Source: Leptotrichia hofstadii (GTDB lineage: Bacteria > Fusobacteriota > Fusobacteriia > Fusobacteriales > Leptotrichiaceae). From it: a stretch of 64,000 nucleotides of DNA. Shown one piece after another: positions 1 through 64,000 of this stretch (position 1 is its first letter; each line of letters opens with the position of its first letter). The stretch spans positions 2,480,001 through 2,544,000 of the forward strand of contig NZ_AP019823.1 of NCBI RefSeq assembly GCF_007990525.1, given 5' to 3'. The notes beneath the pieces are model-generated. The model was not told where the DNA came from. It searched no databases and saw only the letters and a program-made list of their open reading frames with translations. The translations under genes were made by a program, and so were the position numbers.

Positions 1-820
1 CTGAAAATCTCATCAGTTCCAGATTTGACTCATAGTAAAATGAAAATGCACCATCTTTAGCAACTCCAACACGTTTTCCTTTATATTTATTCTTTAAGTC
101 CTTTATTGGTTCAAAACTGTCTATACTGCTTTTTGCTTCAAATTCTTCTGCTATTTCGTAAATTTTTTCTAAATCTAAACAATTTTGTGCAATTTCCTTA
201 AACAGCTGTTTCTTTTCCTCAAGTTCTTTTGAGCCTTTCAATTCAAAAGCCTGTTTTAATCCCAAATGTCTGCTTTCCACCGATAATTTCTCATTTTTTG
301 GCAAATATCCTACGCATTCTATTCCCGTAAATCTTTCCACCGCTTCCTTCAAGTTTGAATATAGCTTTTCAGAAGAAACATTATTTAAAATAATACCCTT
401 TATTTTAACATTTTTATCAAACAATTTAAAACCCAAAACTTCGGCAGCTATGCTTGTGGAGATTCCTTTTGCGTTAACTACGAGAATTACTGGGATATCA
501 AGGATTCTTGATATATGAGCTGTACTAAAATTATCCTTTTCATGCCCAATTCCATCATAAAGCCCCATAACTCCCTCAACTATAGCGATATTGCTTCCTT
601 TCGCTCCTGTTTCAAATATATGCCTTAACGTACTTTCATCAAACATAAAAGCATCTAAATTACGAGATTTATTTCCCGTGAACAACTCATGATAGCCAGG
701 ATCGATGTAGTCTGGACCAACTTTAAAAGGTGCCACATTTTCAAAAGCTGACATCAATATGCTGCTTACTGTAGTCTTTCCGCCACCGCTCATTGCTCCC
801 GATATAAGTATTTTTTTCAT
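1..820 (-). CDS. cbiA: Cobyrinate a,c-diamide synthase, 3' end outside window
   Basis: The N-terminal 273 codons of a CbiA/CobB-type amidotransferase can be read; the C-terminal glutaminase half lies beyond the left edge. The enzyme uses ATP and glutamine to amidate the a and c side chains of cobyrinate in the cytoplasm. Visible features are the P-loop near the N-terminus (SGAMSGGGKTT), a KVGPDYIDPGYH motif and EGVMGLYDG, all typical of the family. The start ATG overlaps the stop of cbiO (ATGA), so the two are translationally coupled at the end of the riboswitch-controlled cbiMNQO operon. It could also be called cobB; the anaerobic-type neighbours favour cbiA. Confidence 0.9.
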   Translation of the reverse strand, partial: MKKILISGAMSGGGKTTVSSILMSAFENVAPFKVGPDYIDPGYHELFTGNKSRNLDAFMFDESTLRHIFETGAKGSNIAIVEGVMGLYDGIGHEKDNFSTAHISRILDIPVILVVNAKGISTSIAAEVLGFKLFDKNVKIKGIILNNVSSEKLYSNLKEAVERFTGIECVGYLPKNEKLSVESRHLGLKQAFELKGSKELEEKKQLFKEIAQNCLDLEKIYEIAEEFEAKSSIDSFEPIKDLKNKYKGKRVGVAKDGAFSFYYESNLELMRFS

Positions 821-1623
821 AGCAAGTTTTTTTCCTCCAAAAATTTATAATAATCATTTTCATCAAGATTTTTATACTTGAGATAACTTTTTATTTTCAG
901 TACATTTGGAATATTCAAATTTAATTTCTTCAAAAATTCAAAATCCTCAAAAACCTCATCTCTGCTCCCTTGCCGTACAATTCTCCCTTTTTCAAGGACA
1001 TAGATATAGTCAGCAAATTCATAGGCAAAATCTGTATCGTGCGTTGATACCACCATTGTTTTTCCTGCTTTGGAAAAATTATCTAGAATTTCTGATACTC
1101 TTTTTGTATTTTTAGAATCAAGCCATGCAGTTGGCTCATCTAGAATAAGAAGTTCTGGCTCCATTGCCGTAATTGCAGCTATTGAGACTCTTTTTTTCTG
1201 TCCATAGCTCAGATGATGACAAGGTCTATCTTTTAAATCTGTTATATTGATTTCTTTCATTGCCCTGTTTACATTTTTTTCTACTTCCTCTTTAGAATAT
1301 CCAAGATTTTCAGGTCCGTAAGCTACTTCCTGAAATACTAAAGGGGCAAAAATCTGTATTTCAGGATCCTGAAAAATTATTCCGACTTTTTTTCTCAATT
1401 CTTCGAGATTTTTCTTTTTATGCTCTATTTTTTTCTCTTCAAAATAAATATTTCCCTTTTGTGCTTTCAAAAGTCCATTCATTATTAAAAATAATGTTGA
1501 TTTTCCTGAGCCATTTTCCCCAAGAAATAATGTTTTCTTACCTTTTTCAATATTCAAAGTCACATCTTTTAGAGCCTCTGTATCTTCATCATACGAAAAA
1601 GTTATATTTTCAAGTCTAAGCAT
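817..1623 (-). CDS. cbiO: Cobalt ECF/Cbi transporter ATPase
   Basis: 268-residue ABC ATPase that powers the CbiMNQO cobalt uptake system at the inner face of the membrane. Walker A (GENGSGKST, about residue 35), Q-loop (FQDPE), signature (LSYGQKKR, about 138), Walker B (LLILDEPT) and the switch histidine (STHD) are all present. LSYGQ in place of LSGGQ is common in CbiO/EcfA proteins. The start overlaps the end of cbiQ by 8 bases and the stop overlaps cbiA. Position between cbiQ and cbiA makes the cobalt assignment strong. Confidence 0.93.
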   Translation of the reverse strand: MLRLENITFSYDEDTEALKDVTLNIEKGKKTLFLGENGSGKSTLFLIMNGLLKAQKGNIYFEEKKIEHKKKNLEELRKKVGIIFQDPEIQIFAPLVFQEVAYGPENLGYSKEEVEKNVNRAMKEINITDLKDRPCHHLSYGQKKRVSIAAITAMEPELLILDEPTAWLDSKNTKRVSEILDNFSKAGKTMVVSTHDTDFAYEFADYIYVLEKGRIVRQGSRDEVFEDFEFLKKLNLNIPNVLKIKSYLKYKNLDENDYYKFLEEKNLL

Positions 1624-2308
1624 TGTATTTTACCACCAAATATAAATTTATTATAACTATTATTATTACGAATATTATTTCAAACCCAATTTTTTTATAT
1701 TTTCTATGAGAAAAAATAAATTCCTTTCCCATTCTTGATTCCACAGCCTTTATAGAATTCAGATTATAGTAGTATGTTTTTTTTAATATAGCAACTACTA
1801 GCATTGGAAATGATTTCATCCCATTTTTAAAACTGCTGTATCCTAGTCTTACTTCCTGTGCATTATGTAATTTTTCCTTATTTTCAAATAATAAAAATAT
1901 ATATCTGTAAATTAGTAAAAACATTTCCCTAAATATTTTAGGAAATTTCAGCTTTGCAAATATATAGTCCAAATCTATAATTGGAGTAGAACAAATAAGG
2001 AAATAAACTACAGCTATCGAGGAAAATGAACGTAGCAAAAATGTCCATATATCCGCTTTTATAAACAGCAAGGAAATTACAGTTGTTAAAATAAATAAAG
2101 CCGGAATAAAGTTCAGCTTTAACAAGTCACCTATTTTCACTTTTACGACAAACAAAAGAAGTAAATTAAACAGTATAAAATTAAAAACAAATACTATTTT
2201 ACTTCCAGTATAAAGTAAAAATACTAATGTCGTCATTGACAATATAAACTTTACTCCGGGGTTTATATTTTTTATGGGATTTGTGTAAGATACCTTATCT
2301 ATTAGCAT
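1616..2308 (-). CDS. cbiQ: Cobalt transporter transmembrane subunit CbiQ
   Basis: Integral membrane protein of about 230 residues with several hydrophobic segments, the T-component that couples the CbiO ATPase to the CbiM substrate-binding subunit. The cytoplasmic coupling region typical of CbiQ/EcfT (FREMFLLIYRY, then an arginine-containing stretch around QEVRLGY and AVESRMGK) is visible. I place the start at the ATG at 2308, because the upstream GTG at 2320 lies in the AAAGGTGA ribosome-binding site. It overlaps the end of cbiN by 14 bases. Confidence 0.9.
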   Translation of the reverse strand: MLIDKVSYTNPIKNINPGVKFILSMTTLVFLLYTGSKIVFVFNFILFNLLLLFVVKVKIGDLLKLNFIPALFILTTVISLLFIKADIWTFLLRSFSSIAVVYFLICSTPIIDLDYIFAKLKFPKIFREMFLLIYRYIFLLFENKEKLHNAQEVRLGYSSFKNGMKSFPMLVVAILKKTYYYNLNSIKAVESRMGKEFIFSHRKYKKIGFEIIFVIIIVIINLYLVVKYNA

Positions 2309-2597
2309 TTTTTCTTTCACCTTTGAAATAGCCTAATACATACCCTACAATTCCTGCACCTAATGCCGCCTGTAATGCAAACAGCAGACTTTCAGTTTCA
2401 TCTCCTGGTAATTCTATTAAATTTTTAGCCCATGGCTCATAATCAGGTTTTATAGTTTTTATTACTTCTTCTCCCTTGTCATCAGATCCTCCAAATTCAG
2501 ATTTTACGAGAAGCAAAGGAATAACACCTATTAAAATTATTGCAATTATTAAAATAATATTCTTTTTAAATACACTTTTGTTTTTATTTTCCGACAT
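2295..2597 (-). CDS. cbiN: Cobalt transport protein CbiN
   Basis: Small 100-residue protein with two membrane helices (about residues 11-30 and 72-90) flanking an extracytoplasmic loop with the family motif KPDYEPWAKN. CbiN is the auxiliary subunit that stimulates metal loading of CbiM. Its start shares one base with the cbiM stop (TAATG), and it overlaps cbiQ downstream. Length and motif match the family. Confidence 0.92.
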   Translation of the reverse strand: MSENKNKSVFKKNIILIIAIILIGVIPLLLVKSEFGGSDDKGEEVIKTIKPDYEPWAKNLIELPGDETESLLFALQAALGAGIVGYVLGYFKGERKNANR

Positions 2598-3304
2598 TAA
2601 GCTTCCACCTCTTTTACGCTATATTTTTCAAGTATATTCATCACCACGTTTGTAAGTAGCCCTTCGATAACTGCAAGAGGAACCTGAGTTACTGCAAATA
2701 CCGCTCCAAATTTGATAAATGAAGCAACTACTCCACCTTGTGGAGATGGATATGCAAGTGCAAGCTGAATTGATGTTACCACATAAGTCGCAAGATCTCC
2801 TAACGCTGCTGCCAAAAATACCGCTAACGCCTTATTCTTTTTCTCAAATCCTTTATACACTAAATATGATACAATTGGTCCTGCAATTGCCATTGAAACA
2901 GCGTTTGCTCCCAAAGTTGTAAATCCTCCGTGTGCAAGCAATCCTGCTTGAAATATTAATACGATTGTTCCAAGAATGGAAGTTACAAAAGGTCCGTATA
3001 ATATAGCAGATAGCCCTACTCCTGTAGGATGTGATGAACTTCCTGTAACTGATGGAATTTTTAGTGCAGACAATACAAATATAAATGCACCTGCTAATGC
3101 AAGCGTCATTTTTTCCCGCACGCTCCCTTTAGAAACAGATTGAAGCTTCTTTATTCCTATTATCCAAAACGGAATACACACTGCAAACCATACCATAACC
3201 CAATTTAAAGGTAAAAAACCTTCCATAATGTGCATTGAATAACCATTTACGCCTATTAACAGCATACTGGTTAAAACCAAAAACAATAATGTTCTCTTTT
3301 TCAT
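2597..3304 (-). CDS. cbiM: Cobalt transport substrate-binding subunit CbiM
   Basis: 235-residue membrane protein that selects and binds Co(II). A signal-like hydrophobic stretch (residues 1-23) precedes MHIMEGFLP; in this family the metal-binding N-terminus begins at that MH, so cleavage just before it would expose the ligands. [10 protein letters not shown] (about residues 88-97) is the conserved histidine loop. First gene of the cbiMNQOA operon, transcribed from a promoter and B12 riboswitch upstream, so its expression should fall when adenosylcobalamin is plentiful (inferred). Confidence 0.93.
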
Positions 3305-3347
3305 TTTCTCTCCTTCTCCAAATTTAATTTAACCTTCGGCAAGTTCC

Positions 3348-3370
3348 AAAAAAAAATCAGCCAAAGCTGA
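3348..3370 (-). terminator. Leader terminator between B12 riboswitch and cbiM
   Basis: On the minus strand a 5-bp stem (TCAGC/GCTGA, loop TTTG) is followed directly by nine T. It sits between the riboswitch aptamer and cbiM and is the likely expression platform, ending transcription when cobalamin is bound. The stem is short, so the attenuation mechanism is an inference. Confidence 0.6.
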
Positions 3371-3510
3371 AGCCAATACACGTCAAAACTTCCACAACAA
3401 TAACTATATCACCATCGTATAGTACGCTTATGGAACAAATCACCGTTGATTTATTTTTACATTGATGTATATTAAATCTTCCCTTCCCAGAAAATTTTAT
3501 ATAAAAAATT

Positions 3511-3666
3511 ATTAGGCAAGTCTCCTGACTAACTTCATCCTACTCATACCCTTCCCAAAATATCCAAGATATCTCAGTGGTTTTGTGTACTTTCGTCAGC
3601 TTCACAGTAGTGGGGGCTGTATCGGATTCTAACCGATTTCCTTATTAAGTTTGTAAAACACCTATA
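3511..3666 (-). promoter_or_regulatory. Cobalamin (B12) riboswitch upstream of cbiMNQOA
   Basis: Minus-strand leader carries the conserved parts of the cobalamin aptamer in order: TAGGTG at the 5' end, AATAAGGAA, GCCCCCACTACTGTGA, TTTGGGAAGGG, GAGTAGGATGAAG and the closing B12-box GTCAGGAGACTTGCC. It lies just downstream of a sigma70-type promoter and about 200 bases upstream of cbiM, with a terminator between. Known role of the class: shuts off cobalamin synthesis and cobalt-uptake genes when B12 is bound. Confidence 0.95.
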
Positions 3667-3679
3667 ATTCTTTAATAAT

Positions 3680-3707
3680 AGTATACTCTCTTTTTTATAT
3701 TTGTCAA
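3680..3707 (-). promoter_or_regulatory. Promoter of the cbiMNQOA riboswitch transcript
   Basis: Minus-strand TTGACA (3702-3707) and TATACT (3680-3685) with a 16-base spacer, ending about 14 bases before the aptamer begins. The same -35/-10 pair and spacing recur at the eut operon promoter. Confidence 0.75.
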
Positions 3708-3777
3708 CCCTAAAAAAACATATTTTTTTCAAATTTAAATAATTTATTAATATGATATTGGAGTATACAAAATATTG

Positions 3778-3806
3778 TTGACAAATATTATAAAATAATT
3801 TATAAT
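3778..3806 (+). promoter_or_regulatory. Consensus promoter for the SRPBCC-marR pair
   Basis: Perfect consensus TTGACA (3778-3783) and TATAAT (3801-3806) with a 17-base spacer. A strong AAGGAGGA ribosome-binding site precedes the ATG at 3838. It is divergent from the cbi riboswitch promoter. Confidence 0.85.
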
Positions 3807-3837
3807 AAGTACACATATAATATAAGGAGGAAATATA

Positions 3838-4245
3838 ATGGAATTTAGTTTTACTTTAAAAATCAAAGCAAAAAAAGAAGATGCGTGGGAATACTATGCA
3901 AATATTGAAAAATGGTATGATTGGGAAAAAGACTTAAAAAATATCACATTAAAAGGTGAATTTAAGACAGGTTCATGTGGAACTATGGAACTTGAAGGAA
4001 TGCCCCCTATGGAATATAAACTTACTCTTGTAAAACCTTTTGAAGAATTTTGGGATAAAACAGAAACTCCATTTGGAGATATTCTTTTTGGTCATCAAAT
4101 AATTGACAACAATGACGGAAGCATAAATATAAAACATACTGTAATTTTGGACAGTGAAGATGAACAGCATTTAGAATTTTTAAGCCAAGTTTTTTCAGAT
4201 GTCCCTCAATCTATATTTATTCTAAAAAATTACTTGGAAAGATAA
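3838..4245 (+). CDS. SRPBCC (START-like) domain protein
   Basis: 135-residue single-domain protein of the SRPBCC/polyketide cyclase type. The opening FSFTLKIKAKKEDAWEYYANIEKW matches the fold's usual start of a beta strand followed by a helix with the W..Y motif. Members bind hydrophobic ligands; no specific substrate can be named. It has a consensus promoter and a near-ideal ribosome-binding site and is followed 12 bases later by a MarR regulator. The pair could be a small ligand-responsive unit. Confidence 0.75.
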   Translation: MEFSFTLKIKAKKEDAWEYYANIEKWYDWEKDLKNITLKGEFKTGSCGTMELEGMPPMEYKLTLVKPFEEFWDKTETPFGDILFGHQIIDNNDGSINIKHTVILDSEDEQHLEFLSQVFSDVPQSIFILKNYLER

Positions 4246-4257
4246 GGTGATTGGGGC

Positions 4258-4701
4258 TTGTTTACATCAAAATATAAAGATAATTCAGAAAAATCAACAG
4301 GATTGTTATTTATGAGGGTATACAATAAATGGCATTCTATTATAAAAAAAGAGTTAAAGAAAATGAACTTAACACACCCTCAATTTGTTGTTTTAGCTTC
4401 CCTTGCTTATTTATCACAAAACAGCGACGAAGTCACGCAAGTTATGATTTCAAAACTCTCAGGAATAGATGTTATGACAGTATCTCAAATATTAAATTTA
4501 TTAGAAAAAAATGATTTTGTAAAAAGAAAAGAACATTCAAGAGACACAAGGGCAAAAGCAGTTATTTTGAACAAAAAAGGAGAAGAAATATTACAAAAAG
4601 CTGTTCCATTAGTTGAGAAAATCGATGAAATTTTTTTCGAAAAGTTAGATACCGATGAAGAACAATTTAAACATTTTCTTGTCAGATTACACGAAGAATA
4701 A
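4258..4701 (+). CDS. MarR-family transcriptional regulator
   Basis: 147-residue winged-helix protein. The DNA-binding region is visible as LTHPQFVVLASLAYL, VTQVMISKLSGIDVMTVSQILNLLEKNDFVKR and the wing HSRDTRAKAVILNKKGEEI. The start is a TTG at 4258, eight to nine bases after an AAGGTG ribosome-binding site; the next in-frame ATG at 4312 would remove part of the first helix. It lies directly after the SRPBCC gene in one operon and probably regulates it in response to a small ligand. Confidence 0.82.
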   Translation: MFTSKYKDNSEKSTGLLFMRVYNKWHSIIKKELKKMNLTHPQFVVLASLAYLSQNSDEVTQVMISKLSGIDVMTVSQILNLLEKNDFVKRKEHSRDTRAKAVILNKKGEEILQKAVPLVEKIDEIFFEKLDTDEEQFKHFLVRLHEE

Positions 4702-4792
4702 GAAATATTATCTATAATTAATGATTATGTCAAAATTATCATTTTCATTATTATATTTAAAATTCAAAAAATAAAACAGAATTTTATTCAAT

Positions 4793-4830
4793 AGGACTAT
4801 TTACATAAAAATGTTGTAGTCCTTCTCTTT
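4793..4830 (+). terminator. Terminator after marR
   Basis: Stem AGGACTA (4793-4799) pairs with TAGTCCT (4817-4823), with an inner ACAT/ATGT helix around an AAAA loop, followed by a T-rich run on the plus strand. It ends the SRPBCC-marR transcript. Confidence 0.75.
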
Positions 4831-4923
4831 TTTATGATTTATCAATATATTCAAAACCAAAATAACTTGGTTTTAATAAAAAAAACATGTTAATTTTCTA
4901 GTTTATCAGAACTTTCCAATGTT

Positions 4924-5250
4924 TTATTTTATTTTGCCATCTTTATATTTTTTTCTCTTTTTATTTTTGTAAGTTTCCCTTCTGTCTGAAATTTCTATAA
5001 TTAATATTAACAAAACTTCATCCTTTATTTCCACTACAATTCTGTAAGATCCTACTCTGTATCTCCATAATCCTTTTAAATTTCCTGTTAGTGCCTTTCC
5101 TCTTTGTTTTGGATTTTGTGTATTTATCAAATTTTCTAAAATCCATTTTTTAAGAAGTTTTGCAATCGCTTTATTTGTTTTACTTAATTTTTTTAAATCC
5201 TTTTCTGCAGATTCAGTAAATTTAACTTCGTAAAATCTTTTTTCCATCAT
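4924..5250 (-). CDS. RelE/YafQ-type toxin of a type II TA pair
   Basis: 108-residue basic protein of the RelE superfamily, whose members cleave mRNA on the ribosome. Recognisable elements are the N-terminal FTESAEKDLKKL helix, RGKALTGNLKGLWRYRVGSYRIV and the end strand ISDRRETYKNKK. The C-terminal tail is unusually lysine-rich. The gene starts in an ATGA overlap with the upstream antitoxin; ATG 5250 or 5247 could be used. Promoter and palindromic operator lie upstream of the antitoxin. Confidence 0.82.
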   Translation of the reverse strand: MMEKRFYEVKFTESAEKDLKKLSKTNKAIAKLLKKWILENLINTQNPKQRGKALTGNLKGLWRYRVGSYRIVVEIKDEVLLILIIEISDRRETYKNKKRKKYKDGKIK

Positions 5251-5474
5251 AACCCTAACCTTTTGAAAACTTCTTCAGCAGAAGCAGTTTTTTCAGATTT
5301 TGAATTTTCCCACCTTTTCAATATTCTTTTTTCATCTTCCTCAGTTATTTCATCGTATATTTTATCTAAAATTAAATTCCGAACAAAAGATGACATATTA
5401 AGGTTATTTATGCTCGCATATTCCTTTAAAAATTCCAAATCCTCTTTCTCCATCCTTAACGATAATGTTGGCAT
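5247..5474 (-). CDS. Ribbon-helix-helix antitoxin paired with the RelE-type toxin
   Basis: 75-residue acidic protein. The N-terminus MPTLSLRMEKEDLEFLKEYA followed by NLNMSSFVRNLI is a ribbon-helix-helix DNA-binding domain of the RelB/DUF6290 kind; the C-terminal half is the toxin-neutralising tail. The stop overlaps the toxin start (ATGA). It presumably binds the 22-bp palindrome 15 bases upstream and represses the operon. Confidence 0.82.
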   Translation of the reverse strand: MPTLSLRMEKEDLEFLKEYASINNLNMSSFVRNLILDKIYDEITEEDEKRILKRWENSKSEKTASAEEVFKRLGL

Positions 5475-5488
5475 TTTTTATCCCTCCA

Positions 5489-5510
5489 ATTGTAATATTT
5501 ATATTACAAT
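5489..5510 (-). promoter_or_regulatory. Palindromic operator of the RelE-type TA operon
   Basis: A 22-bp inverted repeat with two perfect 10-bp arms (ATTGTAATAT / ATATTACAAT) around a two-base centre. It overlaps the -10 box and the probable transcription start. This is a typical place for autorepression by a ribbon-helix-helix antitoxin. Confidence 0.75.
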
Positions 5511-5537
5511 AGTATCACTCGTTATTTTATTTGTCAA
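5509..5537 (-). promoter_or_regulatory. Promoter of the RelE-type TA operon
   Basis: Minus-strand TTGACA (5532-5537), 17-base spacer, TACTAT (5509-5514). The operator palindrome begins inside the -10 box. Confidence 0.8.
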
Positions 5538-5633
5538 TATATAAAATAATTACCGTCTTTTACAACTATTATTCAAATTTATTAAGTTAAAAGATTTCAA
5601 TAAAGATGATTTTCAATTTTTCAAGATTTTTTA

Positions 5634-5789
5634 TTATTTTTTACCACATATAATTGCTGTAATTTCATCATCAAATACATCTATTTCAATTGCTGATTTT
5701 CTTTTTAAATAATATTTTTCCTCATTAACATATATTTCAAAAACATCAAATCTACCAAATGGAATATTATCTACTATTTTTAGTGTCAT
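5634..5789 (-). CDS. Small hypothetical protein, 51 residues
   Basis: Short ORF beginning MTLKIVDNIPFGRFDVFEIY and ending ITAIICGKK, with an AAAGG ribosome-binding site shortly before the ATG. It follows the DUF4304-like gene by 45 bases in the same direction. Composition is that of a small beta-rich soluble protein with alternating acidic and hydrophobic residues. I do not recognise a family; it may be the partner of, or a fragment related to, the upstream gene. Confidence 0.5.
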   Translation of the reverse strand: MTLKIVDNIPFGRFDVFEIYVNEEKYYLKRKSAIEIDVFDDEITAIICGKK

Positions 5790-5834
5790 AACATAATTAG
5801 CCTTTCATATTCAGAATTATTTTCATCAAAATTT

Positions 5835-6527
5835 TCATTTTAATAATTTTTCTAATCCTAATTCAAGCAATGTTTGCTTTTCCCGCCAAATAATATATTC
5901 ATCTATACTTTTATGTCCTTCTTTTATTTTCTCTTTTAATATCAAGGCTTCTTCCATAATATTTTTTACCCAGTCCCATTCTTTTTCTTCTTGTGGGTAA
6001 TTATTATATTCTTCTTCAACTTTTTTAATATACGGAATAATTTCATTATATTTTTTAAATTTTGCCATTAACGTTGCTTGTGATATGTATACATATATAC
6101 GATCACATCCTTTTTGATTGAGATTTTGTTTTATTATCGCTTTTTCTTCTTCCAAGTTTTCAAACCATTCATAAAGCTCATTCTGAATAATTTTCAACAT
6201 TTTTTGCATACTTACTTTTATCGTCTCTTCATCACTTAAATCCCACCAGTAATCCCAACTGATACCTGAAAAATTTCCTAATCTGCCACCTACACCTATA
6301 GAATCTTTAACTGCTTGACAACATGTTAGTGTAATAAAAAAATTTACTGTAACTCTGTCATAATGTCTTTGAAAATTTAACCCTTCTAAAAATCCTAATT
6401 TATTTAATCTATAAAAATTTATCGTTCCTTTTTTATAAAAACCGTCTTTTTTTAGTGGTTTATCAAAATATTCCTTAAAATTCTTTTTGTAAATTACATT
6501 AAATTCTTTTGTAGTTAATTCGCTCAT
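5835..6527 (-). CDS. DUF4304-like protein
   Basis: 230-residue soluble protein. The N-terminal half (FKEYFDKPLKKDGFYKKG, FYRLNK, GLNFQRHYDR) resembles DUF4304 proteins, which start with a 'lysine-rich helix, then G-F-x-K-x-G, then N-F-Q' pattern. The C-terminal part is helical and charged. DUF4304 genes often occur singly in accessory regions, some beside polymorphic toxins, and an immunity role has been suggested for similar families; nothing here proves it. It lies between two TA pairs. Confidence 0.6.
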   Translation of the reverse strand: MSELTTKEFNVIYKKNFKEYFDKPLKKDGFYKKGTINFYRLNKLGFLEGLNFQRHYDRVTVNFFITLTCCQAVKDSIGVGGRLGNFSGISWDYWWDLSDEETIKVSMQKMLKIIQNELYEWFENLEEEKAIIKQNLNQKGCDRIYVYISQATLMAKFKKYNEIIPYIKKVEEEYNNYPQEEKEWDWVKNIMEEALILKEKIKEGHKSIDEYIIWREKQTLLELGLEKLLK

Positions 6528-6558
6528 AAATTCTCCTATTCCATAAATATTATACTTT

Positions 6559-6699
6559 TTATTTTATAAATCCAAGTTTATCAAAATCCAATTTCTTCTT
6601 AAAAAATTCCTCATATATTTTTAAATTTCGTCGTGTTACTGTGACACACTCAATCAAAAAATACTTGTTAAAAATATTTAATAATTCAATGAAACTTAT
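6559..6699 (-). pseudogene. Coding remnant without start, about 46 codons
   Basis: An open frame reading SFIELLNIFNKYFLIECVT and ending FFKKKLDFDKLGFIK before TAA has the look of a protein C-terminus, but it has no ATG or ribosome-binding site and is closed upstream by a stop. Probably the tail of a gene lost from this accessory island. The family is not recognised. Confidence 0.35.
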
Positions 6700-6742
6700 T
6701 TAAACCAAACTCAAAAAAAGGTAGAAAATTTTTCCATCCTTT

Positions 6743-7006
6743 TTATTTTTTCTTATAATGAGAACCGCATTGCAAAAACCAGATTTCACCATTTTCTATT
6801 TTATAAACAATTCTATTTCCTTCATTAATTCTCCTGCTCCAGTAGCCAGACAGTTCATGCTTCAAGCCTTCAGGTTTTCCGATACCAGCATATCCATTTC
6901 TATCAATGTCTTTTATAAGTTCCAATATTTTTTTGAAAACTTTCTTATCATTTTTCTGCCAGAAAAGAAAATCTTCCCATGCTTCATCAGACCATCTTTT
7001 TACCAT
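6743..7006 (-). CDS. yoeB: Txe/YoeB-family mRNA interferase toxin
   Basis: 87-residue toxin. The sequence fits YoeB along its whole length: W..WEDFLFWQ at the N-terminus, GKPEGLKHELSGYWSRRI, EGNRIVYKI and the end CGSHYKKK. The catalytic residues known from E. coli YoeB (E46, R65, H83, Y84) fall at exactly these positions here. The family cleaves mRNA at the ribosomal A site. The start ATG shares a base with the antitoxin stop (TAATG). Its partner is of the RelB/DinJ type rather than the usual YefM. Confidence 0.9.
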   Translation of the reverse strand: MVKRWSDEAWEDFLFWQKNDKKVFKKILELIKDIDRNGYAGIGKPEGLKHELSGYWSRRINEGNRIVYKIENGEIWFLQCGSHYKKK

Positions 7007-7260
7007 TACAGCACCTCGCGAACTGTTCCACCAGTTTTTTCAATTTGTTCCTTTGCTTTTAGAAGTCTTGTGATATTTTCTTCACTGTAGAAATAATCGT
7101 CTTTTTCTGACAAGTCAATTTCCAGTTTTCTCTCTCTAACCAATTTTTTGGCTGCCATTGTAAAAAAAACAGGTAATGTTATTCCCAATTCTTCGCATAC
7201 ATTTTCCAAATCAAATTTTAAATTATCGTCTAATTTAAATGCATAAGTTGTTTTACTCAT
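7006..7260 (-). CDS. RelB/DinJ-type antitoxin of the YoeB-like toxin
   Basis: 84-residue protein beginning MSKTTYAFKLDDNLK, a ribbon-helix-helix strand and helix, then LENVCEELGITLPVFFTMAAKKLVRE, typical of RelB/DinJ antitoxins. I use the ATG at 7260: the upstream GTG at 7269 is part of the AGGGGTGA ribosome-binding site. The C-terminal half is the likely toxin-binding segment. Toxin and antitoxin overlap by one base. Confidence 0.85.
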   Translation of the reverse strand: MSKTTYAFKLDDNLKFDLENVCEELGITLPVFFTMAAKKLVRERKLEIDLSEKDDYFYSEENITRLLKAKEQIEKTGGTVREVL

Positions 7261-7293
7261 TTTTATCACCCCTATACATAAATATATATAACA

Positions 7294-7299
7294 ATTATA
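7294..7299 (-). promoter_or_regulatory. Probable -10 box of the YoeB-type TA operon
   Basis: Minus-strand TATAAT in the context GCTATAATTG lies 34 bases before the antitoxin start. No convincing -35 box is seen at the right distance. Confidence 0.4.
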
Positions 7300-7349
7300 G
7301 CATAAAAATTATAAAAAATAAAACTTTTGTTATATGCATAACAGTAAAA

Positions 7350-8153
7350 TTACTTAACTTCCGCAATTTCTCCACGCACAGGAAAAATTGCACTTAATAA
7401 CGACTTCGTATATGGATGTTTTGCTTTTTCAGAAATTTGTCCGCCTTCTATTACTTCCACTACATCTCCGTGGTACATTACTACGATTTCGTGTGCAAAA
7501 GATTCTATCAGTGCTATGTCGTGGCATATAAAAATCATTGTTATGTTTTTTTCTTTTTGTAGCTTTACAAGAAGTTCCACTATGTTTTTTTGAATGGAAA
7601 CATCAAGCGCGGAAGTTGCCTCGTCGCATATAAGTATCTCTGGCTCAAGCGAAATTGCTCTTGCGATTCCAAGCCTTTGTCTTTGCCCACCACTCATATT
7701 TTGTGGATACTTTGTTACGAATTCTTCAGGTAAGTCAACCATTTTAAGAAGTTCTATAGCTTTTTGCTTTCTTTCTGATCTTTTTAGTCTTCCGTAGTTC
7801 ATTAATGGCTCTGTGAGGATTTGCATAACGTTCATTTTTGGATTAAAAGCTGACCATGGATCTTGAAAGACTATCTGGATATTTTGTCTATTTTCCCACA
7901 CTTCCTGTTTTGTAAACTTGCTTATATCCCTTCCGTGATACAAAATCTCTCCAGAAGTTGGCTTTTCCAAGTCCATAAGCATATTTACAAGTGTGGTTTT
8001 CCCTGATCCTGATTCTCCAACAATCCCCAAAGTTTTTCCTTTATGAATTTTTAAATTTACGTTGTTACAAGCCACTACTTTTTTATCATTTGATTTTTCA
8101 TAAATTTTTGTAAGTTTTTTTGTTTCAAGAATTACATCATTAATATTAGACAA
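7350..8153 (-). CDS. Nickel/peptide-type ABC transporter ATPase (NikE/OppF-like)
   Basis: About 267 residues. Contains Walker A (GESGSGKTT), Q-loop (FQDPWSAFNP), signature (MSGGQRQR), Walker B (ILICDEATSALD) and the C-terminal HPYTKSLLSA motif typical of the oligopeptide/nickel subfamily. Last gene of a five-gene ABC operon. The start is probably the TTG at 8153, which lies six bases after a GGAGGTGA site inside the end of the preceding ATPase gene; the TTG at 8168 is upstream of that site. The B12 riboswitch upstream of the operon suggests cobalt or nickel as substrate. Confidence 0.85.
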   Translation of the reverse strand: MSNINDVILETKKLTKIYEKSNDKKVVACNNVNLKIHKGKTLGIVGESGSGKTTLVNMLMDLEKPTSGEILYHGRDISKFTKQEVWENRQNIQIVFQDPWSAFNPKMNVMQILTEPLMNYGRLKRSERKQKAIELLKMVDLPEEFVTKYPQNMSGGQRQRLGIARAISLEPEILICDEATSALDVSIQKNIVELLVKLQKEKNITMIFICHDIALIESFAHEIVVMYHGDVVEVIEGGQISEKAKHPYTKSLLSAIFPVRGEIAEVK

Positions 8154-8931
8154 GCCTTTCACCTCCAATTTCAGGCACAGCTTCTAGCAATTTTTTAGTA
8201 TATTCACTTCTTGGATTTTCTATAACTTCGTTCTTATTACCTGCATCAACGATTTTTCCATTCTGCATAACAATTATTTTATCTGAAATATATGCCGCAA
8301 CTCCAAGATTATGAGTTACCATTATGATAGAAGTGTCAAATTTTTTTCTGAGATCCATTATTTCCTTTACTATTTGAGCCTGTGTTATAACATCTAATGC
8401 ACTTGTAGGCTCATCTGCCAGAATAATTTTTGGATGGAAAGTTAGTGCCATTGCTATTCCTACACGCTGTTTCATTCCACCTGACAGTTGGTGCGGGTAG
8501 CTTTTCATAATGATTTCAGGATCTGGCAAGTTTACTTTGGAAAACATATCTTTCGCTTTTTCTTCAGCTTCTTTTGTTGACATTTTAGAATGTGTCTGAA
8601 TGTATTCGACAAACTGTTTTCCTATTTTTCTTATTGGATTAAGAGTTCCTCCTGAATCCTGTGAAATCATAGTTATTTCAGTTCCTCGCAGCTCCCTCCA
8701 TTGATTAAGGCTTTTACTGAGCATTGATTCCCCATTATAAATTATATCGCCTGAAATTATTTTCCCTCCATTTGGCAATAGTCCCAAAATAGAAGAAAGA
8801 ACGGTAGATTTTCCACTACCGCTTTCCCCCACAATTGTTATTATTTCACCTTTTTTCAATGAAAGAGAAAAATTTTCAACTACTGGAAGCTTATCTCCAT
8901 ACTGAATTGTCAAATCTTTTATCTCCAACAT
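8146..8931 (-). CDS. Nickel/peptide-type ABC transporter ATPase (NikD/OppD-like)
   Basis: 261-residue ATPase with Walker A (GESGSGKST, about residue 36), Q-loop (ISQDSGGTLNP), signature (LSGGMKQR), Walker B (IILADEPTSALD) and the switch histidine (VTHNL). The C-terminal extension (SEYTKKLLEAVPE) is typical of the NikD/OppD subgroup. It is the second ATPase of the heterodimeric motor, with the partner gene overlapping its 3' end. Cytoplasmic face of the membrane. Confidence 0.87.
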   Translation of the reverse strand: MLEIKDLTIQYGDKLPVVENFSLSLKKGEIITIVGESGSGKSTVLSSILGLLPNGGKIISGDIIYNGESMLSKSLNQWRELRGTEITMISQDSGGTLNPIRKIGKQFVEYIQTHSKMSTKEAEEKAKDMFSKVNLPDPEIIMKSYPHQLSGGMKQRVGIAMALTFHPKIILADEPTSALDVITQAQIVKEIMDLRKKFDTSIIMVTHNLGVAAYISDKIIVMQNGKIVDAGNKNEVIENPRSEYTKKLLEAVPEIGGERLV

Positions 8932-8940
8932 AAGTTCTCC

Positions 8941-10506
8941 TTAATTAGCTTTTGCTACATCTTTTGTTATCCAGTAGTAATCCATTGGATACATTTTAAG
9001 CCCTGTTACCACTTTGTTGCTGTAAAGGAATGTAGTTTCATATCCAAAGAATAATGTCGCTGCATCGTTCATTATTAGCTGCTGTATTTTTACAACAAGA
9101 TCTTTTCTCTTAGCTTTGTCAAATTCTTTTGATAATTCATCAAGCATTTTATCAACTTCAGGGTTTGAATAACCTGTTTTGTTTGTTTCTGCTTTGCTGT
9201 ACCAGTTTTCATGCAAGTATTTTTCAGGATCTCCAGTATTTGCAGCAAGTACGTTCCAAATTAGCATATCAAAGTTTGAATCGTCTCTCATGCTCAAAAC
9301 TGTTTCATAGCTTACAGGTTTTAACGTAACTTTTATACCAATTTCTTTCATGTCAGTTTGAAATGCCTGAGCATAAATTTGCAATTCTTCTCTACTTGTA
9401 TAAATTACAAAGTTCAAGTCAATTTTTGATCCATCAGGACGTTCTACAAACCCATCTCCATCCACATCTTTATATCCTGCATCTGCTAATATTTTCTTAG
9501 CACTTTCACGGTTATAGGCATTTTCATCTTTTAATTCATTAAATCCGAAGTCCAATGTTGGTGGAACTGGTGCTTTTCCTGGAGTTGCTCCGCCTTGTAA
9601 TAAGTTTTTCGTATAATTTTCTCTATTTGCACCTCTTATTATTGCTTCTCTTAATACTTTGTCCTTCAATCCCTTAGTTTGGTTCATAAAGGCATAAGTT
9701 GATCTTAATGATTTCAATTCATTTATTACAATATTTTTATCCCCTTCAAAATTAGCCTTATTAGTAACTTTCAAGTTGTATGCCACATCAATTTCTCCTG
9801 ATTTTAGCGACAATGCTCTTGTATTTTGATCATTTATATCTTTAAATGTTACTTTTGCCAGTTTTGCTTTTCCATTCCAGTAATTTTCATTTCTTACAAC
9901 AACTGTCTGTTCACCAGGCTTAAATTCTTGAACAACAAACGGTCCTGTTGATATTGGCCCTTTTTGAGCAAATTCATCTGTATTAACTGATGTGTCAACT
10001 ATTAAGAACAACGGATCTGCCAATGATTCAGGCAATATTGCTACAGGCTCTTTTGTTTTTATTTTCAATTCTTGTCCATTGGCTTCTATCGAAGTATATT
10101 TAAAGAATGATTCTGCTCTTTTATTTTTAGCAAATACTCTTTCTATTGATTTTTTTACTGCCTCTGCTGTCAATGGATGTCCATTTGAGAAAGTTACTCC
10201 ATCTCTTATTTTAAAAGTCCACTCTAATTTATCATTACTTAATTTCCAGCTTTCAGCAAGCAATGGCTGCAAGTTACCTTTTTCATCAAAAATTGTCAAG
10301 TTCTCTCCAACACCATAACGAGTTACAACCCAGCTAAAGTACTGATCCGTAGGCTCAAGAGTATCTGCAAACGAAGTTACTCCAACTACAAGTTCATCTG
10401 GATTAGTTTTACTTTTTCCAGAACCGCCTTTTCCACCACATGCTACAAGCAGCATCAATACTGCTAAAATTAAAATTAAAAATTTACTTTTACGATTTTT
10501 TAACAT
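8941..10506 (-). CDS. Extracellular solute-binding lipoprotein, NikA/OppA family (SBP_bac_5)
   Basis: 521-residue binding protein. A signal peptide ends in a lipobox (LLVACGG) with lipidated C23. The body shows the family pattern: LAESWKLSNDKLEWTFKIRDGVTFSNGHPLTAEAVKKS, later YWNGKAKLAKVTFKDI and the C-terminal TLFFGYETTF. This architecture binds nickel complexes, cobalt chelates or peptides. The closest match by eye is to NikA-type proteins, and riboswitch control makes a metal or metal-chelate ligand more likely than a peptide. The binding residues cannot be judged from sequence alone. Confidence 0.87.
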   Translation of the reverse strand: MLKNRKSKFLILILAVLMLLVACGGKGGSGKSKTNPDELVVGVTSFADTLEPTDQYFSWVVTRYGVGENLTIFDEKGNLQPLLAESWKLSNDKLEWTFKIRDGVTFSNGHPLTAEAVKKSIERVFAKNKRAESFFKYTSIEANGQELKIKTKEPVAILPESLADPLFLIVDTSVNTDEFAQKGPISTGPFVVQEFKPGEQTVVVRNENYWNGKAKLAKVTFKDINDQNTRALSLKSGEIDVAYNLKVTNKANFEGDKNIVINELKSLRSTYAFMNQTKGLKDKVLREAIIRGANRENYTKNLLQGGATPGKAPVPPTLDFGFNELKDENAYNRESAKKILADAGYKDVDGDGFVERPDGSKIDLNFVIYTSREELQIYAQAFQTDMKEIGIKVTLKPVSYETVLSMRDDSNFDMLIWNVLAANTGDPEKYLHENWYSKAETNKTGYSNPEVDKMLDELSKEFDKAKRKDLVVKIQQLIMNDAATLFFGYETTFLYSNKVVTGLKMYPMDYYWITKDVAKAN

Positions 10507-10556
10507 TCTTTTCTCCCTATATACTTTATTTTTTGTTACTTTTTTATTTTTTCAAC

Positions 10557-11378
10557 TTATTCACTTTTTATATCAACTAAATCTCTTACCGAATCTCCCA
10601 GCATATTGAATATAATTACAACAATTACTATTGCTAGCCCTGGATACATCATCATCCAAGGAGCTCTGCTAAGTGTTGTTCTACCTTCATTAAGCATTGC
10701 TCCCCACTCTGGTGTTGGAGGCTGTGCTCCAAATCCTAAAAATGAAAGTGCCGCTATTTCCAGCATTAATGTTCCCATATCTGAAACTGCTGTTACTATC
10801 ATCGTTGTAATCATATTTGGAATTATATATTTAAATATTATTGAGTAATCCCTGCTTCCTGTTATTTTTGCCGCTTCTACATACAGTTCCTGTTTTATTT
10901 TAAGGACCATACTTCTTGCAAGCCTTGCGTATTTTGTCCAAGTAACTGCCGCTATTGCTATAATTGAATTTTTCACGCTCGGATTCAAAAGTCCAGCTAT
11001 CGCTATAGCAAGAATTAATCCTGGAAATGCAATCATCATATCTCCAAGTCTCATTATCACCGTATCAACAATTCCTCCAAAATATCCTGCAAGCACTCCC
11101 AGTATAGTTCCTACAGCAAAAATTATGAACATCAAAGTCAAAGTCATGAATATTGAGTATCTTGAACCATATATAACTCTTGAGAATAAATCCCTTCCAA
11201 GCTGATCCGTTCCAAAAATATACTGTTTTGATGGACGTTGCAAACTTGGCGCTAATTGTTTAAAAGGATCATTTGGCACTATAAATGGTGCAAAAATTGC
11301 AATTAGTACCACAATAATCGCAAGTGCCAGAAATATTTTCAGTTGTGTATTTTTTCCCATAAATTTCAATTTGTTCAA
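10557..11378 (-). CDS. ABC transporter permease, NikC/OppC-like
   Basis: 273-residue permease with about six membrane helices. The N-terminal soluble stretch contains DPFKQLAPSLQRPSKQYIFGTDQLGRDLFSRVIYGSR, cut short here as the standard OppC/DppC/NikC signature, and the EAA loop reads EAAKITGSRDYSIIFKYIIPN. The start appears to be a TTG at 11378, ten bases after GGAGG; the ATG seven codons on is possible. It pairs with the NikB-like permease upstream. Confidence 0.87.
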   Translation of the reverse strand: MNKLKFMGKNTQLKIFLALAIIVVLIAIFAPFIVPNDPFKQLAPSLQRPSKQYIFGTDQLGRDLFSRVIYGSRYSIFMTLTLMFIIFAVGTILGVLAGYFGGIVDTVIMRLGDMMIAFPGLILAIAIAGLLNPSVKNSIIAIAAVTWTKYARLARSMVLKIKQELYVEAAKITGSRDYSIIFKYIIPNMITTMIVTAVSDMGTLMLEIAALSFLGFGAQPPTPEWGAMLNEGRTTLSRAPWMMMYPGLAIVIVVIIFNMLGDSVRDLVDIKSE

Positions 11379-11380
11379 GT

Positions 11381-12322
11381 TTAAATTACCTCCTCAACTC
11401 TTGCATCTAGATATTTATACGAAATATCAACTGCGATATTTACTATCAGGTACAAAAATGCGATTATTAGCACATAAGACTGAATTAGCGGATAATCCTG
11501 AGCTGATATTGCTTTTACTGCCATTCTTCCCATTCCTGGCCAGTTATAAACTATCTCTACAACTGCAGTTCCTCCCAGAAGGCTTCCTAATGAAAGTCCT
11601 AGAAGCGTTATTATAGGCAGCATTGCATTAGGCAATACATGTTTCCACAAAATATCACGTTCTTTTATTCCCCTCATTCTAGCCCCTGTCACATAACTTT
11701 TTCCAAGTTCTTCAAGGAATATGTGTCTTATTTGACGTATATACTTAGCAGACATTGCTATCGCTATTGTTAATGCAGGTAAAATCATTGATCCAAAATC
11801 AGCATTTCCGCCTGAAACTGATACAAGTCCAAGCTGTACTCCAAATATGCTCAAAAATACTAGTCCTAACCAAAAACTTGGCACAGACATTCCCATGAAT
11901 GTCAACATTCTTATTAAATAATCCTGCCATTTATTTTCTTTTACAGCCGCAAGTATTCCAGTCGGTATTGAAATTACGCACATTAAAAACAGTGCCATAA
12001 ATGAAAGGGACAATGTTGGAATAAATGCCTGCGCTATCTTTTGAATTACTGGAATCCTTAACGAATAGGACTTCCCAAAATTACCTTGCAGAACTCCAAA
12101 CAGCCATTTCCAGTATTGGATATAAAAAGGCTTATCAAGTCCAAGTTCAGCTCTTGTCTGTGCTAAAAGCTCCGGTGTAGGAAGATGTCCGCATTCTGTA
12201 AGCATAACTTGGGCAGGATCTCCTGGCGAAATATACATTAGACAGAATGTAAAAAAGCTTATCCCAAAAAGTACAACTAATATCTGTATAACGTATTTTA
12301 TTATTTTTTTATTCTTTGCCAT
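11381..12322 (-). CDS. ABC transporter permease, NikB/OppB-like
   Basis: 313-residue permease. Six predicted helices; the N-terminal FCLMYISPGDPA and the cytoplasmic EAA-like loop (GARMRGIKERDILWKHVLPNA) identify the OppB/DppB/NikB family. It is the first gene of the five-gene transporter operon, with a GGAGGAAA ribosome-binding site and a riboswitch leader with terminator in front. The gene order permease-permease-binding protein-ATPase-ATPase differs from E. coli nikABCDE. Confidence 0.87.
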   Translation of the reverse strand: MAKNKKIIKYVIQILVVLFGISFFTFCLMYISPGDPAQVMLTECGHLPTPELLAQTRAELGLDKPFYIQYWKWLFGVLQGNFGKSYSLRIPVIQKIAQAFIPTLSLSFMALFLMCVISIPTGILAAVKENKWQDYLIRMLTFMGMSVPSFWLGLVFLSIFGVQLGLVSVSGGNADFGSMILPALTIAIAMSAKYIRQIRHIFLEELGKSYVTGARMRGIKERDILWKHVLPNAMLPIITLLGLSLGSLLGGTAVVEIVYNWPGMGRMAVKAISAQDYPLIQSYVLIIAFLYLIVNIAVDISYKYLDARVEEVI

Positions 12323-12370
12323 TATTTTATAAAATTTCCTCCTTTACAAAATTTATATTTTGTACAAATT

Positions 12371-12395
12371 AAAAAATCCAACTCAGAAAGTTGAA
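12371..12395 (-). terminator. Leader terminator between B12 riboswitch and NikB-like gene
   Basis: Minus-strand stem TTCAACT (12389-12395) with AGTTGGA (12377-12383), one G-T pair, five-base loop, then six T. Placed between aptamer and first gene, it is the likely B12-controlled attenuator. Confidence 0.75.
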
Positions 12396-12498
12396 TCAAA
12401 TTTTATATATTAAAACCAGATGAAAAGTATCTATGTAAATTTCCAGCAGTCTTTATATATTAAATTTTTCCCTTCCCGAAAAATGTAACTTTATTATA

Positions 12499-12650
12499 TA
12501 GGCAAGTCTCCTGACTAACTTCATCCTACTCGTATCCTTCCCAAAATATAATGATATTTTAGTGGTTTTCATACTTTCGTCAGTATCACAGTAGAGGTGG
12601 CTGTACCAGATTCCAACTGGTTTCCTTATTAAGTTTATGCAACACCTATA
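12499..12650 (-). promoter_or_regulatory. Cobalamin (B12) riboswitch between cbiK and the Nik-like operon
   Basis: Minus-strand aptamer elements in order: AGGTGTTGC, AATAAGGAAACC, ACAGCCACCTCTACTGTGA, TTTGGGAAGGATACGAGTAGG and the B12 box GTCAGGAGACTTGCC. It begins only about 30 bases after the cbiK stop, and no good promoter is visible in that gap. It therefore seems to act inside a cbiK-transporter transcript, controlling only the downstream genes. Confidence 0.94.
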
Positions 12651-12683
12651 AAATTATAAATTTAAAATTATTCTTTTATTATA

Positions 12684-13424
12684 TTAATAAACTTCTTCCA
12701 GTTTATCCATGAACATTTTACGTATAAACTCATATTCTCCCATTCCTTTTAATAAAGGCGTTACTTTATATCCTTCATTTTGAAGAATTGTTTTCCACGA
12801 ATCTTCCTCATCAGAAGCCATATCATTTTTAGCGTGATCTCCAGCTACTATCATAAATGGCTTTAACAATATTTTTTTAAATCCTCTCCCTTTTAATTTT
12901 TGAATGACATCTTCAATTGTCACTTGCCCTTCAACAGTAGCTATGAAAATATTATCTTTCCCAGCTTTCAGATATTCCTCCTGAAGCCGTTGATATGTAC
13001 TGTCTGCTGCACTTTCGGAACCATGTCCCATAAACACAATGGCATCATTCCCTTCTGTACTGTTAAACTCTTCGTCGTTTACAACTTTTTCAAAATCTTC
13101 ATCATTTATTAAAAGTGGTTTTGAAATTTTTCCATATTTATCATTAAGTTTTGCATACTCTATTCCATCCAGAATATGCAGTGACATTGTTACAATCTCA
13201 TCATAACCTTTATTTTTCAAAGCTTCCAGTCCTTCATTCTGATCAAATATGTGAATTCCTTCCTTTCTTTCCACTATTCGTCTTATAACTCCCGATGTAT
13301 AAGCTCTTTCCACTTTTTCGCTTCCATATTTAGCTCTTACTTCATTTTCAATCAAATCAAGGCATTTTTCTCTCGTATCCTTGTGTGATGTTCCAAAACT
13401 CGTTACTAAAACTGCTTTTTCCAT
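12684..13424 (-). CDS. cbiK: Sirohydrochlorin cobaltochelatase (anaerobic)
   Basis: About 246 residues. CbiK inserts Co(II) into sirohydrochlorin in the anaerobic cobalamin pathway, without ATP. Family marks are the N-terminal VLVTSFGTSHKDTR, the catalytic-histidine motif VFMGHGSES and the second metal ligand region MIVAGDHAKNDMASDEEDSW. The start is taken at the ATG at 13424 after AAAGGAAG; a GTG two codons upstream lies in the spacer. Candidate operator repeats overlap its promoter at 13593-13634. Confidence 0.93.
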   Translation of the reverse strand: MEKAVLVTSFGTSHKDTREKCLDLIENEVRAKYGSEKVERAYTSGVIRRIVERKEGIHIFDQNEGLEALKNKGYDEIVTMSLHILDGIEYAKLNDKYGKISKPLLINDEDFEKVVNDEEFNSTEGNDAIVFMGHGSESAADSTYQRLQEEYLKAGKDNIFIATVEGQVTIEDVIQKLKGRGFKKILLKPFMIVAGDHAKNDMASDEEDSWKTILQNEGYKVTPLLKGMGEYEFIRKMFMDKLEEVY

Positions 13425-13592
13425 AGACACTTCCTTTCATTCTTAAAGTTATAGATTTTTTACCTTCAATTTTCCATTTTATCTAAAACTAAATTTTTAC
13501 CTCCTTTCTACAATATTATAACAATCCTGCTAACCTACTAATGCTTCAATTTCTCAATTCTTCTGAACCCCATTAAGATTGACTAAATCCTA

Positions 13593-13634
13593 AAACTAAT
13601 ATAGTTGTATTAGTTTAAGTTTGACAACCAAACT
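13593..13634 (-). promoter_or_regulatory. cbiK promoter with overlapping inverted repeats
   Basis: Minus-strand TTGTCA (13622-13627) and TATATT (13598-13603), 18-base spacer, form a plausible promoter. A 9-bp inverted repeat (AAACTAATA at 13593-13601, TATTAGTTT at 13608-13616) covers the -10. A second one (AGTTTG 13618-13623, CAAACT 13629-13634) covers the -35. The half-site AAACTA/TAGTTT occurs three times at 18-19 base steps. The rest of the 379-base gap 13431-13809 shows nothing else clear. Confidence 0.5.
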
Positions 13635-13809
13635 ATTTAATCTTCATACTTACATTATAATAATTATTTGTTTTTTTTGCAACTGTTTTTTTACAGTCTT
13701 TTAATATTTTTGGATTTACAAAAAAAATTACATATCTAGAAATATCTGCTGTTTATCAATGTTTTTTCGTTTTGTTTTTATTTTTTCATATTTTATGATT
13801 AAATTATGA

Positions 13810-15198
13810 TTAATATTTATTTTTATTTATTTTCAGAAGTAAATTTTTCAGCTCTTTTAATTTTTCTGACAAATGCACTCTTTTTATTTTTAATTTTTCT
13901 CCATATACTTTTCTCACAAGCATCAAATTACTGTCATAATATTTTTTTGCCTTTTTCAACTCCAGCAATTCATAATTTTCTGCAATTTTTTTACCATCTG
14001 AAATATAATCAATTGTTAATTTTTTAATATTTCCTGTATCTTCCAGCTTTTCATCTTCCAATGCTATGACATCGTAAAAATCATTGTTTTCATAGACTCT
14101 ATACAAATCCTTGTTTCCTGGCAATGATGTTTTGCCACTTTCATCAGAAATTTTCATTACGTCATTTTTATTAATTTTAGACATTTTATAGACAGTGCTT
14201 ATTTCTCTTTCTGGCAATGCTATGGCATCTCCTACTCCAAATACATCAACTTCTGCCTGATTTTTTATTAGATTTTCTATTTTTTTATCGTCAAGTCCAC
14301 TCGTTAATACAATTTTCGCCTTATAGAGTCTATTTTTATCAAGAATTCTTCTACATTCTTTCGACAATTTTTCCAAATTTCCCGAATCTATCCTTATTCC
14401 ATACATTCCTTCGTATTTATCATCTATGCCATTATCTTTAAATGCCTTTACAGCACTAATTATTCCACTCTCAAGAGTGTCATAAGTATCAATTAGCATT
14501 ATAAGAGCCTGATTTTTGTTCCTATACATTTTTATAAAAGCGTCAAAAGCCTTGTATTCAGCACTTTCTCCCATTCCAAAAGTCTGGATAAAGCCATGTG
14601 TCATCGTTCCTGTACTTTTCAAGTCATAAAGATATTCTGCCGCAAGATTTGAGTGAGATATGCAACCGGCTACATAGCTAGCTTTTGTCATTGTCATCGC
14701 TGCATCAAATCCAGCTGTTCTTCTTGTTCCAAATGAAAGCACTCCCCTTCCTTCAGCCGCTAGCACAATTTTAGAAGTGACTGTTGCCGCAAGTGTCTGA
14801 AAATGAAGAATATTCAAAATAGGCGTTTCAAGGATTTTCCCTTGTATAAGTGGAGCAGTAATCGTTAGTATTGGCTCATTTGAAAATACAATTTCTCCAT
14901 CTTGTACCCCTTTTATCGTACCTGTAAATTTCATATTCGCAATATATTCGATAAAATCAGAATTATCAAATATTTTTGACAAATATTTCTTCTTGTCCTC
15001 ATAAGAAGTTTCGTTAAGTATCTCGATAAGCTCAAGAACATCAGATATCCCATACACTACAGCATAGCCATTTTCTTCTTTTGTACGTAAAAATACATCA
15101 AAAGTTGCAATTTCATTTTGCATATTATTTTTTAAATAAATCTCACTTTCTGTGTACTGATACCTGTCTGAATTTAAAAATTTAAAAAATTTTTCCAT
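13810..15198 (-). CDS. pncB: Nicotinate phosphoribosyltransferase
   Basis: 462 residues. Converts nicotinate and PRPP to nicotinate mononucleotide in NAD salvage. The family core GVLSFGTRRTAGFDAAMT, the SHSNLAAEYLYDLKSTGTMTHGF block (read here in two parts) with the phosphorylatable histidine region, LMLIDTYDTLESGI and IRIDSGNLEKLS are all clear. Single gene between cbiK and eutQ, ending just before the long gap with the cbiK promoter; no operon partner. A terminator hairpin lies upstream, between it and the eut operon. Confidence 0.93.
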   Translation of the reverse strand: MEKFFKFLNSDRYQYTESEIYLKNNMQNEIATFDVFLRTKEENGYAVVYGISDVLELIEILNETSYEDKKKYLSKIFDNSDFIEYIANMKFTGTIKGVQDGEIVFSNEPILTITAPLIQGKILETPILNILHFQTLAATVTSKIVLAAEGRGVLSFGTRRTAGFDAAMTMTKASYVAGCISHSNLAAEYLYDLKSTGTMTHGFIQTFGMGESAEYKAFDAFIKMYRNKNQALIMLIDTYDTLESGIISAVKAFKDNGIDDKYEGMYGIRIDSGNLEKLSKECRRILDKNRLYKAKIVLTSGLDDKKIENLIKNQAEVDVFGVGDAIALPEREISTVYKMSKINKNDVMKISDESGKTSLPGNKDLYRVYENNDFYDVIALEDEKLEDTGNIKKLTIDYISDGKKIAENYELLELKKAKKYYDSNLMLVRKVYGEKLKIKRVHLSEKLKELKNLLLKINKNKY

Positions 15199-15276
15199 AA
15201 AATAACCTCATTTTGTATTTTTTTCTATCTTTATCAAGTAATCTGTTTTATACATTATATTTTCTAAAATAAGTAA

Positions 15277-15311
15277 AGAGGCTGTTATTGTTGTATCATT
15301 TTACAGCCTCT
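15277..15311 (-). terminator. Terminator at the end of the eut operon
   Basis: A 9-bp perfect stem (AGAGGCTGT 15277-15285, ACAGCCTCT 15303-15311) lies just after the eutQ stop. On the minus strand it is followed by a T-rich but interrupted run. It ends the eut transcript before pncB. Confidence 0.7.
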
Positions 15312-15327
15312 ATTTTTTATGCTCATT

Positions 15328-15792
15328 CTATTTTTTTATAGTTTCTTCCCAATTTGCAGGATAAATTACATATAAAAATCTTGCAAAGTTAGGAGCACTA
15401 AATTTTATTTTTGAACCTTTAGGAATTAAAATAGCATCTCCTCTATTTCCTGTAACTTTATTTCCATCAACTATGATTTCTAATGTTCCATCTATTACAT
15501 AGTCTATCTCATCATAGTTCAATTCCCAATCAAATGTAGATTCTTCCATTTCCATAACTCCACAGCTTAATCTTCCACTTTCCTCAATTGAAAATACGTC
15601 TGTTAGGAACACTTTGTCATTTGGATTTCCTGTATCAAATTTTTCTGGTTTTACAGTAGGAATTTTAACAACCCCAACTCCACTTTTATCAATATGTTTT
15701 TCAAATCCTCCAACTTTTCTCTTTAATTCTTCTTGTACTACTTTTCTAAGTATTTTTTCTAATGTTTCTCTGTCTAAATTTTTTAAATCCAT
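15328..15792 (-). CDS. eutQ: Ethanolamine utilization protein EutQ, cupin half
   Basis: 154 residues. The C-terminal 100 residues are the EutQ cupin (VFLTDVFSIEESG, WELNYDEIDYVIDGTLEI, GDAILIPKGSKIKFSAP, RFLYVIYPANWEE). In Salmonella EutQ has acetate kinase activity. The protein is shorter than the enterobacterial EutQ of about 230 residues: the N-terminal domain is missing and a similar domain is encoded separately at 25838-26146. The N-terminal helix LDRETLEKILRKVVQEEL looks like a microcompartment encapsulation peptide. The start at 15792 follows GGGAGGAAG. Confidence 0.88.
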   Translation of the reverse strand: MDLKNLDRETLEKILRKVVQEELKRKVGGFEKHIDKSGVGVVKIPTVKPEKFDTGNPNDKVFLTDVFSIEESGRLSCGVMEMEESTFDWELNYDEIDYVIDGTLEIIVDGNKVTGNRGDAILIPKGSKIKFSAPNFARFLYVIYPANWEETIKK

Positions 15793-15816
15793 TGTTCTTC
15801 CTCCCAAATTACTATA

Positions 15817-16962
15817 TTAATTTTCAGGAACGAATAATCCCGTTTGTTCGCTTCTTATTTGAATTAATGCTCTTGGATCTTTTGCTAAGTCATCAAGCTT
15901 TCCTTTTCTTTTCATAAGAAGTAAAATTTTTGTACCTTTATATTCAGAAAGCATGTTAGCATCTCCTATACTGTCACCTGCAACTAAAATAGGATCTTTT
16001 CCACCATGTTTTGATTTTATGTATTTATTTATTACTTCAACTTTTCCTTTAGTTTGTGTTTGTGGATAACCATGTTTGTACTCAGCTCTATATTTATTTC
16101 CATTCATCTCAAGACGCATTCCGTAAACACTGTCAGCACTCAAATTATACCCATAAGATTTATCATTTGCGAAAACTTTTACTATATCTTCAAGAGACGC
16201 TGAAACTATATACACTTTTATACCATTTTTCTCAAATTCATGAAATAAGTTAGCTGTTTCAGGCTGAGTTCTTAATCCACTCTTATATTCATATCTAACT
16301 TTTCCAGCTTCACCTGTCAACTTATCACTTGATTCAAGAACATATTTTCCAAGTTTATTTCCTATTCCAAAGTCATTAGCTTCTTTTGCCAATTTTTGCA
16401 CTTCTTCTACAGTCATATTATCAAACAGGTAAAGAACCCATGGATAAGCAATATCATGAGAAAAACTTCCACCTATTGCTTCATAAAGAAATGCCAATTT
16501 CCCTCTAAAGTCTTTAAATTCTTCTGTAGCTTTTATTTTTTCCAAAGACATTTTTTTATCTTTTATATAATTATTATAAAGGAAAGTATATCTTTTATCT
16601 AAATCATTTGCTATTTTTGTGATATTAATAGCTTGCCCCTTCACATTTGAATATTCCTTGTCAAAATTATCTAATGGAATATCTTTTCTAATTGCCTTTG
16701 AGAAGGCAGCAGGCGTCATTTTAAATCTTAAATTATCTATCTGGTATCTAAACAGATTTTCTTGCGTATCTTGATAAATTGATGTATAATCCCAGTCAAA
16801 AACAACATAGTTTCCTTTATTCTTATTTTCATCTATAAGTTTTGACAAGGCTGCCCTATTTTTGGGAACCCACCTTAATTCATCTAAATTAGCAGCTGAT
16901 AAAACAGATGCCATAACTAAAAATACCAATAATCCAATCAATTTTTTCACATTAAGTTTCAT
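15817..16962 (-). CDS. Exported HAD-family phosphatase in the eut operon
   Basis: 381 residues with a signal peptide (KKLIGLLVFLVMASVLSA, cleavage near residue 23). The HAD motifs are complete: DWDYT at 56-60 (nucleophile D56, acid D58), VSAS near 255, the lysine region, and GDSIGDANM near 338. The layout resembles the periplasmic phosphorylcholine phosphatase PchP of Pseudomonas. Its place between eutH and eutQ suggests release of ethanolamine from phosphoethanolamine outside the cytoplasmic membrane, ready for EutH. Family is certain; substrate is inferred. Confidence 0.8.
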   Translation of the reverse strand: MKLNVKKLIGLLVFLVMASVLSAANLDELRWVPKNRAALSKLIDENKNKGNYVVFDWDYTSIYQDTQENLFRYQIDNLRFKMTPAAFSKAIRKDIPLDNFDKEYSNVKGQAINITKIANDLDKRYTFLYNNYIKDKKMSLEKIKATEEFKDFRGKLAFLYEAIGGSFSHDIAYPWVLYLFDNMTVEEVQKLAKEANDFGIGNKLGKYVLESSDKLTGEAGKVRYEYKSGLRTQPETANLFHEFEKNGIKVYIVSASLEDIVKVFANDKSYGYNLSADSVYGMRLEMNGNKYRAEYKHGYPQTQTKGKVEVINKYIKSKHGGKDPILVAGDSIGDANMLSEYKGTKILLLMKRKGKLDDLAKDPRALIQIRSEQTGLFVPEN

Positions 16963-16997
16963 ATTTCATCTCCTCAGATAATCATTTTTTCACATTT

Positions 16998-18089
16998 TTA
17001 TTTTGCAGTTTCTTTTTTACAGAATAATATTTTTGCTACAACTATCGCTGTTACTCCTGCCACTAATTTTCCAACTATCATTGGGAATACCATTGTTTTA
17101 TTATATCCAGCAGTAAATCCTAAATGATCTCCAAATACAAATGCAGCACTTACTGCAAAGGCAACATTCATAACTTTTCCATTTGCATCCATATCTTTTA
17201 AAATTCCAAACATTGGAATATTATTAGCCAAAGTTGCAACGAAACCAGCTGCTCCAGCCTCATTCATTCCTAAACTTTTTCCTATAGCAGTCAATGGTTT
17301 TTTAAACACTTGTGTTATAAAATGTACCAGCGGGAATGCTCCTGCAAGAACTATTGCAATTCCACCTACTACTTTAAATCCTTCATCTATCGGATCCATT
17401 CCTCGAATTAGAATTACTTTTTTGTCTGTCAATTTTTCAATAATTGCCGCAATTAAACCTATTGTAATAACTGTCACTACAATTTGTCCAAAAATTGAAA
17501 ATCCTTTTGTCATTTTTTCAGGTATTTTCCATAATCCTATACAAATTAATACTGCAAATATTATAATCGGAACTAAGTTTCTAAGTACCATTCCAATTGG
17601 AAATCCTGCTGCAAGCCCTCCAGCTAGACATCCTAAAGGAATAGTTGTTATCCCTGATAATATCCCTTTTGCAAGAAATGGCTTATCTTCTTTCTCAATA
17701 ATTCCCAAAGCAACAGGAATTGTAAACACAATAGTTGGTCCCATCATTGACCCTAAAATAAACGCTGCAAATAATCCTGATTGAGGATCTTTTGCCATAC
17801 TTAATGCAAGCGGTGCTCCTCCCATATCATTTGCAAGCAATGTTGTTGCAAACATTGAAGGATCTGCTCCTAATGCTGAATATATAGGTCCGACAATAGG
17901 TGTTAACCATTTTCCTAGAACAGGAGCTAATGAAATAATCCCAACCATTGCAACTGCAAGAGAACCCATTGCCATAATTCCTTCTTCAAATTTTTCACCA
18001 TAACCAAATTTATTTCCAATACATTTATCTATTCCACCTATTACCATGAATAAAACCATAATATAGATGATAATTTCATTAATACTCAT
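16998..18089 (-). CDS. eutH: Ethanolamine transporter
   Basis: 363-residue membrane protein with about ten helices, the EutH permease that brings in ethanolamine. Glycine-rich conserved blocks such as LLANDMGGAPLALSMAKDP, FVATLANNIPMFG and AFVFGDHLGFTAGYN are typical. The start at 18089 follows a GGAGG site by five bases; the upstream TTG at 18101 is in front of that site. A 94-base gap with strong RNA structure separates it from eutL, unlike the tight spacing elsewhere in the operon. Confidence 0.93.
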   Translation of the reverse strand: MSINEIIIYIMVLFMVIGGIDKCIGNKFGYGEKFEEGIMAMGSLAVAMVGIISLAPVLGKWLTPIVGPIYSALGADPSMFATTLLANDMGGAPLALSMAKDPQSGLFAAFILGSMMGPTIVFTIPVALGIIEKEDKPFLAKGILSGITTIPLGCLAGGLAAGFPIGMVLRNLVPIIIFAVLICIGLWKIPEKMTKGFSIFGQIVVTVITIGLIAAIIEKLTDKKVILIRGMDPIDEGFKVVGGIAIVLAGAFPLVHFITQVFKKPLTAIGKSLGMNEAGAAGFVATLANNIPMFGILKDMDANGKVMNVAFAVSAAFVFGDHLGFTAGYNKTMVFPMIVGKLVAGVTAIVVAKILFCKKETAK

Positions 18090-18113
18090 TTTGTCCTCCA
18101 AAATCTATTTTTT

Positions 18114-18187
18114 ATGAAGTTTATTTTAATGTACTCAAACTTCATTAAAATATGACCAAAAAATCAAATTATTTTGAAGTTTGAGTA
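18114..18187 (-). promoter_or_regulatory. Structured intercistronic RNA between eutL and eutH
   Basis: On the minus strand a 10-bp stem (18143-18152 with 18122-18131) holds an 11-base loop AAGTTTGAGTA. The upstream segment 18175-18187 is complementary over 13 bases to that loop plus two stem bases. A downstream segment 18114-18122 pairs over 9 bases with the same loop region. The three pairings exclude each other or form a pseudoknot. No T-run follows, so it is not a simple terminator. Role unknown; control or processing of the eutH mRNA is likely. Confidence 0.6.
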
Positions 18188-18195
18188 AAATTGAA

Positions 18196-18849
18196 TTAAT
18201 AATTTAATGGATTATCTGCCACAGATTTTACTGCTTCAGCGAAAGCATCGCACGCAGCTTTACATGCTGACTGACTTCCTGTTAAAAGTGCTCCACCAAA
18301 GTTTGTTTCTGAAGGTGGTCCAAAGAATGCAACTAAACTTACATCTGCTGCTTTTAATGCAACATCTAAAGCGTACATTGCTTCAAGTGGAGGTGCTATT
18401 AGGTATGCTAATGATTCCCCTTCTGCAATTCCTGCTGTTTTTGATAAATAACTTCCTGTTCTTGATACACAATGTGCATAATATGCAATGCTATCATCAT
18501 CATTTGCACTTATGAATGCTCCTTCATTTTCAATAAAGTCAACTGCTGCAGCTAGTCCACTTTTTACTTCCGCAGGAGTAGGCCCTGACAATATTCCTAT
18601 TACTTCTCCTGCAAGTTTTGTATTCGCATTTGCAGCTCCACCATAGAACGATTTTCCGTAAACTACATCAACTACAGCTTTTTTTGTAGCTTCATCAAGT
18701 GCAGTATATGTAACATCATCACAATCTGCTGTTATAATTCCTATACTTCTATGTCCTTCAGGTAATTCCAGCTCTTTAGCCATATCATTATCTACATTTG
18801 GAATTAATCTTACAGCTAGTACATTTGCTTTTAATCTATCGCCTTTCAT
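18196..18849 (-). CDS. eutL: Microcompartment shell protein EutL
   Basis: 217 residues, two circularly permuted BMC domains in tandem; forms trimers with a gated pore in the ethanolamine microcompartment shell. Family blocks: LAVRLIPNVDNDMAKEL, HRSIGIITADCDDVTYTALDEATKKA (part), VVYGKSFYGGA and FFGPPSETNFGGALLTG. The cysteine in ADCDD is in the EutL position. Lies between eutC and eutH with GGAGGAAC before the ATG. Confidence 0.93.
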   Translation of the reverse strand: MKGDRLKANVLAVRLIPNVDNDMAKELELPEGHRSIGIITADCDDVTYTALDEATKKAVVDVVYGKSFYGGAANANTKLAGEVIGILSGPTPAEVKSGLAAAVDFIENEGAFISANDDDSIAYYAHCVSRTGSYLSKTAGIAEGESLAYLIAPPLEAMYALDVALKAADVSLVAFFGPPSETNFGGALLTGSQSACKAACDAFAEAVKSVADNPLNY

Positions 18850-18893
18850 TGTTCCTCCTAAAGTTTTTAATTTTTATTTTTTATTAAGTTAAT

Positions 18894-19820
18894 TTATAAT
18901 TTTAAATCTTGTCCACTTGCTTTTGCATCAATTACTTTCTTAATTAATGTAGCAACGTGAGCTCCTGCTTCTGAAGATGGAGTTCCATCCTTATGAATAT
19001 TTGAAACAACTGTTCTTTTTGCTTCAGAAATTCCAGGACGAGCCTTGTAAGTAATGTAGGCACTCATACTTTCCGCAGTTGTAAGTCCAGGACGTTCTCC
19101 TATTAATATACAAACTACATCAGCATTTAAAATTTCTCCAACATGATCTCCTGCTCCAACTCTTCCATATTTGATAAAAAATGGTGTTCCTGTATCAATT
19201 CCATATCCTTTAAGTCCATTTAACAATGCAGGTATTATATTTTTTGCATTTGCTTCAACTGCAGTTGAACTTAATCCATCTGACAATAATATTTGAACTG
19301 TTGGATTTTTTTTACATTTTTCTTCTATTGTCTTTATTCCTTCTTCAGAAATTCTTCTTCCTAAATCAGGACGTGTGATATATTGATCTCTGCTTTCACA
19401 TTCAGTAGTAACTTCAAACAATCCAAGTTCATCAAGAAATTCTGTAGGCACGTCATTGAACACGGCATCTTGCGCTGCAGCGTGGTCTGCTCTTAATCTT
19501 AACAAAACTTCTGTTCTCATTCTTGTTCCAGCTCTTCCAATTCCAAGTCTTGCAGATGTTTTTTGTTTTAACTTCATATATTCTTCTCTGTCTTCAGGAT
19601 TATCCACAAGCATTTGATCTTTTATGTTTATTTGTCCAATATCTCTTACTTCTCCGTTTACAATATGAGGATTTTCACGTGGCTCCTCTCCACTTTCAAT
19701 ATAAACTGAGCTTGTACTGACAACTGGCGCTTTTTCTTCCACAGCTGTTACTGGTTCATTTACTTTTATTTCACCTATTATTTTTTCGATTACATCTTTT
19801 AGTTCTCTTTCTGATAACAT
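18894..19820 (-). CDS. eutC: Ethanolamine ammonia-lyase light chain
   Basis: 308 residues. EutC with EutB forms the adenosylcobalamin-dependent lyase that turns ethanolamine into acetaldehyde and ammonia. Recognised blocks: RLGIGRAGTRMRTEVLLRLRADHAAAQDAV (shown in parts), TRPDLGRRIS, GLSSTAVEANA, CILIGERPGLTTAESMSAY and the end NIHKDGTPSSEAGA. The first 30 residues form a helix (SERELKDVIEKIIGEIK) of the kind that targets enzymes into microcompartments, then a variable linker. 13 bases separate it from eutB. Confidence 0.95.
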   Translation of the reverse strand: MLSERELKDVIEKIIGEIKVNEPVTAVEEKAPVVSTSSVYIESGEEPRENPHIVNGEVRDIGQINIKDQMLVDNPEDREEYMKLKQKTSARLGIGRAGTRMRTEVLLRLRADHAAAQDAVFNDVPTEFLDELGLFEVTTECESRDQYITRPDLGRRISEEGIKTIEEKCKKNPTVQILLSDGLSSTAVEANAKNIIPALLNGLKGYGIDTGTPFFIKYGRVGAGDHVGEILNADVVCILIGERPGLTTAESMSAYITYKARPGISEAKRTVVSNIHKDGTPSSEAGAHVATLIKKVIDAKASGQDLKL

Positions 19821-19833
19821 TGATTTTTCCTCC

Positions 19834-21198
19834 CTATTTTAAGAAAATTGAAGCATCTCCGGCTCTATCTGTAAGTTTTCCATCTTTCATTATTCCCATT
19901 TTTTCTAACCATTGTTCAAAAGGTTTTATAGGTCTTCTGTTACATAGTTCTCTTAATGTAGCATCATCATGATAAGAAGATGTTTGATAGTTAAGCATTA
20001 TATCATCTCCTGCAGGAATAGCCATAAAGTAGTTACATCCTGCTACTGTTAATAATACTTTCAAGTTTTCGATATCGTTTTGATCGGCTTTCATGTGGTT
20101 AGTGTAGCAAGCGTCAACTCCCATTGAGATTCCAGTAAGTTTACCCATGAAATGATCTTCAAGTCCAGCTCTTATTACTTGTTTACTGTTATACAAATAT
20201 TCTGGTCCAATAAATCCAACAACCGTATTTACAATAAATGGATCAAATTTTTTCGCAAATCCGTAACATCTTGCTTCCATTGTAACCTGATCGCAACCAT
20301 GGTGAGCATCTGATGACAATTCTGAACCTTGTCCTGTTTCAAAGTACATTACGTTAGGTCCTGTCGCTGTTCCGTGTTTTAATGCCAAATCTCTTGCTTC
20401 CTGAATCATTGTTCCATTTATTCCAAATGCTTCATTTCCTTTTTCAGATCCTGCAATACTTTGGAAAACTAAGTCTGTAGGTGCTCCTCTTCTAATTGCT
20501 TCCATTTGTGTAGTTACGTGAGCCAATACACATATTTGTGTAGGAATTTCCCATTTAGTTTTTATTTCATGGAATCTGTGCAACACTCTCATAACACTGT
20601 CAACACTGTCATCAACTGGGTTTAATCCTAGCAATGCATCTCCTTGCCCAAAGCTAAGCCCTTCATAAGTTGAAAGCATAATTCCATCTGGATCATCTGT
20701 TGTATGGTTAGGCTGTAATCTTGTAGCAAGTATTCCTTCTCCACCTATTTCAGTATTACAGAATTTTTTAATTCTTATTTTGCTTGCTCCTTGAATAAGG
20801 TCCATATTACTCATAAGTTTAGCAACTGCTGCCACCATTTCACTTGTAAGACCTTTACTGATTCTCTTTATGTCGTCACCACTTGTATGAGAATCTAAAA
20901 TCCATTCTCTTAATTCACTTACAGTCCAGTTTTTTATTTCTCCATAAATTTTTTCATTTACAGCATCCTGTATGATTCTTGTAACTTCATCTTCTTCATA
21001 AGGTACTGCAGGATTGTTTCTTAAATCTGCCAATGTCAATTCAGCCAATACAGCTTTAGCAGCCACTCTTTCTTCTGCTGTGCTTGCACTTACTCCTGCA
21101 AGTTCGTCTCCTGATCTAAATTCACTCGCTTTGTTCTGCACGTCTTTTACAGATTTAAATTCATAAGTATGTCCGAATAATTTAGTTTTTAATACCAT
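19834..21198 (-). CDS. eutB: Ethanolamine ammonia-lyase heavy chain
   Basis: 454 residues, full length. Catalytic TIM-barrel subunit. Clear blocks include KLMSNMDLIQGASKI, FCNTEIGGEGILATRLQPNHT, LLGLNPVDDSV, VLAHVTTQMEAIRRGAPTDL, FETGQGSELSSDAHHG and MGVDACYTNHMKADQND. The substrate-binding and B12-binding positions known for the family fall in these conserved stretches. Overlaps nothing; GAGAGGTGG precedes the start, with a small ATG-TAA in the spacer that is probably meaningless. Located in the microcompartment lumen. Confidence 0.96.
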   Translation of the reverse strand: MVLKTKLFGHTYEFKSVKDVQNKASEFRSGDELAGVSASTAEERVAAKAVLAELTLADLRNNPAVPYEEDEVTRIIQDAVNEKIYGEIKNWTVSELREWILDSHTSGDDIKRISKGLTSEMVAAVAKLMSNMDLIQGASKIRIKKFCNTEIGGEGILATRLQPNHTTDDPDGIMLSTYEGLSFGQGDALLGLNPVDDSVDSVMRVLHRFHEIKTKWEIPTQICVLAHVTTQMEAIRRGAPTDLVFQSIAGSEKGNEAFGINGTMIQEARDLALKHGTATGPNVMYFETGQGSELSSDAHHGCDQVTMEARCYGFAKKFDPFIVNTVVGFIGPEYLYNSKQVIRAGLEDHFMGKLTGISMGVDACYTNHMKADQNDIENLKVLLTVAGCNYFMAIPAGDDIMLNYQTSSYHDDATLRELCNRRPIKPFEQWLEKMGIMKDGKLTDRAGDASIFLK

Positions 21199-21228
21199 TG
21201 TTACATGCCACCTCTCTAAATTTTTTAT

Positions 21229-22659
21229 TTAATAACTGAATACCAATGTTTTTATTACAACAGGTAATACATTTCCATTTCCTAGCGGCGCTCCTATGTC
21301 AATATAATCTCCATCTCTTACTTTTACACTGTCTATGCAAATTATATCATAACCATCAAGCGCAAGTTTCATACATTGTCCCAATACTTTTGCCATATCA
21401 TTTTCAACTATAACGATTACAGGATGAGTCTTGTCATGTTTCCTTTTTATAACATCTGAAATCACTGAAGATAGCTCCATTATGTCAGTATATGCCATAT
21501 TGTGTTTACCTTTAAAGGCAAGTGCCACATTTTCAATTTCACTTTCAGAGTTAAACCAGTTTAGTTTACTTTCAATAATATTTCCTAGTTCATTAATTGG
21601 CAGCTGCTCGTCTGCCTCAGACATTTTCAGTACAGGAATATTTTTTATTGGAAAAATTCCTTCAGTATAAGTTATTGTACTTCCACTTATCTCTGTCGTA
21701 TGGCTTCCTGCACCAACTACTGTCGCTCCAATTGTTTCACTTAATTTCAGAGGCTCTATATTTAACTCTTTCAGGACTTTTACCAGTTCCTCTCCAAGTA
21801 CTACCCCTATATCATTATATTTGTACAAGTCCTTTTCAGTTTTTCCATAAACGAAATCTGCAACTCCTCCAGTAAATGAATAATGCTCAATGCTGCCATT
21901 ACGTTTTCTGAAATCTTTATATGTTACTATTTTATGGTACAAATCTGTTTTTGGCAAAAGTTCAATACTTTCAAGAATAAGCTGTGCCATTCTTCTCGTT
22001 ATTTTTCTCAAATCCTGTTCGCTTATTTTTCTGCCCAATTCCAATTTTACATTTACATCAGCAGCAATATCGTACATTTTTTTGAAAATATAACGTGTAT
22101 TTCCATTTTCATCAAATTTTACAAGTCGTCCTCCAATGTCAAGACAGGTTGTATCTTCCACTTCTCCTCTGTTGAAAACTACAATGTTTGTAGTTCCTCC
22201 CCCTATATCAAAGTTTACGATACTTGTATTTTTCTCATCAGAATATCCGTAAGCTCCCGAACCTTTTCCAGCAATAATACTTTCCAAATCAGGTCCTGCT
22301 GTCGCAACAACGAAATCTCCTGCCATTCCACTAAGAATTTGCAGTACTTCCTTGGCATTTTCCTTTCTTGCCGTATCTCCTGTTATTATTACAGCCCCTG
22401 TCGAAACATCTTTGTATTGAATATTGGCTTTTTTGTATTCAGATTCTATTATTTCCTTAACCTTTTTTGCATCTATTTTTGTTTCAGTTTCCAGCGGAGT
22501 AATATAAATGTCACTTCTATATATAACTTCTTTTCCTATTATTTTAAGCTGAGGCGCTGTAAATGCAGTTCCTCTGTTTTCTATATAAATTTTTGAGAAA
22601 ATAAGCTGAGTAGTAGAAGTTCCAATGTCTATTCCTACACTTAATATTTCTTCTATCAT
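21229..22659 (-). CDS. eutA: Ethanolamine ammonia-lyase reactivating factor
   Basis: About 476 residues, actin/Hsp70-like ATPase that swaps damaged cobalamin out of EutBC. The two phosphate loops are seen as [16 protein letters not shown] near the N-terminus and [15 protein letters not shown]. The adenosine region [19 protein letters not shown] lies toward the C-terminus. The start at 22659 follows an AAAGGAG site; an ATG eight codons upstream precedes it. It is placed upstream of eutB as in other Firmicute-type eut loci. Confidence 0.92.
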
Positions 22660-22705
22660 TATACAAGACTCCTTTGTCTTCATTAATATTTAATATAAAG
22701 ATAAA

Positions 22706-24109
22706 TCAATTTTCAAACCCAAAACTGATTTCAGTTCCCTTATTACCAGTCTTTATATCCAGATTCCCATAAAGTTTTTCCTTTACAAGACTTTTCACAA
22801 TCTGCAATCCGATACTCCCTTTTTCAAAGTCCTTTTCGTCCATTCCAATCCCATCATCACTTATGAAAATACGGGATTTCATCTCTCCACTTTTTACTCT
22901 AATTGTTATATGTCCTCTGCTACGCCCCTTAAAAGCGTGCTTTATACAATTTTCCACAAGTTCATTTACTATAAGTGCAATTGTTGTTGCCTTGTCCGAA
23001 TTGATTTCAAAATTATCTCCGATTACATCTATTTTTAGTTTTAAATGCCCTTCCAAATTTTCTCTTACCGAATTTTTCAGAATTTTATTTATAACTTCCT
23101 TTATTTCCAATTCATCTAGTCCATTCTGAGCAAGTAATTCGTGAGTAACTGATATACTTAATATTCTGTTTATACTGTCACTAAATGCCGTTTTTACAGC
23201 TTTATCATCTGTTTTTCTTGCCTGTATCCGAAGCAAACTTGCAATGGTTTGTAAATTATTTTTTACTCTGTGATGAATTTCTTTAATTGCAACTGATTTT
23301 AAAATCAGCTCCTTTTCCTTGATTTTAATTTCTGTAATATCTTTTATAAATAAAACGACATTTTTAACATCTTTCGTTTCCTTTACCAGTATATATTCCA
23401 AACTCAAAACCATATTTGATATGTTTACATCTGATTTTTCACTTACTTTTCCACTTAGCACATCCTCAAATTCAACATCATCAATTACTATATTATCAAA
23501 TTTTTCTCCAAGGAAAAAATCCTTATAGCCAATCTTCCTGTATACATATTTAGCTCTGGAATTAGCATATATGCACAGACCCTCTTCATTAAAAATTATA
23601 ATTCCATCATTGATGTAGTCGATTATTTTACGTTCCCGCAACATTCCAACAGAGCTCATAAGGATATCATCAGTCGCATTATTAAGAAAACTCAGTTCCT
23701 TGTTAATATTTTCCTCATTCATGCCCTCTTCGACTATAAGAACAGCTATTATTTCTCCAGATTCCTCATCACTTCTTATAGGCACTACATTCTGCGTTAC
23801 ACTTTTATTTTCCTGTGTCAATGCCTTATAATCTCGTGATGGATGTCCAGTTTCGAGAGTTCTTAATACCGCAGGCTCATTTTTTCTATAGGCAAATTTC
23901 CCTACAACGCTCTGAGTGTAACTCGAACCCCGTCTTGGATTTGCCTCGGCAACTACAATCGCTGTATCTCTATTTTCCGTCATACAATCAATAAATACGT
24001 CTGCTTTTAATAACTTGCTCATAACTGGAAGCCCTTCACATATTTTCTCCAGCTTTTCAATATCTTTGTTTGAAAGCTCCGTATATTGTTTACATATCGT
24101 TCTAAGCAT
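22706..24109 (-). CDS. eutW: Ethanolamine-sensing histidine kinase EutW
   Basis: 467 residues, no membrane helix. N-terminal sensor domain (about 1-150), a PAS-like middle (DYINDGIIIFNEEGLCIYANSRAK), then an HisKA_2-type phosphoacceptor EIHHRVKNNLQTIASLLRIQ and an HATPase domain (NELVENCIKHAF, DDGIGM, GSIGLQIVKSL). In Enterococcus EutW senses ethanolamine and phosphorylates EutV. It overlaps the eutV end; of two nearby ATG codons, 24109 has the better spacing from the TGGAG site. Confidence 0.9.
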   Translation of the reverse strand: MLRTICKQYTELSNKDIEKLEKICEGLPVMSKLLKADVFIDCMTENRDTAIVVAEANPRRGSSYTQSVVGKFAYRKNEPAVLRTLETGHPSRDYKALTQENKSVTQNVVPIRSDEESGEIIAVLIVEEGMNEENINKELSFLNNATDDILMSSVGMLRERKIIDYINDGIIIFNEEGLCIYANSRAKYVYRKIGYKDFFLGEKFDNIVIDDVEFEDVLSGKVSEKSDVNISNMVLSLEYILVKETKDVKNVVLFIKDITEIKIKEKELILKSVAIKEIHHRVKNNLQTIASLLRIQARKTDDKAVKTAFSDSINRILSISVTHELLAQNGLDELEIKEVINKILKNSVRENLEGHLKLKIDVIGDNFEINSDKATTIALIVNELVENCIKHAFKGRSRGHITIRVKSGEMKSRIFISDDGIGMDEKDFEKGSIGLQIVKSLVKEKLYGNLDIKTGNKGTEISFGFEN

Positions 24110-24680
24110 CTTCATCTCCAGATAAAATTATAATATCGGCTATTTTTCCCATATCGCACCTTTTGTTCATACTAAGTGTTCTTATGTACTCGTATGCTTC
24201 ATTCTCAGTAAAATTCCTTGTTTTCATCAAAATACTTTTGGCTATATCAATTTTTTTTCTATCCTCCAGCTTTTGACTTGTTTTCAAATATTTTTTCTCC
24301 AGTTTTTCAAATTCTTCCTGTTTGTTAAATATAATCTCCAGGTTAGGAATAAAGGATTTTTCGTCGATGGGTTTCACTATATATCCTATTATTCCTATAT
24401 TTTTTGCTTCCTCTATAAATTCTTTGTTGGAATATGCTGTAAGTAAAACAATACCTCTAGACAATTTTTGCTCCGTTATTACTTTTGCTGCCTTCAATCC
24501 ATCCAGTATTGGCATTTTGACATCCATTATTACAAAATCAGGATTATATTTTTTGCTCTGCTCTATAGCATCAAATCCGTCACCTGCCTCAGCAACTACA
24601 TCATAATTGGCTTCTCTAAGTATTTCACAAATATCCATCCTTGTTATCGGCTCATCATCTACAACTATTATTTTTCTCAT
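24102..24680 (-). CDS. eutV: Response regulator with ANTAR RNA-binding domain
   Basis: 192 residues: receiver domain (acidic pair D8 D9, phosphoacceptor D53 in VIMDVKMP, conserved TAYSN and YIVKPI) then a coiled linker and a C-terminal ANTAR domain (EDRKKIDIAKSILMKT, ENEAYEYIRTLSM, IADIIIL). Phosphorylated EutV binds dual-hairpin RNA and prevents termination in eut leaders. A matching hairpin overlaps a terminator at 32682-32733 here. Partner kinase eutW overlaps its 3' end. Confidence 0.92.
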   Translation of the reverse strand: MRKIIVVDDEPITRMDICEILREANYDVVAEAGDGFDAIEQSKKYNPDFVIMDVKMPILDGLKAAKVITEQKLSRGIVLLTAYSNKEFIEEAKNIGIIGYIVKPIDEKSFIPNLEIIFNKQEEFEKLEKKYLKTSQKLEDRKKIDIAKSILMKTRNFTENEAYEYIRTLSMNKRCDMGKIADIIILSGDEDA

Positions 24681-24701
24681 TTTTTTTCCTTTTCCTCGAA
24701 T

Positions 24702-25820
24702 TTAATATAAATCTTTCAATAACTGCTTCATTTCAATTCTGTTAAATCGTCTAGGATTTTCCCCTGTACACAGATCATTTTCTATCTGATCAATGATACT
24801 TTCCATTTCAGAAAAATATTGTTCCTCCGGGATTCCTAGTTCTCTTAAATTATTTGGTATTCCCATTTTAGCCGCTCTCATTTTGATGGCTTTTGCTAGC
24901 ATTTCCACACCTTCTGCATCTTCTTTAGGTGTAAATCCCAACGCTTCAGCAATTTCACGGTAATATCTTGCCGCATTCTTATTTTGTGCATTAAACTTTA
25001 TAACTTTTGGCATTATTACTGCATTAAGCCGTCCATGCGGCTTATGAAATCTTGCCCCTAGCGAATGTGCTATGCTGTGGTTTATTCCTAATCCTGCATT
25101 GCTGAATGCTACTCCTGCCATGCACGAAGCAATCTGTAAATCAATTCTTTCCCTTTCCAGCCCAGGATTTTCAAAATTGCTTACCAAATCAGCAAAAACA
25201 GTTTTTATTGCTCCTAGCGCAAGTGTATTTGTAAACAGATTTCTAGATCTTGAAACATATGCTTCTATGGCGTGTGTCAAAACATCCATTCCAGTGTCTG
25301 CAATTATTGATGGTGGAAGAGTTTTTATAAATTCTGGATTTAAGATTGCTATATCTGGCAGCATTTCACTGTCACTTAGTGGTATTTTTTTATCTTTTGT
25401 TGTAACAACTGCATAAGATGTTACTTCTGACCCTGTTCCGCTCGTTGTAGGGATTGCAATAAATTTTGGCTTTTTATTTTGTCCAATTGCCTTTTTTATC
25501 TGATTTGTAAAATAAATCATTGATTTGCAGGCATCTATTGGGGAACCTCCTCCAAGTGCTATTATGCAGTCAGGATTATATGCGCTTAATTCCAGCATTC
25601 CGTTTATAATTTCCTCATCAGTGGGATCAGGCTTTACATCCGAATATATTTTAGTTTCTATTTCCCGTGATTTTAAAATATTAACAACTTTATTTGTAAC
25701 TTTTAGTTTTACCATATTTTCATCTGTAACTAAAAATACTTTTTCCATTTCCAGCGTTCTTAATATATCCAAAGAATTAGCACCATAATGAATATCCGGT
25801 TTTATTTGAAATAACCCCAT
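24702..25820 (-). CDS. eutG: Iron-containing alcohol dehydrogenase EutG
   Basis: 372 residues, group III iron-dependent alcohol dehydrogenase that reduces acetaldehyde to ethanol and recycles NAD within the microcompartment. GGGSPIDACKSMIYF (nucleotide-binding), TTSGTGSEVTSYAV, the metal ligands in DTGMDVLTHAIEAYVS and GINHSIAHSLGARFHKPHG are intact. Start at the ATG at 25820 after AAAGGAAG; the GTG three codons upstream lies in the spacer. Between the EutQ-N-like gene and eutV. Confidence 0.92.
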   Translation of the reverse strand: MGLFQIKPDIHYGANSLDILRTLEMEKVFLVTDENMVKLKVTNKVVNILKSREIETKIYSDVKPDPTDEEIINGMLELSAYNPDCIIALGGGSPIDACKSMIYFTNQIKKAIGQNKKPKFIAIPTTSGTGSEVTSYAVVTTKDKKIPLSDSEMLPDIAILNPEFIKTLPPSIIADTGMDVLTHAIEAYVSRSRNLFTNTLALGAIKTVFADLVSNFENPGLERERIDLQIASCMAGVAFSNAGLGINHSIAHSLGARFHKPHGRLNAVIMPKVIKFNAQNKNAARYYREIAEALGFTPKEDAEGVEMLAKAIKMRAAKMGIPNNLRELGIPEEQYFSEMESIIDQIENDLCTGENPRRFNRIEMKQLLKDLY

Positions 25821-25837
25821 TGAATCCACTTCCTTTC

Positions 25838-26146
25838 TTATCGTAATTCTTTTAATTTGGATAATATTTTTTGGACTGTTTCAAAATCTGTTATTTTATA
25901 ATCTTTTACAAGTATTTCAATAACTTTTCTTTCTAAATCCCCACAGTCTTTTTTTATTTCATTTTTTACTTTGTTTTCTGATTCACAGTTTGATTCACAG
26001 AAAGATTTTTCATATCTTACTTCGACTCCCTGTTCCCTAATTATGTCCTTTGCCCCGGGAGTAATAATCATATCAGCCTGAACCACTAATTCCTTGTTTT
26101 GAACAAATTCAGAAAGATTTTTTACCGTAATCAATCTTTTTTTCAT
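25838..26146 (-). CDS. Stand-alone protein resembling the EutQ N-terminal domain
   Basis: 102 residues. The first 45 (MKKRLITVKNLSEF, VQADMIITPGAKDIIREQGVE) resemble the N-terminus of enterobacterial EutQ (MKKLIT..., then a stretch ending IITPEAREVAELLG) and, less closely, the start of EutT here (ITEKDILTPSAREFLN). A cysteine-containing linker (SFCESNCES) and a C-terminal helical part like EutQ's middle region follow. The eutQ gene at the operon end lacks this domain. Function unknown; the split-EutQ reading is an inference from remembered sequence. Confidence 0.55.
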   Translation of the reverse strand: MKKRLITVKNLSEFVQNKELVVQADMIITPGAKDIIREQGVEVRYEKSFCESNCESENKVKNEIKKDCGDLERKVIEILVKDYKITDFETVQKILSKLKELR

Positions 26147-26150
26147 TTTT

Positions 26151-26420
26151 TTACTCCTTTTCCGACTCCAAACTGTCTATTATTCCTACAATAGTTGCAT
26201 CCACAGGGGTTTCAGCGTCAAATATATGTCTTGCAGAACTTCCTGTAACAATTATTACCTTGTCACCTTGTCCAGATCCAATGTAATCTGCCGCTACCAT
26301 TTTTCTGCTTCCATGCCCTTCGCCAGTTCCTTCTACTTCAACTACCATAAGTTTTAATCCTTTTAGTTTTTCATCCTTCCTTGTTGCCCAGACATTATCC
26401 ACAACTTTTCCAATTAACAT
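26151..26420 (-). CDS. eutN: Microcompartment vertex protein EutN
   Basis: 89 residues of the EutN/CcmL family, which makes pentamers that cap shell vertices. Recognisable: MLIGKVVDNVWATRKDEKL, VAADYIGSGQGDKVIIVTGSSAR and the end VDATIVGIIDS. The start at 26420 follows AGAGGACA; the upstream in-frame ATG codons lie inside the end of the preceding gene. Confidence 0.95.
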   Translation of the reverse strand: MLIGKVVDNVWATRKDEKLKGLKLMVVEVEGTGEGHGSRKMVAADYIGSGQGDKVIIVTGSSARHIFDAETPVDATIVGIIDSLESEKE

Positions 26421-26421
26421 A

Positions 26422-27066
26422 CTATTGTCCTCTTTCATAGTATAATTCAATACTATTTTCTTTTATATAATCCATTGCAAGGGAAGTTACTTTAGATTTT
26501 GCATCAACTTCAAGCATCTGATTTTTTAATCCTAGCTTTCTAAGTCTGCTTTCTGTTATCAATCCCTTCAAATAAACCTTTTCTTTTGCACAAAAAATAT
26601 TTTTAACTTCTGTTCTTTTCACAACCTTTATTCCAAATTCCTTTACTTTCTCAAGATATTCGTCGTAAAGATTAATTAACACAGCAGGCTTAGTATATTT
26701 TTTATATTCCAGCCCTTCTTCTACAAGAATAACTTGTGAATCATTAAAAAGAAACTCCGTCATAATACTTTTTCTACCTTGTGAAAGATCTATTAAATCA
26801 TTTATTCCAAGAGTTGATACTACAAGCACTTTTTTATTTTCATTTTGTCTAACGTCTTCCCATGTGCTGTCCAGCTTTACATTATCCATAAATGATATTT
26901 CATTTTTAAGTTCATCCTTCAAAACCTCATCATTTCCCAAAAAAACTGTTATTACAGATTTTTTAGAAATTACCTCATTATTTTCAGATAATTTTTCATT
27001 TTCCCTTTTTTCAATTTCCTTTAACACTTCCCTTGCAAGCACTTCTATCAAATTTTGAGTATCCAT
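26422..27066 (-). CDS. Uncharacterised eut-operon protein
   Basis: 214 residues, soluble. An N-terminal amphipathic helix (QNLIEVLAREVLKEIEKRE) looks like a microcompartment encapsulation peptide, then a Ser/Asn-rich linker, then an alpha/beta body (SVITVFLGNDEVL, KVLVVSTLGINDLIDLSQG, FLFNDSQVILVEEGLEYKKY, AVLINLYDEY). Similar proteins of unknown role occur in Firmicute and fusobacterial eut operons, as far as I recall. The body is reminiscent of flavoprotein-like folds, but no cofactor motif is visible. Lies between pduL-type eutD and eutN. Confidence 0.65.
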   Translation of the reverse strand: MDTQNLIEVLAREVLKEIEKRENEKLSENNEVISKKSVITVFLGNDEVLKDELKNEISFMDNVKLDSTWEDVRQNENKKVLVVSTLGINDLIDLSQGRKSIMTEFLFNDSQVILVEEGLEYKKYTKPAVLINLYDEYLEKVKEFGIKVVKRTEVKNIFCAKEKVYLKGLITESRLRKLGLKNQMLEVDAKSKVTSLAMDYIKENSIELYYERGQ

Positions 27067-27093
27067 TTTATCTCCTCATCATATTTTTTAGAG

Positions 27094-27729
27094 CTACTTT
27101 TCAATACTTCCAGTCACTCCTGAAATATACCCGCAGGAATTGGCTTCATCAAAGTCTATATGCATGCTCAGTCTAAAGCTGTCCCTTACTCTTATCAAAA
27201 CATCATCAAATATTAACGGTCTGTCGCTGTGAATTTTTACTTTTACAGTTTCACCGTCTTTTACAGAAAATCTTTCTGCGTCTTCTCTTGTCATATGAAT
27301 ATGTCTTTTGGCAACAATAACACCTTTATCCAGATGCACATATTTATCTCCTACACCCAGTAATATTCCCGGTGTTCCTTCAATTTTTCCACTTTCTCTT
27401 ATTACTCCCTTGACTCCTATTTCACGGCAGTCAGTAAGTGATAATTCCACTTGAGAAAAATTTCTGCATGGTCCTAATATTGCAACATTGGAAAATTCGC
27501 CTTTTGGTCCGATTACCCTAACTCTTTCCTTCGCCGCAAATTGTCCTGGCTGTGATAAATCCTTTACAGGAGTCAATTCATAACCTTCTCCGAAAAGTGC
27601 TTCTACGTGTTCCTTTGTAAGATGCACATGTCGTCCCGAAGCCTCAACCATAAAGGTATCATCTTTTTCTGCACCCATTATTTCCTGTAATTTTTCTCTT
27701 ATTATTCTCTCCAATTCATTTCTATCCAT
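27094..27729 (-). CDS. PduL-type phosphotransacylase (EutD role)
   Basis: 211 residues. Converts acetyl-CoA to acetyl phosphate in the microcompartment. PduL motifs with zinc-binding histidines are clear: VEASGRHVHLTKEHVEALFG (first barrel) and VIVAKRHIHMTREDAERF (second barrel). The N-terminal helix NELERIIREKLQEIMG is an encapsulation peptide. Replaces the unrelated Pta-like EutD of enterobacteria, as usual in Firmicute-type loci. Start at 27729 after GGGAGA. Confidence 0.92.
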   Translation of the reverse strand: MDRNELERIIREKLQEIMGAEKDDTFMVEASGRHVHLTKEHVEALFGEGYELTPVKDLSQPGQFAAKERVRVIGPKGEFSNVAILGPCRNFSQVELSLTDCREIGVKGVIRESGKIEGTPGILLGVGDKYVHLDKGVIVAKRHIHMTREDAERFSVKDGETVKVKIHSDRPLIFDDVLIRVRDSFRLSMHIDFDEANSCGYISGVTGSIEK

Positions 27730-27749
27730 AATATCTCCCAATTCGGAGC

Positions 27750-28535
27750 TTATGATTTATAATCTCCGTTATTCGCTTTTAACATCATCAAGTACAATAT
27801 ACTGCTCAGACGGTTTAGTGCCTTTAGCATGTCTACTCTTTCCGTCTTCCCTTCCTTATAAAAAGCATCTACTGCAGCAACTTCACACTCTCTTGACAAA
27901 GCTCTAAGACAGTTTATATCAATGACTGTTTCATCAAAGTCAGCATTTATTTCAAAGAGATGTCCTGTTTTGTAATATTTAATTGTATTATGAGTTATAT
28001 CTTTTAATGTATCAATGTCATATCCAAGAACATCTCTTTCCTGAAACGGTGTATCGGTCATCTCACTTATAAACAAGTCTCTTACAAATCTGTATGCCTG
28101 TGCAAAGTCACTTTCTAATTTTTTATTCTTTTCATATTTTTTCCAGTATCTTATTACCTCAGCCTGCAAGATATCAAACTTACCTCGCAAAACAATTCTC
28201 TTATGATTTTTTACAACAAGTTCATTTCCAAACAGTTGAGTCATAAATTCAGGCTTTTTATCATAAGTTGCTCCTGTAATATAGTCTTTATACTGTCTTT
28301 TTGGAGAGGCTTTTTCTTCGGAAGTATTTGCTTGAGAGTCTTTAACTCTGTTTGCATTGGCTGATTCATTATTTACAACTTGCTCCTGTGATTTTTTTAT
28401 TCTAAAATCAATTTTTTTTACATTTAAAAACTCTCTTGCTGACGGTGTAAGGATGTCTTTTTCAGTTATTCGTACTTTTTCAAGCTGCCCTTCCTTATCT
28501 AATTTTCTAAGCATTCCTTCTGTTATAACAGGCAT
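27750..28535 (-). CDS. eutT: Ethanolamine-locus cobalamin adenosyltransferase EutT
   Basis: 261 residues. Makes adenosylcobalamin, the cofactor of EutBC. N-terminal domain (MPVITEGMLRKL, ITEKDILTPSAREFLNVKKI) is the small domain shared with EutQ. The C-terminal helical domain is the EutT/PduO-like core (RFVRDLFISEMTDTPF, YDIDTLKDITHNTIKYYKTGH and the end ALNRLSSILYLMMLKANNG). The cysteine-rich metal motif of the Salmonella enzyme (HX11CCX2C) is not present; the linker at residues 50-85 has no cysteine. Confidence 0.88.
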   Translation of the reverse strand: MPVITEGMLRKLDKEGQLEKVRITEKDILTPSAREFLNVKKIDFRIKKSQEQVVNNESANANRVKDSQANTSEEKASPKRQYKDYITGATYDKKPEFMTQLFGNELVVKNHKRIVLRGKFDILQAEVIRYWKKYEKNKKLESDFAQAYRFVRDLFISEMTDTPFQERDVLGYDIDTLKDITHNTIKYYKTGHLFEINADFDETVIDINCLRALSRECEVAAVDAFYKEGKTERVDMLKALNRLSSILYLMMLKANNGDYKS

Positions 28536-28548
28536 TTTTTATCACACC

Positions 28549-30018
28549 CTATCTATTTTTTATAATTCCGTCCAATACTTTTCTTATGATATCTTCAATT
28601 TCATTTTCGTTCACTCGTGAATTATCAACTGAACATGTATTTACACATGAACCTTCTTCTTTCAATTCTTCCAGTTCCTTTGTACCGTAAGCTACTCTTC
28701 TAATGTTTATAAGATTTAATGGTCCAATATTGTCAGAAGTTGCACTTCCTCCAACAGTTCCACATCCTAATGTAAATGCAGGTAAAAGATTAGTTGTTGC
28801 TCCTACTCCTCCAAGTGCCGCAGCTGTATTTACAAGCAGTCTTGACACAGGTTTTTTCAATGAAAATTCTCTTACGATATTTTCGTTATTTGTGTGCATT
28901 GACATTGTATGTCCGATTCCTTCATTTTCAAGAATTTCTATACATTTTTCACATGCTTTTTCCCAAGTTTCTTCTGTATAAAATCCTAATACAGGACATA
29001 ATTTTTCTCTTGAATATGGATTTAAATGAGAAACTTCTGTTTCTTCAGAAACAAGTATTTTTGTAGTTGTAGGAACTGTTATCCCTGCCATTGCAGCTAT
29101 ATATAAAGCTGTTTTTCCAACTATTTTTGGATTCATTGTGTTGTTTGCACGCATAAGGATGCTTCCAACTTTATTTCTTTCATCTTTGTTAAGGAAGTAT
29201 GCTCCTTGTCTTTTTAGTTCATCTACTACTTGATTTTTAATTACTTCTTCTGTAACTATTGATTGTTCTGAAGCACAAATTACTCCATTATCAAAAGTTT
29301 TACTGTCGATAATTCTTTTAACAGCTTTTCTTATATCAGCACTTCTTTCAATAAACGCAGGTCCATTTCCAGGTCCTACTCCTATTGCAGGTGTTCCTGA
29401 ACTATAGGCAGCTTTTACCATCGCTTCTCCACCTGTTGCAAGAATTAATGAAGTCTTTTTATGTTTCATAAGTTCTTGTGTAGCTTGTAATGTAGGTGTT
29501 TTTATAACTCCAATAAGTCCTTTTGGAGCACCTTTTCTTTCAGCAGCTTTTATCAAGTATTCTGCAGTCTTAATTATACAGTCCTTTGCATTTGGGTGAG
29601 GACTTACAATTACTGCGTTTCCTGCCTTTAATGCTATCATTATTTTATAAATTGTTGACGAAGTAGGATTAGTTGATGGAATCAAGGCTGCAATTATACC
29701 CATTGGAACTCCTATTTCAGTTATTCTTTTTTCCTTGTCATCAAGAATTATCCCTTTTGTCTTCTGATCTTTTATAGCTTCATATACTCCTACTGAAGCA
29801 AGTCTATTTTTTAGAACTTTATCTTCCCAACGTCCAAATCCTGTTTCTTCATTAGCAAGTTTTGCTAGCTCAACTTCATGTTTTTGAGCTTCTTCACAGA
29901 TTTCCCTTACTATTTCATCAATTTGACCTTGCGAGAACTGACTATATTCTTCAAATGCTTTACTTGCGCTATTTAATAAATCTCTTACTTCTTGTATTGA
30001 TTGTAAATCTTTATCCAT
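28549..30018 (-). CDS. eutE: CoA-acylating acetaldehyde dehydrogenase
   Basis: 489 residues. Oxidises acetaldehyde to acetyl-CoA with NAD. Family marks: MGIIAALIPSTNPTSSTIYK, GVGPGNGPAFIERSADI, the catalytic cysteine in DNGVICASEQS and LGCGTVGGSATSDNIGP. The C-terminus ends in a helix after a linker (NENEIEDIIRKVLDGIIKN), an unusual position for an encapsulation peptide compared with the N-terminal ones elsewhere in this operon. Lies between the third eutM and eutT. Confidence 0.94.
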   Translation of the reverse strand: MDKDLQSIQEVRDLLNSASKAFEEYSQFSQGQIDEIVREICEEAQKHEVELAKLANEETGFGRWEDKVLKNRLASVGVYEAIKDQKTKGIILDDKEKRITEIGVPMGIIAALIPSTNPTSSTIYKIMIALKAGNAVIVSPHPNAKDCIIKTAEYLIKAAERKGAPKGLIGVIKTPTLQATQELMKHKKTSLILATGGEAMVKAAYSSGTPAIGVGPGNGPAFIERSADIRKAVKRIIDSKTFDNGVICASEQSIVTEEVIKNQVVDELKRQGAYFLNKDERNKVGSILMRANNTMNPKIVGKTALYIAAMAGITVPTTTKILVSEETEVSHLNPYSREKLCPVLGFYTEETWEKACEKCIEILENEGIGHTMSMHTNNENIVREFSLKKPVSRLLVNTAAALGGVGATTNLLPAFTLGCGTVGGSATSDNIGPLNLINIRRVAYGTKELEELKEEGSCVNTCSVDNSRVNENEIEDIIRKVLDGIIKNR

Positions 30019-30069
30019 AGTTTGTCCTTTCTATAAATAATCACTGTTATCTGATTACTTTAAGTTCTC

Positions 30070-30366
30070 TTATTCACCCTCAACTACTCTTGATTTAGGC
30101 AATATAGCTTCAATTTCAGTATGAGGACGAGGAATTACGTGAATTGAAATCAATTCTCCTACTCTTTCAGCAGCCGCAGCTCCTGCATCTGTTGCAGCCT
30201 TAACTGCTCCTACATCTCCTCTTACTAATACTGTTACTAGTCCTCCACCTACGTGTTCTTTTCCGATTAGAGTAACATTTGCAGCTTTTACCATTGCGTC
30301 TGCAGCTTCTACTGCCGCTACCAATCCTTTAGTTTCAATCATTCCTAATGCATTTAATGTTGCCAT
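30070..30366 (-). CDS. eutM: Microcompartment hexameric shell protein (EutM/PduA type), copy 3
   Basis: 98 residues, single BMC domain ([56 protein letters not shown]). Identical to the other two copies (31967-32242, 32301-32585) over the first 80 residues except V for I at position 19. It differs only in the last residues, with the longest tail (SRVVEGE). Ribosome-binding site AGGAGG. Forms hexagonal tiles of the shell. Confidence 0.95.
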
Positions 30367-30368
30367 TT

Positions 30369-31136
30369 TTATTCCTCCTGATTATTTTTTATCAAAATCT
30401 CTATTAATTTTTTCTTTGGCATTGTCTTTATCTGGTTCCATGTGTACCCAAGTTTAAGACTGTTTACTTTTGTCTTTAAATCTGCCACCTTCATGTCCTG
30501 ATAATGTTTTTTTGCCTTTTTTATTTCTTCTTTTGTTTCTTCATCTTTTTTTTTTAAAGTTTCTGTTACTGAAACTTCTTCGTTTTCCTGAATAATACCG
30601 TTCTGTTTTTCTGCTTCTTCATTTTCTGTTATTTCCTGAATTACTTCTTCCGCTTTTTCTTCCGTTTCAATTTTTTCTGTAAAATCTTCAGATTGTTCTT
30701 CAGTCACTTGATTTTTATTTTCAATATCTGAACTTTCATCCACTGCCTGCTCAACCACTTCTTCCGGAACTGTTTCGACTTCGATTTTTTCATTTTCATT
30801 GTCTAATTCTTCAATAATTTTTTGATTATCTTGCACAGTGTCAGTTTTTTCATCAGATTTTTTTCCAATATCACTTATCAGAATTTTCTTTGTTTCAGAA
30901 GCCACTCTTGCAATAACGTTACTGCTCAGGAAATTTCCAAGCCTTTTGGCACTTTCACTTGCGGCATCCACAGCGGCATTTACAGCAGCTACATCTCCCA
31001 TAACCTCAATGGTTACAATTCCACCTTTTACATAATAGCAGTTTGTAAGTGTTACATTTGCTGCCTTCAAGGCGGCATCTGCAGCTTCTATTGCCGTTAC
31101 AAGCCCCCGCGTTTCCACATATCCGTATGAATCCAT
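30369..31136 (-). CDS. BMC shell protein with long acidic linker and basic C-terminal domain (EutK-like)
   Basis: 255 residues. Residues 1-90 are a BMC domain ([53 protein letters not shown]). Residues about 95-205 are a Glu-rich, low-complexity linker. The last 50 residues ([41 protein letters not shown]) are a basic helical unit that looks like a SAP/Rho-N type nucleic-acid or protein-binding domain. E. coli EutK also has a BMC plus a C-terminal helix-turn-helix, but the linker here is far longer. Confidence 0.8.
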
Positions 31137-31155
31137 CTATCTATCACCTTCTTGT

Positions 31156-31587
31156 CTACTCGGAAGCATCTTCCAAATATTTTACAAGCTCCTCAATTCC
31201 TTCGTTTTCATAAGAACTTACAACAAAAACTTGTTCAGCTCCTGCATTTTCCAATATTTCACAAGCCTTTTTCACATCTCCGCCCAAATCAGATTTAGTT
31301 ACAATTCCAATTACAGGCTTTGTAAAAGCTGTCGAAAATCCTGGCGGAAACACATTATGCTCTTCGTCACACGCTTGTACCATTCCGATAACATCACAAT
31401 CATACGAGCTTACAATCAGCGCTTTGTAAAGCATTCTATTTTCCATATATTCGCCTGGAGTGTCAAGTATGTCGTTAGAATACGTTAACATTTGAGTTTT
31501 TTCATATTTTATATCCAGTCCATGTATTCTCTGAGTCAGTGTTGTTTTACCGCACATGGATTTCCCTATTAAAAGTATTCTTTTCAA
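31156..31587 (-). CDS. eutP: Ethanolamine utilization protein EutP
   Basis: 143 residues, small P-loop protein (GKSMCGKTTLTQR at 8-20, DTPGEYMENR, VTKSDLGGD as the NKxD-like motif). The Salmonella protein has acetate kinase activity, so with PduL it would yield ATP from acetyl phosphate. The start is a TTG at 31587; its ribosome-binding site (ACGAGG) lies in the last codons of eutS, three bases away from the eutS stop. Confidence 0.92.
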   Translation of the reverse strand: MKRILLIGKSMCGKTTLTQRIHGLDIKYEKTQMLTYSNDILDTPGEYMENRMLYKALIVSSYDCDVIGMVQACDEEHNVFPPGFSTAFTKPVIGIVTKSDLGGDVKKACEILENAGAEQVFVVSSYENEGIEELVKYLEDASE

Positions 31588-31589
31588 TT

Positions 31590-31940
31590 TTATGACCTCG
31601 TTATTTGAGTTATGCTAAATTTTAATATATTTGCAAAGTAGGAAACTACTTCATTTACAGCAGCTTCTACGCTACCTACATCTCCGCTTATTACAACGGA
31701 TCCTGTAAATCTGTCAACAAATCCTATTTCAACTCCAGCACTTTTCGTAGCCAGATCCGCTGCAATTATTGCCGCTTCTCCTGGAGTTATTGTCAAAATT
31801 CCGATAGCATTTACCTTGTTTTCATGAAGTCCTATTTTTTTTGATAAATCTCTTTGGGGATTTGCAATTATATGAGCCAGTGTCAGTTGTCTCCCAGGCA
31901 CATATTCCTGTATCATTCTCTGTTTTTTTTCTTCTTCCAT
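31590..31940 (-). CDS. eutS: Microcompartment shell protein EutS
   Basis: 116 residues, circularly permuted BMC protein forming bent hexamers. Blocks: [24 protein letters not shown]-like [21 protein letters not shown] (in part), [21 protein letters not shown]. Length is the family's usual. Between a eutM copy and eutP. Confidence 0.95.
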
Positions 31941-31966
31941 TTAACAAATCCTTTCTAAAACTTATT

Positions 31967-32242
31967 TTATCTAGGCAAAATAGTTTCTACTTCTGCATGT
32001 GGACGTGGGATTACATGAATTGAAATCAATTCTCCAACTCTTTCTGCAGCAGCAGCTCCTGCATCTGTCGCAGCCTTAACTGCTCCTACATCTCCTCTTA
32101 CTAATACTGTTACTAGTCCTCCACCTACGTGTTCTTTTCCGATTAGAGTAACGTTTGCAGCTTTTACCATCGCATCTGCAGCTTCTATTGCAGCTACTAA
32201 TCCTTTTGTTTCTATCATTCCTAGTGCATTTAATGTTGCCAT
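31967..32242 (-). CDS. eutM: Microcompartment hexameric shell protein (EutM/PduA type), copy 2
   Basis: 91 residues, one BMC domain. Same as copy 1 over the first 82 residues; the tail is shorter ([10 protein letters not shown]). Preceded by GGAGGTAA. The 58-base gap to copy 1 contains an 8-bp AT inverted repeat (32266-32273 with 32293-32300), which may mark an mRNA processing point; weak evidence. Confidence 0.95.
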
Positions 32243-32300
32243 AGCTATTACCTCCTAAATTTTTTTATAAATAGTTTTATTTTTTATAAAATTATTTATA

Positions 32301-32585
32301 CTATTCTCTTCCTTTTGGCAAAATAGTTTCCACTTCGATATGTGGACGTGGAATTACATGAATTGAGATTAATTCTCCAACTCTTTCTGCAGCAGCGGCT
32401 CCCGCATCTGTCGCAGCCTTGACAGCTCCTACATCTCCTCTTACAAGCACTGTTACTAATCCTCCACCTACATGCTCTTTTCCAATCAATGTAACATTTG
32501 CCGCCTTTACCATTGCGTCTGCAGCTTCTATCGCAGCCACTAATCCTTTTGTTTCTATCATTCCTAGTGCATTTAATGTTGCCAT
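32301..32585 (-). CDS. eutM: Microcompartment hexameric shell protein (EutM/PduA type), copy 1
   Basis: 94 residues, first gene of the eut operon. One BMC domain with pore-loop KEHVGGG and the end [13 protein letters not shown]. Ribosome-binding site TAGGAGGAAAG. Being closest to the promoter and in triplicate with two other near-identical genes, it probably supplies the bulk of the shell. Confidence 0.95.
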
Positions 32586-32681
32586 ATCTTTCCTCCTAAA
32601 ATTATTTTTTATTTGACAAATAATTTAATTTTGATTTCACCTCCTTGCTCTAAAATTATAATAATAGATTATTAAATTAGC

Positions 32682-32733
32682 AAAAATAAAAAAGGAACTA
32701 AAAAATCGAATAATTTTTCAAGCTCCTTTGCTT
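32682..32733 (-). promoter_or_regulatory. Leader terminator overlapped by an ANTAR-type hairpin
   Basis: Minus strand: AAAGGAGCT (32721-32729) pairs with AGTTCCTTT (32691-32699, one G-T), followed by a T-rich run: a terminator. Overlapping its 5' arm, AAGC-AAAGGA-GCTT (32720-32733) forms a hairpin with a six-base loop having A at position 1 and G at 4, the rule known for EutV targets. Binding of EutV would block the terminator. A first hairpin may be 32738-32758 (7-bp stem, loop AAGAACA) or 32805-32823 (loop AATGGG, A1 and G4 fit). Confidence 0.65.
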
Positions 32734-32836
32734 TTAAATATTATTGTTCTTATAATATGTTTAGTTGATTTTTCTCCATTTAATAATTATTTTTTCAAAG
32801 TTTTGCATACCCCATTGTAATACAACTTTCATTTTG

Positions 32837-32864
32837 AGTATACTATGATTTTTCATTTTGTCAA
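32837..32864 (-). promoter_or_regulatory. Promoter of the eut operon
   Basis: Minus-strand TTGACA (32859-32864) and TATACT (32837-32842), 16-base spacer. It lies about 250 bases before the first eutM, leaving room for the ANTAR hairpin and terminator. No other promoter is evident within the operon. Confidence 0.75.
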
Positions 32865-33229
32865 TAGCTATTGAAAAAAAAATTTAAAATCATATTTAAT
32901 TTTGTATAATTACATTTAAGAAATCACTATTTAATGGAGAGGAGTATAGCTGTTAATATATTTCAACATTTAAAAAAGAAAAAGAATTTAAATATTGCCT
33001 GTTTATCAAAGATTTATCCTAAACCCTGTTTAAAAAGCAAAAATTATATTTCAGTCATTTGAAAATATCAGGTTTTAGCCCCTCACTAAAAAAGATTTTT
33101 ATAAATCCGATATTTAAATGGGCTTAGCATTACTGGAAATTAATCAAGACCGGGATGGTTCAGATTTCTTTTTTGAATTATTATATCTTGTAAATAACTA
33201 GATAAAACAGTATAATAAATATATTGTAC

Positions 33230-33334
33230 AGTAAAATTTGTTTAAAGCCAAACTCAAAAGCTATGACTATTTTACTCAAGCTTTAAATTAATATAATTTT
33301 AGCAGTTTAATTTAAAACAGGTTTGAGTATATTT
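33230..33334 (+). repeat. Dispersed ~105-bp repeat, copy A
   Basis: Starts AGTAAAATTTG and contains AACTCAAAAGCTATGACTA and AGCAGTTTAATTTAAAACAG. A second, diverged copy is at 47367-47471. Both copies lie in front of biosynthetic genes (thiN, hemA). ACTCAAA near one end and TTTGAGT near the other form an inverted pair. The remainder of the gap 32886-33229 shows no gene. Confidence 0.6.
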
Positions 33335-33354
33335 CTTAATCTGAAGGGAGAAAA

Positions 33355-34020
33355 ATGAAGAAAAAATATGTGATTTTTTTGAATGGGGAATATAAATATT
33401 CGCAGGAATTTATGGATAAACTGGTTTCGGAAAATGCAGTTTGCTTTTGTGCGGACGGCGGGGCAAATTCTGCATTTAAATATGGGAAAATGCCAGAAGT
33501 GATTATTGGAGATCTGGATTCGATTGAGAAAAAAGTTTTAGAATACTATAAAAATAAAAATATTTTGATAAAAAAATTCCCAAAAGACAAGGATTTTACA
33601 GATTTTGAGCTGATTTTGAAAGAAATTAATAAAATTTCGGAAAATAAGAATTTTATTGAGAAAATATTTGTTGTTGGTGGGCTTGGGAAACGAATTGACA
33701 TGACTTTGAGCAACTTATTTATAATGGAAAAATATAAAAATATCGTTTTTTTGCAGGAAAATGAAGAAATTTTTTATGCAGAAAAGTCTTTTGTCCTAAA
33801 AAATAAAAAGGAATATGAATTTTCAATCATTCCAATTAGTGAAAAAGTTGAAAAATTAACATTAAAAGGCTTTAAATTTGAAACGGATAAAATTGATGTG
33901 AAAAGGGAAAGTTCCAGACTTGTGAGCAATGTTATTGTTGAAAATGAGGCTAGTGTGGAATTTGAAAATGGGAAACTGATAATTATTTTGAAAAATAATA
34001 ATAAAAATCTTTTATACTAA
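33355..34020 (+). CDS. thiN: Thiamine pyrophosphokinase
   Basis: 221 residues. Transfers pyrophosphate from ATP to thiamine to give thiamine diphosphate. Motifs: CADGGANSAFK (nucleotide), VIIGDLDSIEKK, FPKDKDFTDFELIL, then GGLGKRIDMTLSNL where most relatives have D-H. The usual His after the Asp is Met here. The C-terminal beta domain (FSIIPISEKVEKLTLKGFKF) is present. AGGGAG precedes the ATG. Single gene, divergent from the eut operon. Confidence 0.88.
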   Translation: MKKKYVIFLNGEYKYSQEFMDKLVSENAVCFCADGGANSAFKYGKMPEVIIGDLDSIEKKVLEYYKNKNILIKKFPKDKDFTDFELILKEINKISENKNFIEKIFVVGGLGKRIDMTLSNLFIMEKYKNIVFLQENEEIFYAEKSFVLKNKKEYEFSIIPISEKVEKLTLKGFKFETDKIDVKRESSRLVSNVIVENEASVEFENGKLIIILKNNNKNLLY

Positions 34021-35163
34021 CCCTCCTCATTTAAAAAATAGTAATAAAATTTTATAATAATTAGTTTAATAGTCTTGTAAAAAAAATTAAATCTAATTTT
34101 TAAGTATCCATCTTAAAGATTTTTATAATAGGGTTGTTTAATAGCTAATTCATAATCATTCAATTAAATTATTTTTTATTATTTTTAAAATATTATGATT
34201 AATAAATATTTTTTCATATTATTATGGTTTTTCTTTTTATTCTCGTAGGATTGCTCATTGCCGCAAATCCTACAACCTATGGCTAGTCTACGACATTTTT
34301 CTGCACTGACAAAAAACTCGCTATGCTCAGACAGTTTTGCCAGCACAGAAAAATGCTCCGACGGGTTATTTATACTAGAATTTAATCGAAAAATTTAATT
34401 ATTTAAAAATATTAGATTTATACCCTTTATTAGAAAAGTTTGTAATAATTTCGTTATTTAAATGGGGTTTAGTAATTAAGTATAATAATCTTTATAATTT
34501 AGTATGGAATGTCGTAATTTTTTTGGAATGAAAACAACTAAACACATTTATGTGTTTCTTTCGCCAGAACCTTTATAGCAAATATATTTTATAGAACGGT
34601 TCTGATCTTTGTTTGCGAAAGTGAGTGTTAGCGAGTTTCGTTTTCGTAGTAATTAAGGTTTATCCAAATAATGAATGTTTAGACTACTTTCTCAAATAAA
34701 ATTTGGGAATATTTCAAAAAAATACTTAGACGAGCCAGGGTTAGTGCATACACTTTCGCCATTATCTTTAATATGCCATTATTTAAATTTGTTAAAATAA
34801 CTTTTATTGCGAAATAAAGGGAAATGGCGATTGATTTCCCTTGCTTATATAAAAAGAAAAAACCTGAAATTATGAAAAATATTTATTAACAATGAGCAGT
34901 TTTTCATAACTCTAAATAAAATCCCTTATATGGATACTTAATGATTAACTTTAATTAAAGGATATTCTATAAGTACATAGATTATAAATAGTACAATTTT
35001 GTAAAAAAGGTTTTAATTCCGTTAATTTTCTGATTTTTATTATTTAAATGGGAAGATGGTATAATAATAGATTTGTTTAGCAACTTATTTTTAAAACTAA
35101 AAGTTTATTAAAAAACAAGATTATCAAATAATAATAAAAAATAAAAAAGGATGTGTATAGATA
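34021..35163. repeat. Gene-free interval with dispersed, hairpin-rich repeats
   Basis: 1.1 kb with no credible gene. Contains an inverted repeat copy at 34148-34240 (like 62882-62983), a composite repeat 34508-34889 (like 55257-55559, sharing AATGTCGT, TTAGAC, ATTGCGAAATAAA and AAAAATATTTATTAA blocks), and two strong hairpins at 34245-34273 and 34295-34354. The outer blocks TTAATAAATATTTTTTCAT and its complement face each other about 690 bases apart. Likely a non-coding mobile or REP-like element. Confidence 0.6.
34295..34354. repeat. 60-base hairpin in intergenic repeat
   Basis: Outer stem ATTTTTCTG (34295-34303) with CAGAAAAAT (34346-34354), then CTG/CAG and CAAAA/TTTTG further in, 17 pairs in total with small internal loops. 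The neighbouring hairpin 34245-34273 pairs GTAGGATTGC with GCAAATCCTAC, one bulged A. No T-run follows on either strand, so not a typical terminator. Confidence 0.6.
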
Positions 35164-36402
35164 ATGAAAAAATTTAGGATAGAAAAGGAACATCAGAGGA
35201 TGAAAATCTCGCAGTATTTGCGGGAAGTGCAGAATTATTCGGGGAGAAGTTTGAGAAATGTGGAAGTTTTTTTGAATGGAAAGCAGGTAAGACTGACTAA
35301 GAAATTGCCGTCACATGGAAACTTGAGGGTTGTTGAGAAGAAAAAGGGGACGGACATTAAGCCGATTAAATTGCCACTTGATATTATTTTTGAAGATGAG
35401 GATATTTTGGTTGTGAATAAAGAGCCATTTTTGCTGACACATCCGACACAGAAAAAAGCTGATTTTACACTTGCAAACGGAATTGTAAATCATTTTTTGG
35501 AAAAATATGGTGAAGTCCGAGTGCCACGATTTTACAATAGGCTCGATATGAATACATCTGGGCTGATTATTATTGTCAAAAACAGTTTTGCACAGGCATT
35601 TTTACAAAATTTTTCGATTTTTGAGAAAAAATATCTGGCGATTGTGAATGGAATTATTGATGATAAGGAAATTGCTAGAATCAATGAAGAACTTGCAAAA
35701 GATGGGAAAAAACATAAGATTCAGGATTTGGAAAAGGAAAATTTAAAACCTGAAATTGAAAAAGTTAATTTTGGAGAAATGAAAAAATACGATGAAATGG
35801 AAAAAATAGAAAACAATTTAACTTTTGAAAATAAAGATAATAAAATTGGAGAAAATACGGATTTTAACAGTAAAAAAGAAAATAATAATTTAAATCTGAA
35901 AAGTAAAAGTAATTTTGAAAATATAAATTTTACAATAAATGAAAATATAGATTTTAACAGCAAAAATGCAAAAGATAATTTAAATTTGAAAAATAAAAAT
36001 GATTTTAATAATGAAATTTTGGAAAAAAATGGAATAAATAAAATAGTTATTGAAAGACGGATTTTTTGGGATGGGGATAATTTGGAAAGAATAATTGATG
36101 AGCGGGGGCAATACGCAAAAACGGCTGTAAAAGTCTTGAAAACTTATCCTGAAAAAAATGTGACATTAGTGGAATGTGAACTTTTTACAGGGAGAACACA
36201 TCAAATTCGAGTTCACCTGAAATCCATCGGACACACAATTATAGGAGACGAACTTTACGGAAATGGCTTAAACAAAGAACTTGGAATAAATAGACAATTT
36301 TTGCACGCTTATAAGGTAAAATTTACACATCCTGCAAGCAAAAAGGAAGTTGAACTGGAAATACCAATTTTTTCAGATATGAAAGAATTTTTGGAAAAAT
36401 AG
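35164..36402 (+). CDS. RluA-family pseudouridine synthase with low-complexity insertion
   Basis: 412 residues, longer than the usual 300. N-terminal S4-like domain (ISQYLREVQNYSGRSLRNVEVFLNG, in part), catalytic domain with D128 in NRLDMNTSGLI (the usual His before it is Asn), and the C-terminal FTGRTHQIRVHLKSIGH and LHAYKV motifs. Residues about 168-298 are an Asn/Lys-rich insertion inside the catalytic domain. It contains two copies of a 22-residue unit beginning ENTDFNSK and ENIDFNSK (residues 230 and 260). Isomerises uridine in rRNA or tRNA; the exact site is not determinable. Confidence 0.87.
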   Translation: MKKFRIEKEHQRMKISQYLREVQNYSGRSLRNVEVFLNGKQVRLTKKLPSHGNLRVVEKKKGTDIKPIKLPLDIIFEDEDILVVNKEPFLLTHPTQKKADFTLANGIVNHFLEKYGEVRVPRFYNRLDMNTSGLIIIVKNSFAQAFLQNFSIFEKKYLAIVNGIIDDKEIARINEELAKDGKKHKIQDLEKENLKPEIEKVNFGEMKKYDEMEKIENNLTFENKDNKIGENTDFNSKKENNNLNLKSKSNFENINFTINENIDFNSKNAKDNLNLKNKNDFNNEILEKNGINKIVIERRIFWDGDNLERIIDERGQYAKTAVKVLKTYPEKNVTLVECELFTGRTHQIRVHLKSIGHTIIGDELYGNGLNKELGINRQFLHAYKVKFTHPASKKEVELEIPIFSDMKEFLEK

Positions 36403-36485
36403 AAAAATTATATTTTTTGCAAAAAACTATTTTTAAAATAAGAATAAAAACTTACGATTTAAAAAGCAAAAAGAAAGGATAAAAA

Positions 36486-37844
36486 ATGAAAAAATTTAAT
36501 TTTTCTGTTGATTTGATAAATGATAATATTTTGAAGTCGCTTCTGATTTTTTCGATACCGATACTTGTGTCGAATATTTTTCAGCAGCTTTACAATATGG
36601 CGGATATTGCTATTGTGGGGCATACTTTGGGAGATAACTCGCTTGCGGCCATTGGGGCTTCGGCTGCTATTTTTGAACTGATCTTTGGATTTGCATTAGG
36701 AATTGGAAATGGGCTTAGTATGGTTACAGCTAGAAATTATGGGGCGAATAATAAGAATCTTTTGAAAAAGTCTGTGGCTGGCTCGATTGTTATTGGAATT
36801 TGGATTACTGTGGGAGTAATGATTTTATCACGGTTTATTCTTATGCCGCTGTTAAAAATCTTGCATACGCCTGAAAATATTATAAAAGAAGCATTTGAGT
36901 ACATAAATATAATAACAATGTTTATTGGCGTAACTTTTTCCTACAACCTGTCGTCAGGACTTTTACGTGCAATCGGAAACAGCTTTATGTCGCTCGTATT
37001 TTTGGTAATTGCCTCAATTTTAAACATTTTCCTTGATATTTATTTCATAACTTCCCTTAAAATGGGAATTGGCGGAGCTGCAATTGCAACAGTTATTGCA
37101 CAGGCAATTTCAGTTATCTTAAGTATTATCTACATTTACGTAAAAGAGCCAATTTTAATACCTAGAAAAAAACATTTCAGATTTGATAAAAAATTGTACA
37201 AGGAACTGCTTGGGCAGGGACTTTCTATGGGATTTATGATTGCGATTGTACTTATGGGAACGCTTATTTTACAGTATGCGATAAATGGGTTTGGATATTT
37301 GATTATCGCTGGACATACTTCGGCAAGAAAACTTATGGGATTTTGCAACATTCCGCTAACTACAATAGCACTCGCACTTGCAACTTTCGTTTCCCAAAAT
37401 AAAGGTGCAAATAAAGTAGATAGAATCCGAAAAGGCGTATTTTACGCTAATATGATGGATATAATTTTTGCAATTGGAATCACAATTTTTGTATATTTAT
37501 TTTCCAAAAACATGATTCACCTGATGTCAGGCTCCGAATCTGAAATCGTCCTCCACAACGGCTCAACCTACCTAAAAATCGCCTCTCCATTTTTCACAAT
37601 ACTAGGAATCCTGTTTAACTTGCGATACGCTTTACAGGCTCTTGGCGAAAAATTAATCCCCCTCGTTTCAAGTATAATCGAATTTTTTGGAAAAATAATC
37701 TTCGTAATTTTTATCGTGCCAAAATTGGGGTATTTTGGAGTAATGGTTTGCGAGCCGCTGATTTGGATTGTGATGGTGGGGCAGTTGGCTTGGGCATTTT
37801 ATGGGAATGGGTATATGAAAGGTTATAGAAAAGTGAAGGAGTAA
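36486..37844 (+). CDS. MATE-family efflux transporter
   Basis: 452 residues, twelve hydrophobic helices in two MatE repeats. First repeat starts FSIPILVSNIFQQLYNMADI, a family signature; the second begins about residue 245 with LGQGLSMGFMIAIVLMGT. Exports drugs or metabolites using a cation gradient. Substrate unknown. AAAGGA lies before the ATG. Closely followed by a small membrane protein gene (3 bases gap), so the two are probably co-transcribed. Confidence 0.88.
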   Translation: MKKFNFSVDLINDNILKSLLIFSIPILVSNIFQQLYNMADIAIVGHTLGDNSLAAIGASAAIFELIFGFALGIGNGLSMVTARNYGANNKNLLKKSVAGSIVIGIWITVGVMILSRFILMPLLKILHTPENIIKEAFEYINIITMFIGVTFSYNLSSGLLRAIGNSFMSLVFLVIASILNIFLDIYFITSLKMGIGGAAIATVIAQAISVILSIIYIYVKEPILIPRKKHFRFDKKLYKELLGQGLSMGFMIAIVLMGTLILQYAINGFGYLIIAGHTSARKLMGFCNIPLTTIALALATFVSQNKGANKVDRIRKGVFYANMMDIIFAIGITIFVYLFSKNMIHLMSGSESEIVLHNGSTYLKIASPFFTILGILFNLRYALQALGEKLIPLVSSIIEFFGKIIFVIFIVPKLGYFGVMVCEPLIWIVMVGQLAWAFYGNGYMKGYRKVKE

Positions 37845-37847
37845 GCA

Positions 37848-38249
37848 ATGAAAGAAAATTTAATAAAAATTTTACTAACGGTTTTATTTACAGTAATTTA
37901 TTTTTTTCTTCAACAAAAATTATCAATAATATTTTTATTACTTTGGATTGAAATTTTAGTATCTTTTGGTAAAAGTATTGTAGTGGCATTAATTTCAATG
38001 TTAATAATTATTATGTTTTTTTTCTATTTTGGATATCTGAGTAGAAATTTTTTGGTAAAATTAAATAAAATTTTATTAGGTGTATTAATGTCCATAATTT
38101 TGATTTATTTCTTATATAATATTTTTTATCAAGAAAATCAGTTTATTCCAGGAATAGAAGAGTTTAACATAACTTATATAATCTTACATATTTCATATAC
38201 AATTGGACTATTTTTGGATAAAAAAATTATAATAAAGCATAAAAATTAA
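37848..38249 (+). CDS. Small membrane protein, paralogue family member 1
   Basis: 133 residues with four predicted membrane helices. Shares a pattern with the proteins at 42401 and 42935: FTVIYFFLQ near the start, then FYFGYLSRNFLVKLNKILLG, ILIYFLYNIF and near the end HISYTIGLFLDK. No known domain recognised. Follows the MATE gene by three bases. Confidence 0.65.
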   Translation: MKENLIKILLTVLFTVIYFFLQQKLSIIFLLLWIEILVSFGKSIVVALISMLIIIMFFFYFGYLSRNFLVKLNKILLGVLMSIILIYFLYNIFYQENQFIPGIEEFNITYIILHISYTIGLFLDKKIIIKHKN

Positions 38250-38260
38250 AGGGGGAGAAA

Positions 38261-39697
38261 ATGAAATTAAAAAAATATTTAGGTGAAACAACATTTTATG
38301 AGAAAAAAAGAGAAGTTGAAAGAAATAAGGTAAAAAATTGGCTAAAAACAGTTAGTGCATTTGCAAATGGAAAAGGTGGCATTTTGATTTTTGGAGTAAG
38401 TGATGATGATGAAATTGTTGGATTGGAAGATTGTAAGAAGGATTCTGAATTTATCAGTGAAAAAATAAAAACATTGATAGAGCCTGTTCCGAATATAGAA
38501 ATTAAATATTTAGATGAAAATAATAAAAATTTATTACTAGTTTATGTTTTTTCAGGAAATCAGACACCTTATTATTACATTGGAAACGGCTCAAGACAAG
38601 CATTTGTAAGAATTGGAAATGAAAGTGTAGTTACAAGAAATCATGAACTTAATAATTTGATTTTAAAAGGAAGTAATCAAACATACGATAGTTTAAATTC
38701 AAATATTGATTTTGATAAAGCTTCGTTTTCAAAATTGAAGGCAATTTATTATCAGAATACAAGGCAGGAATTTTTAAATTCTGATTTTGAATCGTTTGGA
38801 TTGATGAGAAATGGAAAATTAACTAATGCAGGAGCGTTACTAGCCGATGAAAGGCTTATTTATCAATCAAGGATTTTTTGTACAAGATGGAATGGAATTG
38901 ACAAATCTTCGGGAAGAATGGAGGCATTTGATGACATTGAAGTTGATGGAAGCATTTTATATCAGTTAGATGAAGTTTTGAGATTTATAAGGGTAAATAA
39001 TAGAAAAATGTGGAAAAAAACAAATGAACGACGTATAGAAATGCTAGATTATCCAGAAAGAGCTGTACAGGAAACTTTGGTAAATGCAATTATACACAGA
39101 GATTATGGAATAACGGGCAGTGAAATTCATGTAGATATTTATGATGACAGAATGGAAATTTATTCTCCCGGCGGAATGTATGACGGAACTTTTATTCAGG
39201 AAAGAAACACCGATACAATTTCATCTTTTAGAAGGAATCCTGTAATAGCAGATTTATTTGCTCGTATGCATTTTATGGAAAGACGTGGAAGTGGACTCAA
39301 AAAAATAAAAGATGATTTTGTGAATGCTTTTAATTATACAGAAGACAAATCAGTTGAATTTTTTTCAGATTTTAATGGATTTAGAGTGGTAATGAAAAAC
39401 TTAAATTATGATTTTATAAAAAATTTAAATAATAGGGAATCTACAATTAAAACTGAAATCAAAAAAAGAAAGATTTTAGAAGTGCAAATTCAAAAAATAA
39501 TGGAGTTTTTTGAAACTAATGATGAACTTACACGATCGGAATTAGAAAAACTTTTGAATGTAAAAGAAAGCCGTGCGAGAGATTTGTTAAGATATTTGGT
39601 GAAAAATAATATGTTACAAAAAATAGGAGCAACTAGAAATATCAGATATATAAAAACCGTCGGAAAAAACCAATCGCAAAAACCGTCGGAAAAATGA
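38261..39697 (+). CDS. AlbA/Schlafen-type ATP-binding protein (COG2865-like)
   Basis: 478 residues. N-terminal AlbA_2 domain (TVSAFANGKGGILIFGVSDD, about 30-50), then a histidine-kinase-like ATPase region (RAVQETLVNAIIHRDYG, DDRMEIYSPGG, MERRGSGLKKI), and a C-terminal winged helix (LTRSELEKLLNVKESRARDLLRYLV). Such proteins are annotated as RecG-related or transcriptional regulators; some sit in defence islands. The last residues (KTVGKNQSQKPSEK) are encoded by a repeat that recurs 116 bases downstream. Confidence 0.8.
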   Translation: MKLKKYLGETTFYEKKREVERNKVKNWLKTVSAFANGKGGILIFGVSDDDEIVGLEDCKKDSEFISEKIKTLIEPVPNIEIKYLDENNKNLLLVYVFSGNQTPYYYIGNGSRQAFVRIGNESVVTRNHELNNLILKGSNQTYDSLNSNIDFDKASFSKLKAIYYQNTRQEFLNSDFESFGLMRNGKLTNAGALLADERLIYQSRIFCTRWNGIDKSSGRMEAFDDIEVDGSILYQLDEVLRFIRVNNRKMWKKTNERRIEMLDYPERAVQETLVNAIIHRDYGITGSEIHVDIYDDRMEIYSPGGMYDGTFIQERNTDTISSFRRNPVIADLFARMHFMERRGSGLKKIKDDFVNAFNYTEDKSVEFFSDFNGFRVVMKNLNYDFIKNLNNRESTIKTEIKKRKILEVQIQKIMEFFETNDELTRSELEKLLNVKESRARDLLRYLVKNNMLQKIGATRNIRYIKTVGKNQSQKPSEK

Positions 39698-39810
39698 TAT
39701 AAACAAATTGCTTCAAATACTTAAAGATAGGGATTTTTGAGAAAATATTATTAAATTCGATTGGTAAAAAAACCGTCGGAAAAAACCAATCGTAAAACCG
39801 TCGGAAAAAA
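39652..39810 (+). repeat. Direct repeat containing CCGTCGGAAAAA units
   Basis: A ~42-bp block at 39652-39694 (AAACCGTCGGAAAAA, CCAATCG, then CCGTCGGAAAAA again) recurs at 39768-39809 with minor changes. The CCGTCGG unit thus occurs four times. The first block encodes the end of the AlbA-type protein and its stop; the second is non-coding and runs into a terminator. Confidence 0.75.
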
Positions 39811-39845
39811 ATCAAGCAACGAAAATCACTAAGAAATCGTTGCTT
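39804..39845 (-). terminator. Terminator for the 39881-40291 gene
   Basis: Minus-strand stem AAGCAACG (39838-39845) with CGTTGCTT (39814-39821), then GA and seven T (39804-39810 as A on the plus strand). May also stop the plus-strand transcript weakly. Confidence 0.65.
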
Positions 39846-39880
39846 AAAAATTATTAATTATCTTTTGTATTTTTGATAAT

Positions 39881-40291
39881 TTAATTTATTGAAAGGTTAC
39901 AAATTTTTTTATTATCTGAAATACGGTTTATAGACATTTTAGGTCTGTTTTTCTTGTCAAATGAATAAACTAACTTGTAATTAGAAAAACTTTTAGTTTT
40001 TTCATTCAAATTTGTAAAATAGATGGCATTTTCATCTTCTTTTACTTCAAAATTTAATTCTGAAAGTTCAAGGGTAACTTTTCCTGTTTTTAAAGCTGCA
40101 CGAGAATCTATTTGGCTAAAAGCAATATAAGGCTCATTTTCTTTAGTTAAGAATTTTACATAGATAAGTCCTCTAAGTGTATTGTCAAGACTGGAACAGT
40201 TCCAAACTTTGGAAGATAATATGTCAATATCAGAATTAGAAAAACTTAAACTAAAAGTCAGTAAAAACAATGTAAATATAATTTTTTTCAT
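39881..40291 (-). CDS. Small secreted hypothetical protein
   Basis: 136 residues from the ATG at 40291, which follows TTAGGAGTG; an upstream ATG at 40312 precedes that site. Signal peptide KKIIFTLFLLTFSLSFSNSD is clear, cleavage near residue 19. The mature part has two cysteines (VWNCSS and KICNLS) that may form a disulfide. No family recognised. Convergent with the AlbA-type gene. Confidence 0.65.
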   Translation of the reverse strand: MKKIIFTLFLLTFSLSFSNSDIDILSSKVWNCSSLDNTLRGLIYVKFLTKENEPYIAFSQIDSRAALKTGKVTLELSELNFEVKEDENAIYFTNLNEKTKSFSNYKLVYSFDKKNRPKMSINRISDNKKICNLSIN

Positions 40292-40366
40292 AAAATCACT
40301 CCTAAATAACAATTTTTGTATATTTTATAATATTTTTTTAAGAAAATCAATAATAAAAACTAATAT

Positions 40367-41146
40367 TTAAAATTTCACATTATTTTTAGAGCTAAACGCA
40401 TTTTGAAAAAATCCATCGGACAAGTCAAATTCAAAAGTTTCACGGCTGATGTAACCGACAGTTTTGTCGCTTTCGTAAAGTTGAATGAGAAAATCTGCCA
40501 TTTCTTCGGATGTATGATAGTTTGGATAAGATTTATCATAATCAAAATTAGTTTTACCAGTTGCGATATTTCCAAAGTTAGTTTTGGTTGCGGCGGGTGC
40601 TAGGATTTTTGCTTTTAATTGTGCGTTGTTTTGCTTTAATTCTAGTGCAAGTCCTTCTGTGAAGGCGTTTACATAAAATTTTGTGGCACAGTAGACAATT
40701 GCGTTTGGGACGATTGTGCAGCCTCCTGTTGAGGAAATATTAATTAACTGAGAGTCTTTTTCGTTGTGGTAATCTTGGACGTATAAAGAAGATAGCAAAG
40801 TTAATGCTTCTACATTGAGATGAAGCATATCTGAAATTTTATTTAAAGGCTGCTCTTTTACATCGCCATACATCCCAAAACCTGCATTGTTTATCAATGT
40901 TTCAATATGATAGTTGTTTAATTTTGAATATAATTTAGGAATTTTACCGACATCTGTTAAGTCAAAATCTATTACAAGAGTATCCAAATTAGGATTTTTC
41001 TTCAAAATTTCGCTTTTTAAGTCTTTGAGTAAATTCTTTCTTCGTGCAATCAGAATAAGATTTTTATTTCTTTCTGCAAATTTTAGAGCCACAGCCTTTC
41101 CTATTCCCGAACTTGCTCCTGTTATAACAGTATATTTTGTTTTCAT
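40367..41146 (-). CDS. Short-chain dehydrogenase/reductase
   Basis: 259 residues. Classical SDR: cofactor loop VITGASSGIGKAVA, NNAGFGMYGD, catalytic Ser in NISSTGGCT and YxxxK as YCATKFY. Arginines after the loop (ARRKNL) suggest NADP. Substrate unknown. Start at 41146 after GGAGGTAA. It is transcribed away from the merR gene from a promoter of MerR-regulated architecture. Confidence 0.88.
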   Translation of the reverse strand: MKTKYTVITGASSGIGKAVALKFAERNKNLILIARRKNLLKDLKSEILKKNPNLDTLVIDFDLTDVGKIPKLYSKLNNYHIETLINNAGFGMYGDVKEQPLNKISDMLHLNVEALTLLSSLYVQDYHNEKDSQLINISSTGGCTIVPNAIVYCATKFYVNAFTEGLALELKQNNAQLKAKILAPAATKTNFGNIATGKTNFDYDKSYPNYHTSEEMADFLIQLYESDKTVGYISRETFEFDLSDGFFQNAFSSKNNVKF

Positions 41147-41176
41147 ATTTATTACCTCCATAAATTTGATAAATAA

Positions 41177-41207
41177 AGGATAGCAGTTAGAGTATAGTAT
41201 AAGTCAA
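41177..41207 (-). promoter_or_regulatory. MerR-type promoter with 19-base spacer for the SDR gene
   Basis: Minus-strand TTGACT (41202-41207) and TATCCT (41177-41182) separated by exactly 19 bases. The spacer contains an imperfect dyad around TTATACTATACTCTAA (12 of 16 positions symmetric). Overlong spacers with a dyad are diagnostic for MerR-family activation, and a merR gene starts 26 bases away on the other strand. Confidence 0.75.
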
Positions 41208-41232
41208 GAGTTTTTTGAAAGGAGAAAATAAA

Positions 41233-41622
41233 ATGAAAAAGAATGAACAAAAAATAATGCAAATAAAGGAATTTTCAGAAAAAACAGGCTTAACTCCATA
41301 TACAATAAGGTTTTATGAAAAAAAGGAGCTGTTTCGTGTAAAAAGAGATGAGAAAAATAGAAGAATATACGATGAAACTGACATTGAATGGATAAAAATG
41401 TTAAAAAGATTAAAAGATATGGGAATGAAATTGAGCGAAATTAAGAAATATTCAGATTTACGATATGAAGGGAACGGAACGATAAAAGAAAGAATGAAAA
41501 TTTTGACAAATCATAAAAAATATGTAAATATAGAAATTGAAAAGTGGCAAAAATATTTACAAAATCTTGATGATAAACTTGAGATTTATGAGAGTTTTTT
41601 AAAAAGTATTTCTGAAAAATAA
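41233..41622 (+). CDS. MerR-family transcriptional regulator
   Basis: 129 residues from the ATG at 41233, which follows AAAGGAG; the TTG at 41215 is upstream of that site. Winged-helix domain (IKEFSEKTGLTPYTIRFYEK, RRIYDETDIEWIKMLKRLKDMG) and a coiled-coil dimer helix. No cysteine cluster, so not a metal sensor; it resembles AdhR-like aldehyde/carbonyl-responsive MerR proteins. Divergent from the SDR gene it most likely activates. Confidence 0.85.
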   Translation: MKKNEQKIMQIKEFSEKTGLTPYTIRFYEKKELFRVKRDEKNRRIYDETDIEWIKMLKRLKDMGMKLSEIKKYSDLRYEGNGTIKERMKILTNHKKYVNIEIEKWQKYLQNLDDKLEIYESFLKSISEK

Positions 41623-41657
41623 AAGGGTCATAAATATATAGAAATTTAGGAGTAAAT

Positions 41658-42386
41658 ATGCTTACAGATACAAATATAACTTGGGGATTTGTCTTGTTAT
41701 CACCTTTTATAATTCCAATATTAATTTTATTAACTTTCTGGTTTTTTGTTTCAAAACGAAAGTTTAATTTTCTTATTGCATTTACAATTTTATCATTATT
41801 ATTTGTTAGGTATCTTCGTTTTCCCTATGACACAGTTAACCGTAACAGCGAACTCGAAGTATCACAAAATTTTTTGATAAAAAGAACTTTGAGTTCGGAT
41901 TCAGAGCATGAAGTTTATAAACTTGTTGATAAGACGAAGCCTGAAGATTTGATTTTGTATTTAAATGGATTAGCTAAAATTAATAATACTTGGGTTGGTT
42001 ATATAGAAGAAACAGATTCTTACGAAGGAAAATATGGTGTCAAACCAGAAACATATTTTTTCATTAATGACAATAAAATTGAATATAACTTAGATGAGAA
42101 AACTTTAGAAAAAAGATTAGGTTTAAAAGAAATAAAATTACAGGATGCTGAGTACTTTGTTGATAAATTTGGGAGTAAAAAAGAAATCTTATATCAATAT
42201 CAATTAGATAAAACAGGAGATTTAGATGAAAATATTTCTTTAAATTCAGAATTAAGCAAGAAATTGGAAACAAAGTATAAAAAAGACAGAGCATTCTATT
42301 TGATGTTTTGGAGTGTAATGTTGCTTATAGAAATTATTTATCTGTTTATAAAAAATAGAAAAATTACAAAAAGTAATAAAGATTAG
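41658..42386 (+). CDS. Hypothetical membrane-anchored protein
   Basis: 242 residues. Two N-terminal membrane helices (about 8-31 and 36-51), an extracytoplasmic or cytoplasmic domain of about 150 residues (ELEVSQNFLIKRTL, YFFINDNKIEYNLDEK) and a C-terminal helix (FYLMFWSVMLLIEIIYLFI). No family recognised. Tight spacing (14 bases) to the next small membrane protein suggests one operon of three. Confidence 0.55.
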   Translation: MLTDTNITWGFVLLSPFIIPILILLTFWFFVSKRKFNFLIAFTILSLLFVRYLRFPYDTVNRNSELEVSQNFLIKRTLSSDSEHEVYKLVDKTKPEDLILYLNGLAKINNTWVGYIEETDSYEGKYGVKPETYFFINDNKIEYNLDEKTLEKRLGLKEIKLQDAEYFVDKFGSKKEILYQYQLDKTGDLDENISLNSELSKKLETKYKKDRAFYLMFWSVMLLIEIIYLFIKNRKITKSNKD

Positions 42387-42400
42387 AAGGAGAAAAAAGG

Positions 42401-42916
42401 ATGGAAAAAAATGAAAATAAATTTATGTCAAAAGCAAAAAGCTTTTTAGTATTAGTTTTATTTACAGTAATTTACTTTTTCTTTCAGAAAACAATATATC
42501 CGGCATTAGCACTTTTGTTCTGGCTGGTTTTTGCGATGCCGTTAGCAGGAATTATTATTAATGCTTTGGAATTTTTACATCTTCCGCAAGTGGCTATGAC
42601 CACTATTGCTGTTGTAATTTCGGGAATTGCTTTAATAATGGTTCTTATGCTTGTGTTTTACTTAGGATATTTGTGCAGTAAATTTTTGAAAAAAATGAAT
42701 AAAGCTGTATTAGGCAGTGTGATGACAGCGATTTTAATCTATTTTTTGTATAAAGTTTTTACAGAAACAGATGAAAGTACAGCAATGTTTGCGCCGAAAG
42801 CACAGGAAATACACATTTTCTGTACAGCATCACATATTTTTTACACAGTTGGAGTATTTTTTAGTGATAAAGTCAAGAAAGTTTTGAACAGAATGAAATC
42901 TAAAAGAAAAAAATAA
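42401..42916 (+). CDS. Small membrane protein, paralogue family member 2
   Basis: 171 residues, four to five helices. Shares FTVIYFFFQ, LLFWLVF, FYLGYLCSKFLKKMNKAVLG, AILIYFLYKVF and HIFYTVGVFFSDKVKK with members at 37848 and 42935. Ends in a lysine/arginine cluster. Function unknown. Confidence 0.65.
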   Translation: MEKNENKFMSKAKSFLVLVLFTVIYFFFQKTIYPALALLFWLVFAMPLAGIIINALEFLHLPQVAMTTIAVVISGIALIMVLMLVFYLGYLCSKFLKKMNKAVLGSVMTAILIYFLYKVFTETDESTAMFAPKAQEIHIFCTASHIFYTVGVFFSDKVKKVLNRMKSKRKK

Positions 42917-42934
42917 AAGAAGGAGGAAAAATAA

Positions 42935-43438
42935 ATGGAAAAAAATACAAATAAACTTTTGAGAAAACCGAATAATTTTTTAGGATTAATTTTATTTGCG
43001 ATAATTTATTTTTTAGTTCAGAATGTGATATATCCGCTATTAGGATTTTTATTCTGGTTTTCTTTCACGCTGATTTTTGGAGGAATAGCAGATGCTTTGG
43101 GAATTTTAAAAATAAAAGAAATTCAAGTTATTTTAACTTATCTATTTTATTGTGTTTGTTTGGTAATATTATCTGGATTTATGTGTTATTTAGGATATTT
43201 ATGTAAAGATTTTTTAGGAAAAATGAATAAAATAGGATTAAATACCGTAATGATTGTAATATTGATTTATTTTTTGTACAAAGCTGCTGTTGGAGATCAA
43301 AATTCAATAATTGATGCATTAATAGATGAGAAAAAGTATATATTTTGTACTATATTTCATATTTCGTATATAATGGGAGCATTTCATAGCGATAAAGTCA
43401 AGAAAATGTTAGACAAAATAAAATTCAAAAGAAAATAA
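42935..43438 (+). CDS. Small membrane protein, paralogue family member 3
   Basis: 167 residues, adjacent tandem copy of the gene at 42401. MEKNTNKLL, IIYFLVQ, LFWFSF, CYLGYLCKDFLGKMNK, VILIYFLYKAA and HISYIMGAFHSDKVKKM align with its neighbour. AAGGAGG lies before the ATG. Function unknown. Confidence 0.65.
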   Translation: MEKNTNKLLRKPNNFLGLILFAIIYFLVQNVIYPLLGFLFWFSFTLIFGGIADALGILKIKEIQVILTYLFYCVCLVILSGFMCYLGYLCKDFLGKMNKIGLNTVMIVILIYFLYKAAVGDQNSIIDALIDEKKYIFCTIFHISYIMGAFHSDKVKKMLDKIKFKRK

Positions 43439-43456
43439 ATTTTTTACAAATCCAAT

Positions 43457-43485
43457 TTGCTTATGGCATTTTTATCTGTTATAAT
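43457..43485 (+). promoter_or_regulatory. Promoter of cobQ
   Basis: TTGCTT (43457-43462), 17-base spacer, TATAAT (43480-43485), 57 bases before the cobQ ATG. No riboswitch is visible in the short leader. Confidence 0.65.
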
Positions 43486-43541
43486 TATTTTAATGAGAAT
43501 AAATAAATTTTTTAGATAAATTTAAAATAGGAGCAGTATTT

Positions 43542-45047
43542 ATGGGAAGAAAACATAAAAATATAATGTTGCTGGGGACAGGTTCTAATGTGGGAAAAAG
43601 CATAATTAATGCAGGGTTTTGCAGAATATTTTCTCAAGACGGATATAGCGTGGTGCCGTTCAAGTCGCAGAATATGGCTTTAAATTCGTTTATTACGAAG
43701 GATGGAAAAGAAATGGGGAGAGCTCAGGTGGTGCAGGCTGAAGCGGCTAATATCGAGCCTCAGGCATTTATGAATCCAATTTTGTTAAAGCCTACAACAG
43801 ACAGAAAATCACAGGTTATTGTGAATGGAAAAGTTTACAAAAATATGGATGCAAGGGAATATTTTGCCTATAAACATAATTTAAAAAAGGATATAATGGC
43901 GGCGTACAATCACATAAGGGACAACTTTGATATTTGCGTGCTGGAAGGTGCAGGAAGCCCTGCGGAAATTAACTTGAAGGAAGACGACATTGTAAATACA
44001 GGGATGGCGGAAATGGCTGATTCGCCTGTTATTTTGGTTGCTGATATTGACAGAGGCGGTGTTTTTGCGGCAATTTACGGAACAATTATGCTGCTTGAAG
44101 AAAGCGAGAAAAAACGTATAAAAGGTGTAATTATAAACAAATTTAGAGGAGATAAGAGCCTTTTGACTCCTGGAATTGAGATGATTGAAGAGTTGACAAA
44201 TGTACCTGTTCTGGGAGTAGTGCCGTTTGTGCCACTAGGAATTGAGGAGGAAGACAGTCTGGGAATCGACAAGTATAATGTGAAAAAAGAAGGGAAAATT
44301 CGGATTTCGGTTATTAAACTAAAACATATATCGAATTTTACAGACATTGACGCACTTAGCCATTATAACGATGTTTCCTTGAAATATGTCACAAAAAGTT
44401 CTGAACTTGGAGATGAGGACATTATTATTATTCCTGGCTCCAAAAATACTGTGGAAGACATGAAGGACTTGATTGATAAAAATATAAGCAGGGAAATTAT
44501 AAGGCTTGCAAAAAGAGGAACGATCGTATTTGGAATTTGTGGCGGTTTTCAAATAATGGGACAAAAAATAATGGATCCTCAAAATATTGAGTCTAATCTA
44601 AAGGAAATTTCAGGCTTAGATTTATTAGACATAGAAACAGTTATGGAAACGGCAAAAACAACAACACAGTATGAAAATAAAATAAAAAAGGCAGATGGAA
44701 TACTCGCTGGAATGGAAGGCATTGAAATAAAAGGCTATGAAATACATCAAGGCTACAGTTATCCTGTAAATGAGGAAAAAACCGAGATAAAATGTATCTT
44801 TGACGATGAAAAGCTAAAAGGTGCTGTAAAAGGCAATGTTGTCGGAACTTATATTCACGGAATATTTGACAATTCTGAATTTACAAATCATTTTCTGAAC
44901 GAAGTAAGAAAACTTAAAGGGCTAGACAAAGTCGATGAAGATTTTAGTTTCAAAGAATATAAAAACAGGGAATACGATAAATTGGCACAAATTTTGCGAG
45001 AAAATGTGAATATTGAGAAAGTTTATGAAATAATGGGGATGGAATAA
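43542..45047 (+). CDS. cobQ: Cobyric acid synthase
   Basis: 501 residues, also called CbiP. Uses ATP and glutamine to amidate positions b, d, e and g of the corrin ring. N-terminal ATPase domain (GTGSNVGKSIINAGFCR, FKSQNMALNSF, LEGAGSPAEINL, DIDRGGVFA), C-terminal glutaminase domain with the nucleophilic Cys in GICGGFQIMG and the partner His in GTYIHGIFD. Complete. First of the plus-strand cobalamin/tetrapyrrole genes; not under a visible riboswitch. Confidence 0.95.
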   Translation: MGRKHKNIMLLGTGSNVGKSIINAGFCRIFSQDGYSVVPFKSQNMALNSFITKDGKEMGRAQVVQAEAANIEPQAFMNPILLKPTTDRKSQVIVNGKVYKNMDAREYFAYKHNLKKDIMAAYNHIRDNFDICVLEGAGSPAEINLKEDDIVNTGMAEMADSPVILVADIDRGGVFAAIYGTIMLLEESEKKRIKGVIINKFRGDKSLLTPGIEMIEELTNVPVLGVVPFVPLGIEEEDSLGIDKYNVKKEGKIRISVIKLKHISNFTDIDALSHYNDVSLKYVTKSSELGDEDIIIIPGSKNTVEDMKDLIDKNISREIIRLAKRGTIVFGICGGFQIMGQKIMDPQNIESNLKEISGLDLLDIETVMETAKTTTQYENKIKKADGILAGMEGIEIKGYEIHQGYSYPVNEEKTEIKCIFDDEKLKGAVKGNVVGTYIHGIFDNSEFTNHFLNEVRKLKGLDKVDEDFSFKEYKNREYDKLAQILRENVNIEKVYEIMGME

Positions 45048-45223
45048 ATTGACATTTGTAATAAAAATTTAGATTGTCCATGTGCTTTATCTTTGAATAT
45101 GGTGACAAATGAAATCAAAAAATATGTAATTAAATAATTAAAAATTTTCAAAAATGTTTTGCTGAAATTAAAGACATCGAAATAAAAAAACTATATAATT
45201 AATTTTTAGGAGATTTAGAAAAA

Positions 45224-45877
45224 ATGCAGAGTGAATATGATAAAAATGATGATGAATTAGTAGAAAGATATAAAAATGAAAATTTAGAAATTTATAATTA
45301 TAAAGGAATAACATTAGGGGATAGCATAGAAAAAATTTATCCTCTTATGAAAATTTATCATACACAGTATCGTAAAAATGACAGAAGAGAAGGATATAAC
45401 TTAACAATTGAAATAGAAAATTCATATATTTACATAGATATATATTCAAGAAAAGTAGTGGAAATAGAAATCTACGATGAAAATTATTCATTAGGCGAAT
45501 TTAAAGTTGGAAGTGAGATGACAACTGAATTATGTGAAAAATACGATCTTTTAGATGTAGATGATGTAGATACAGGGGAAATATACTATTATCCTGAAAA
45601 AGGTTTTATGCATGCAGAATTTTGTGTAAACCCTGAAGATGTTATATCAAAAATAAATAAAATAACTTTTTCTATAGATGTGGAAACTCCTTCAGAAAAT
45701 AATGTGGAAGATGCTTTAAAAGCCAAAAAAATAGAAGATATTTACTATTCATTATATAATTTTGGAGAAATAGAAATAGATATTGAAAATAAAGAAATTA
45801 TTGGAAAATTAGAAGGAAGTATATTTACATTTGATTTATTGAATGGTAATTTAAAAAATATTGAAATTAAAAAATAA
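45224..45877 (+). CDS. Hypothetical protein
   Basis: 217 residues, acidic, soluble. GITLGDSIEKIYPLMKIYH near residue 30 resembles motifs in SMI1-neighbour or immunity-type small proteins, where 'G-I-x-L-G-x-S' opens a compact domain, but I cannot assign a family. A second similar unit could start at LYNFGEIEIDIENKEIIG. AGGAGA precedes the ATG. It interrupts the cobQ-cobD order. Confidence 0.5.
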   Translation: MQSEYDKNDDELVERYKNENLEIYNYKGITLGDSIEKIYPLMKIYHTQYRKNDRREGYNLTIEIENSYIYIDIYSRKVVEIEIYDENYSLGEFKVGSEMTTELCEKYDLLDVDDVDTGEIYYYPEKGFMHAEFCVNPEDVISKINKITFSIDVETPSENNVEDALKAKKIEDIYYSLYNFGEIEIDIENKEIIGKLEGSIFTFDLLNGNLKNIEIKK

Positions 45878-45971
45878 GAGATTGAAATAAAGATGAATTT
45901 GATTTTAAAGAAAATTTAGACAAAACAGTTAATATATTTTATCAGTATAAGTTTTGTACAAGGAGAGGAAA

Positions 45972-47078
45972 ATGGATTTTCATGGTGGAAATATTTACAA
46001 AATATTTAGGGAAAAAAATATAACAGAAATACTGGATTACAGCTCAAATATAAATCCTTACGGAGTGCCAGAGAGTTTAAAGCAGAAGATTATCGAAAAT
46101 ATTGGGGTTCTTGAGAGGTATCCTGACCCTGATTATATGGAATTGCGTGAAAAATTGGCTCAACTGAATAAAGTTGAACTGGAAAATATTGTGCTGGGAA
46201 ATGGTGCGACAGAAGCTATATTTTTGTTCATAAAAGTAATAAAGCCCGAAAAAGTGCTGATTGTATCGCCTACTTTTGGGGAATATGAAAGGGCAGTAAG
46301 AGCGTGTAAAAATTCTGAAAGTCAAAAAATTGAAATTGAATATTTTGAATTAGAAGAAAAAGACGAGTTTAGGCTTAATATTGGGAAATTAAAAAAAGAA
46401 CTTGAAAAAAAATATGATTTGGTAATAATTTGCAATCCGAATAATCCGACTGGAAAATTTTTGAAAATGGCTGAAACAGAGGAAATTTTGAGAGAATGCA
46501 ATAGATATGATACAAAGTTATTTATTGATGAGGCATTTATCGAATTTTTAGAGGATGGACTAAAGGAAAGTATTGTAAATAGTGGGGAAAATAAGAAAAA
46601 TTTGTTTGTAACTCGTGCATTTACAAAATTTTTTGCTATTCCAGGATTACGATTGGGATATGGAATTTATTTTGACAAAAATTTGGAAAAGAAAATCGCT
46701 GAAAAAAAAGAGCCGTGGAGTGTGAACAATATCGCTGAAATGGCTGGAATAACAGTACTTGATGATTCAGAATACATAGAAAAGACATTAAACTGGATAA
46801 CAGAAGAAAAAAAATACATGTATGAAAGACTGAATGAAATTTCAGGAATAAAGCCTTATAAGAGTGAAGTAAACTTTATTTGCGTAAAAATAAAAGATGA
46901 ACTGATTTCTAAAGGGCTGAATGTGAAAAAATTGCGGAAAAAAATGATGGAAGAAGGAATTTTGATAAGGGATGCATCCAATTTTAAATTTTTGGATGAA
47001 AGATTTTTTAGACTAGCAATTAAGGATAGAAAGAGTAATGATAGAGTTATTGAAACTTTGAAAGAAATTTTAAAATAA
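45972..47078 (+). CDS. cobD: Threonine-phosphate decarboxylase / CobD-type aminotransferase
   Basis: 368 residues, class I/II PLP enzyme. Makes aminopropanol phosphate for the cobalamin side chain. Opening FHGGNIYKIFRE and DYSSNINPYGVPESLK are the CobD signature; ICNPNNPTG and the PLP lysine in TRAFTKFFAIPGLRLGYG are present. A histidinol-phosphate aminotransferase is the main alternative, but the N-terminus and context favour CobD. Start at 45972 after AAGGAGAGG. Confidence 0.88.
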   Translation: MDFHGGNIYKIFREKNITEILDYSSNINPYGVPESLKQKIIENIGVLERYPDPDYMELREKLAQLNKVELENIVLGNGATEAIFLFIKVIKPEKVLIVSPTFGEYERAVRACKNSESQKIEIEYFELEEKDEFRLNIGKLKKELEKKYDLVIICNPNNPTGKFLKMAETEEILRECNRYDTKLFIDEAFIEFLEDGLKESIVNSGENKKNLFVTRAFTKFFAIPGLRLGYGIYFDKNLEKKIAEKKEPWSVNNIAEMAGITVLDDSEYIEKTLNWITEEKKYMYERLNEISGIKPYKSEVNFICVKIKDELISKGLNVKKLRKKMMEEGILIRDASNFKFLDERFFRLAIKDRKSNDRVIETLKEILK

Positions 47079-47085
47079 AAAACTC

Positions 47086-47315
47086 GAACTTATCGGATTT
47101 GACAATAATTCATATATGAGAAATTCTGGCAATCAAGAGGAATTTAGCATTAATTTTTCAACTAATAAAGAAAAATAACTACTGGCGGAAATATCTCTGA
47201 TGAAAAGGCAAATAAGCCTAAGGAAGAATGGAAAACTATTAAAGCTAATAAAAAATATGTGTTAGATGAAATGACAAGCGATATAGTCGATGAGATTGCG
47301 AAATATGCTTATTAG
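47086..47315 (+). pseudogene. Frameshifted coding remnant after cobD
   Basis: Two consecutive frames read as one protein tail: first ELIGFDNNSYMRNSGNQ to TAA at 47176, then, shifted, TTGGNISDEKANKPKEEW to IAKYAY and TAG at 47313-47315. Codon use and composition look coding, but no ribosome-binding site or full-length frame exists. Probably a decayed gene of unknown family. Confidence 0.45.
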
Positions 47316-47366
47316 TATTTTAAATGGGGATTCTTATGATTTATAAGATATTCCCTATTATTTTAT

Positions 47367-47471
47367 AGTAAAACTGCTTTAAAAAAAACTCAAAAGTTAT
47401 GACTATTTTACTCGAACCCTAAATATATATAATTTTTAGTAGTTTAATTTTAAATAGGTTTGAATATATTT
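47367..47471 (+). repeat. Dispersed ~105-bp repeat, copy B
   Basis: Matches 33230-33334 with substitutions and small indels: AGTAAAACTGCTTTAAA, CTCAAAAGTTATGACTATTT, AGTAGTTTAATTT and GGTTTGAATATATTT. It is in the same orientation and also lies upstream of a biosynthetic gene. The 600-base gap 47079-47716 otherwise holds the remnant and the hemA promoter. Confidence 0.6.
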
Positions 47472-47521
47472 TGTTATAAATTTACGATTAGAATGTTTGA
47501 GTATCTTATTATTAAATTGAA

Positions 47522-47550
47522 TTGACAAAAAATGGAAAAATTAATAGAAT
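47522..47550 (+). promoter_or_regulatory. Promoter of the hemA-hemC-cobA/hemD operon
   Basis: TTGACA (47522-47527), 17-base spacer, TAGAAT (47545-47550). About 165 bases before the hemA start. No riboswitch motif seen in the leader. Confidence 0.65.
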
Positions 47551-47716
47551 ATAGGTAATCGTCTGTGAGGAAAAAAAATAAAAAAATTAGAATACTAAAA
47601 TTTATACATCATTTCATATAATAAATAAATTTAGTAATATTCATTTTGCAGATAGAAATTAAGAAAAATTATTTTAAAAAATGATAAAATTATATAAAAA
47701 AGCGGAGAGAGAAAAA

Positions 47717-48757
47717 ATGAAGGAAAATTTAGTAAAAAATTTTTATATTCTGAGTTTTAGTTATAAAAATTTGAGTTTGGAAGAAAGGGAAAAGTTTGTA
47801 AAAGAGGGGTATAGACATGTTTTGAGGGAGTATTTGGAAAAAAGGATTATAAGGGGGTATGTGGCTGTTGAAACTTGCCTTAGGATAGAGCTTTATTTGG
47901 ATGTTAGCAAGGAATTCGAAATTGAAAGGTTAAAGAGAGATTTTAGGATTGAGAAGATGAAGGACTATAAAGGGGCTGAAGCCGTGAATTATTTGTTGCG
48001 GGTGATTTGTGGGCTGGATTCGATAATAAAGGGAGAAGATCAGATTCTTGTACAGCTTAAAAAAGCATATTTTGACGCTCTTGACAAAAATGTTACATCT
48101 TCATTTTTGAATATAATATTTAATCAGGCGATAGAAACTGGGAAAAGATTTAGGGCGGAAAGCAAGATAAATGAAAAAAATATTTCACTTGATTCGATAG
48201 CTGTAAAATTTATAAGAACAAAATTTGAGAGCCTTGAAAATAAAAAAATATTTGTAATTGGAGTGGGAGATTTGAGCCAGTCAATTCTTGCACTTCTTCA
48301 CAAAATGAACAATTGCCATTTGACAATGACAAATAGAAGTTTACGACGATCAATTGAATTGCAGAAAGTGTATCCAGACGTTCAGACAGCAGAATTTAAT
48401 GAGAAATATAATGTTATAAAAAATATGGATATTGTAATAAGTGCTACTTCTGCACCACATTTGATTCTTGAAACAGCGAAAATTCAAAATATTCTGAATG
48501 ATGGAAAAAAACGATTTTTCCTTGATTTAGCCGTTCCTAGAGATATTGAGGCAAGTATAGGGGAGTTTGAAAATGCGTCGCTTTATCATTTGGAGGATAT
48601 TTGGGATGAATATAATAAAAATGTGGAAAAACGGGATGAAATTGTAGAAAAATATTCTTACATTATTGAGGAGCAGTTAAAAAAAATAGCGGAAAAACTT
48701 GAAAAAAGAAGAAAATATACAAATCAGAAAAATATTGAGATGGGTGAAAATAGATGA
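47717..48757 (+). CDS. hemA: Glutamyl-tRNA reductase
   Basis: 346 residues. Reduces glutamyl-tRNA to glutamate-1-semialdehyde, the first committed step of C5 tetrapyrrole synthesis. Catalytic cysteine in AVETCLRIELYL (family usually S-T-C-N-R), GLDSIIKGEDQIL, FNQAIETGKRFR, the NADPH domain (FVIGVGDLSQS) and LDLAVPRDIEASI. Somewhat shorter than the usual 420 residues at the C-terminus. Start taken at 47717 after GGAGAGAG. hemC overlaps its end by four bases. Confidence 0.9.
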   Translation: MKENLVKNFYILSFSYKNLSLEEREKFVKEGYRHVLREYLEKRIIRGYVAVETCLRIELYLDVSKEFEIERLKRDFRIEKMKDYKGAEAVNYLLRVICGLDSIIKGEDQILVQLKKAYFDALDKNVTSSFLNIIFNQAIETGKRFRAESKINEKNISLDSIAVKFIRTKFESLENKKIFVIGVGDLSQSILALLHKMNNCHLTMTNRSLRRSIELQKVYPDVQTAEFNEKYNVIKNMDIVISATSAPHLILETAKIQNILNDGKKRFFLDLAVPRDIEASIGEFENASLYHLEDIWDEYNKNVEKRDEIVEKYSYIIEEQLKKIAEKLEKRRKYTNQKNIEMGENR

Positions 48758-49722
48758 AATCAAATAAAATAATTATTGGAACAAGAGGAAGCATTTTGGC
48801 ACTTGCACAAGCGGAAAAAGTGAAGGAAATGCTTATTAAAAAATATGACGAATTAAGAGAAAATGAGAATTTTTGCGAAATTGAAGGGTTTGAGAAAAAA
48901 AGTCCACTGGAAATAGAACTGAAAGTTATAGTTACAAAGGGAGATAAAGACCTAAGGGACTTTACAAAAATAAAGGGAACTACGCAAAAGGACTTGTTTG
49001 TGAAGGAAATTGAAAAGGAAATGCTGGAAAATAAAATAGATTTGGCGGTACATTCGTTAAAGGATATGCCACAGAACACTCCAGAAGGACTTTTAAACGC
49101 ATGCTTTCCAATGAGGGAAGATAACCGTGATGTGCTTGTTTCAAAAAACGGGAAAAAATTAAAAGAACTTGATGAAAATTCTGTAATTGGGACAGGAAGC
49201 ATAAGACGGGAAAAGGAGCTTTTGAATTTGCGAAATGATGTAAAGATAAAAGCAATTCGTGGAAATATTCACACAAGGTTAAAAAAACTTGATGATGGGG
49301 AATATGATGCTATTGTGCTGGCTGCGGCTGGATTAAAAAGAGTTGGGCTGGAAAACAGAATTACTGAATATTTTGATACAGATTCATTTATACCAGCACC
49401 AGGACAAGGGATTTTGTGTATTCAATGCAGGGAAAATGATAATAAAATACGACACCTTCTGAAAAGTATAAATGATGATGAAGTTACGATAATGTGTAAA
49501 GCTGAAAGAGAATTTTCAAAAATTTTTGATGGAGGATGCCATACTCCGATAGGCTGTTCATCGGTTATTGAAAGAAATATGTTGAAATTAAAGGGAATGT
49601 TTAATGATGACGGAATCAGAATATTTAAAGAAGTTGAAGGAAATAGGGAAAATCCAAAGGAAACTGCACAAAAATTGGCTGAAGAAATAAAAAAAGAGGA
49701 GATGAAAAATGAGAAAAGGTAA
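48754..49722 (+). CDS. hemC: Porphobilinogen deaminase
   Basis: 322 residues. Polymerises four porphobilinogens to hydroxymethylbilane. Motifs: GTRGSILALAQAEKV, DLAVHSLKDMP, GTGSIRREKEL, AIRGNIHTRLKKLDDGEYDAIVLA (in parts) and the dipyrromethane cysteine in GGCHTPIGCSS. A charged loop after residue 30 is slightly longer than usual. ATGA overlap with hemA and 14-base overlap with the following fusion gene. Confidence 0.94.
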   Translation: MKSNKIIIGTRGSILALAQAEKVKEMLIKKYDELRENENFCEIEGFEKKSPLEIELKVIVTKGDKDLRDFTKIKGTTQKDLFVKEIEKEMLENKIDLAVHSLKDMPQNTPEGLLNACFPMREDNRDVLVSKNGKKLKELDENSVIGTGSIRREKELLNLRNDVKIKAIRGNIHTRLKKLDDGEYDAIVLAAAGLKRVGLENRITEYFDTDSFIPAPGQGILCIQCRENDNKIRHLLKSINDDEVTIMCKAEREFSKIFDGGCHTPIGCSSVIERNMLKLKGMFNDDGIRIFKEVEGNRENPKETAQKLAEEIKKEEMKNEKR

Positions 49723-51196
49723 AGTTTATATTGCAGGAGCAGGCTGTGGAGATGAAGGGCTTATAACTTTAAAATTGAAAAACGTGATAGAAAAAGCTGA
49801 CTGCATTGTTTATGACAGGCTTGTAAATGAAAATATCTTACAATATGCAAAATCTGATGTAGAAATGATTTATATGGGTAAAGAAAATACTGCTGGAGGA
49901 AAATTGCAGGCAGAAATAAATAATAAATTAGTGGAAAAAGGTAAGGAAGGACTTGAGGTTCTAAGACTAAAAGGAGGAGATCCTTTTGTATTTGGACGAG
50001 GGGGAGAAGAAATAGAGGCTTTGGTTGCTGAAAATATAGACTTTGAAGTAATTCCAGGGATAACTTCTTCAATTGCTGTGCCAGCTTATGCTGGAATTCC
50101 TGTTACTCACAGAGGAATCAACACTTCTTTTCATGTGTTTACTGGACATACGCAATTTAATGGAATAGAACTTGATTTTCCAGTTATTGCAAAATTGGAA
50201 GGAACTTTGGTTTTTTTAATGGGATTAAGCAACCTTGAAAAAATAACAGAAAATTTAATAAATAACGGAAAAAATTCAAAAACACCTGTCGCAATAATAA
50301 AAGATGGAACAACGACAAGACAGAAAACTTACACAGGAACATTGGAAACAATAATAAGTACAGTAAAAGAACATAATGTAAAATCGCCTGCCATTATTTT
50401 GATTGGAGAAGTGGTGAATTTACGGGAAAAAATGAAATGGTTTGAGAATAAGCCGTTATTTGGGAAAAATATTCTTGTTACAAGAAATAGGGAAAAACAA
50501 GGAAATATATCGAATAAAATAAATGAACTTGGCGGACAGGCTTTGAGCCTTCCATTTATTAATATAGAATATGTCGATTTTGAAATGCCTGATTTGAAGG
50601 AATACAGTACCCTTCTATTTAATAGCATAAATTCTGTTATTGGATTTATGAGAAAAGTAAAGGATATTCGTTCTTTAGGAAATGTTAAAATAGGTGTAGT
50701 GGGAGAAAAAACTGCTGAAGAAATTGAAAAATATAAAATAATTCCAGATTTTTATCCAGAAGAATATACGGTAGAAAGACTGGCAAGCGAAAGTGTGAAT
50801 TTTACTAAGGAAGGAGAAAAAATACTGTTTATAGTATCTGACATTTCTCCAGTAAATGAAAAAAAATATTCAGATTTATACAATCGAAATTATGAAAAAC
50901 TTGTAGTGTATAAAACTCAGGAAGTTGAAGTGGAAAAGGAAAAAGCAGAAAAATACATAAAAGAAAGCGACATCTTAATGTTCTTAAGCTCTTCAACCTT
51001 TAAAGCCTTTGCTGATAGCATAAACTTGAGTGAAAATGAGGAAATAAAAGACATTCTGAAAAATAAAGTTATAGCATCTATTGGTCCTGTTACTACAAAA
51101 ACTATTGAAAAGTATGGATTAAAAGTAGGAATAGAGCCTAAGAAATATACTGAAGATGGATTATTTGATGAAATTTTGACATTTGTTACTTGCTAA
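49709..51196 (+). CDS. cobA-hemD: Uroporphyrinogen-III methyltransferase/synthase fusion
   Basis: 495 residues. Residues 1-245: SUMT (CobA) with VYIAGAGCGDEGLITLKLK, DRLVNENIL, VLRLKGGDPFVFGRGGEE and PGITSSIAVPAYAGIPVTHRG (in part), making precorrin-2 from uroporphyrinogen III. Residues 250-495: uroporphyrinogen-III synthase (HemD; ILVTRNREKQGN, LLFNSINSVIGFM, ASIGPVTTKTIEKYG). The fusion channels hydroxymethylbilane toward corrin and is common in Clostridia and Fusobacteria. hemB is not in the window. Confidence 0.93.
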   Translation: MRKGKVYIAGAGCGDEGLITLKLKNVIEKADCIVYDRLVNENILQYAKSDVEMIYMGKENTAGGKLQAEINNKLVEKGKEGLEVLRLKGGDPFVFGRGGEEIEALVAENIDFEVIPGITSSIAVPAYAGIPVTHRGINTSFHVFTGHTQFNGIELDFPVIAKLEGTLVFLMGLSNLEKITENLINNGKNSKTPVAIIKDGTTTRQKTYTGTLETIISTVKEHNVKSPAIILIGEVVNLREKMKWFENKPLFGKNILVTRNREKQGNISNKINELGGQALSLPFINIEYVDFEMPDLKEYSTLLFNSINSVIGFMRKVKDIRSLGNVKIGVVGEKTAEEIEKYKIIPDFYPEEYTVERLASESVNFTKEGEKILFIVSDISPVNEKKYSDLYNRNYEKLVVYKTQEVEVEKEKAEKYIKESDILMFLSSSTFKAFADSINLSENEEIKDILKNKVIASIGPVTTKTIEKYGLKVGIEPKKYTEDGLFDEILTFVTC

Positions 51197-51393
51197 AAAG
51201 TAAATTTTATGTATACATGATTGTATAATATATTGCGACATTTTATATTAAATTATAAAGATTGCTGTATTTAAGTTTCAGGATTTTACATTCAGAAAAT
51301 ATTAAATCAGCAAAATTTCGTTAAAGAAAAAATGACTTTAATTTCATAAATTTTTTAATTTCTGCTCTTTAAACGGAAAATAATATTAATAAT

Positions 51394-51425
51394 GGGAGAA
51401 TTAAATTTCTTCCTCTTTTTTCATA
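51394..51425 (+). terminator. Terminator after the hem operon
   Basis: Stem GGGAGAA (51394-51400) with TTCTTCC (51407-51413, one G-T), six-base loop, then a T-rich run on the plus strand. The rest of the 293-base gap 51197-51489 shows nothing else. Confidence 0.65.
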
Positions 51426-51489
51426 AAATGAAAAACATGAATCAAAAATCTCTAAATTCTTAAATTCGTGTCTTAAAATTCTTTTTTAT

Positions 51490-51984
51490 CTAAATCTTCA
51501 TATCATAAAAATTTTCCAAAATCAGCAAAATCTCTTCTCCATAATCCCTGATTTTACGCTTCCCCATTCCCTTTAACTGGGAAAGTTCTTCCATATTTTT
51601 AGGATTGGTTTTTGCAATATTCGCCAAAAGCTGGTTTGAAGCAATAATATAGGGTGGATAACCCAAAAGCTGTGCTTCTCCTGCCCGCCATTCCTTTAAT
51701 ATCTTGTACAGTTCCATTTCATCTTCTGTCAAATATTCCATATAATTTTTGTTAGCATCTTTAAATTCTTTTACATCTTGTGTAAAATTATCTTTTCCAG
51801 AATTTTTATTAAATTTATCTGCTTTTTCACATTCAACAAAAGCCGTCCAGTAATATTTCCCCTCAATTTTCACCAGTTCAGCCTGATATTTCACGATTTG
51901 AACATCTTTTAACACTTTTTCCAGCTTTTCCTGCTCAAATTCCTCTATTTTATCATCAAATGGCAATGTTACTATTTTTAACAC
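51490..51984 (-). CDS. HRDC-domain protein
   Basis: 164 residues. The C-terminal 80 form an HRDC domain (LYKILKEWRAGEAQLLGYPPYIIASNQLLANIAK, read in parts; LSQLKGMGKRKIRDYGEEIL), the nucleic-acid-binding module found at the end of RecQ and RNase D. The N-terminal half is a small domain of unknown type. Not fused to a helicase here; stand-alone versions occur in Fusobacteria and Clostridia. Confidence 0.82.
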   Translation of the reverse strand: MLKIVTLPFDDKIEEFEQEKLEKVLKDVQIVKYQAELVKIEGKYYWTAFVECEKADKFNKNSGKDNFTQDVKEFKDANKNYMEYLTEDEMELYKILKEWRAGEAQLLGYPPYIIASNQLLANIAKTNPKNMEELSQLKGMGKRKIRDYGEEILLILENFYDMKI

Positions 51985-52020
51985 CTCAATTTCCCCCTCT
52001 TTATTTAAAATTTGTAACTT

Positions 52021-52488
52021 TTATTTATTCAAATATTTTACAAATTCTTTTTCATTACTTCCAATTTCTTTAGTATTTTTATTCACTTCAGCCTTCAAGT
52101 AATTATCAATTTCATCTCTCGTAAATTCGGCTATAATTTTATTATTTGAAACATCTTCATATTTCACAAATGATAAATTTTCAATTAAAGCAAATAACAC
52201 AGCCGAATTTTTAAGAAACTCATTTTTTTCAGGAATTTTTCCAGAATTTATATTTAATTTAACAAGTACTCCATAAGGCTCTTTTTCCGACAAAATTTGT
52301 ACAGAATTATAACTTGTTTTCTTGGGATATTTTAAATTTGATAAAATATTCATTACTTTAGAATTGTCGCCCACATATTTTGTTTTATATTCATAAGTAT
52401 TTTTATTAGAATTTTGTGATTTACCACATGCTGTAAAAATAACACATAATATTAATAAAGCTATTATTTCAAACTTTTTATTTTTCAT
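52021..52488 (-). CDS. DUF4825-like lipoprotein
   Basis: 155 residues. Signal peptide with lipobox FTACGK (lipid cysteine at 21). The body YKTKYVGDNSKVMNILSNLKYP is the DUF4825 pattern ('Y-x-T-x-Y-V-G-D-N-S-x-V'), known from Firmicute anti-sigma-like and secreted proteins of unknown role. Start at 52488 after AGAGGTGA. Lies directly downstream of pheT. Confidence 0.7.
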   Translation of the reverse strand: MKNKKFEIIALLILCVIFTACGKSQNSNKNTYEYKTKYVGDNSKVMNILSNLKYPKKTSYNSVQILSEKEPYGVLVKLNINSGKIPEKNEFLKNSAVLFALIENLSFVKYEDVSNNKIIAEFTRDEIDNYLKAEVNKNTKEIGSNEKEFVKYLNK

Positions 52489-52514
52489 AGCAATCACCTC
52501 TAAATTCGATACTT

Positions 52515-54911
52515 CTATTGTCTTAAAACCGCACCATAATCCTTCTCAACCTTAGCCACAATTTTATTGGAAATGTCTACAATTTCTTTTTCTTCCAGTG
52601 TTTTGCTCTTATCTCTTAGAACTACGCTGATTGCCACACTCTTCATTCCTGGCAGTACTCCTACACCTTGATAAATATCGAATAGTTCCACTTTTTCAAT
52701 TTTCTTGTCAACTTTCTGGATTGTTTTTAATACATCTCCAACTAGGATTTCTTCCTTCATAACGAATGCAAAATCTCTTGGCACAGCTGGATATTTTACA
52801 ATTCCTTGATAATTTGCCTTTTTACCGATATATTTCTGAATCAAGTCAATGTTAAATTCTCCAACTAGAACTGATGTTTTCCCTAAGTCAAAGTTTTCCA
52901 GCACATCTGGATGAATTTCTCCAAAGCTTCCAATTAATTCACGACCAACAAATACATCAACTGAACGTCCAGGATGGAACTGGCTTTGCTCAGAACGTTT
53001 TATCATATAGTTATTGAATTTAAGCTGTGTAAAGATTTCTTCTACAATTCCCTTCAAATCGTAAAAATCGTAAGGAACAGGTTTTGGATTCCACAATGTC
53101 TTGTCATTTTCTCCAGCCAGAATTATTCCCAATTTCACTTCTTCTTTTGCCAATTCTTCGGCTTTTTCAAAAGTTCTGCTCACTTCAAAGAATCTGATAT
53201 TTGAAACATTTCTGTTAATGTTGTCCTTTGCGTTTTTGATAAGGCTGTAAAGCAATGTCGGACGCAATGTTACAAAATCCTCTGTAATTGGTTTTAACAC
53301 ATCAATCAGTTTTTCCTGTGCAACTGTATATTTTATTTTTTCCATCGCATCTTTTGGAACAAAGCTGTAGTTGATAACTTCCTTAAGTCCTGCATTTGAT
53401 GCAATAAGTTTTACCTGCGTAGAAAGTTTTGTTGTGTCAATAACTGGCTGTTCACTAATATCCAGTTTTGGTAAAATGTTTTCGATATTGTCAAAACCAT
53501 ACATTCTGATAATTTCTTCAAAGTAGTCCTGCTCATTTTCCAAATCGTCACGGTAACTTGGTGCAGTTAATGTCAAAGTTTCTCCATTATCCACAACTTC
53601 GATTTCAAGTCTAGTTAAAATTCCAATAACAGTTTCACGAGGAATTACTTTCCCAACGAAACGGTTCAGTCTTTCAAAATTAAGTTCAGCAGATTTTTTC
53701 TCATAAGGGACAGGATAATTGTCAACAGCTCCAGCCAATATTTCTCCACCTGCTACTTCCTGAATCAAATTCGCAAGTCTATTTATCACATTAATCGCAT
53801 TTTCCTCGTCCACTCTTCTTTCAAATCTGTATGAAGAATCGCTTGATAAAGTCAATCTTCTTGACGTTTTTCTCACATTTTGCGAGTTAAAGTTTGCCAC
53901 TTCCAGAAGGATATTTTTTGTATTTTCAGTAATTTGTGAATTTTCTCCGCCCATTACACCACCAAGTGCTATGGCTTTCACTCCATCCGAAATTACAATA
54001 TCATCACTATTTAACTCTCTTTCCTGCTCATCAAGCGTAATCAGTTTTTCGTTTTCAAGCCCTGCTCTCACAACAATCTTTCCACCTTCAATTTTATCAA
54101 GGTCAAAAGCATGATTAGGCTGATTAAGTTCCATCATCACAAAATTTGAAGCATCTACAATATTATTAATACTTCTGATTCCAATAGATTCTACTCTTTC
54201 CTTAAGCCATTTTGGACTGTCCTTAACCGTTACATTTTTAATAATTCTAGCCACATATCTTTTCGCCAAATTGCTGTCTGCAATTTCAACTGAAATATTG
54301 TCAGCCGTTTTTTCGCTACTTTCAGTATTTATCACAAAACTAGGATATTTAACTTCCTTCCCGTAATAAGCCCCCAGTTCTCTTGCAATCCCAATATGCG
54401 ATAAACAATCAGGACGATTTGGCGTAATTTCCAGCTCAAACACAGTATCATTAATTCCCAAATATTCCTTCATTGGTATTCCAGCAGGTGTATCTTGAGG
54501 TAAAATTATAATCCCGTCAGAATCCTTACCAATATTCAGTTCTTCTTCTGAACAAAGCATTCCATTTGATTCCACACCTCTTATCTTCCCTTTTTTAATA
54601 ACAAAGTCTTCAGCCAGTTTTGCTCCAACCTGTGCTAAAACAACCTTATCTCCAGTCTTATGATTAGACGCACCACATACAACCTGCAAAATTTCCTTCC
54701 CATTATCTACTTTACAAATCGTCAAATGATCCGAATCAGGATGCATCTCCTTTTCAACAATATGTGCCGTTACAACATTTTCCAAGTTTTCCCCCAGCAC
54801 TTCGATTTTTTCCACTTCCTGCCCAATCATAGTAAGGGCATTCTCCATTTCATTTATTTCTATTCCATCTAAATCTATATACTGCTTTAACCAGTTCAAC
54901 GAAATCAGCAT
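52515..54911 (-). CDS. pheT: Phenylalanyl-tRNA synthetase beta subunit
   Basis: 798 residues, full length. N-terminal tRNA-binding (EMAP-like) domain at about 40-150 (VVTAHIVEKEMHPDSDHLTIC, in part), B3/4 editing region, B5 domain and the C-terminal ferredoxin-like anticodon-binding domain (KYPAVPRDFAFVMKEEI to VLRDKSKTLEEKEI). Forms a heterotetramer with PheS. Unusually pheS is not next to it: 3.4 kb with other genes lie between them. Confidence 0.95.
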   Translation of the reverse strand: MLISLNWLKQYIDLDGIEINEMENALTMIGQEVEKIEVLGENLENVVTAHIVEKEMHPDSDHLTICKVDNGKEILQVVCGASNHKTGDKVVLAQVGAKLAEDFVIKKGKIRGVESNGMLCSEEELNIGKDSDGIIILPQDTPAGIPMKEYLGINDTVFELEITPNRPDCLSHIGIARELGAYYGKEVKYPSFVINTESSEKTADNISVEIADSNLAKRYVARIIKNVTVKDSPKWLKERVESIGIRSINNIVDASNFVMMELNQPNHAFDLDKIEGGKIVVRAGLENEKLITLDEQERELNSDDIVISDGVKAIALGGVMGGENSQITENTKNILLEVANFNSQNVRKTSRRLTLSSDSSYRFERRVDEENAINVINRLANLIQEVAGGEILAGAVDNYPVPYEKKSAELNFERLNRFVGKVIPRETVIGILTRLEIEVVDNGETLTLTAPSYRDDLENEQDYFEEIIRMYGFDNIENILPKLDISEQPVIDTTKLSTQVKLIASNAGLKEVINYSFVPKDAMEKIKYTVAQEKLIDVLKPITEDFVTLRPTLLYSLIKNAKDNINRNVSNIRFFEVSRTFEKAEELAKEEVKLGIILAGENDKTLWNPKPVPYDFYDLKGIVEEIFTQLKFNNYMIKRSEQSQFHPGRSVDVFVGRELIGSFGEIHPDVLENFDLGKTSVLVGEFNIDLIQKYIGKKANYQGIVKYPAVPRDFAFVMKEEILVGDVLKTIQKVDKKIEKVELFDIYQGVGVLPGMKSVAISVVLRDKSKTLEEKEIVDISNKIVAKVEKDYGAVLRQ

Positions 54912-55562
54912 TTTTTTCTCCTTATTTTTCTTTTTTTTATTTCAAATATATTATACAATCTATTTTATTAATAAATGGTAATCCAAGTTTTTTGATTAAT
55001 AATTATTTTCTCTTTCTTTTTTATTTATCATAAGTTTTTCTAAGCAGGGAGATCAAACGCCATCTCCCTGCACCCACGCTTTACGCAAAACTTTCTTATA
55101 AAAGAAAAAGAAAACTCGATTTTTAATAAAGATTATTTCATTTCTTTAAGTAATTACAATTTAAATTACATTCAAAAATCTCAAACAGTTCTTTTTCTTT
55201 TAATGAAATTTTGCTTGATTTTTGTTTTAATCAAACAATCATTGTAATTAAATTAAAATGTCGTGATTTTTTTGGAATAAAATTGATTGTCTGAGCTTTT
55301 TCAAGATTTTTAAATTACTAAAATTTAGAGAGTTTATAATAACTTTTATTAAAAAGCGAGTTTCAATTTTATTTCAAAAAAAATGCTTAGACAAGCTGGG
55401 ATTAGTGCGTAGCACTTTCGCTAAAATCTTCAGATGTTATAATTTGAAGAAATTGAAATAACTAATATTGCGAAATAAAAAGGGATAGCGACTGTTCCCC
55501 TTTGCTTTATAAAAAAGAAAAAAGAAAAAACATAAAATTATAGAAAAAATATTTATTAATAG
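54912..55562. repeat. Gene-free interval with hairpin and dispersed repeat
   Basis: 651 bases without a gene upstream of pheT. A perfect 10-bp hairpin GCAGGGAGAT/ATCTCCCTGC with eight-base loop is at 55044-55071. From 55257 to 55559 it resembles 34508-34889 (AATGTCGTGATTTTTTTGG, ATGCTTAGACAAGC, ATTGCGAAATAAA, TTATTAA blocks). A TATAAT-like box near 54950 may be part of a pheT promoter. Confidence 0.6.
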
Positions 55563-56426
55563 TTATTTATTTATAAAATTTGAAAATATTTTTTTTGCTA
55601 TTTTTATAAATAATTCAGGTTTTTCTATATATTTCATATTTTTTGAAAAAACAATTTCTCCTGTTTTCTTCTCAATTTGTATATTTTTATTGTTCTTATT
55701 TTCCAAAACGGTAATTTTTCCAATTTCTTTCCAAAAATAATTTTCTAAAAGTTTTCTATTTTGATTTTCCACTCTAATTCCATCTTTGTTTAAAAAAATA
55801 TTGTTATATATTTTTACTTTTTCTAAGTTTTTATCCATATTTAAACTAAAAATTTTGTCTTTCATTAAATTATTTTCTTCAATAATTCCGAATTTAAAGT
55901 CAAATTCATCCTTATTTTTTATATCTTCATTAAATTCATTCTTTAAAACAAATTCAACATAATTTTTTACAAACAATTTTGAAGCCATCCTGTTTAATTT
56001 CAAATTTATTGTAATTTTTTCTAAATGATTTTTTATTAAATTTTCTTTATTTTCCACTTCAATAACGAGAAATTCAACATTATCAGAACCATTTTTTAAA
56101 TTTAAATAGAAATAATTTTTCACATCTTCAAAAAATATTTTTTTCTTTTTCAAGGCATCTTCAAAGCCATTTTCATAAAAAATATATTTTCCAACCGAAC
56201 TTTCTTCCATTTTCAGCCATAAAAACTGAATTGGTGCAAGTGATATAATAAATATTCCAATCCAGAATAAAAACTCAAAATAATTTTTTCCCCAGTTCAC
56301 AAGCGACGAAATTACAAGGAAAAATCCCAAAATAATACAAATTGCCATAATAAATGTACTTTTTATAATCAAAACTTGTGAAATTCCAGCTTTTCCAACT
56401 GTTTTACCTAATATTTTTTCCTTCAT
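55563..56426 (-). CDS. Hypothetical membrane protein
   Basis: 287 residues. Two helices at about 25-45 and 51-72 form a hairpin, followed by a large cytoplasmic domain of beta-strand and charged segments (KYIFYENGFEDALKKKKIFF, INLKLNRMASKLFVKNYVEF), resembling bacterial PH-like proteins, and an AT-driven Asn/Lys/Ile-rich composition. No family assigned. It is one of the genes between pheT and pheS. Confidence 0.5.
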   Translation of the reverse strand: MKEKILGKTVGKAGISQVLIIKSTFIMAICIILGFFLVISSLVNWGKNYFEFLFWIGIFIISLAPIQFLWLKMEESSVGKYIFYENGFEDALKKKKIFFEDVKNYFYLNLKNGSDNVEFLVIEVENKENLIKNHLEKITINLKLNRMASKLFVKNYVEFVLKNEFNEDIKNKDEFDFKFGIIEENNLMKDKIFSLNMDKNLEKVKIYNNIFLNKDGIRVENQNRKLLENYFWKEIGKITVLENKNNKNIQIEKKTGEIVFSKNMKYIEKPELFIKIAKKIFSNFINK

Positions 56427-56451
56427 CTTTCAAATTATCCTATTTTTGTTT

Positions 56452-57306
56452 TTAACTGCAATCCCAATTATAAAGAATTTCTGAAAAATCTTTATTTTTC
56501 AAATTTTCACGATTTATAAAAAAGTTTATTACACCAGCATCTCCGATACAAACTTTCCATTTTCCTTTGGTTTTATCATGTTCACTGTCAAGCTGAAACA
56601 GTAATGTATCATATTTTTGGTATTTTTCCTCATATTTTCTTGGATCTTCCTGTGTAAAATATGGAAAACCTTCACATTGTGAATGATAATCATCTGAATA
56701 ATCTATTAAGTCCTGCAACTTTTCATAAAGTTTCAATTCTTGTGCTGGGTCTAAACTTTTCTCCTCGCAAATTTCGTCAAATATATCTTCAAAAAAATCT
56801 TCAAATCTTTCTTTTTCGGTTTGTAATTCAAAATTCATTTTATAACTTTGATTATCTTCTGTAACACCATATTCTTCAAATTTTTGTGGATTATAAATAT
56901 CTTTTAACTTTTCTGTATTGTAAAATTTCCCAATTTCTTCATGATAAATCACTCTAAATCCATTTTGAACAGTTTGCCCCAAATCAAGCCCCATAAGACT
57001 ATCGTTAGCTACAAAAAATTGTAAAATTCCTTTTTTGGGAAAATCCTTCAATCCTCTCAAATTTTCACAATTAATCTGTGCAACCAAAAACATTTCATTT
57101 CCATCGGACGTTTCTGGAATTTTTTTTCCTATCGGAACATAGGATAATCCCATAACTTTACTATCTGTTATTTTTAGTTCATTTTCCGTCAATGTAATTT
57201 TTGCAAAAGTCTTTGTTTGTGCAGTTTTTTCATATTCAGCCCAAATTTCATCATAAACTTTTTTTGCAAATTCATCATCAATTTTTATTTCTAATTCATT
57301 TTCCAT
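56452..57306 (-). CDS. YwqG-type DUF1963 protein
   Basis: 284 residues. DUF1963 pattern: SKVMGLSYVPIGKKIPETSDG (in part), FLVAQINCENL, FPKKGILQFFVANDSLMGLD, then near the end CIGDAGVINFFINRENL and LYNWDCS. Cytoplasmic protein of unknown role, widespread and often in accessory regions. Slightly longer than many homologues owing to an acidic stretch at about 165-215. Confidence 0.78.
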   Translation of the reverse strand: MENELEIKIDDEFAKKVYDEIWAEYEKTAQTKTFAKITLTENELKITDSKVMGLSYVPIGKKIPETSDGNEMFLVAQINCENLRGLKDFPKKGILQFFVANDSLMGLDLGQTVQNGFRVIYHEEIGKFYNTEKLKDIYNPQKFEEYGVTEDNQSYKMNFELQTEKERFEDFFEDIFDEICEEKSLDPAQELKLYEKLQDLIDYSDDYHSQCEGFPYFTQEDPRKYEEKYQKYDTLLFQLDSEHDKTKGKWKVCIGDAGVINFFINRENLKNKDFSEILYNWDCS

Positions 57307-57336
57307 TTTTAACCTTCCAATTAAATTAGTAATTTA

Positions 57337-57804
57337 TTATCTAAATTTTTCCATTCTTACAATTCCTTCATCATCTGCTTTGTTTATTCCATTTTTGCAA
57401 CTATATCCCATTTTCTTATAAAACGGAACAGCCGTAATGGACGCAGGTACCTCGATTCTTTTGGCTCTTAAAAAATATTCATCTTTTTCCAATGTTTCAA
57501 TAATTTTTCGTCCTATTCCCTTTCCTTGAGATTCAGGCGAGATAAAAATAGTAAATAAAGAACTTTCATCAATTTTATCCCAATATGGTGCAATTGCTCC
57601 ACATCCAATAATATCGCCCTTTTCTTCGGCAACATAAAAATGTGTCCACGAAGCTCTTTTAAGGACATTTTCAGGATGGAAATTATTTACATAATTTTCT
57701 ATTAAATCAGCAGAATAATCTTTTATATTTGTTTTTCGCAATGTTTCCACAATCAATTCAGATACTTTTTTAGCGTCTTTTTCTTCAAATCTGCGTATTT
57801 TCAT
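57337..57804 (-). CDS. GNAT-family acetyltransferase
   Basis: 155 residues, complete GNAT fold: MKIRRFEEKDAKKVSELIVE, YVAEEKGDIIGCGAIAP and the acetyl-CoA loop SPESQGKGIGRKIIETLE, ending YKKMGYSCKNG. Substrate unknown. Sits between the DUF1963 gene and the decayed TA pair. Confidence 0.85.
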   Translation of the reverse strand: MKIRRFEEKDAKKVSELIVETLRKTNIKDYSADLIENYVNNFHPENVLKRASWTHFYVAEEKGDIIGCGAIAPYWDKIDESSLFTIFISPESQGKGIGRKIIETLEKDEYFLRAKRIEVPASITAVPFYKKMGYSCKNGINKADDEGIVRMEKFR

Positions 57805-57825
57805 ATTTTTCTCCGCTTTTTAAAT

Positions 57826-58091
57826 TTATTTATAAATCTCTTTCCTATGCCCAATATCAAAAATATAAATTGTTATTTTTTCATCAATGATTATAGCTAA
57901 AATTCTGTAATTTTCAACTCTATATCGCCATTTTCCCTTATATTTACCTTGTAGCGCTTTTCCCTGACTACGTGGATTTTCAAGTTTTTCAATTATTTCC
58001 TTGATATAAGTTTTTATTTGTTTTTGGGATTTTTGTCCAATTTTAATATACTCTTTAATGCTCTTTTATCATATTTTACAATATAAGCCAT
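57826..58091 (-). pseudogene. RelE-type toxin gene with a one-base frameshift
   Basis: From the ATG at 58091 the frame reads MAYIVKYDKRALK, then runs to a stop within about a dozen codons. Shifting by one base at the A-run (58054-58056) restores a RelE toxin: KEYIKIGQKSQKQIKTYI, RSQGKALQGKYKGKWRYRVE, NYRILAIIIDEKITIYIF, DIGHRKEIYK, to TAA at 57826. Insertion of one A would give 88 residues. The start overlaps the antitoxin stop (TAATG). Loss of the toxin, or a sequencing error. Confidence 0.85.
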
Positions 58092-58303
58092 TATACACCT
58101 ACTAAATCCCAAAATTCATCACTAGAATAAAATTCTCCATCACTTTCCTCAATTGCCTTATCCAAATCTTCAGAATCTTTCAAATCTTCCAGATATTCCT
58201 GTAACAAAGCAGACAATACTTCATTTTCACTTTTTCCAATTTTTTTGACTTCTTTTTTAAATTCATTTATCAAATTTGAATTAACATCAACCTTATATAT
58301 CAT
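58091..58303 (-). CDS. Antitoxin of the RelE-type pair
   Basis: 70 residues: a ribbon-helix-helix-like start (MIYKVDVNSNLINEFKKEV, SENEVLSALLQEYLED) and an acidic C-terminal tail (DLDKAIEESDGEFYSSDEFW). Intact frame although the toxin next to it is broken. Located directly after pheS (20 bases), so it may be transcribed with it. Confidence 0.75.
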   Translation of the reverse strand: MIYKVDVNSNLINEFKKEVKKIGKSENEVLSALLQEYLEDLKDSEDLDKAIEESDGEFYSSDEFWDLVGV

Positions 58304-58323
58304 TTTTTCTCCCCCAATACTAA

Positions 58324-59343
58324 TTAAAATTGATTTAAAAACCTCTCATCATTTTCAAAAAACGCCCTCAAATCATCAATTCCATATTTAAGCATTGTAA
58401 TTCTTTCAAGCCCTAGCCCAAATGCAAAACCTTGATATTTTTTCGGATCGATTCCAACACCTTCCAGAACTTTCGGATTTACCATTCCACTTCCTAAAAT
58501 TTCAAGCCACCCAGTCCCTTTACAAACTCTACATCCAGCTCCTTTACAAACTCCACATTCTACATCCATTTCAGCTGATGGCTCTGTAAATGGAAAAAAA
58601 TGTGGACGGAATCTTACCCTTCTGTCTTCTCCAAATATTTTTTTCACGATATTTTCCAAAATCGCCTTAAAATTAGCAAAAGAAACATCTTCTCCTACCA
58701 TAAGCCCTTCCATCTGATGGAACATTGGCGTATGCGACACATCATAATCTGGACGGTAAACTTTTCCAATCGAAATCATTCTAAATGGAGGTTTTCTATC
58801 TTCCATATATCTAATTTGCATACCAGAAGTTTGTGTTCTTAGCACAACATTTTCTTCTTCGATGTAAAATGTATCTGAAATTTCACGTGAAGGATGTGTT
58901 TTTGGAATGTTTAATGCATCAAAATTGTATTTCACATATTCCACTTCTGGTCCATCCACAATGTCAAATCCCATTGTAGAAACGATATCCTTTATTTCCA
59001 TAACCGTCTTTGTAAGCGGATGAAGCGAACCCACGTTAGCCTTTCTCCCTGGTAAAGTCACATCTATAGTTTCATTTTTCAGTCTTTGCTGTTTTGCAAT
59101 TTCCTTCAAGTCAGTATTTACTTCTTCAAATCTATTTTGCAATACATTTTTTATTTCATTCGTAACTTTCCCAAATTCAGCTCTTTTTTCAGCCGCAATA
59201 TCAGCCATTCCCTTCATAACAGCTGTAAATTCCCCTTTTTTCCCCAATATTTTAACTCTCAGGTCATTCAGCTCCTCAAGATTTTCCACCTCTTTAAGTT
59301 TTGCTAACACTTCTTCTTTCAAGTGTGCCAATTTGTCTAACAT
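58324..59343 (-). CDS. pheS: Phenylalanyl-tRNA synthetase alpha subunit
   Basis: 339 residues. Class II synthetase core: coiled-coil N-terminus, TLPGRKANVGSLHPLTKTVME, QTSGMQIRYME, GKVYRPDYDVSHTPMFHQMEGL (in part), a cysteine-containing strand DVECGVCKGAGCRVCKGTGW, and motif 3 FGLGLERITMLKYGI. The four-cysteine cluster (CxxCxxxxCxxC) is an insertion seen in some bacterial PheS. Start at 59343 after AGGAGG; the GTG seven codons upstream lies in front of that site. Confidence 0.94.
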   Translation of the reverse strand: MLDKLAHLKEEVLAKLKEVENLEELNDLRVKILGKKGEFTAVMKGMADIAAEKRAEFGKVTNEIKNVLQNRFEEVNTDLKEIAKQQRLKNETIDVTLPGRKANVGSLHPLTKTVMEIKDIVSTMGFDIVDGPEVEYVKYNFDALNIPKTHPSREISDTFYIEEENVVLRTQTSGMQIRYMEDRKPPFRMISIGKVYRPDYDVSHTPMFHQMEGLMVGEDVSFANFKAILENIVKKIFGEDRRVRFRPHFFPFTEPSAEMDVECGVCKGAGCRVCKGTGWLEILGSGMVNPKVLEGVGIDPKKYQGFAFGLGLERITMLKYGIDDLRAFFENDERFLNQF

Positions 59344-59452
59344 TTTTCCTCCTGTTTGCTTCACTATTCTATATTTTTACCATAAAAATTTATGTTTTTA
59401 TTATATCATACTTTAAATATATTAAAAAGTTTAATTTTTCTATTTCTAATTC

Positions 59453-59482
59453 AAAAAAAGAATACCCACAATAAGGTATTCT
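59453..59482 (-). terminator. Terminator of the mannose-family PTS operon
   Basis: Minus-strand stem AGAATACC (59475-59482) with GGTATTCT (59459-59466), eight-base loop, followed by seven T. It follows the last PTS operon gene by about 47 bases. Confidence 0.85.
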
Positions 59483-59529
59483 CTTAAATATTTTGAATTA
59501 TAACTTGTATTGCCAAAATAATTACAAAA

Positions 59530-59919
59530 CTATTTTCTATATTTTTCAGCAAACTGCTGAAGTTCAGCTATTTCTCTTTTTGCTCTATCAGACAAAACTT
59601 TCACGTCGTTAATCATCTGTTTTGAACGTGCCATAATAAAATCCAGATATTCTGTATTTTTAGTTTTTAAGTACATTTCCTTGGCATAATACATATCCTT
59701 AAAATCATTTTTAGCCTGTTTTATTAACAGCTTTTGCCCAACCATAACAATTAATGCCGCTGCCAAGGCTATTATTGTCCCATATCCTTTAGTAAGCGGA
59801 TATAAAATCATTCCAATAACCATAAGTCCTGTAACTAAAATAGAACTGTTTTTTACATACCCTTCTTTAGGTGGAACTTTCACATATTTTTCCACTTTTT
59901 CAATCATTTTTTTAAACAT
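59530..59919 (-). CDS. PTS-operon small membrane protein
   Basis: 129 residues. Two helices (SILVTGLMVIGMILYPLT and IIALAAALIVMVGQKLLI) and a long charged coiled C-terminus (DRAKREIAELQQFAEKY). It is one base from EIID and last in the operon. It does not resemble the DUF956 protein that often ends mannose PTS operons. Function unknown; an accessory or assembly role is guesswork. Confidence 0.6.
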   Translation of the reverse strand: MFKKMIEKVEKYVKVPPKEGYVKNSSILVTGLMVIGMILYPLTKGYGTIIALAAALIVMVGQKLLIKQAKNDFKDMYYAKEMYLKTKNTEYLDFIMARSKQMINDVKVLSDRAKREIAELQQFAEKYRK

Positions 59920-59920
59920 A

Positions 59921-60757
59921 TTATTTCAAAATTCCTAACCAGAATCCTACTATTCCTATTATAAAGAATCCGAAAATTATCCAAATAGGATTTACTTTTT
60001 TCTTTAACAAGTGCATACATCCAAATGTAAGTAATAATGGTAATAACCCAGGTAATAAATCATTTAATATACTTTGAACTGTAATTACAACTTCTTCTCC
60101 TGCCTGATTAGTATATTTAGATAGCACTAATGGAATGTTTATTGAAGTCCATTTTGAAACTAATGATCCCATTACGAAAAGTCCCAATATAGAAGCTCCT
60201 TGAGTTAATTTTTGAAGAACTCCACCTTCCATATCTCCAACGATTTCTGTCCCTTTTTCATATCCATATTTTAGTCCATACCATCTTGTTAAAAATCTCG
60301 CTATATTTATTCCCAAGAAAAACATTATTGGTCCTGCTAAATTTCCATTATTCATTGCAAGAGAAGCTCCAAGAGCCGCTAATACTATACGTATTGTACC
60401 CCAAAAAATAGGATCTCCTACTCCAGCAAGCGGTCCCATAAGTCCTACTTTTATCCCACTTATAGTTGCGTCGTCAATATCTACACCATTTGCCTTTTCT
60501 TGTTCCATCGCGGCTGTAACTCCCATTATAGTTGAACCTATCCATGGTTGAGTGTTAAAAAATTCCAAATGTCTTTTAAGAGCCGCTGCCTGATCTTCCT
60601 TTTTAGAATATAGTCTTTTTATTGCAGGAATCATTGTTACGCAGAATCCCATTGACTGCATTCTTTCAAAGTTGAAAGACCCTAGTAAAGTTGTAGATCT
60701 CCAGTACATGCTTTTCAAATCTTTATCAGTTAATTTTTTTTCTATATTTTCTGCCAT
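59921..60757 (-). CDS. Mannose-family PTS EIID component
   Basis: 278 residues of the ManZ family: MYWRSTTLLGSFNFERMQSMG (in part) at the start, EFFNTQPWIGSTIMGVTAAMEQ-like block, VGLMGPLAGVGDPIFWGTIR, and several C-terminal helices. With EIIC it forms the membrane channel of the system. Sugar cannot be told from sequence (mannose, sorbose, GalNAc and others possible). Confidence 0.92.
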   Translation of the reverse strand: MAENIEKKLTDKDLKSMYWRSTTLLGSFNFERMQSMGFCVTMIPAIKRLYSKKEDQAAALKRHLEFFNTQPWIGSTIMGVTAAMEQEKANGVDIDDATISGIKVGLMGPLAGVGDPIFWGTIRIVLAALGASLAMNNGNLAGPIMFFLGINIARFLTRWYGLKYGYEKGTEIVGDMEGGVLQKLTQGASILGLFVMGSLVSKWTSINIPLVLSKYTNQAGEEVVITVQSILNDLLPGLLPLLLTFGCMHLLKKKVNPIWIIFGFFIIGIVGFWLGILK

Positions 60758-60769
60758 TTTTCCTACCTC

Positions 60770-61579
60770 CTATAGTCCTTCCAGTTCATCATCAGCTTCT
60801 TCTATAATACCAGCATTTCCGTCGCCACTTGGTACAGCAACTTGATGATATTTAGGATTCAATTGAATATAAATTATTGCTACGCACAATCCTATTATTC
60901 CCAATCCGACCAAATTAATATCTTTTACAAACGCCGCTACTACAAATCCCAGGAAGAAGAATGGCATCAATGCTTTTGCTTCCATCATATTTATCACCAT
61001 TGCATACCCAACTACTACTATAAATCCTCCAGCAACTTGAAGTCCTCCTGTTATTTCTTTTGGAATTGAATTTAAAGCTTTTTCCACTATACTTGTTCCT
61101 GCAATCATACCAACTAACACAGCCGGAATTGCCACTCTTAATGCCTGTAAAGCCAATCCTGCAAAGTGACACATCTCAATCCCTCTAAAATTAGCCTGTT
61201 CTGCATATTCATCTGCTTTATGCTGGAAGAATACTGTTATAGTTCTAACAAAAATTGTAAGGACTTGTCCTGCCGCTGCAATTGGTACTGCAATTGCAAT
61301 TCCTTCTTGGATTGACCGTTTTCCTACAATTACCAGTATTGCTGAAATTACACTGGCTAATGCCGCATCTGGAGCCATTGCTGCTCCAACATTCATCCAT
61401 CCAAGTGCCAGCATTTCAAGTGAACCACCTAACATAACCCCCGTTTTTATATCTCCCAATACAAATCCCACTAAAGTACATGCTACTAACGGACGGTGAG
61501 TCTGTCTTTCATCAAGCACACTTCCCATACCAGTTATTGCTGCTACAAGTGCCAACAAAATTAACTGAACAATATTCAT
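60770..61579 (-). CDS. Mannose-family PTS EIIC component
   Basis: 269 residues, ManY type, multiple helices. Opening LILLALVAAITGMGSVLDERQTHRPLVACTLVGFVLGD (in part) and LGGSLEMLALGWMNVGAAMAPDAALAS are the family signature. The charged C-terminus ends EEADDELEGL. Twelve bases upstream of EIID. Confidence 0.93.
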   Translation of the reverse strand: MNIVQLILLALVAAITGMGSVLDERQTHRPLVACTLVGFVLGDIKTGVMLGGSLEMLALGWMNVGAAMAPDAALASVISAILVIVGKRSIQEGIAIAVPIAAAGQVLTIFVRTITVFFQHKADEYAEQANFRGIEMCHFAGLALQALRVAIPAVLVGMIAGTSIVEKALNSIPKEITGGLQVAGGFIVVVGYAMVINMMEAKALMPFFFLGFVVAAFVKDINLVGLGIIGLCVAIIYIQLNPKYHQVAVPSGDGNAGIIEEADDELEGL

Positions 61580-61634
61580 ATTTTTGTCCTCCTAAAGATA
61601 GTTTTCATTTTAAATTATGTTTTTTATCAAGTTT

Positions 61635-62126
61635 TTAATCAAATGAGATAGAACCTAATTTTGCGTTAAGGTTTTCTGGTGAAGATGAAGCCAATTGTCT
61701 TAATTCAAGATCTACACCCATGCTGTCCAGTTTCTTAAATGCTTCCAAATCATCTTTATTAATCGCAACTGCTTGTGAAATTAACTTATCTCCTTCTTTA
61801 TAAGTCATTCCTCCAACGTTTACTTTTTTAATATCCACTCCACCCTCAATTAATCTTACTACATCAGCTGGATTTGTTACTAAAAGTAAAACTTTTGTTT
61901 TTTCATATTTAGGATTGTTATAAACTGCTATTGCTTTTTCTACAGGGATTACAAATGATTTTACCCCTTCTGGTGCCACTTGTAATAAAAGAGATTTTCT
62001 TATCTTATCTTCTGCTACATCATCATTAACAGCAAAAATTGCTTCTGGTTTAGTTGCTTTTACCCATGAAGTCGCAACTTGTCCGTGTATTAATCTTGAA
62101 TCTATTCTTGTTAAAACTAATTCCAT
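61635..62126 (-). CDS. Mannose-family PTS EIIB component
   Basis: 163 residues. Phosphorylatable histidine H14 in TRIDSRLIHGQVATSWVKA, then VNDDVAEDKIRKSLLLQVAPEGV and VNVGGMTYKEGDKLISQAV. Separate from EIIA, unlike the fused E. coli ManX. A 110-base gap with an inverted repeat separates it from EIIA. Confidence 0.93.
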   Translation of the reverse strand: MELVLTRIDSRLIHGQVATSWVKATKPEAIFAVNDDVAEDKIRKSLLLQVAPEGVKSFVIPVEKAIAVYNNPKYEKTKVLLLVTNPADVVRLIEGGVDIKKVNVGGMTYKEGDKLISQAVAINKDDLEAFKKLDSMGVDLELRQLASSSPENLNAKLGSISFD

Positions 62127-62139
62127 AATTCTATTCCGC

Positions 62140-62191
62140 TACTGAAAATTTTGTGAAAAAATTCATGTATAATATAAAAAATTTCTCAGTA
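62140..62191 (-). other. Inverted repeat between EIIA and EIIB genes
   Basis: Segments 62140-62152 and 62178-62191 pair over 13 positions with one bulge (TACTGA.AAATTTT and its complement) around a 25-base AT-rich loop. No T-run directly after it, so probably an intercistronic stabiliser or processing site. A GAAAGGAG just before it serves no visible start codon. Confidence 0.4.
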
Positions 62192-62236
62192 ACTCTCCTT
62201 TCGTTTATATTTTTGTATTTTCTGCTATATTTTATT

Positions 62237-62680
62237 TTATAAATCCAGTTCATCTGAATCATCATCGTCATCGACAACCTCTGCGCTAAATAATTCACTA
62301 AAAATTTTAATTCCATTGATTCCTGAATTTTTTGCCACTTGAACTAATTCAGAAACATCGCTTGTTTCTTCTCTTGCATCTAAAACTTCCAATAGCATTG
62401 GAACATTAACACCTGTTATTACATCGGTGTTCTTCGTTTCGGCAACAACTCTGCAGGCTGCATTATAAGGACTTCCACCAAATAAATCCACTAAAAACAA
62501 TGTTCCTTCCGCATCGTATTTTGAAATAATATTGTTATATTTTTCAATCAGATCTTCAGGACCTTCGCCTGGCACAAATGTTACAAACTCAAGCTGTTCG
62601 CTTTCTCCTAGAACCATTTTTGTCAGATTAACGGTTTCTTCTGACATTTTTCCATGTGTTGCAACAATTAAGTTAATCAT
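62237..62680 (-). CDS. Mannose-family PTS EIIA component
   Basis: 147 residues from the ATG at 62680, which follows AAAGGAGA. The catalytic histidine is in LIVATHGKMSEE, followed by FVPGEGPEDLIEKYN, LFLVDLFGGSPYNAACRVV and ITGVNVPMLLEVLDAREET (in part). Highly acidic C-terminus. First gene of the operon, receives phosphate from HPr. Confidence 0.93.
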   Translation of the reverse strand: MINLIVATHGKMSEETVNLTKMVLGESEQLEFVTFVPGEGPEDLIEKYNNIISKYDAEGTLFLVDLFGGSPYNAACRVVAETKNTDVITGVNVPMLLEVLDAREETSDVSELVQVAKNSGINGIKIFSELFSAEVVDDDDDSDELDL

Positions 62681-62737
62681 TTCAGTTTCTCCTTTCAACA
62701 TTAAAATTTCTAATTTCCACAATTACTTTACAAATTT

Positions 62738-62766
62738 AGTATAACCTCATCAATTTAGATTGTCAA
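62738..62766 (-). promoter_or_regulatory. Promoter of the PTS operon
   Basis: Minus-strand TTGACA (62761-62766), 17-base spacer, TATACT (62738-62743). About 58 bases before the EIIA start. No cre-like site was recognised. Confidence 0.8.
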
Positions 62767-62865
62767 TACATTTTTAAAAAAAATTCTTTCAATCTATCTG
62801 TACGTAATATTAATTTATTTATATTTTTGCTTATAATAAACCCCATTAAAAAATAGAGACAAACT

Positions 62866-63026
62866 AGTTGTTTGATAATTAATTCATAATCATTTAACTA
62901 AATTGTCTTTTATTACTTTTTGAATATTTTATTAATAAATATTTTTTCATATTACTATGTTTTTTCTTTTTATATAAGCAAGGAAAATCAGTACTATTTC
63001 CCTTTATTTCGCAATTAATATTGCAA
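62866..63026 (-). repeat. Dispersed intergenic repeat, minus-oriented copy
   Basis: 62882-62983 resembles 34148-34240, and the reverse complement of 62932-63026 resembles 34804-34889 and 55465-55559 (ATTGCGAAATAAAGGGAAAT, TATAAAAAGAAAAAAC, AAATATTTATTAA blocks). Part of the same hairpin-rich family. No gene in 62767-63035. Confidence 0.65.
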
Positions 63027-63035
63027 TTCATAAAT

Positions 63036-63075
63036 AAAAAAAGACACAACCTTGATTTTACTCAATAGTTATGTC
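63036..63075 (-). terminator. Terminator of the phosphodiesterase gene
   Basis: Minus-strand stem GACATAAC (63068-63075) with GTTGTGTC (63043-63050, one G-T), inner TTGA/TCAA, then seven T. Confidence 0.85.
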
Positions 63076-63111
63076 CTTCTTTATTCCAACTGCTGCCAGC
63101 AATGGCTCCAA

Positions 63112-63564
63112 TTATTTTAATATTTTTTGTTCAAACTTTTTACCACCATAATAGATAATGTACTTTTTATCCTGCAGTGCTCCAGGATTCACAAATACTA
63201 CTCCGTTTTTTTCTGCCATAAATTCTTTATGCGTGTGTCCAAAAACACAGATTTCAGCTTTTTCCAGATGAGCCTTCTTTTCAAGCTCCTCAAGCGTAGT
63301 TTTTACACTGAACAGGTGTCCATGTGTTAATAATACCTTCTTCCCCATTAAATCAAATATTGCAGTTTCCCTGGACTCATAGTCATCCATATCAGTATTT
63401 CCTTTTACAATAGCAAAAAGTACATCTCTATAGACTAACGACATATCAATTGCATCCGTGCTATGATCTCCCGCAAAAATTACAATTTCCGGCTGCTCCA
63501 GATCCATCACTTGCTGAAAATAATCAAGCCTCCCATGGCTGTCAGAACAAATCAATACCTTCAT
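63112..63564 (-). CDS. YfcE/MJ0936-family metallophosphodiesterase
   Basis: 150 residues. Metal-binding motifs in order: ICSDSHGR (D..H), IFAGDHSTD, VKGNTDM, LLTHGH and FGHTHKEF. These match the YfcE/MJ0936 phosphodiesterases, which hydrolyse various phosphodiesters; the natural substrate is not known. Start at 63564 after GAGGAG; the upstream ATG at 63582 belongs to the GGAGAGAGG site. Confidence 0.9.
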   Translation of the reverse strand: MKVLICSDSHGRLDYFQQVMDLEQPEIVIFAGDHSTDAIDMSLVYRDVLFAIVKGNTDMDDYESRETAIFDLMGKKVLLTHGHLFSVKTTLEELEKKAHLEKAEICVFGHTHKEFMAEKNGVVFVNPGALQDKKYIIYYGGKKFEQKILK

Positions 63565-63582
63565 TAAATCTCCTCTCTCCAT

Positions 63583-64000
63583 TTCTCTTTTTATTTCCTA
63601 TTTTAGAAAATCTCCATTATGCTTAAAAAACTTGTAAAACGATATATTTACCAAGTTTCTAAATAATCTTTCCCTATATAATTTTATTTTTTACGCCGTT
63701 ATAACTTCAAAAATTATATTTAATTTTTAAATTCAGATTATTATAACATATTTTTTAACTTTATACTAATTTTCTATGTCATATATAAGAAATTAAAATT
63801 TAAAACAGAATACGTATTATTTATTATAATCTAAAAAGTTTTATAAATGTTTTTATTTTTATTATAATTTTCTTTATTTTTAAGTTTTATTTAAATTTAT
63901 AAGCAAAAAATTTTATGTTAAAGTTATCTATAGCCCTCTATTTATAATGTTTTTTATAAAAAATAAAAAATCAGAATGTTTAAATTTTTATAATAAATTT
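63583..64000. other. AT-rich stretch without recognised features
   Basis: 418 bases of very AT-rich sequence with no open frame of note on either strand, no repeat seen elsewhere in the window, and no convincing promoter or terminator. Confidence 0.5.

Follow-up and report, generated by a model that had tools for sequence, protein, structure and literature searches.

A Nik-type transporter operon behind cbiK and a cobalamin riboswitch in Leptotrichia hofstadii, a probable cobalt importer

The minus strand of the window (the whole 64,000-nucleotide stretch of Leptotrichia hofstadii DNA analysed here) carries, in order, cbiK, a 19-nt gap, a cobalamin riboswitch (RS1), a terminator-like hairpin, and the operon nikB-nikC-SBP-nikD-nikE (7350-12322), in which SBP is the gene for the substrate-binding protein (Table 1). 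The original prediction had placed a transporter operon with its own B12 riboswitch and attenuator 3' of cbiK, and every one of these parts is found, the attenuator being plausible. The five-part NikABCDE plan is complete in one operon (one SBP, two permeases, and two ATPases), and the permeases pass the Opp2B and Opp2C models, both of families that NCBIfam names 'nickel'. CbiK falls below the cut-off of the NCBIfam CbiK equivalog (195.6 bits against 400), and we place its start at the ATG at 13424, which has a better-placed ribosome site than the GTG two codons upstream (13430). The window also contains an ECF cobalt transporter, in which the names CbiN, CbiQ, and CbiO come from gene order and a reading of the ORFs, behind a second cobalamin riboswitch (RS2). 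RS1 and RS2 both exceed the RF00174 gathering score of 31.5; they are the only two Rfam matches in the window at gathering scores and the only RF00174 copies in the whole genome. The expectation of two B12-controlled transporters in one cell agrees with an RF00174 aptamer before nik and another before cbiMNQO, the control itself being predicted.

Table 1. Genes, RNA elements, and promoters at the two loci, in order along the minus strand.
Feature	Positions	Strand	Basis
probable cbiK promoter, TTGCAA-17-TATAAT	13654..13682	-	10/12 consensus match only
cbiK, sirohydrochlorin cobaltochelatase-type	12684..13424	-	ORF; PF06180 232.2 bits, gathering score 26.2
RS1, cobalamin riboswitch aptamer, 19 nt past cbiK stop	12484..12664	-	RF00174 86.8 bits, E 4.9e-20
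terminator-like hairpin (plausible attenuator), then T-rich run	12375..12397	-	-7.4 kcal/mol
nikB-like permease (Opp2B)	11381..12322	-	NF045470 377.5 bits, cut-off 350
nikC-like permease (Opp2C)	10557..11378	-	NF045474 336.7 bits, cut-off 300
substrate-binding lipoprotein (family-5 SBP), NikA/Opp5A-like	8941..10506	-	PF00496 304.5 bits
nikD-like ATPase	8146..8931	-	ORF and family search
nikE-like ATPase	7350..8168	-	ORF and family search
RS2's own promoter, TTGACA-16-TATACT	3680..3707	-	pattern match
RS2, cobalamin riboswitch before cbiMNQO	3498..3680	-	RF00174 98.1 bits
cbiM-cbiN-cbiQ-cbiO, ECF cobalt transporter	817..3304	-	ORFs; CbiM TIGR00123 264.8, cut-off 184

The promoter pattern of RS2 matches twice in the window against 0.04 expected by shuffling, and a TTGACA promoter lies just upstream of 18 of the 19 cbiM riboswitches of the family (leaving out a broken third copy in genome G005, which has TTGACA and an altered -10), versus none of the six Leptotrichia nik riboswitches. 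In tests for sigma-70 type sites, none of six leaders has a promoter directly before its RS1-type riboswitch that stands clearly above shuffles (P 0.09-0.64; left out were G023, G021, G020:1809454, and all short riboswitches). A search of the cbiK 3' end for a promoter had been proposed, and no 10/12 consensus match occurs anywhere inside cbiK in any of seven genomes; the TTGCAA-17-TATAAT promoter before cbiK is kept in all seven Leptotrichia genomes with the cassette. The placement of the riboswitch within the cbiK transcript is supported by these promoter patterns. As judged from sequence, RS1 seems to have lost a promoter of its own between the chelatase and importer genes; we infer that cbiK and nik are cotranscribed from the cbiK promoter, and from its position cbiK is plausibly outside B12 control. 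A palindrome over a second promoter-like site before cbiK (~13598-13627) was considered as an operator and rejected, being absent in G006 and G008.

The hairpin recurs at the same position in all six Leptotrichia nik leaders (-4.1 to -7.4 kcal/mol), and the free fold of the nik leader has a z of -2.5. It is a weak hairpin and was unlisted in a generic terminator scan, probably since that scan's filter requires three G-C pairs, one more than this stem contains. In G014, two separate deletions have removed the aptamer and the hairpin, with the intervening piece and the nik genes kept. No antiterminator was identified in the nik leader, and a pairing between the L5 loop and the terminator, examined by eye, failed to hold in relatives.

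The RS1 aptamers are monophyletic (0.981), and their nearest neighbours are cbiM riboswitches from the same family: RS1 is 55-79% identical to the 19 cbiM-type aptamers of the family (medians 74-75%), versus 35-52% to 16 clostridial nik aptamers and 47-60% to five from Fusobacteriaceae. We therefore rejected a clostridial import of RS1 together with nik.

Orthologous operons, among the matches listed, keep the order B-C-SBP-D-E with SBPs 53-71% identical to that of the window, and the group occurs in Blautia, other Lachnospiraceae, Clostridium, and fusobacteria. Again among the matches listed, and where the 5' flank is intact, RF00174 lies directly before the operon at 16/16 clostridial loci, 5/10 loci in Fusobacteriaceae, and 0/1 in Veillonella; six of seven Leptotrichia genomes have it there too. 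The riboswitch-free orthologs are those of G048-G050, G051, G054/F. mortiferum, and Veillonella. Dropped from the riboswitch counts were L154, L158, L160, and L175, whose 5' flank is truncated, L182 with its broken genes, and three duplicates (L142, L149, and L153); the ortholog counts exclude the outgroups L163 and L164 (32-35%; riboswitch 0/2) as well as L166-L169, which are more distant still and lay outside the RNA scan. The scan of named genomes used six exact peptide stretches as query, so it reaches close relatives and is no census. AstE/AspA-type hydrolase genes adjoin 4 of the 14 clostridial nik operons examined, and in one clostridial operon (L146) cbiK lies downstream of nik. Four relatives have cbiK-riboswitch-cbiMNQO without nik, and since the pairing of cbiK with a riboswitch also exists in this form, cbiK beside nik is weaker evidence than it appears.

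The best NCBIfam match of the SBP is Opp5A/NikA (NF045468), at 351.6 bits below the cut-off of 600, and it is likewise below those of the NikA equivalog (TIGR02294, 197.8 against 393) and of the staphylopine importer CntA (NF047575, 140.2 against 800). The solved folds nearest to its predicted structure (pLDDT 88.1) are nickel-chelate SBPs, with S. aureus NikA the closest (4xkr, Z 42.2), and same-fold SBPs for other cargoes score nearly as high. A section of PMC2667541 gives three residues of E. coli NikA, Arg97, Arg137, and His416, among the nickel-importer discriminators. In an alignment of 33 SBP rows, which includes near copies and two outgroups and from which L161 (broken frame) was removed, the Arg97 equivalent is kept in all 33, the Arg137 position is Asp in all 33, and His416 is absent from all 33, with a gap in 32; the window SBP is also without Trp398 and Tyr402. 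No histidine is conserved across the SBP orthologs, either in a 32-row set that included L161 or in the set that did not. A loss of Arg97, read from an alignment to the mutant chain of PDB 2noo, was rejected, as Arg97 of wild-type E. coli NikA aligns with Arg130. Retention of Arg97 together with the loss of Arg137 and His416 and the lack of a conserved histidine suggests a cobalt chelate as cargo, not the bare ion.

The genome contains the B12-pathway genes cbiA, cbiC, cbiD, cbiL, cbiF, cobQ/cbiP, cobD, cobA, hemA, and hemC. Among the matches listed, CbiD occurs in all 18 Fusobacteriota genomes with an SBP ortholog of at least 465 matched residues and in 58 of the 80 others (Fisher P 0.010, relatedness not corrected), the SBP-fragment genomes G020 and G062 being placed among the 80 non-carriers. 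The nickel enzymes searched were urease, NiFe-hydrogenase, and LarA: NiFe-hydrogenase and LarA are each found in 0/33 genomes of the family and urease in 0/13 of the genus, and NikR exceeds its cut-off in 0/33. Outside the genus there are four urease matches of about 23 bits over short stretches, which we read as other amidohydrolases, and two NikR matches below cut-off (20-21 bits), in frames with stops, both belong to another genus.

We think it rather likely that nikBC-SBP-nikDE is a second, high-affinity importer of cobalt (probably as a chelate) for B12 synthesis, attenuated by RS1 on the cbiK mRNA. The nik mRNA would begin at the cbiK promoter. When adenosylcobalamin is scarce, the polymerase would read past RS1 into nik; when it is sufficient, RNA folding would let the hairpin end transcription, and the cbiK mRNA would stop there without the importer being made. 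cbiMNQO would be switched separately, through RS2 and its own promoter. With RS1 and the attenuator 3' of cbiK, a basal supply of cbiK could be kept while the importer tracks demand. Sequence and comparison show the gene content, the riboswitch, the attenuator-like hairpin, the lack of a separate consensus promoter, and the recurrent association with B12 riboswitches; cotranscription, the switching off of nik by adenosylcobalamin, and a cargo of cobalt in chelate form are inferred.

It is unlikely, in our judgement, that RS1 is transcribed from its own, as yet unrecognised promoter and that cbiK and nik are separate transcripts. A TATAAT stands right at the aptamer 5' end in all six Leptotrichia nik leaders (in part perhaps conserved for RNA pairing), a further TATAAT follows the cbiK stop in G000, G007 has a 10/12 match at that place (P 0.09), and nearly all cbiM riboswitches of the family have a promoter at the corresponding place. 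However, no fitting -35 element is present, no leader rises clearly above shuffles, and the TATAAT after the cbiK stop reads TATAAC or TATAGC in G007, G006, and G008. In G014 the sequence separating cbiK from the aptamer is missing as well, which would leave nik there without any promoter of this kind.

For the cargo of nik, cobalt is the most likely reading, because nik orthologs in Bacillota and Fusobacteriaceae lie behind B12 riboswitches, the B12 genes are present, and the searched nickel enzymes are absent. On these grounds the earlier view of a probable cobalt importer is partly supported; the SBP, which is without NikA's nickel-holding histidine, counts against it. We doubt that nik instead imports some other compound needed at low B12, be it a precursor of B12, a corrinoid, or a cargo of peptide or amide type, even though uptake of B12 and its precursors is also under B12 riboswitches according to a portion of PMC3766115, the SBP has no conserved histidine, and the AstE/AspA-type neighbours hint at an amide-bearing cargo. 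The closest solved folds bind nickel chelates, the permeases pass the cut-offs of nickel-named families, and L146 joins cbiK to such an operon, all of which argue against such a cargo. Most known corrinoid importers are moreover of the BtuCDF type. An ordinary nickel importer brought under B12 control by chance would fit the nearest named families and folds, which are those of nickel importers, but is very improbable: B12 repression makes little sense for nickel uptake, no NikR lies over its cut-off, and a NikA-style nickel role ranks low because the searched nickel enzymes are missing from genus or family. Within the cobalt reading, we hold only tentatively that the SBP is a natural cobalt-chelate receptor made only at low B12, in a cobalt-scavenging branch that has an intercistronic attenuator in Leptotrichia; the chelate could be a cobaltophore, or cobalt on a small carboxylate or amino acid. 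If so, Leptotrichia, Fusobacteriaceae, and gut Lachnospiraceae would have this branch of the 'nickel/peptide' family in common, and the intercistronic B12 attenuator of Leptotrichia would uncouple the chelatase from the importer.

B12-controlled Nik-type operons have been predicted before, and the Leptotrichia operon adds one. Those of C. tetani and D. hafniense lie behind a B12 riboswitch (PMC2667541, in part) and, going by their description there, have the same riboswitch before a Nik-type ABC transporter set apart from the nickel-specific ones. The mark of such predicted cobalt importers, a cobalamin riboswitch directly before a Nik-type operon, is found here too, whereas the Leptotrichia riboswitch sits behind cbiK and has no recognised promoter of its own. 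With E. coli NikABCDE the operon shares the five-protein plan, the SBP fold (1zlq, Z 36.9), and the Arg97 equivalent, but its SBP is 25% identical and lacks Arg137 and His416, its gene order is B-C-A-D-E, and it has a B12 riboswitch and no NikR. The closest solved folds are S. aureus NikA (Opp5A) and Campylobacter NikZ (Z 40.4 for the latter), whose structures were determined with nickel-histidine chelates, and the Leptotrichia SBP differs from them in its 25% identity and predicted B12 control. CbiMNQO, in the same window, resembles nik in its cobalamin riboswitch and T-rich terminator-like site and is an unrelated type of transporter, with a TTGACA promoter of its own before RS2. CbtJKL of Sinorhizobium meliloti, as described in part of PMC7689651, is likewise an ABC cobalt importer under a B12-type (adenosylcobalamin) riboswitch, but has a BtuF-like SBP and belongs to another ABC family. 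In the literature seen, including portions of PMC4285132 and PMC11477304, we found no description of the operon in Leptotrichia or Blautia, although one may be published.

The recurring B12 riboswitch before these operons in two phyla means that cobalt uptake for B12 synthesis is the role to be assigned to the branch: by comparison of sequences, a branch of a nickel-named family probably carries cobalt for B12 making, which bears on B12 makers in the gut and mouth. In Leptotrichia, an oral bacterium would have a second metal-type importer besides the usual cobalt pump, probably switched off by a B12-sensing RNA. This offers a testable case of a second, B12-repressed cobalt route next to CbiMNQO, and also one of chelatase and importer genes with a riboswitch placed between them. 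A second cbiK is present in the same genome (C1:2463101-2463841), so the copy in the window is one of at least two cobaltochelatase-type genes.

The nik operon of L. hofstadii (nikB-nikC-SBP-nikD-nikE, with SBP a NikA/Opp5A-like substrate-binding lipoprotein) follows cbiK and a cobalamin riboswitch, RS1, and a second such riboswitch, RS2, precedes cbiMNQO, supporting the original prediction of two B12-riboswitch-linked transporters in one cell. At Rfam gathering scores the window contains no RNA besides these two, and a scan of the whole genome (2.6 Mb) brought up no further RF00174 copy. The RelB/YoeB pair also occurs in G008, G014, and at a fossil locus in G005, and none was seen in G006, G007, or G012. 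The RS2 promoter pattern, TTGACA-16-TATACT, recurs as a strong promoter-like site at window 32837-32864.

Features of the nik and cbiMNQO region (window positions)
Feature	Position	Strand	Basis or remark
NAPRTase-type gene	13810-15198	-
cbiK	12684-13424	-	ORF and family search
RS1, cobalamin riboswitch	12484-12664	-	Rfam RF00174
Terminator-like hairpin	12375-12397	-	folding
nikB-like	11381-12322	-
nikC-like	10557-11378	-
SBP	8941-10506	-
nikD-like	8146-8931	-
nikE-like	7350-8168	-
RelB/YoeB toxin-antitoxin pair	6743-7269	-	directly 3' of nikE
MarR-type gene and an unassigned gene, on the other strand, among smaller genes between relB-yoeB and RS2	3838-4701
RS2 promoter, TTGACA-16-TATACT	3680-3707	-	consensus match
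RS2, cobalamin riboswitch	3498-3680	-	Rfam RF00174
cbiMNQO	817-3304	-

The proposal that RS1 lies inside the cbiK transcript is supported by promoter comparison, which suggests co-transcription of cbiK and nik. Of the family's 19 cbiM-type riboswitches, 18 are preceded by a TTGACA, paired with a TATAAT-like box, that starts 22-33 nt before the aptamer (the nineteenth, in G003, has TTGTAA), with shuffle P of 0.01 or less in 16/19, whereas directly before the six Leptotrichia nik riboswitches no promoter was clearly above chance (0/6; shuffle P 0.09-0.64; Fisher P 4e-5 for the contrast, uncorrected for relatedness). All seven genomes with the cassette (7/7) share TTGCAA-17-TATAAT before cbiK despite differing flanks, and the cbiK gene body, including the 3' end where a hidden promoter might lie, contains no 10/12 promoter match in these seven. 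Other 10/12 matches, none common to all, comprise a second site before cbiK, shared by G007 and G000 (the genome of the window), a further two in G008, and, in G007, one at the aptamer edge. Among the Fusobacteriaceae, three nik leaders (L178, L179, L181), where no cbiK was seen beside nik, have a TTGACA readable just upstream, with a -10 box rejected by the scan filter. The most telling case is G014, in which the aptamer and its preceding spacer have been deleted and the hairpin, the proposed attenuator, has been lost in a separate deletion, with the piece between kept and 134 nt left between the cbiK and nikB alignments. In this genome the B12 switch of nik has been lost as a unit, and nik must rely on the cbiK promoter or on an unrecognized one.

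Four relatives (G010, G015, G017, G020) have the order cbiK-promoter-riboswitch-cbiMNQO and, among the matches listed, no full-length copy of the window's SBP; G020 has an SBP fragment at a contig end. The nik cassette with its riboswitch lies between cbiK and cbiMNQO in 6/7 genomes that carry it, and ~60 kb away in G005. The RS1 aptamers cluster together (0.981), close to the family's cbiM aptamers and far from clostridial ones. Together, this layout, position, and grouping therefore indicate that a promoterless local riboswitch copy was probably adopted by an acquired transporter. A locus in G005 (L044, C1 84.4-85.8 kb), with a riboswitch with a changed -10 box, a cbiM fragment adjoining a nikE fragment, and relB-yoeB, is a recombination fossil.

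To the observed parts, positions, conservation, promoter contrast, and joint aptamer-hairpin loss, the known action of cobalamin riboswitches adds a mechanism in which adenosylcobalamin would repress nik via termination. Because cbiK stands upstream of the switch, it would escape B12 control as predicted, although it may have control of its own: shortly after its probable start site comes an inverted repeat, AGTTTG-N5-CAAACT (13618-13634), a candidate operator or RNA hairpin whose exact pattern occurs nowhere else in the genome and whose form is conserved in relatives. A second cbiK paralog (L115, G000:C1:2463101-2463841; PF06180, 201 bits) adjoins a cupin gene and is found only in G000, G005, and G007 among 13 genus members.

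Searching the phylum (98 genomes) with the SBP, and scanning named genomes by pattern, which is no census, yielded orthologs of 53-71% identity, among the matches listed, in Fusobacteriaceae, Lachnospiraceae (Blautia and others), Clostridium, Cellulosilyticum, and Veillonella. The same gene order holds wherever the genes are intact and the stretch covers all of them (G071 shows a nikD fragment only, with nikE not seen within the stretch taken, and genes are broken in G060 and G062). Among loci whose 5' flank is intact, Rfam scans place RF00174 directly before nikB in 16/16 clostridial, 5/10 Fusobacteriaceae (present in G071, G061, G059, G041, and G060; absent in G050, G048, G049, G051, and G054), and 0/1 Veillonella loci; neither of two outgroup operons (32-35% identity) has one, and a riboswitch precedes nik in 6/7 Leptotrichia genomes with the cassette. 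The SBP tree (33 rows) groups Leptotrichia with G071 and G048-G050 (support 97/98), and the riboswitch label requires 3 changes on it versus 7.2 in shuffles. CbiD occurs in 18/18 Fusobacteriota genomes with an ortholog of at least 465 matched residues versus 58/80 others (Fisher P 0.010, uncorrected for relatedness). Judged by sequence, the nik operon is part of a coherent B12-linked family. It is of the kind that PMC2667541 reports from C. tetani and D. hafniense, whose NikABCDE members follow a B12 riboswitch and are exceptions to nickel specificity. Relative to the literature examined, three points appear new: how widely the operon is spread among fusobacteria and Lachnospiraceae, the loss of NikA ligand residues from the SBP, and the Leptotrichia intercistronic riboswitch without a recognized promoter. 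Directly behind clostridial nik in 9/14 loci (L145, L146, L148, L151, L152, L155, L156, L157, L162) is a secreted-looking protein of ~400-415 aa, with a similar start by eye and no Pfam match in the two tested. AstE/AspA-type hydrolase genes (PF24827) adjoin B12-controlled nik in 4/14 (L147, L151, L161, L162) and might process an imported chelate.

The cargo bears on the prediction of a cobalt importer. An anaerobic-type B12 pathway is present in part in G000 (cbiA, cbiC, cbiD, cbiL, cbiF, and the second cbiK at genome 2463-2481 kb; cobQ/cbiP, cobD, hemA, hemC, and cobA at window 43.5-51.2 kb), and a eut operon at window 15-30 kb (eutB and eutC from sequence, EutQ by Pfam) would be a further use for B12. 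NiFe-hydrogenase and LarA were found in 0/33 genomes of the family, NikR in 0/33 above cut-off (two sub-cut-off matches in another genus), and urease in 0/13 of the genus (four marginal matches outside it). This context and the B12-riboswitch orthologs favor the prediction, and it is from context that we infer cobalt as the substrate itself. The nearest structures to an AlphaFold2 model of the SBP (22-row alignment, pLDDT 88.1) are S. aureus NikA 4xkr (Z 42.2, rmsd 3.4) and its twin 3rqt (Z 42.1), then B. halodurans 3t66 (Z 40.7) and Campylobacter NikZ 4oet_A (Z 40.4, rmsd 1.9); because signal-, glutathione-, and dipeptide-binding proteins rank next (Z 39.4 to 37.2), fold alone does not name the cargo. 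Aligned with wild-type E. coli NikA (25% identity), the SBP retains Arg97, as R130, in 33/33 rows, but Trp100 is Phe in 29/33, Arg137 is Asp in 33/33, and His416 is a gap in 32/33. No histidine is conserved across the SBP rows at 95% (32 rows) or 90% (22 rows). A metal, if bound, would more likely be held in chelate form than by protein-histidine ligation.

Some relatives also carry a second type of Nik/Opp operon, divergent from the window's and preceded by a short riboswitch of the cobalamin type (RF00174 or AdoCbl-II RF01689), a kind to which neither RF00174 copy in G000 belongs. Its SBP is 26-29% identical to the window's, and the operon (L038 in G007, L037 in G002, L046 in G005, L058 in G012, L060 in G020, L052 in G006) adjoins eut genes in G005, G006, G007, and G012.

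What the first reader, a model, noticed from the sequence alone, without database searches (positions are those of the whole stretch)
15817..16962. Exported HAD phosphatase embedded in the eut operon
A complete HAD hydrolase with a clear signal peptide lies between eutH and eutQ. Its motif layout recalls the periplasmic phosphorylcholine phosphatase PchP. It could release ethanolamine from phosphoethanolamine outside the inner membrane for uptake by EutH, extending the pathway to host membrane breakdown products. I know of no such enzyme as a standard eut component.
Basis: partly seen in the sequence, partly recalled or inferred. Interest (0 to 1): 0.58.

Follow-up and report, generated by a model that had tools for sequence, protein, structure and literature searches.

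The report
Exported phosphatase feeding the ethanolamine pathway
Bacteria that eat ethanolamine, a piece of cell membranes, often carry next to those genes an exported phosphatase that probably clips phosphate off phosphoethanolamine outside the cell, so their real food may be a larger membrane fragment than has been assumed.

Summary
In detail: window 15817-16962 (minus) is an intact 381-aa exported HAD phosphatase between eutH and eutQ in a complete microcompartment eut cluster of a Leptotrichia-like genome. AlphaFold2 (pLDDT 93), Foldseek and VIA-align put it nearest the orphan structure 4GXT, then the phosphorylcholine/phosphoethanolamine phosphatase PchP, with all catalytic residues kept. 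A survey of 80 homologous loci finds eut or eat genes within 10 kb in 37 (control gene 1 of 80; true PchP 0 of 9), in four phyla, in many gene orders, with and without microcompartments; at least 10 changes of linkage on the tree. Homologues carry Sec, lipoprotein or Tat export signals (76 of 79 by rule). Best reading: it releases ethanolamine from phosphoethanolamine outside the inner membrane for EutH or Eat. Activity is inferred, not shown. A 2019 paper noted this gene in fusobacterial eut clusters and called it a phosphate acetyltransferase; that is contradicted by export, by PduL in the same cluster, by Pta in every such genome, and by compartment-free eut operons that carry it. F. vincentii and one other genome hold a non-exported copy with three pocket residues changed, whose role is open.

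The parts
15817..16962 (-). exported HAD phosphatase, 381 aa (subject of the finding)
16894..16962 (-). Sec signal peptide, residues 1-23, predicted cleavage LSA|AN
   Evidence: sequence; rule-based test; cleavage site by eye
16783..16797 (-). HAD motif I, D56-W-D58-Y-T60 (PchP D31, D33, T35)
16759..16761 (-). E68, equivalent to PchP E43 (ammonium-binding residue in the PchP literature); identical in 94 of 94 exported homologues aligned
   Evidence: PMC3170909 abstract
16444..16446 (-). Y173, equivalent to PchP Y95; identical in 94 of 94 exported homologues aligned
16201..16203 (-). HAD motif II, S254 (PchP S166)
16042..16044 (-). HAD motif III lysine, K307 (PchP K242)
15961..15978 (-). HAD motif IV, G329-D-S-I-G-D334 (PchP D262, D267)
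16998..18101 (-). eutH, ethanolamine permease
15328..15807 (-). eutQ
18196..22683 (-). eutL, eutC, eutB, eutA
22706..25829 (-). eutW histidine kinase, eutV ANTAR response regulator, iron alcohol dehydrogenase
27094..27741 (-). PduL-type phosphate acyltransferase (PF06130, 262 bits): the PTA step is already present in this cluster
25838..32585 (-). rest of the eut cluster: EutN, cobalamin adenosyltransferase-like, aldehyde dehydrogenase (EutE), EutP and five BMC shell genes, with two unassigned ORFs

Best explanation
It is an exported HAD phosphatase that hydrolyses phosphoethanolamine (and perhaps related amino-alcohol phosphates) between the inner and outer membrane, giving phosphate and free ethanolamine, which EutH imports for EutBC. 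It thus moves the start of the ethanolamine pathway one step upstream, to the product that phospholipase C releases from phosphatidylethanolamine. Chemistry (inferred from PchP): D56 attacks the phosphorus, D58 is acid/base, D330 and D334 hold Mg2+, K307 and S254 hold the phosphate, and E68 with Y173 and Y160 hold the ammonium end. Shown here: intact gene, export signal, catalytic residues, PchP-like fold, recurrent linkage to ethanolamine genes in four phyla. Inferred: the substrate, the flow into EutH, and the source of phosphoethanolamine.
For: Fold: model pLDDT 93; best matches 4GXT (Z 46.1, 1.8 A over 355) and PchP 4AS2 (Z 28.7, 3.1 A over 281), next Z 21.2, phosphoserine phosphatases at most 15.3. 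PchP is reported to hydrolyse phosphoethanolamine (passages of PMC3170909). Linkage: any eut/eat marker within 10 kb in 37 of 80 loci, EutB/EutC in 25, strong Eat in 20, control gene NAPRT in 1, canonical PchP 0 of 9; permeases next to it in 4 of 4 loci scanned pass the ethanolamine-permease cut-off; at least 10 changes of linked/unlinked state on a 101-row tree. In Fusobacteriota the gene sits in the eut cluster in all 13 genomes with close orthologues (12 fetched plus the window) at shifting positions. Within the window's genus it is in 6 of 7 EutB-bearing genomes and 0 of 6 others. Export: 76 of 79 rows by rule, Sec, lipobox and Tat types; 0 of 41 cytosolic controls (4 of 41 if upstream starts are allowed). 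E68, Y160, Y173 identical in 94 of 94 exported rows. The window's genome lacks glycerophosphodiesterase PF03009. Exported GlpQ-type enzymes: 0 of 13 EutB genomes with the close orthologue, 11 of 18 EutB genomes without any hit (Fisher p 0.0004, not corrected for kinship).
Against: No activity has been measured. 43 of 80 loci are not next to eut/eat markers. Four EutB genomes carry both a homologue and an exported glycerophosphodiesterase (G023, G024, G026, G082), which weakens the either-or pattern to 4 of 17 against 11 of 18 (p 0.04); that comparison was thought of after seeing the first genome. No Zn-dependent phospholipase C (PF00882) in the window's genome, so phosphoethanolamine would have to come from outside; other phospholipase families were not searched. 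F. vincentii and one copy in G049 have no signal peptide and have lost E68, Y160 and Y173, so the family is not uniform in place or pocket.
Confidence: 0.72

Rival explanations
1. It is a third, non-orthologous form of phosphate acetyltransferase for the eut pathway (Ravcheev et al. 2019).
For: Predicted in PMC6620236 from its place in Eut clusters of 12 Fusobacteria genomes that lack other PTA genes (passage read). F. vincentii and G049 clusters indeed show no PduL hit in the stretch fetched, and the F. vincentii copy and one of the two G049 copies are not exported.
Against: The window's protein carries a signal peptide; the window cluster has PduL; Pta PF01515 is in 95 of 98 Fusobacteriota genomes, including all 13 with close orthologues, and in F. 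vincentii; homologues sit in Eat-EutBC loci in which I found no shell gene; HAD motifs and the PchP fold point to phosphomonoester hydrolysis.
Confidence: 0.02
2. It is a broad acid phosphatase for phosphate scavenging, and its place in eut clusters reflects co-regulation rather than ethanolamine supply.
For: More than half of the surveyed loci are unlinked; PchP also takes p-nitrophenylphosphate.
Against: Linkage recurs with different gene orders in four phyla and with two different ethanolamine permeases, EutH and Eat; E68, Y160 and Y173 are invariant in the exported family.
Confidence: 0.13
3. The main substrate is another amino-alcohol phosphate, above all phosphocholine, with ethanolamine as a side product.
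For: PchP is its nearest characterised relative; one unlinked homologue (L054) lies beside a betaine/choline-type BCCT transporter.
Against: Of the surveyed loci, 37 of 80 have ethanolamine markers and 1 of 80 a BetT-like hit; four Pseudomonas, one Methylobacterium and four Burkholderia genomes carry a separate canonical PchP at 61-77% identity in addition.
Confidence: 0.1
4. It serves the cobalamin supply of EutBC, for example as an alpha-ribazole phosphate phosphatase.
For: In Streptococcus loci it lies upstream of eutP and of a block that looks like cobalamin genes (clusters 44-47; names recalled from the look of the sequences, no family search run).
Against: It is exported while that step is cytosolic (textbook knowledge); most linked loci do not share that block, which was found in five Streptococcus loci only.
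Confidence: 0.03

Closest known systems
PchP, phosphorylcholine phosphatase of Pseudomonas aeruginosa (PDB 4AS2)
   Same: HAD fold and catalytic residues D31, D33, T35, S166, K242, D262, D267; E43, Y95, W97; exported; phosphoethanolamine is a reported substrate.
   Different: 27% identity over the aligned 281 residues; this family has extra cap segments (F100, D120, K155, Y160 have no PchP partner) and is a separate clade with a very long branch between; PchP loci show no eut markers in 9 of 9, and in P. aeruginosa pchP lies beside betT.
PDB 4GXT, conserved protein of unknown function from Anaerococcus prevotii
   Same: Whole-length match, Z 46.1, 34% identity; keeps the catalytic residues and the equivalent of E68 (alignment, read by eye). 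It is the solved structure of this family.
   Different: No function assigned; its gene neighbourhood was not examined.
HAD of the Fusobacterium nucleatum eut locus (PMC6620236, PMC11796344)
   Same: Homologue, 51% identical in F. vincentii, in a eut cluster between eutQ and an iron alcohol dehydrogenase.
   Different: No signal peptide; E68, Y160 and Y173 changed to L, H and C.
PHOSPHO1 and plant PECP1 phosphoethanolamine phosphatases
   Same: Enzymes acting on phosphoethanolamine (PECP1 abstract; PHOSPHO1 title in a reference list); HAD type recalled, not compared here.
   Different: Eukaryotic; no sequence comparison was run.

Membership tests
HAD phosphatase superfamily (PF12710) | motifs I-IV with two Asp, Ser/Thr, Lys, two Asp, and a Rossmann-like core | tested here: met
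PchP (EC 3.1.3.75) family | common fold and conserved catalytic plus ammonium-site residues | tested here: met
   E42 of PchP is Q67 in the window protein, E43 is E68; the Y82-84 stretch of PchP was not matched
PchP (EC 3.1.3.75) family | falls in the same clade as canonical PchP | tested here: not met
   PchP (one sequence) is joined only by a branch of length 4.28; nine genomes hold both kinds. Only one PchP row was in the tree.
PchP (EC 3.1.3.75) family | activity on phosphocholine and phosphoethanolamine | not testable with these tools
   needs an assay
Exported phosphatases | N-terminal export signal | tested here: met
   rule-based only; SignalP not available
Phosphate acetyltransferase (Ravcheev proposal) | belongs to PF01515 or PF06130, or acts in cytosol or microcompartment | tested here: not met
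   no such Pfam hit; signal peptide; real PduL and Pta present
eut cluster component | conserved in eut loci across lineages | tested here: met
   13 of 13 close-orthologue genomes in Fusobacteriota; 37 of 80 loci overall

The most novel reading that the evidence does not exclude
For many ethanolamine users the true extracellular nutrient is phosphoethanolamine, and this exported phosphatase is an overlooked upstream enzyme of the pathway that has joined compartment-type and compartment-free eut operons many times; in part of Fusobacterium it was then moved into the cytosol and its pocket was rebuilt for a new job.
Probability: 0.4. Interest if true: 0.75.

Novelty: new variant of a known kind. 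Interest (0 to 1): 0.6.

Why it matters
How bacteria get free ethanolamine from membranes is usually passed over with a mention of phosphodiesterases (PMC5821096, passage). If this enzyme does what its place suggests, it supplies a missing step, gives a role to an orphan crystal structure (4GXT), corrects a published function assignment, and predicts that bacteria from mouth, gut and soil can live on phosphoethanolamine. The F. nucleatum paper itself recalls that placental phosphorylethanolamine falls while ethanolamine rises late in pregnancy.

Tried and rejected
Phage records: no homologue. Plasmid records: 9, among them Methylobacterium nodulans eutB-eutC-eat-HAD. Coordinates of the model are not available in the Python box, so no pocket distances were measured. 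Rfam found no RNA element in the eut cluster itself at the gathering threshold. Promoter-like hits exceed shuffles by about two standard deviations and terminator-like hits do not exceed them, so operon limits rest on spacing. Neighbours of the unlinked loci showed no one recurrent theme among ten proteins scanned. Genome-wide EutB in the genomes of unlinked loci (37 of 43) is weak support, as Pseudomonas and Burkholderia mostly have EutB anyway; one of the 44 loci sent (L081) was not held, and L130, first taken as unlinked, was reclassed as linked. Literature: nine searches found no paper proposing a phosphoethanolamine phosphatase in eut loci; Tsoy 2009 was not held; supplements could not be read.

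Rows dropped: L092, L003 and L004 were left out of the tree, and L092 therefore also out of the export count (hence 79 of 80); the four distant Fusobacteriota rows L012, L014, L016, L025, and the PchP row and the two non-exported copies, were left out of the 94 rows of the residue count. Of the 24 Fusobacteriota genomes with a hit, neighbourhoods were read for 21 (window plus 20 fetched); G029, G031 and G032 were not fetched.

Full report
What is there. Window 15817-16962 on the minus strand is an intact 381-codon gene lying 35 nt after eutH and 9 nt before eutQ, in a cluster that runs from eutQ (15328) to a shell gene (ends 32585) and holds eutH, L, C, B, A, W, V, an iron alcohol dehydrogenase, EutN, PduL, an adenosyltransferase-like gene, an aldehyde dehydrogenase, EutP and shell genes. 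The genome is of the same genus as G006, whose main contig has the length of the Leptotrichia hongkongensis record NZ_AP019846.1 (2,261,073 bases), so I call it Leptotrichia-like. The gene is single copy.

The protein. Residues 1-23 form a classical signal peptide; the rest is an HAD enzyme with D56, D58, T60, S254, K307, D330 and D334. By sequence the nearest solved chains are 4GXT (E 6e-51, function unknown) and PchP 4AS2 (E 6e-15). An AlphaFold2 model from 34 sequences has mean pLDDT 93. VIA-align gives 4GXT Z 46.1 (1.8 A, 355 residues) and PchP Z 28.7 (3.1 A, 281 residues); the next is Z 21.2 and phosphoserine phosphatases reach at most 15.3. Profile comparison with PchP gives 99.6% probability. 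PchP is reported to act on phosphocholine and phosphoethanolamine in the periplasm, with E42, E43 and Y82-84 named for the ammonium sites (abstract, passages and two sections of PMC3170909). The equivalent of E43, E68, is the same in 94 of 94 exported homologues aligned, as are Y160 and Y173 (Y95 of PchP).

Neighbourhoods inside the phylum. In 98 Fusobacteriota genomes 24 have a hit at E 1e-10 or better; 13 have an orthologue at 69% identity or more. In all 13 it lies in the eut cluster: the window and 12 fetched stretches. Its place shifts: eutH-HAD-eutQ, after the alcohol dehydrogenase, between a shell gene and the aldehyde dehydrogenase; in the more distant G082 between the aldehyde dehydrogenase and the adenosyltransferase-like gene. 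So it is kept in the cluster although the order is not. Three homologues of 45-46% in genus g9 (G023, G024, G026) and the weaker ones examined (G079, G030, G019, G001) are not near eut. EutB is in 35 of 98 genomes: 17 of 18 genomes with a hit at E 3e-49 or better have EutB, 18 of 80 others do (Fisher p 1e-8, kinship not corrected). In the window's genus the gene is in 6 of 7 EutB genomes and 0 of 6 without.

Neighbourhoods elsewhere. With tblastn markers, 37 of 80 loci have eut or eat genes within 10 kb, 25 have EutB or EutC, 20 have a strong Eat hit; the neighbouring but unrelated marker NAPRT is in 1 of 80, and nine canonical PchP loci with about 10 kb on each side have none. Some loci are cut short by contig ends; of the 61 held at 20 kb or more, 27 are linked. 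The linked loci are in Fusobacteriota, Bacillota (Ammoniphilus, Brevibacillus, Paenibacillus, Streptococcus, Sporomusaceae), Pseudomonadota (Herbaspirillum, Methylobacterium, Cupriavidus, Variovorax, Thauera, Propionivibrio, Acinetobacter and others) and one Bacteroidota bin. Four permeases scanned pass the ethanolamine-permease model and three EutP-like neighbours pass theirs. Orders seen include eat-HAD-eutB-eutC, eat-eutB-eutC-HAD, eutB-eutC-eat-HAD and HAD-eat. On a 101-row tree the linked and unlinked states need at least 10 changes (quick tree, long branches warned).

Export. By a simple rule 76 of 79 loci carry a Sec, Sec plus lipobox, Tat, or Tat plus lipobox signal, and the three misses look like Tat signals by eye; 36 of 36 linked rows pass; 0 of 41 cytosolic control ORFs pass at their first start, 4 of 41 if upstream starts are allowed. 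That three export routes serve one family argues that being outside matters.

The published alternative. Ravcheev et al. 2019 (outline and passages read) saw an HAD gene in the Eut clusters of 12 Fusobacteria genomes, 28% identical to PchP, and predicted a third form of phosphate acetyltransferase. Here the window cluster has PduL, Pta is in 95 of 98 genomes including all 13 and in F. vincentii, the protein is exported, and relatives occur in Eat-EutBC loci with no shell gene found. I reject that assignment for the exported family. Franklin et al. 2024 (passages and one section read) list the F. nucleatum HAD without a role.

The odd copies. F. vincentii and the second of two tandem copies in G049 start right after a ribosome site with no signal peptide, and have L/K, H and C in place of E68, Y160 and Y173 while keeping the catalytic residues. 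Ravcheev's genomes may mostly hold this form (inference). Its substrate is open, so my case against the acetyltransferase reading rests there on chemistry and on Pta elsewhere, not on export.

A hint on supply. The window's genome has no glycerophosphodiesterase PF03009 and no PF00882 phospholipase C. Among EutB genomes of the phylum, exported GlpQ-type enzymes (signal peptide checked) are in 0 of 13 with the close orthologue and 11 of 18 with no hit (p 0.0004), but all four EutB genomes with more distant homologues have one, which brings it to 4 of 17 against 11 of 18 (p 0.04). This was a test devised after the first result, and kinship is not corrected.

Verdict. Confirmed observation; the phosphoethanolamine reading is the best supported at 0.72, with activity, specificity and flux untested. 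It is a distinct branch of PchP-like HAD phosphatases in a new pathway role.

Noticed in passing
12484-12664 (-): Cobalamin riboswitch (RF00174, 86.8 bits) between cbiK (12684-13430) and an oligopeptide-type ABC transporter (8941-12322), which suggests a B12-controlled transporter near the B12-dependent eut cluster.
   Followed up: no
25838-26146 and 26422-27066 (-): Two ORFs of the eut cluster without any Pfam hit, yet with tblastn matches in other fusobacterial eut clusters.
   Followed up: no
L019:1498-2637 and L019:2649-3761 (G049): Tandem pair of the phosphatase in one eut cluster: one exported at 77%, one without signal peptide at 51% and with altered pocket residues.
   Followed up: partly
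L004 (G005): The orthologue in a close relative has an in-frame TAG at codon 254 of 381: a decaying gene or a sequence error.
   Followed up: no
L081 10001 and 11752: Clostridium simiarum has two tandem copies of the phosphatase.
   Followed up: no
L130 8713-9729: Acinetobacter ihumii has an APH/choline-kinase-like gene just upstream of the phosphatase and a divergent ethanolamine permease beyond it.
   Followed up: no
L173 (G082 contig C12 26323-27270): An exported glycerophosphodiesterase lies a few kb beyond a eut cluster that also holds a phosphatase homologue.
   Followed up: partly
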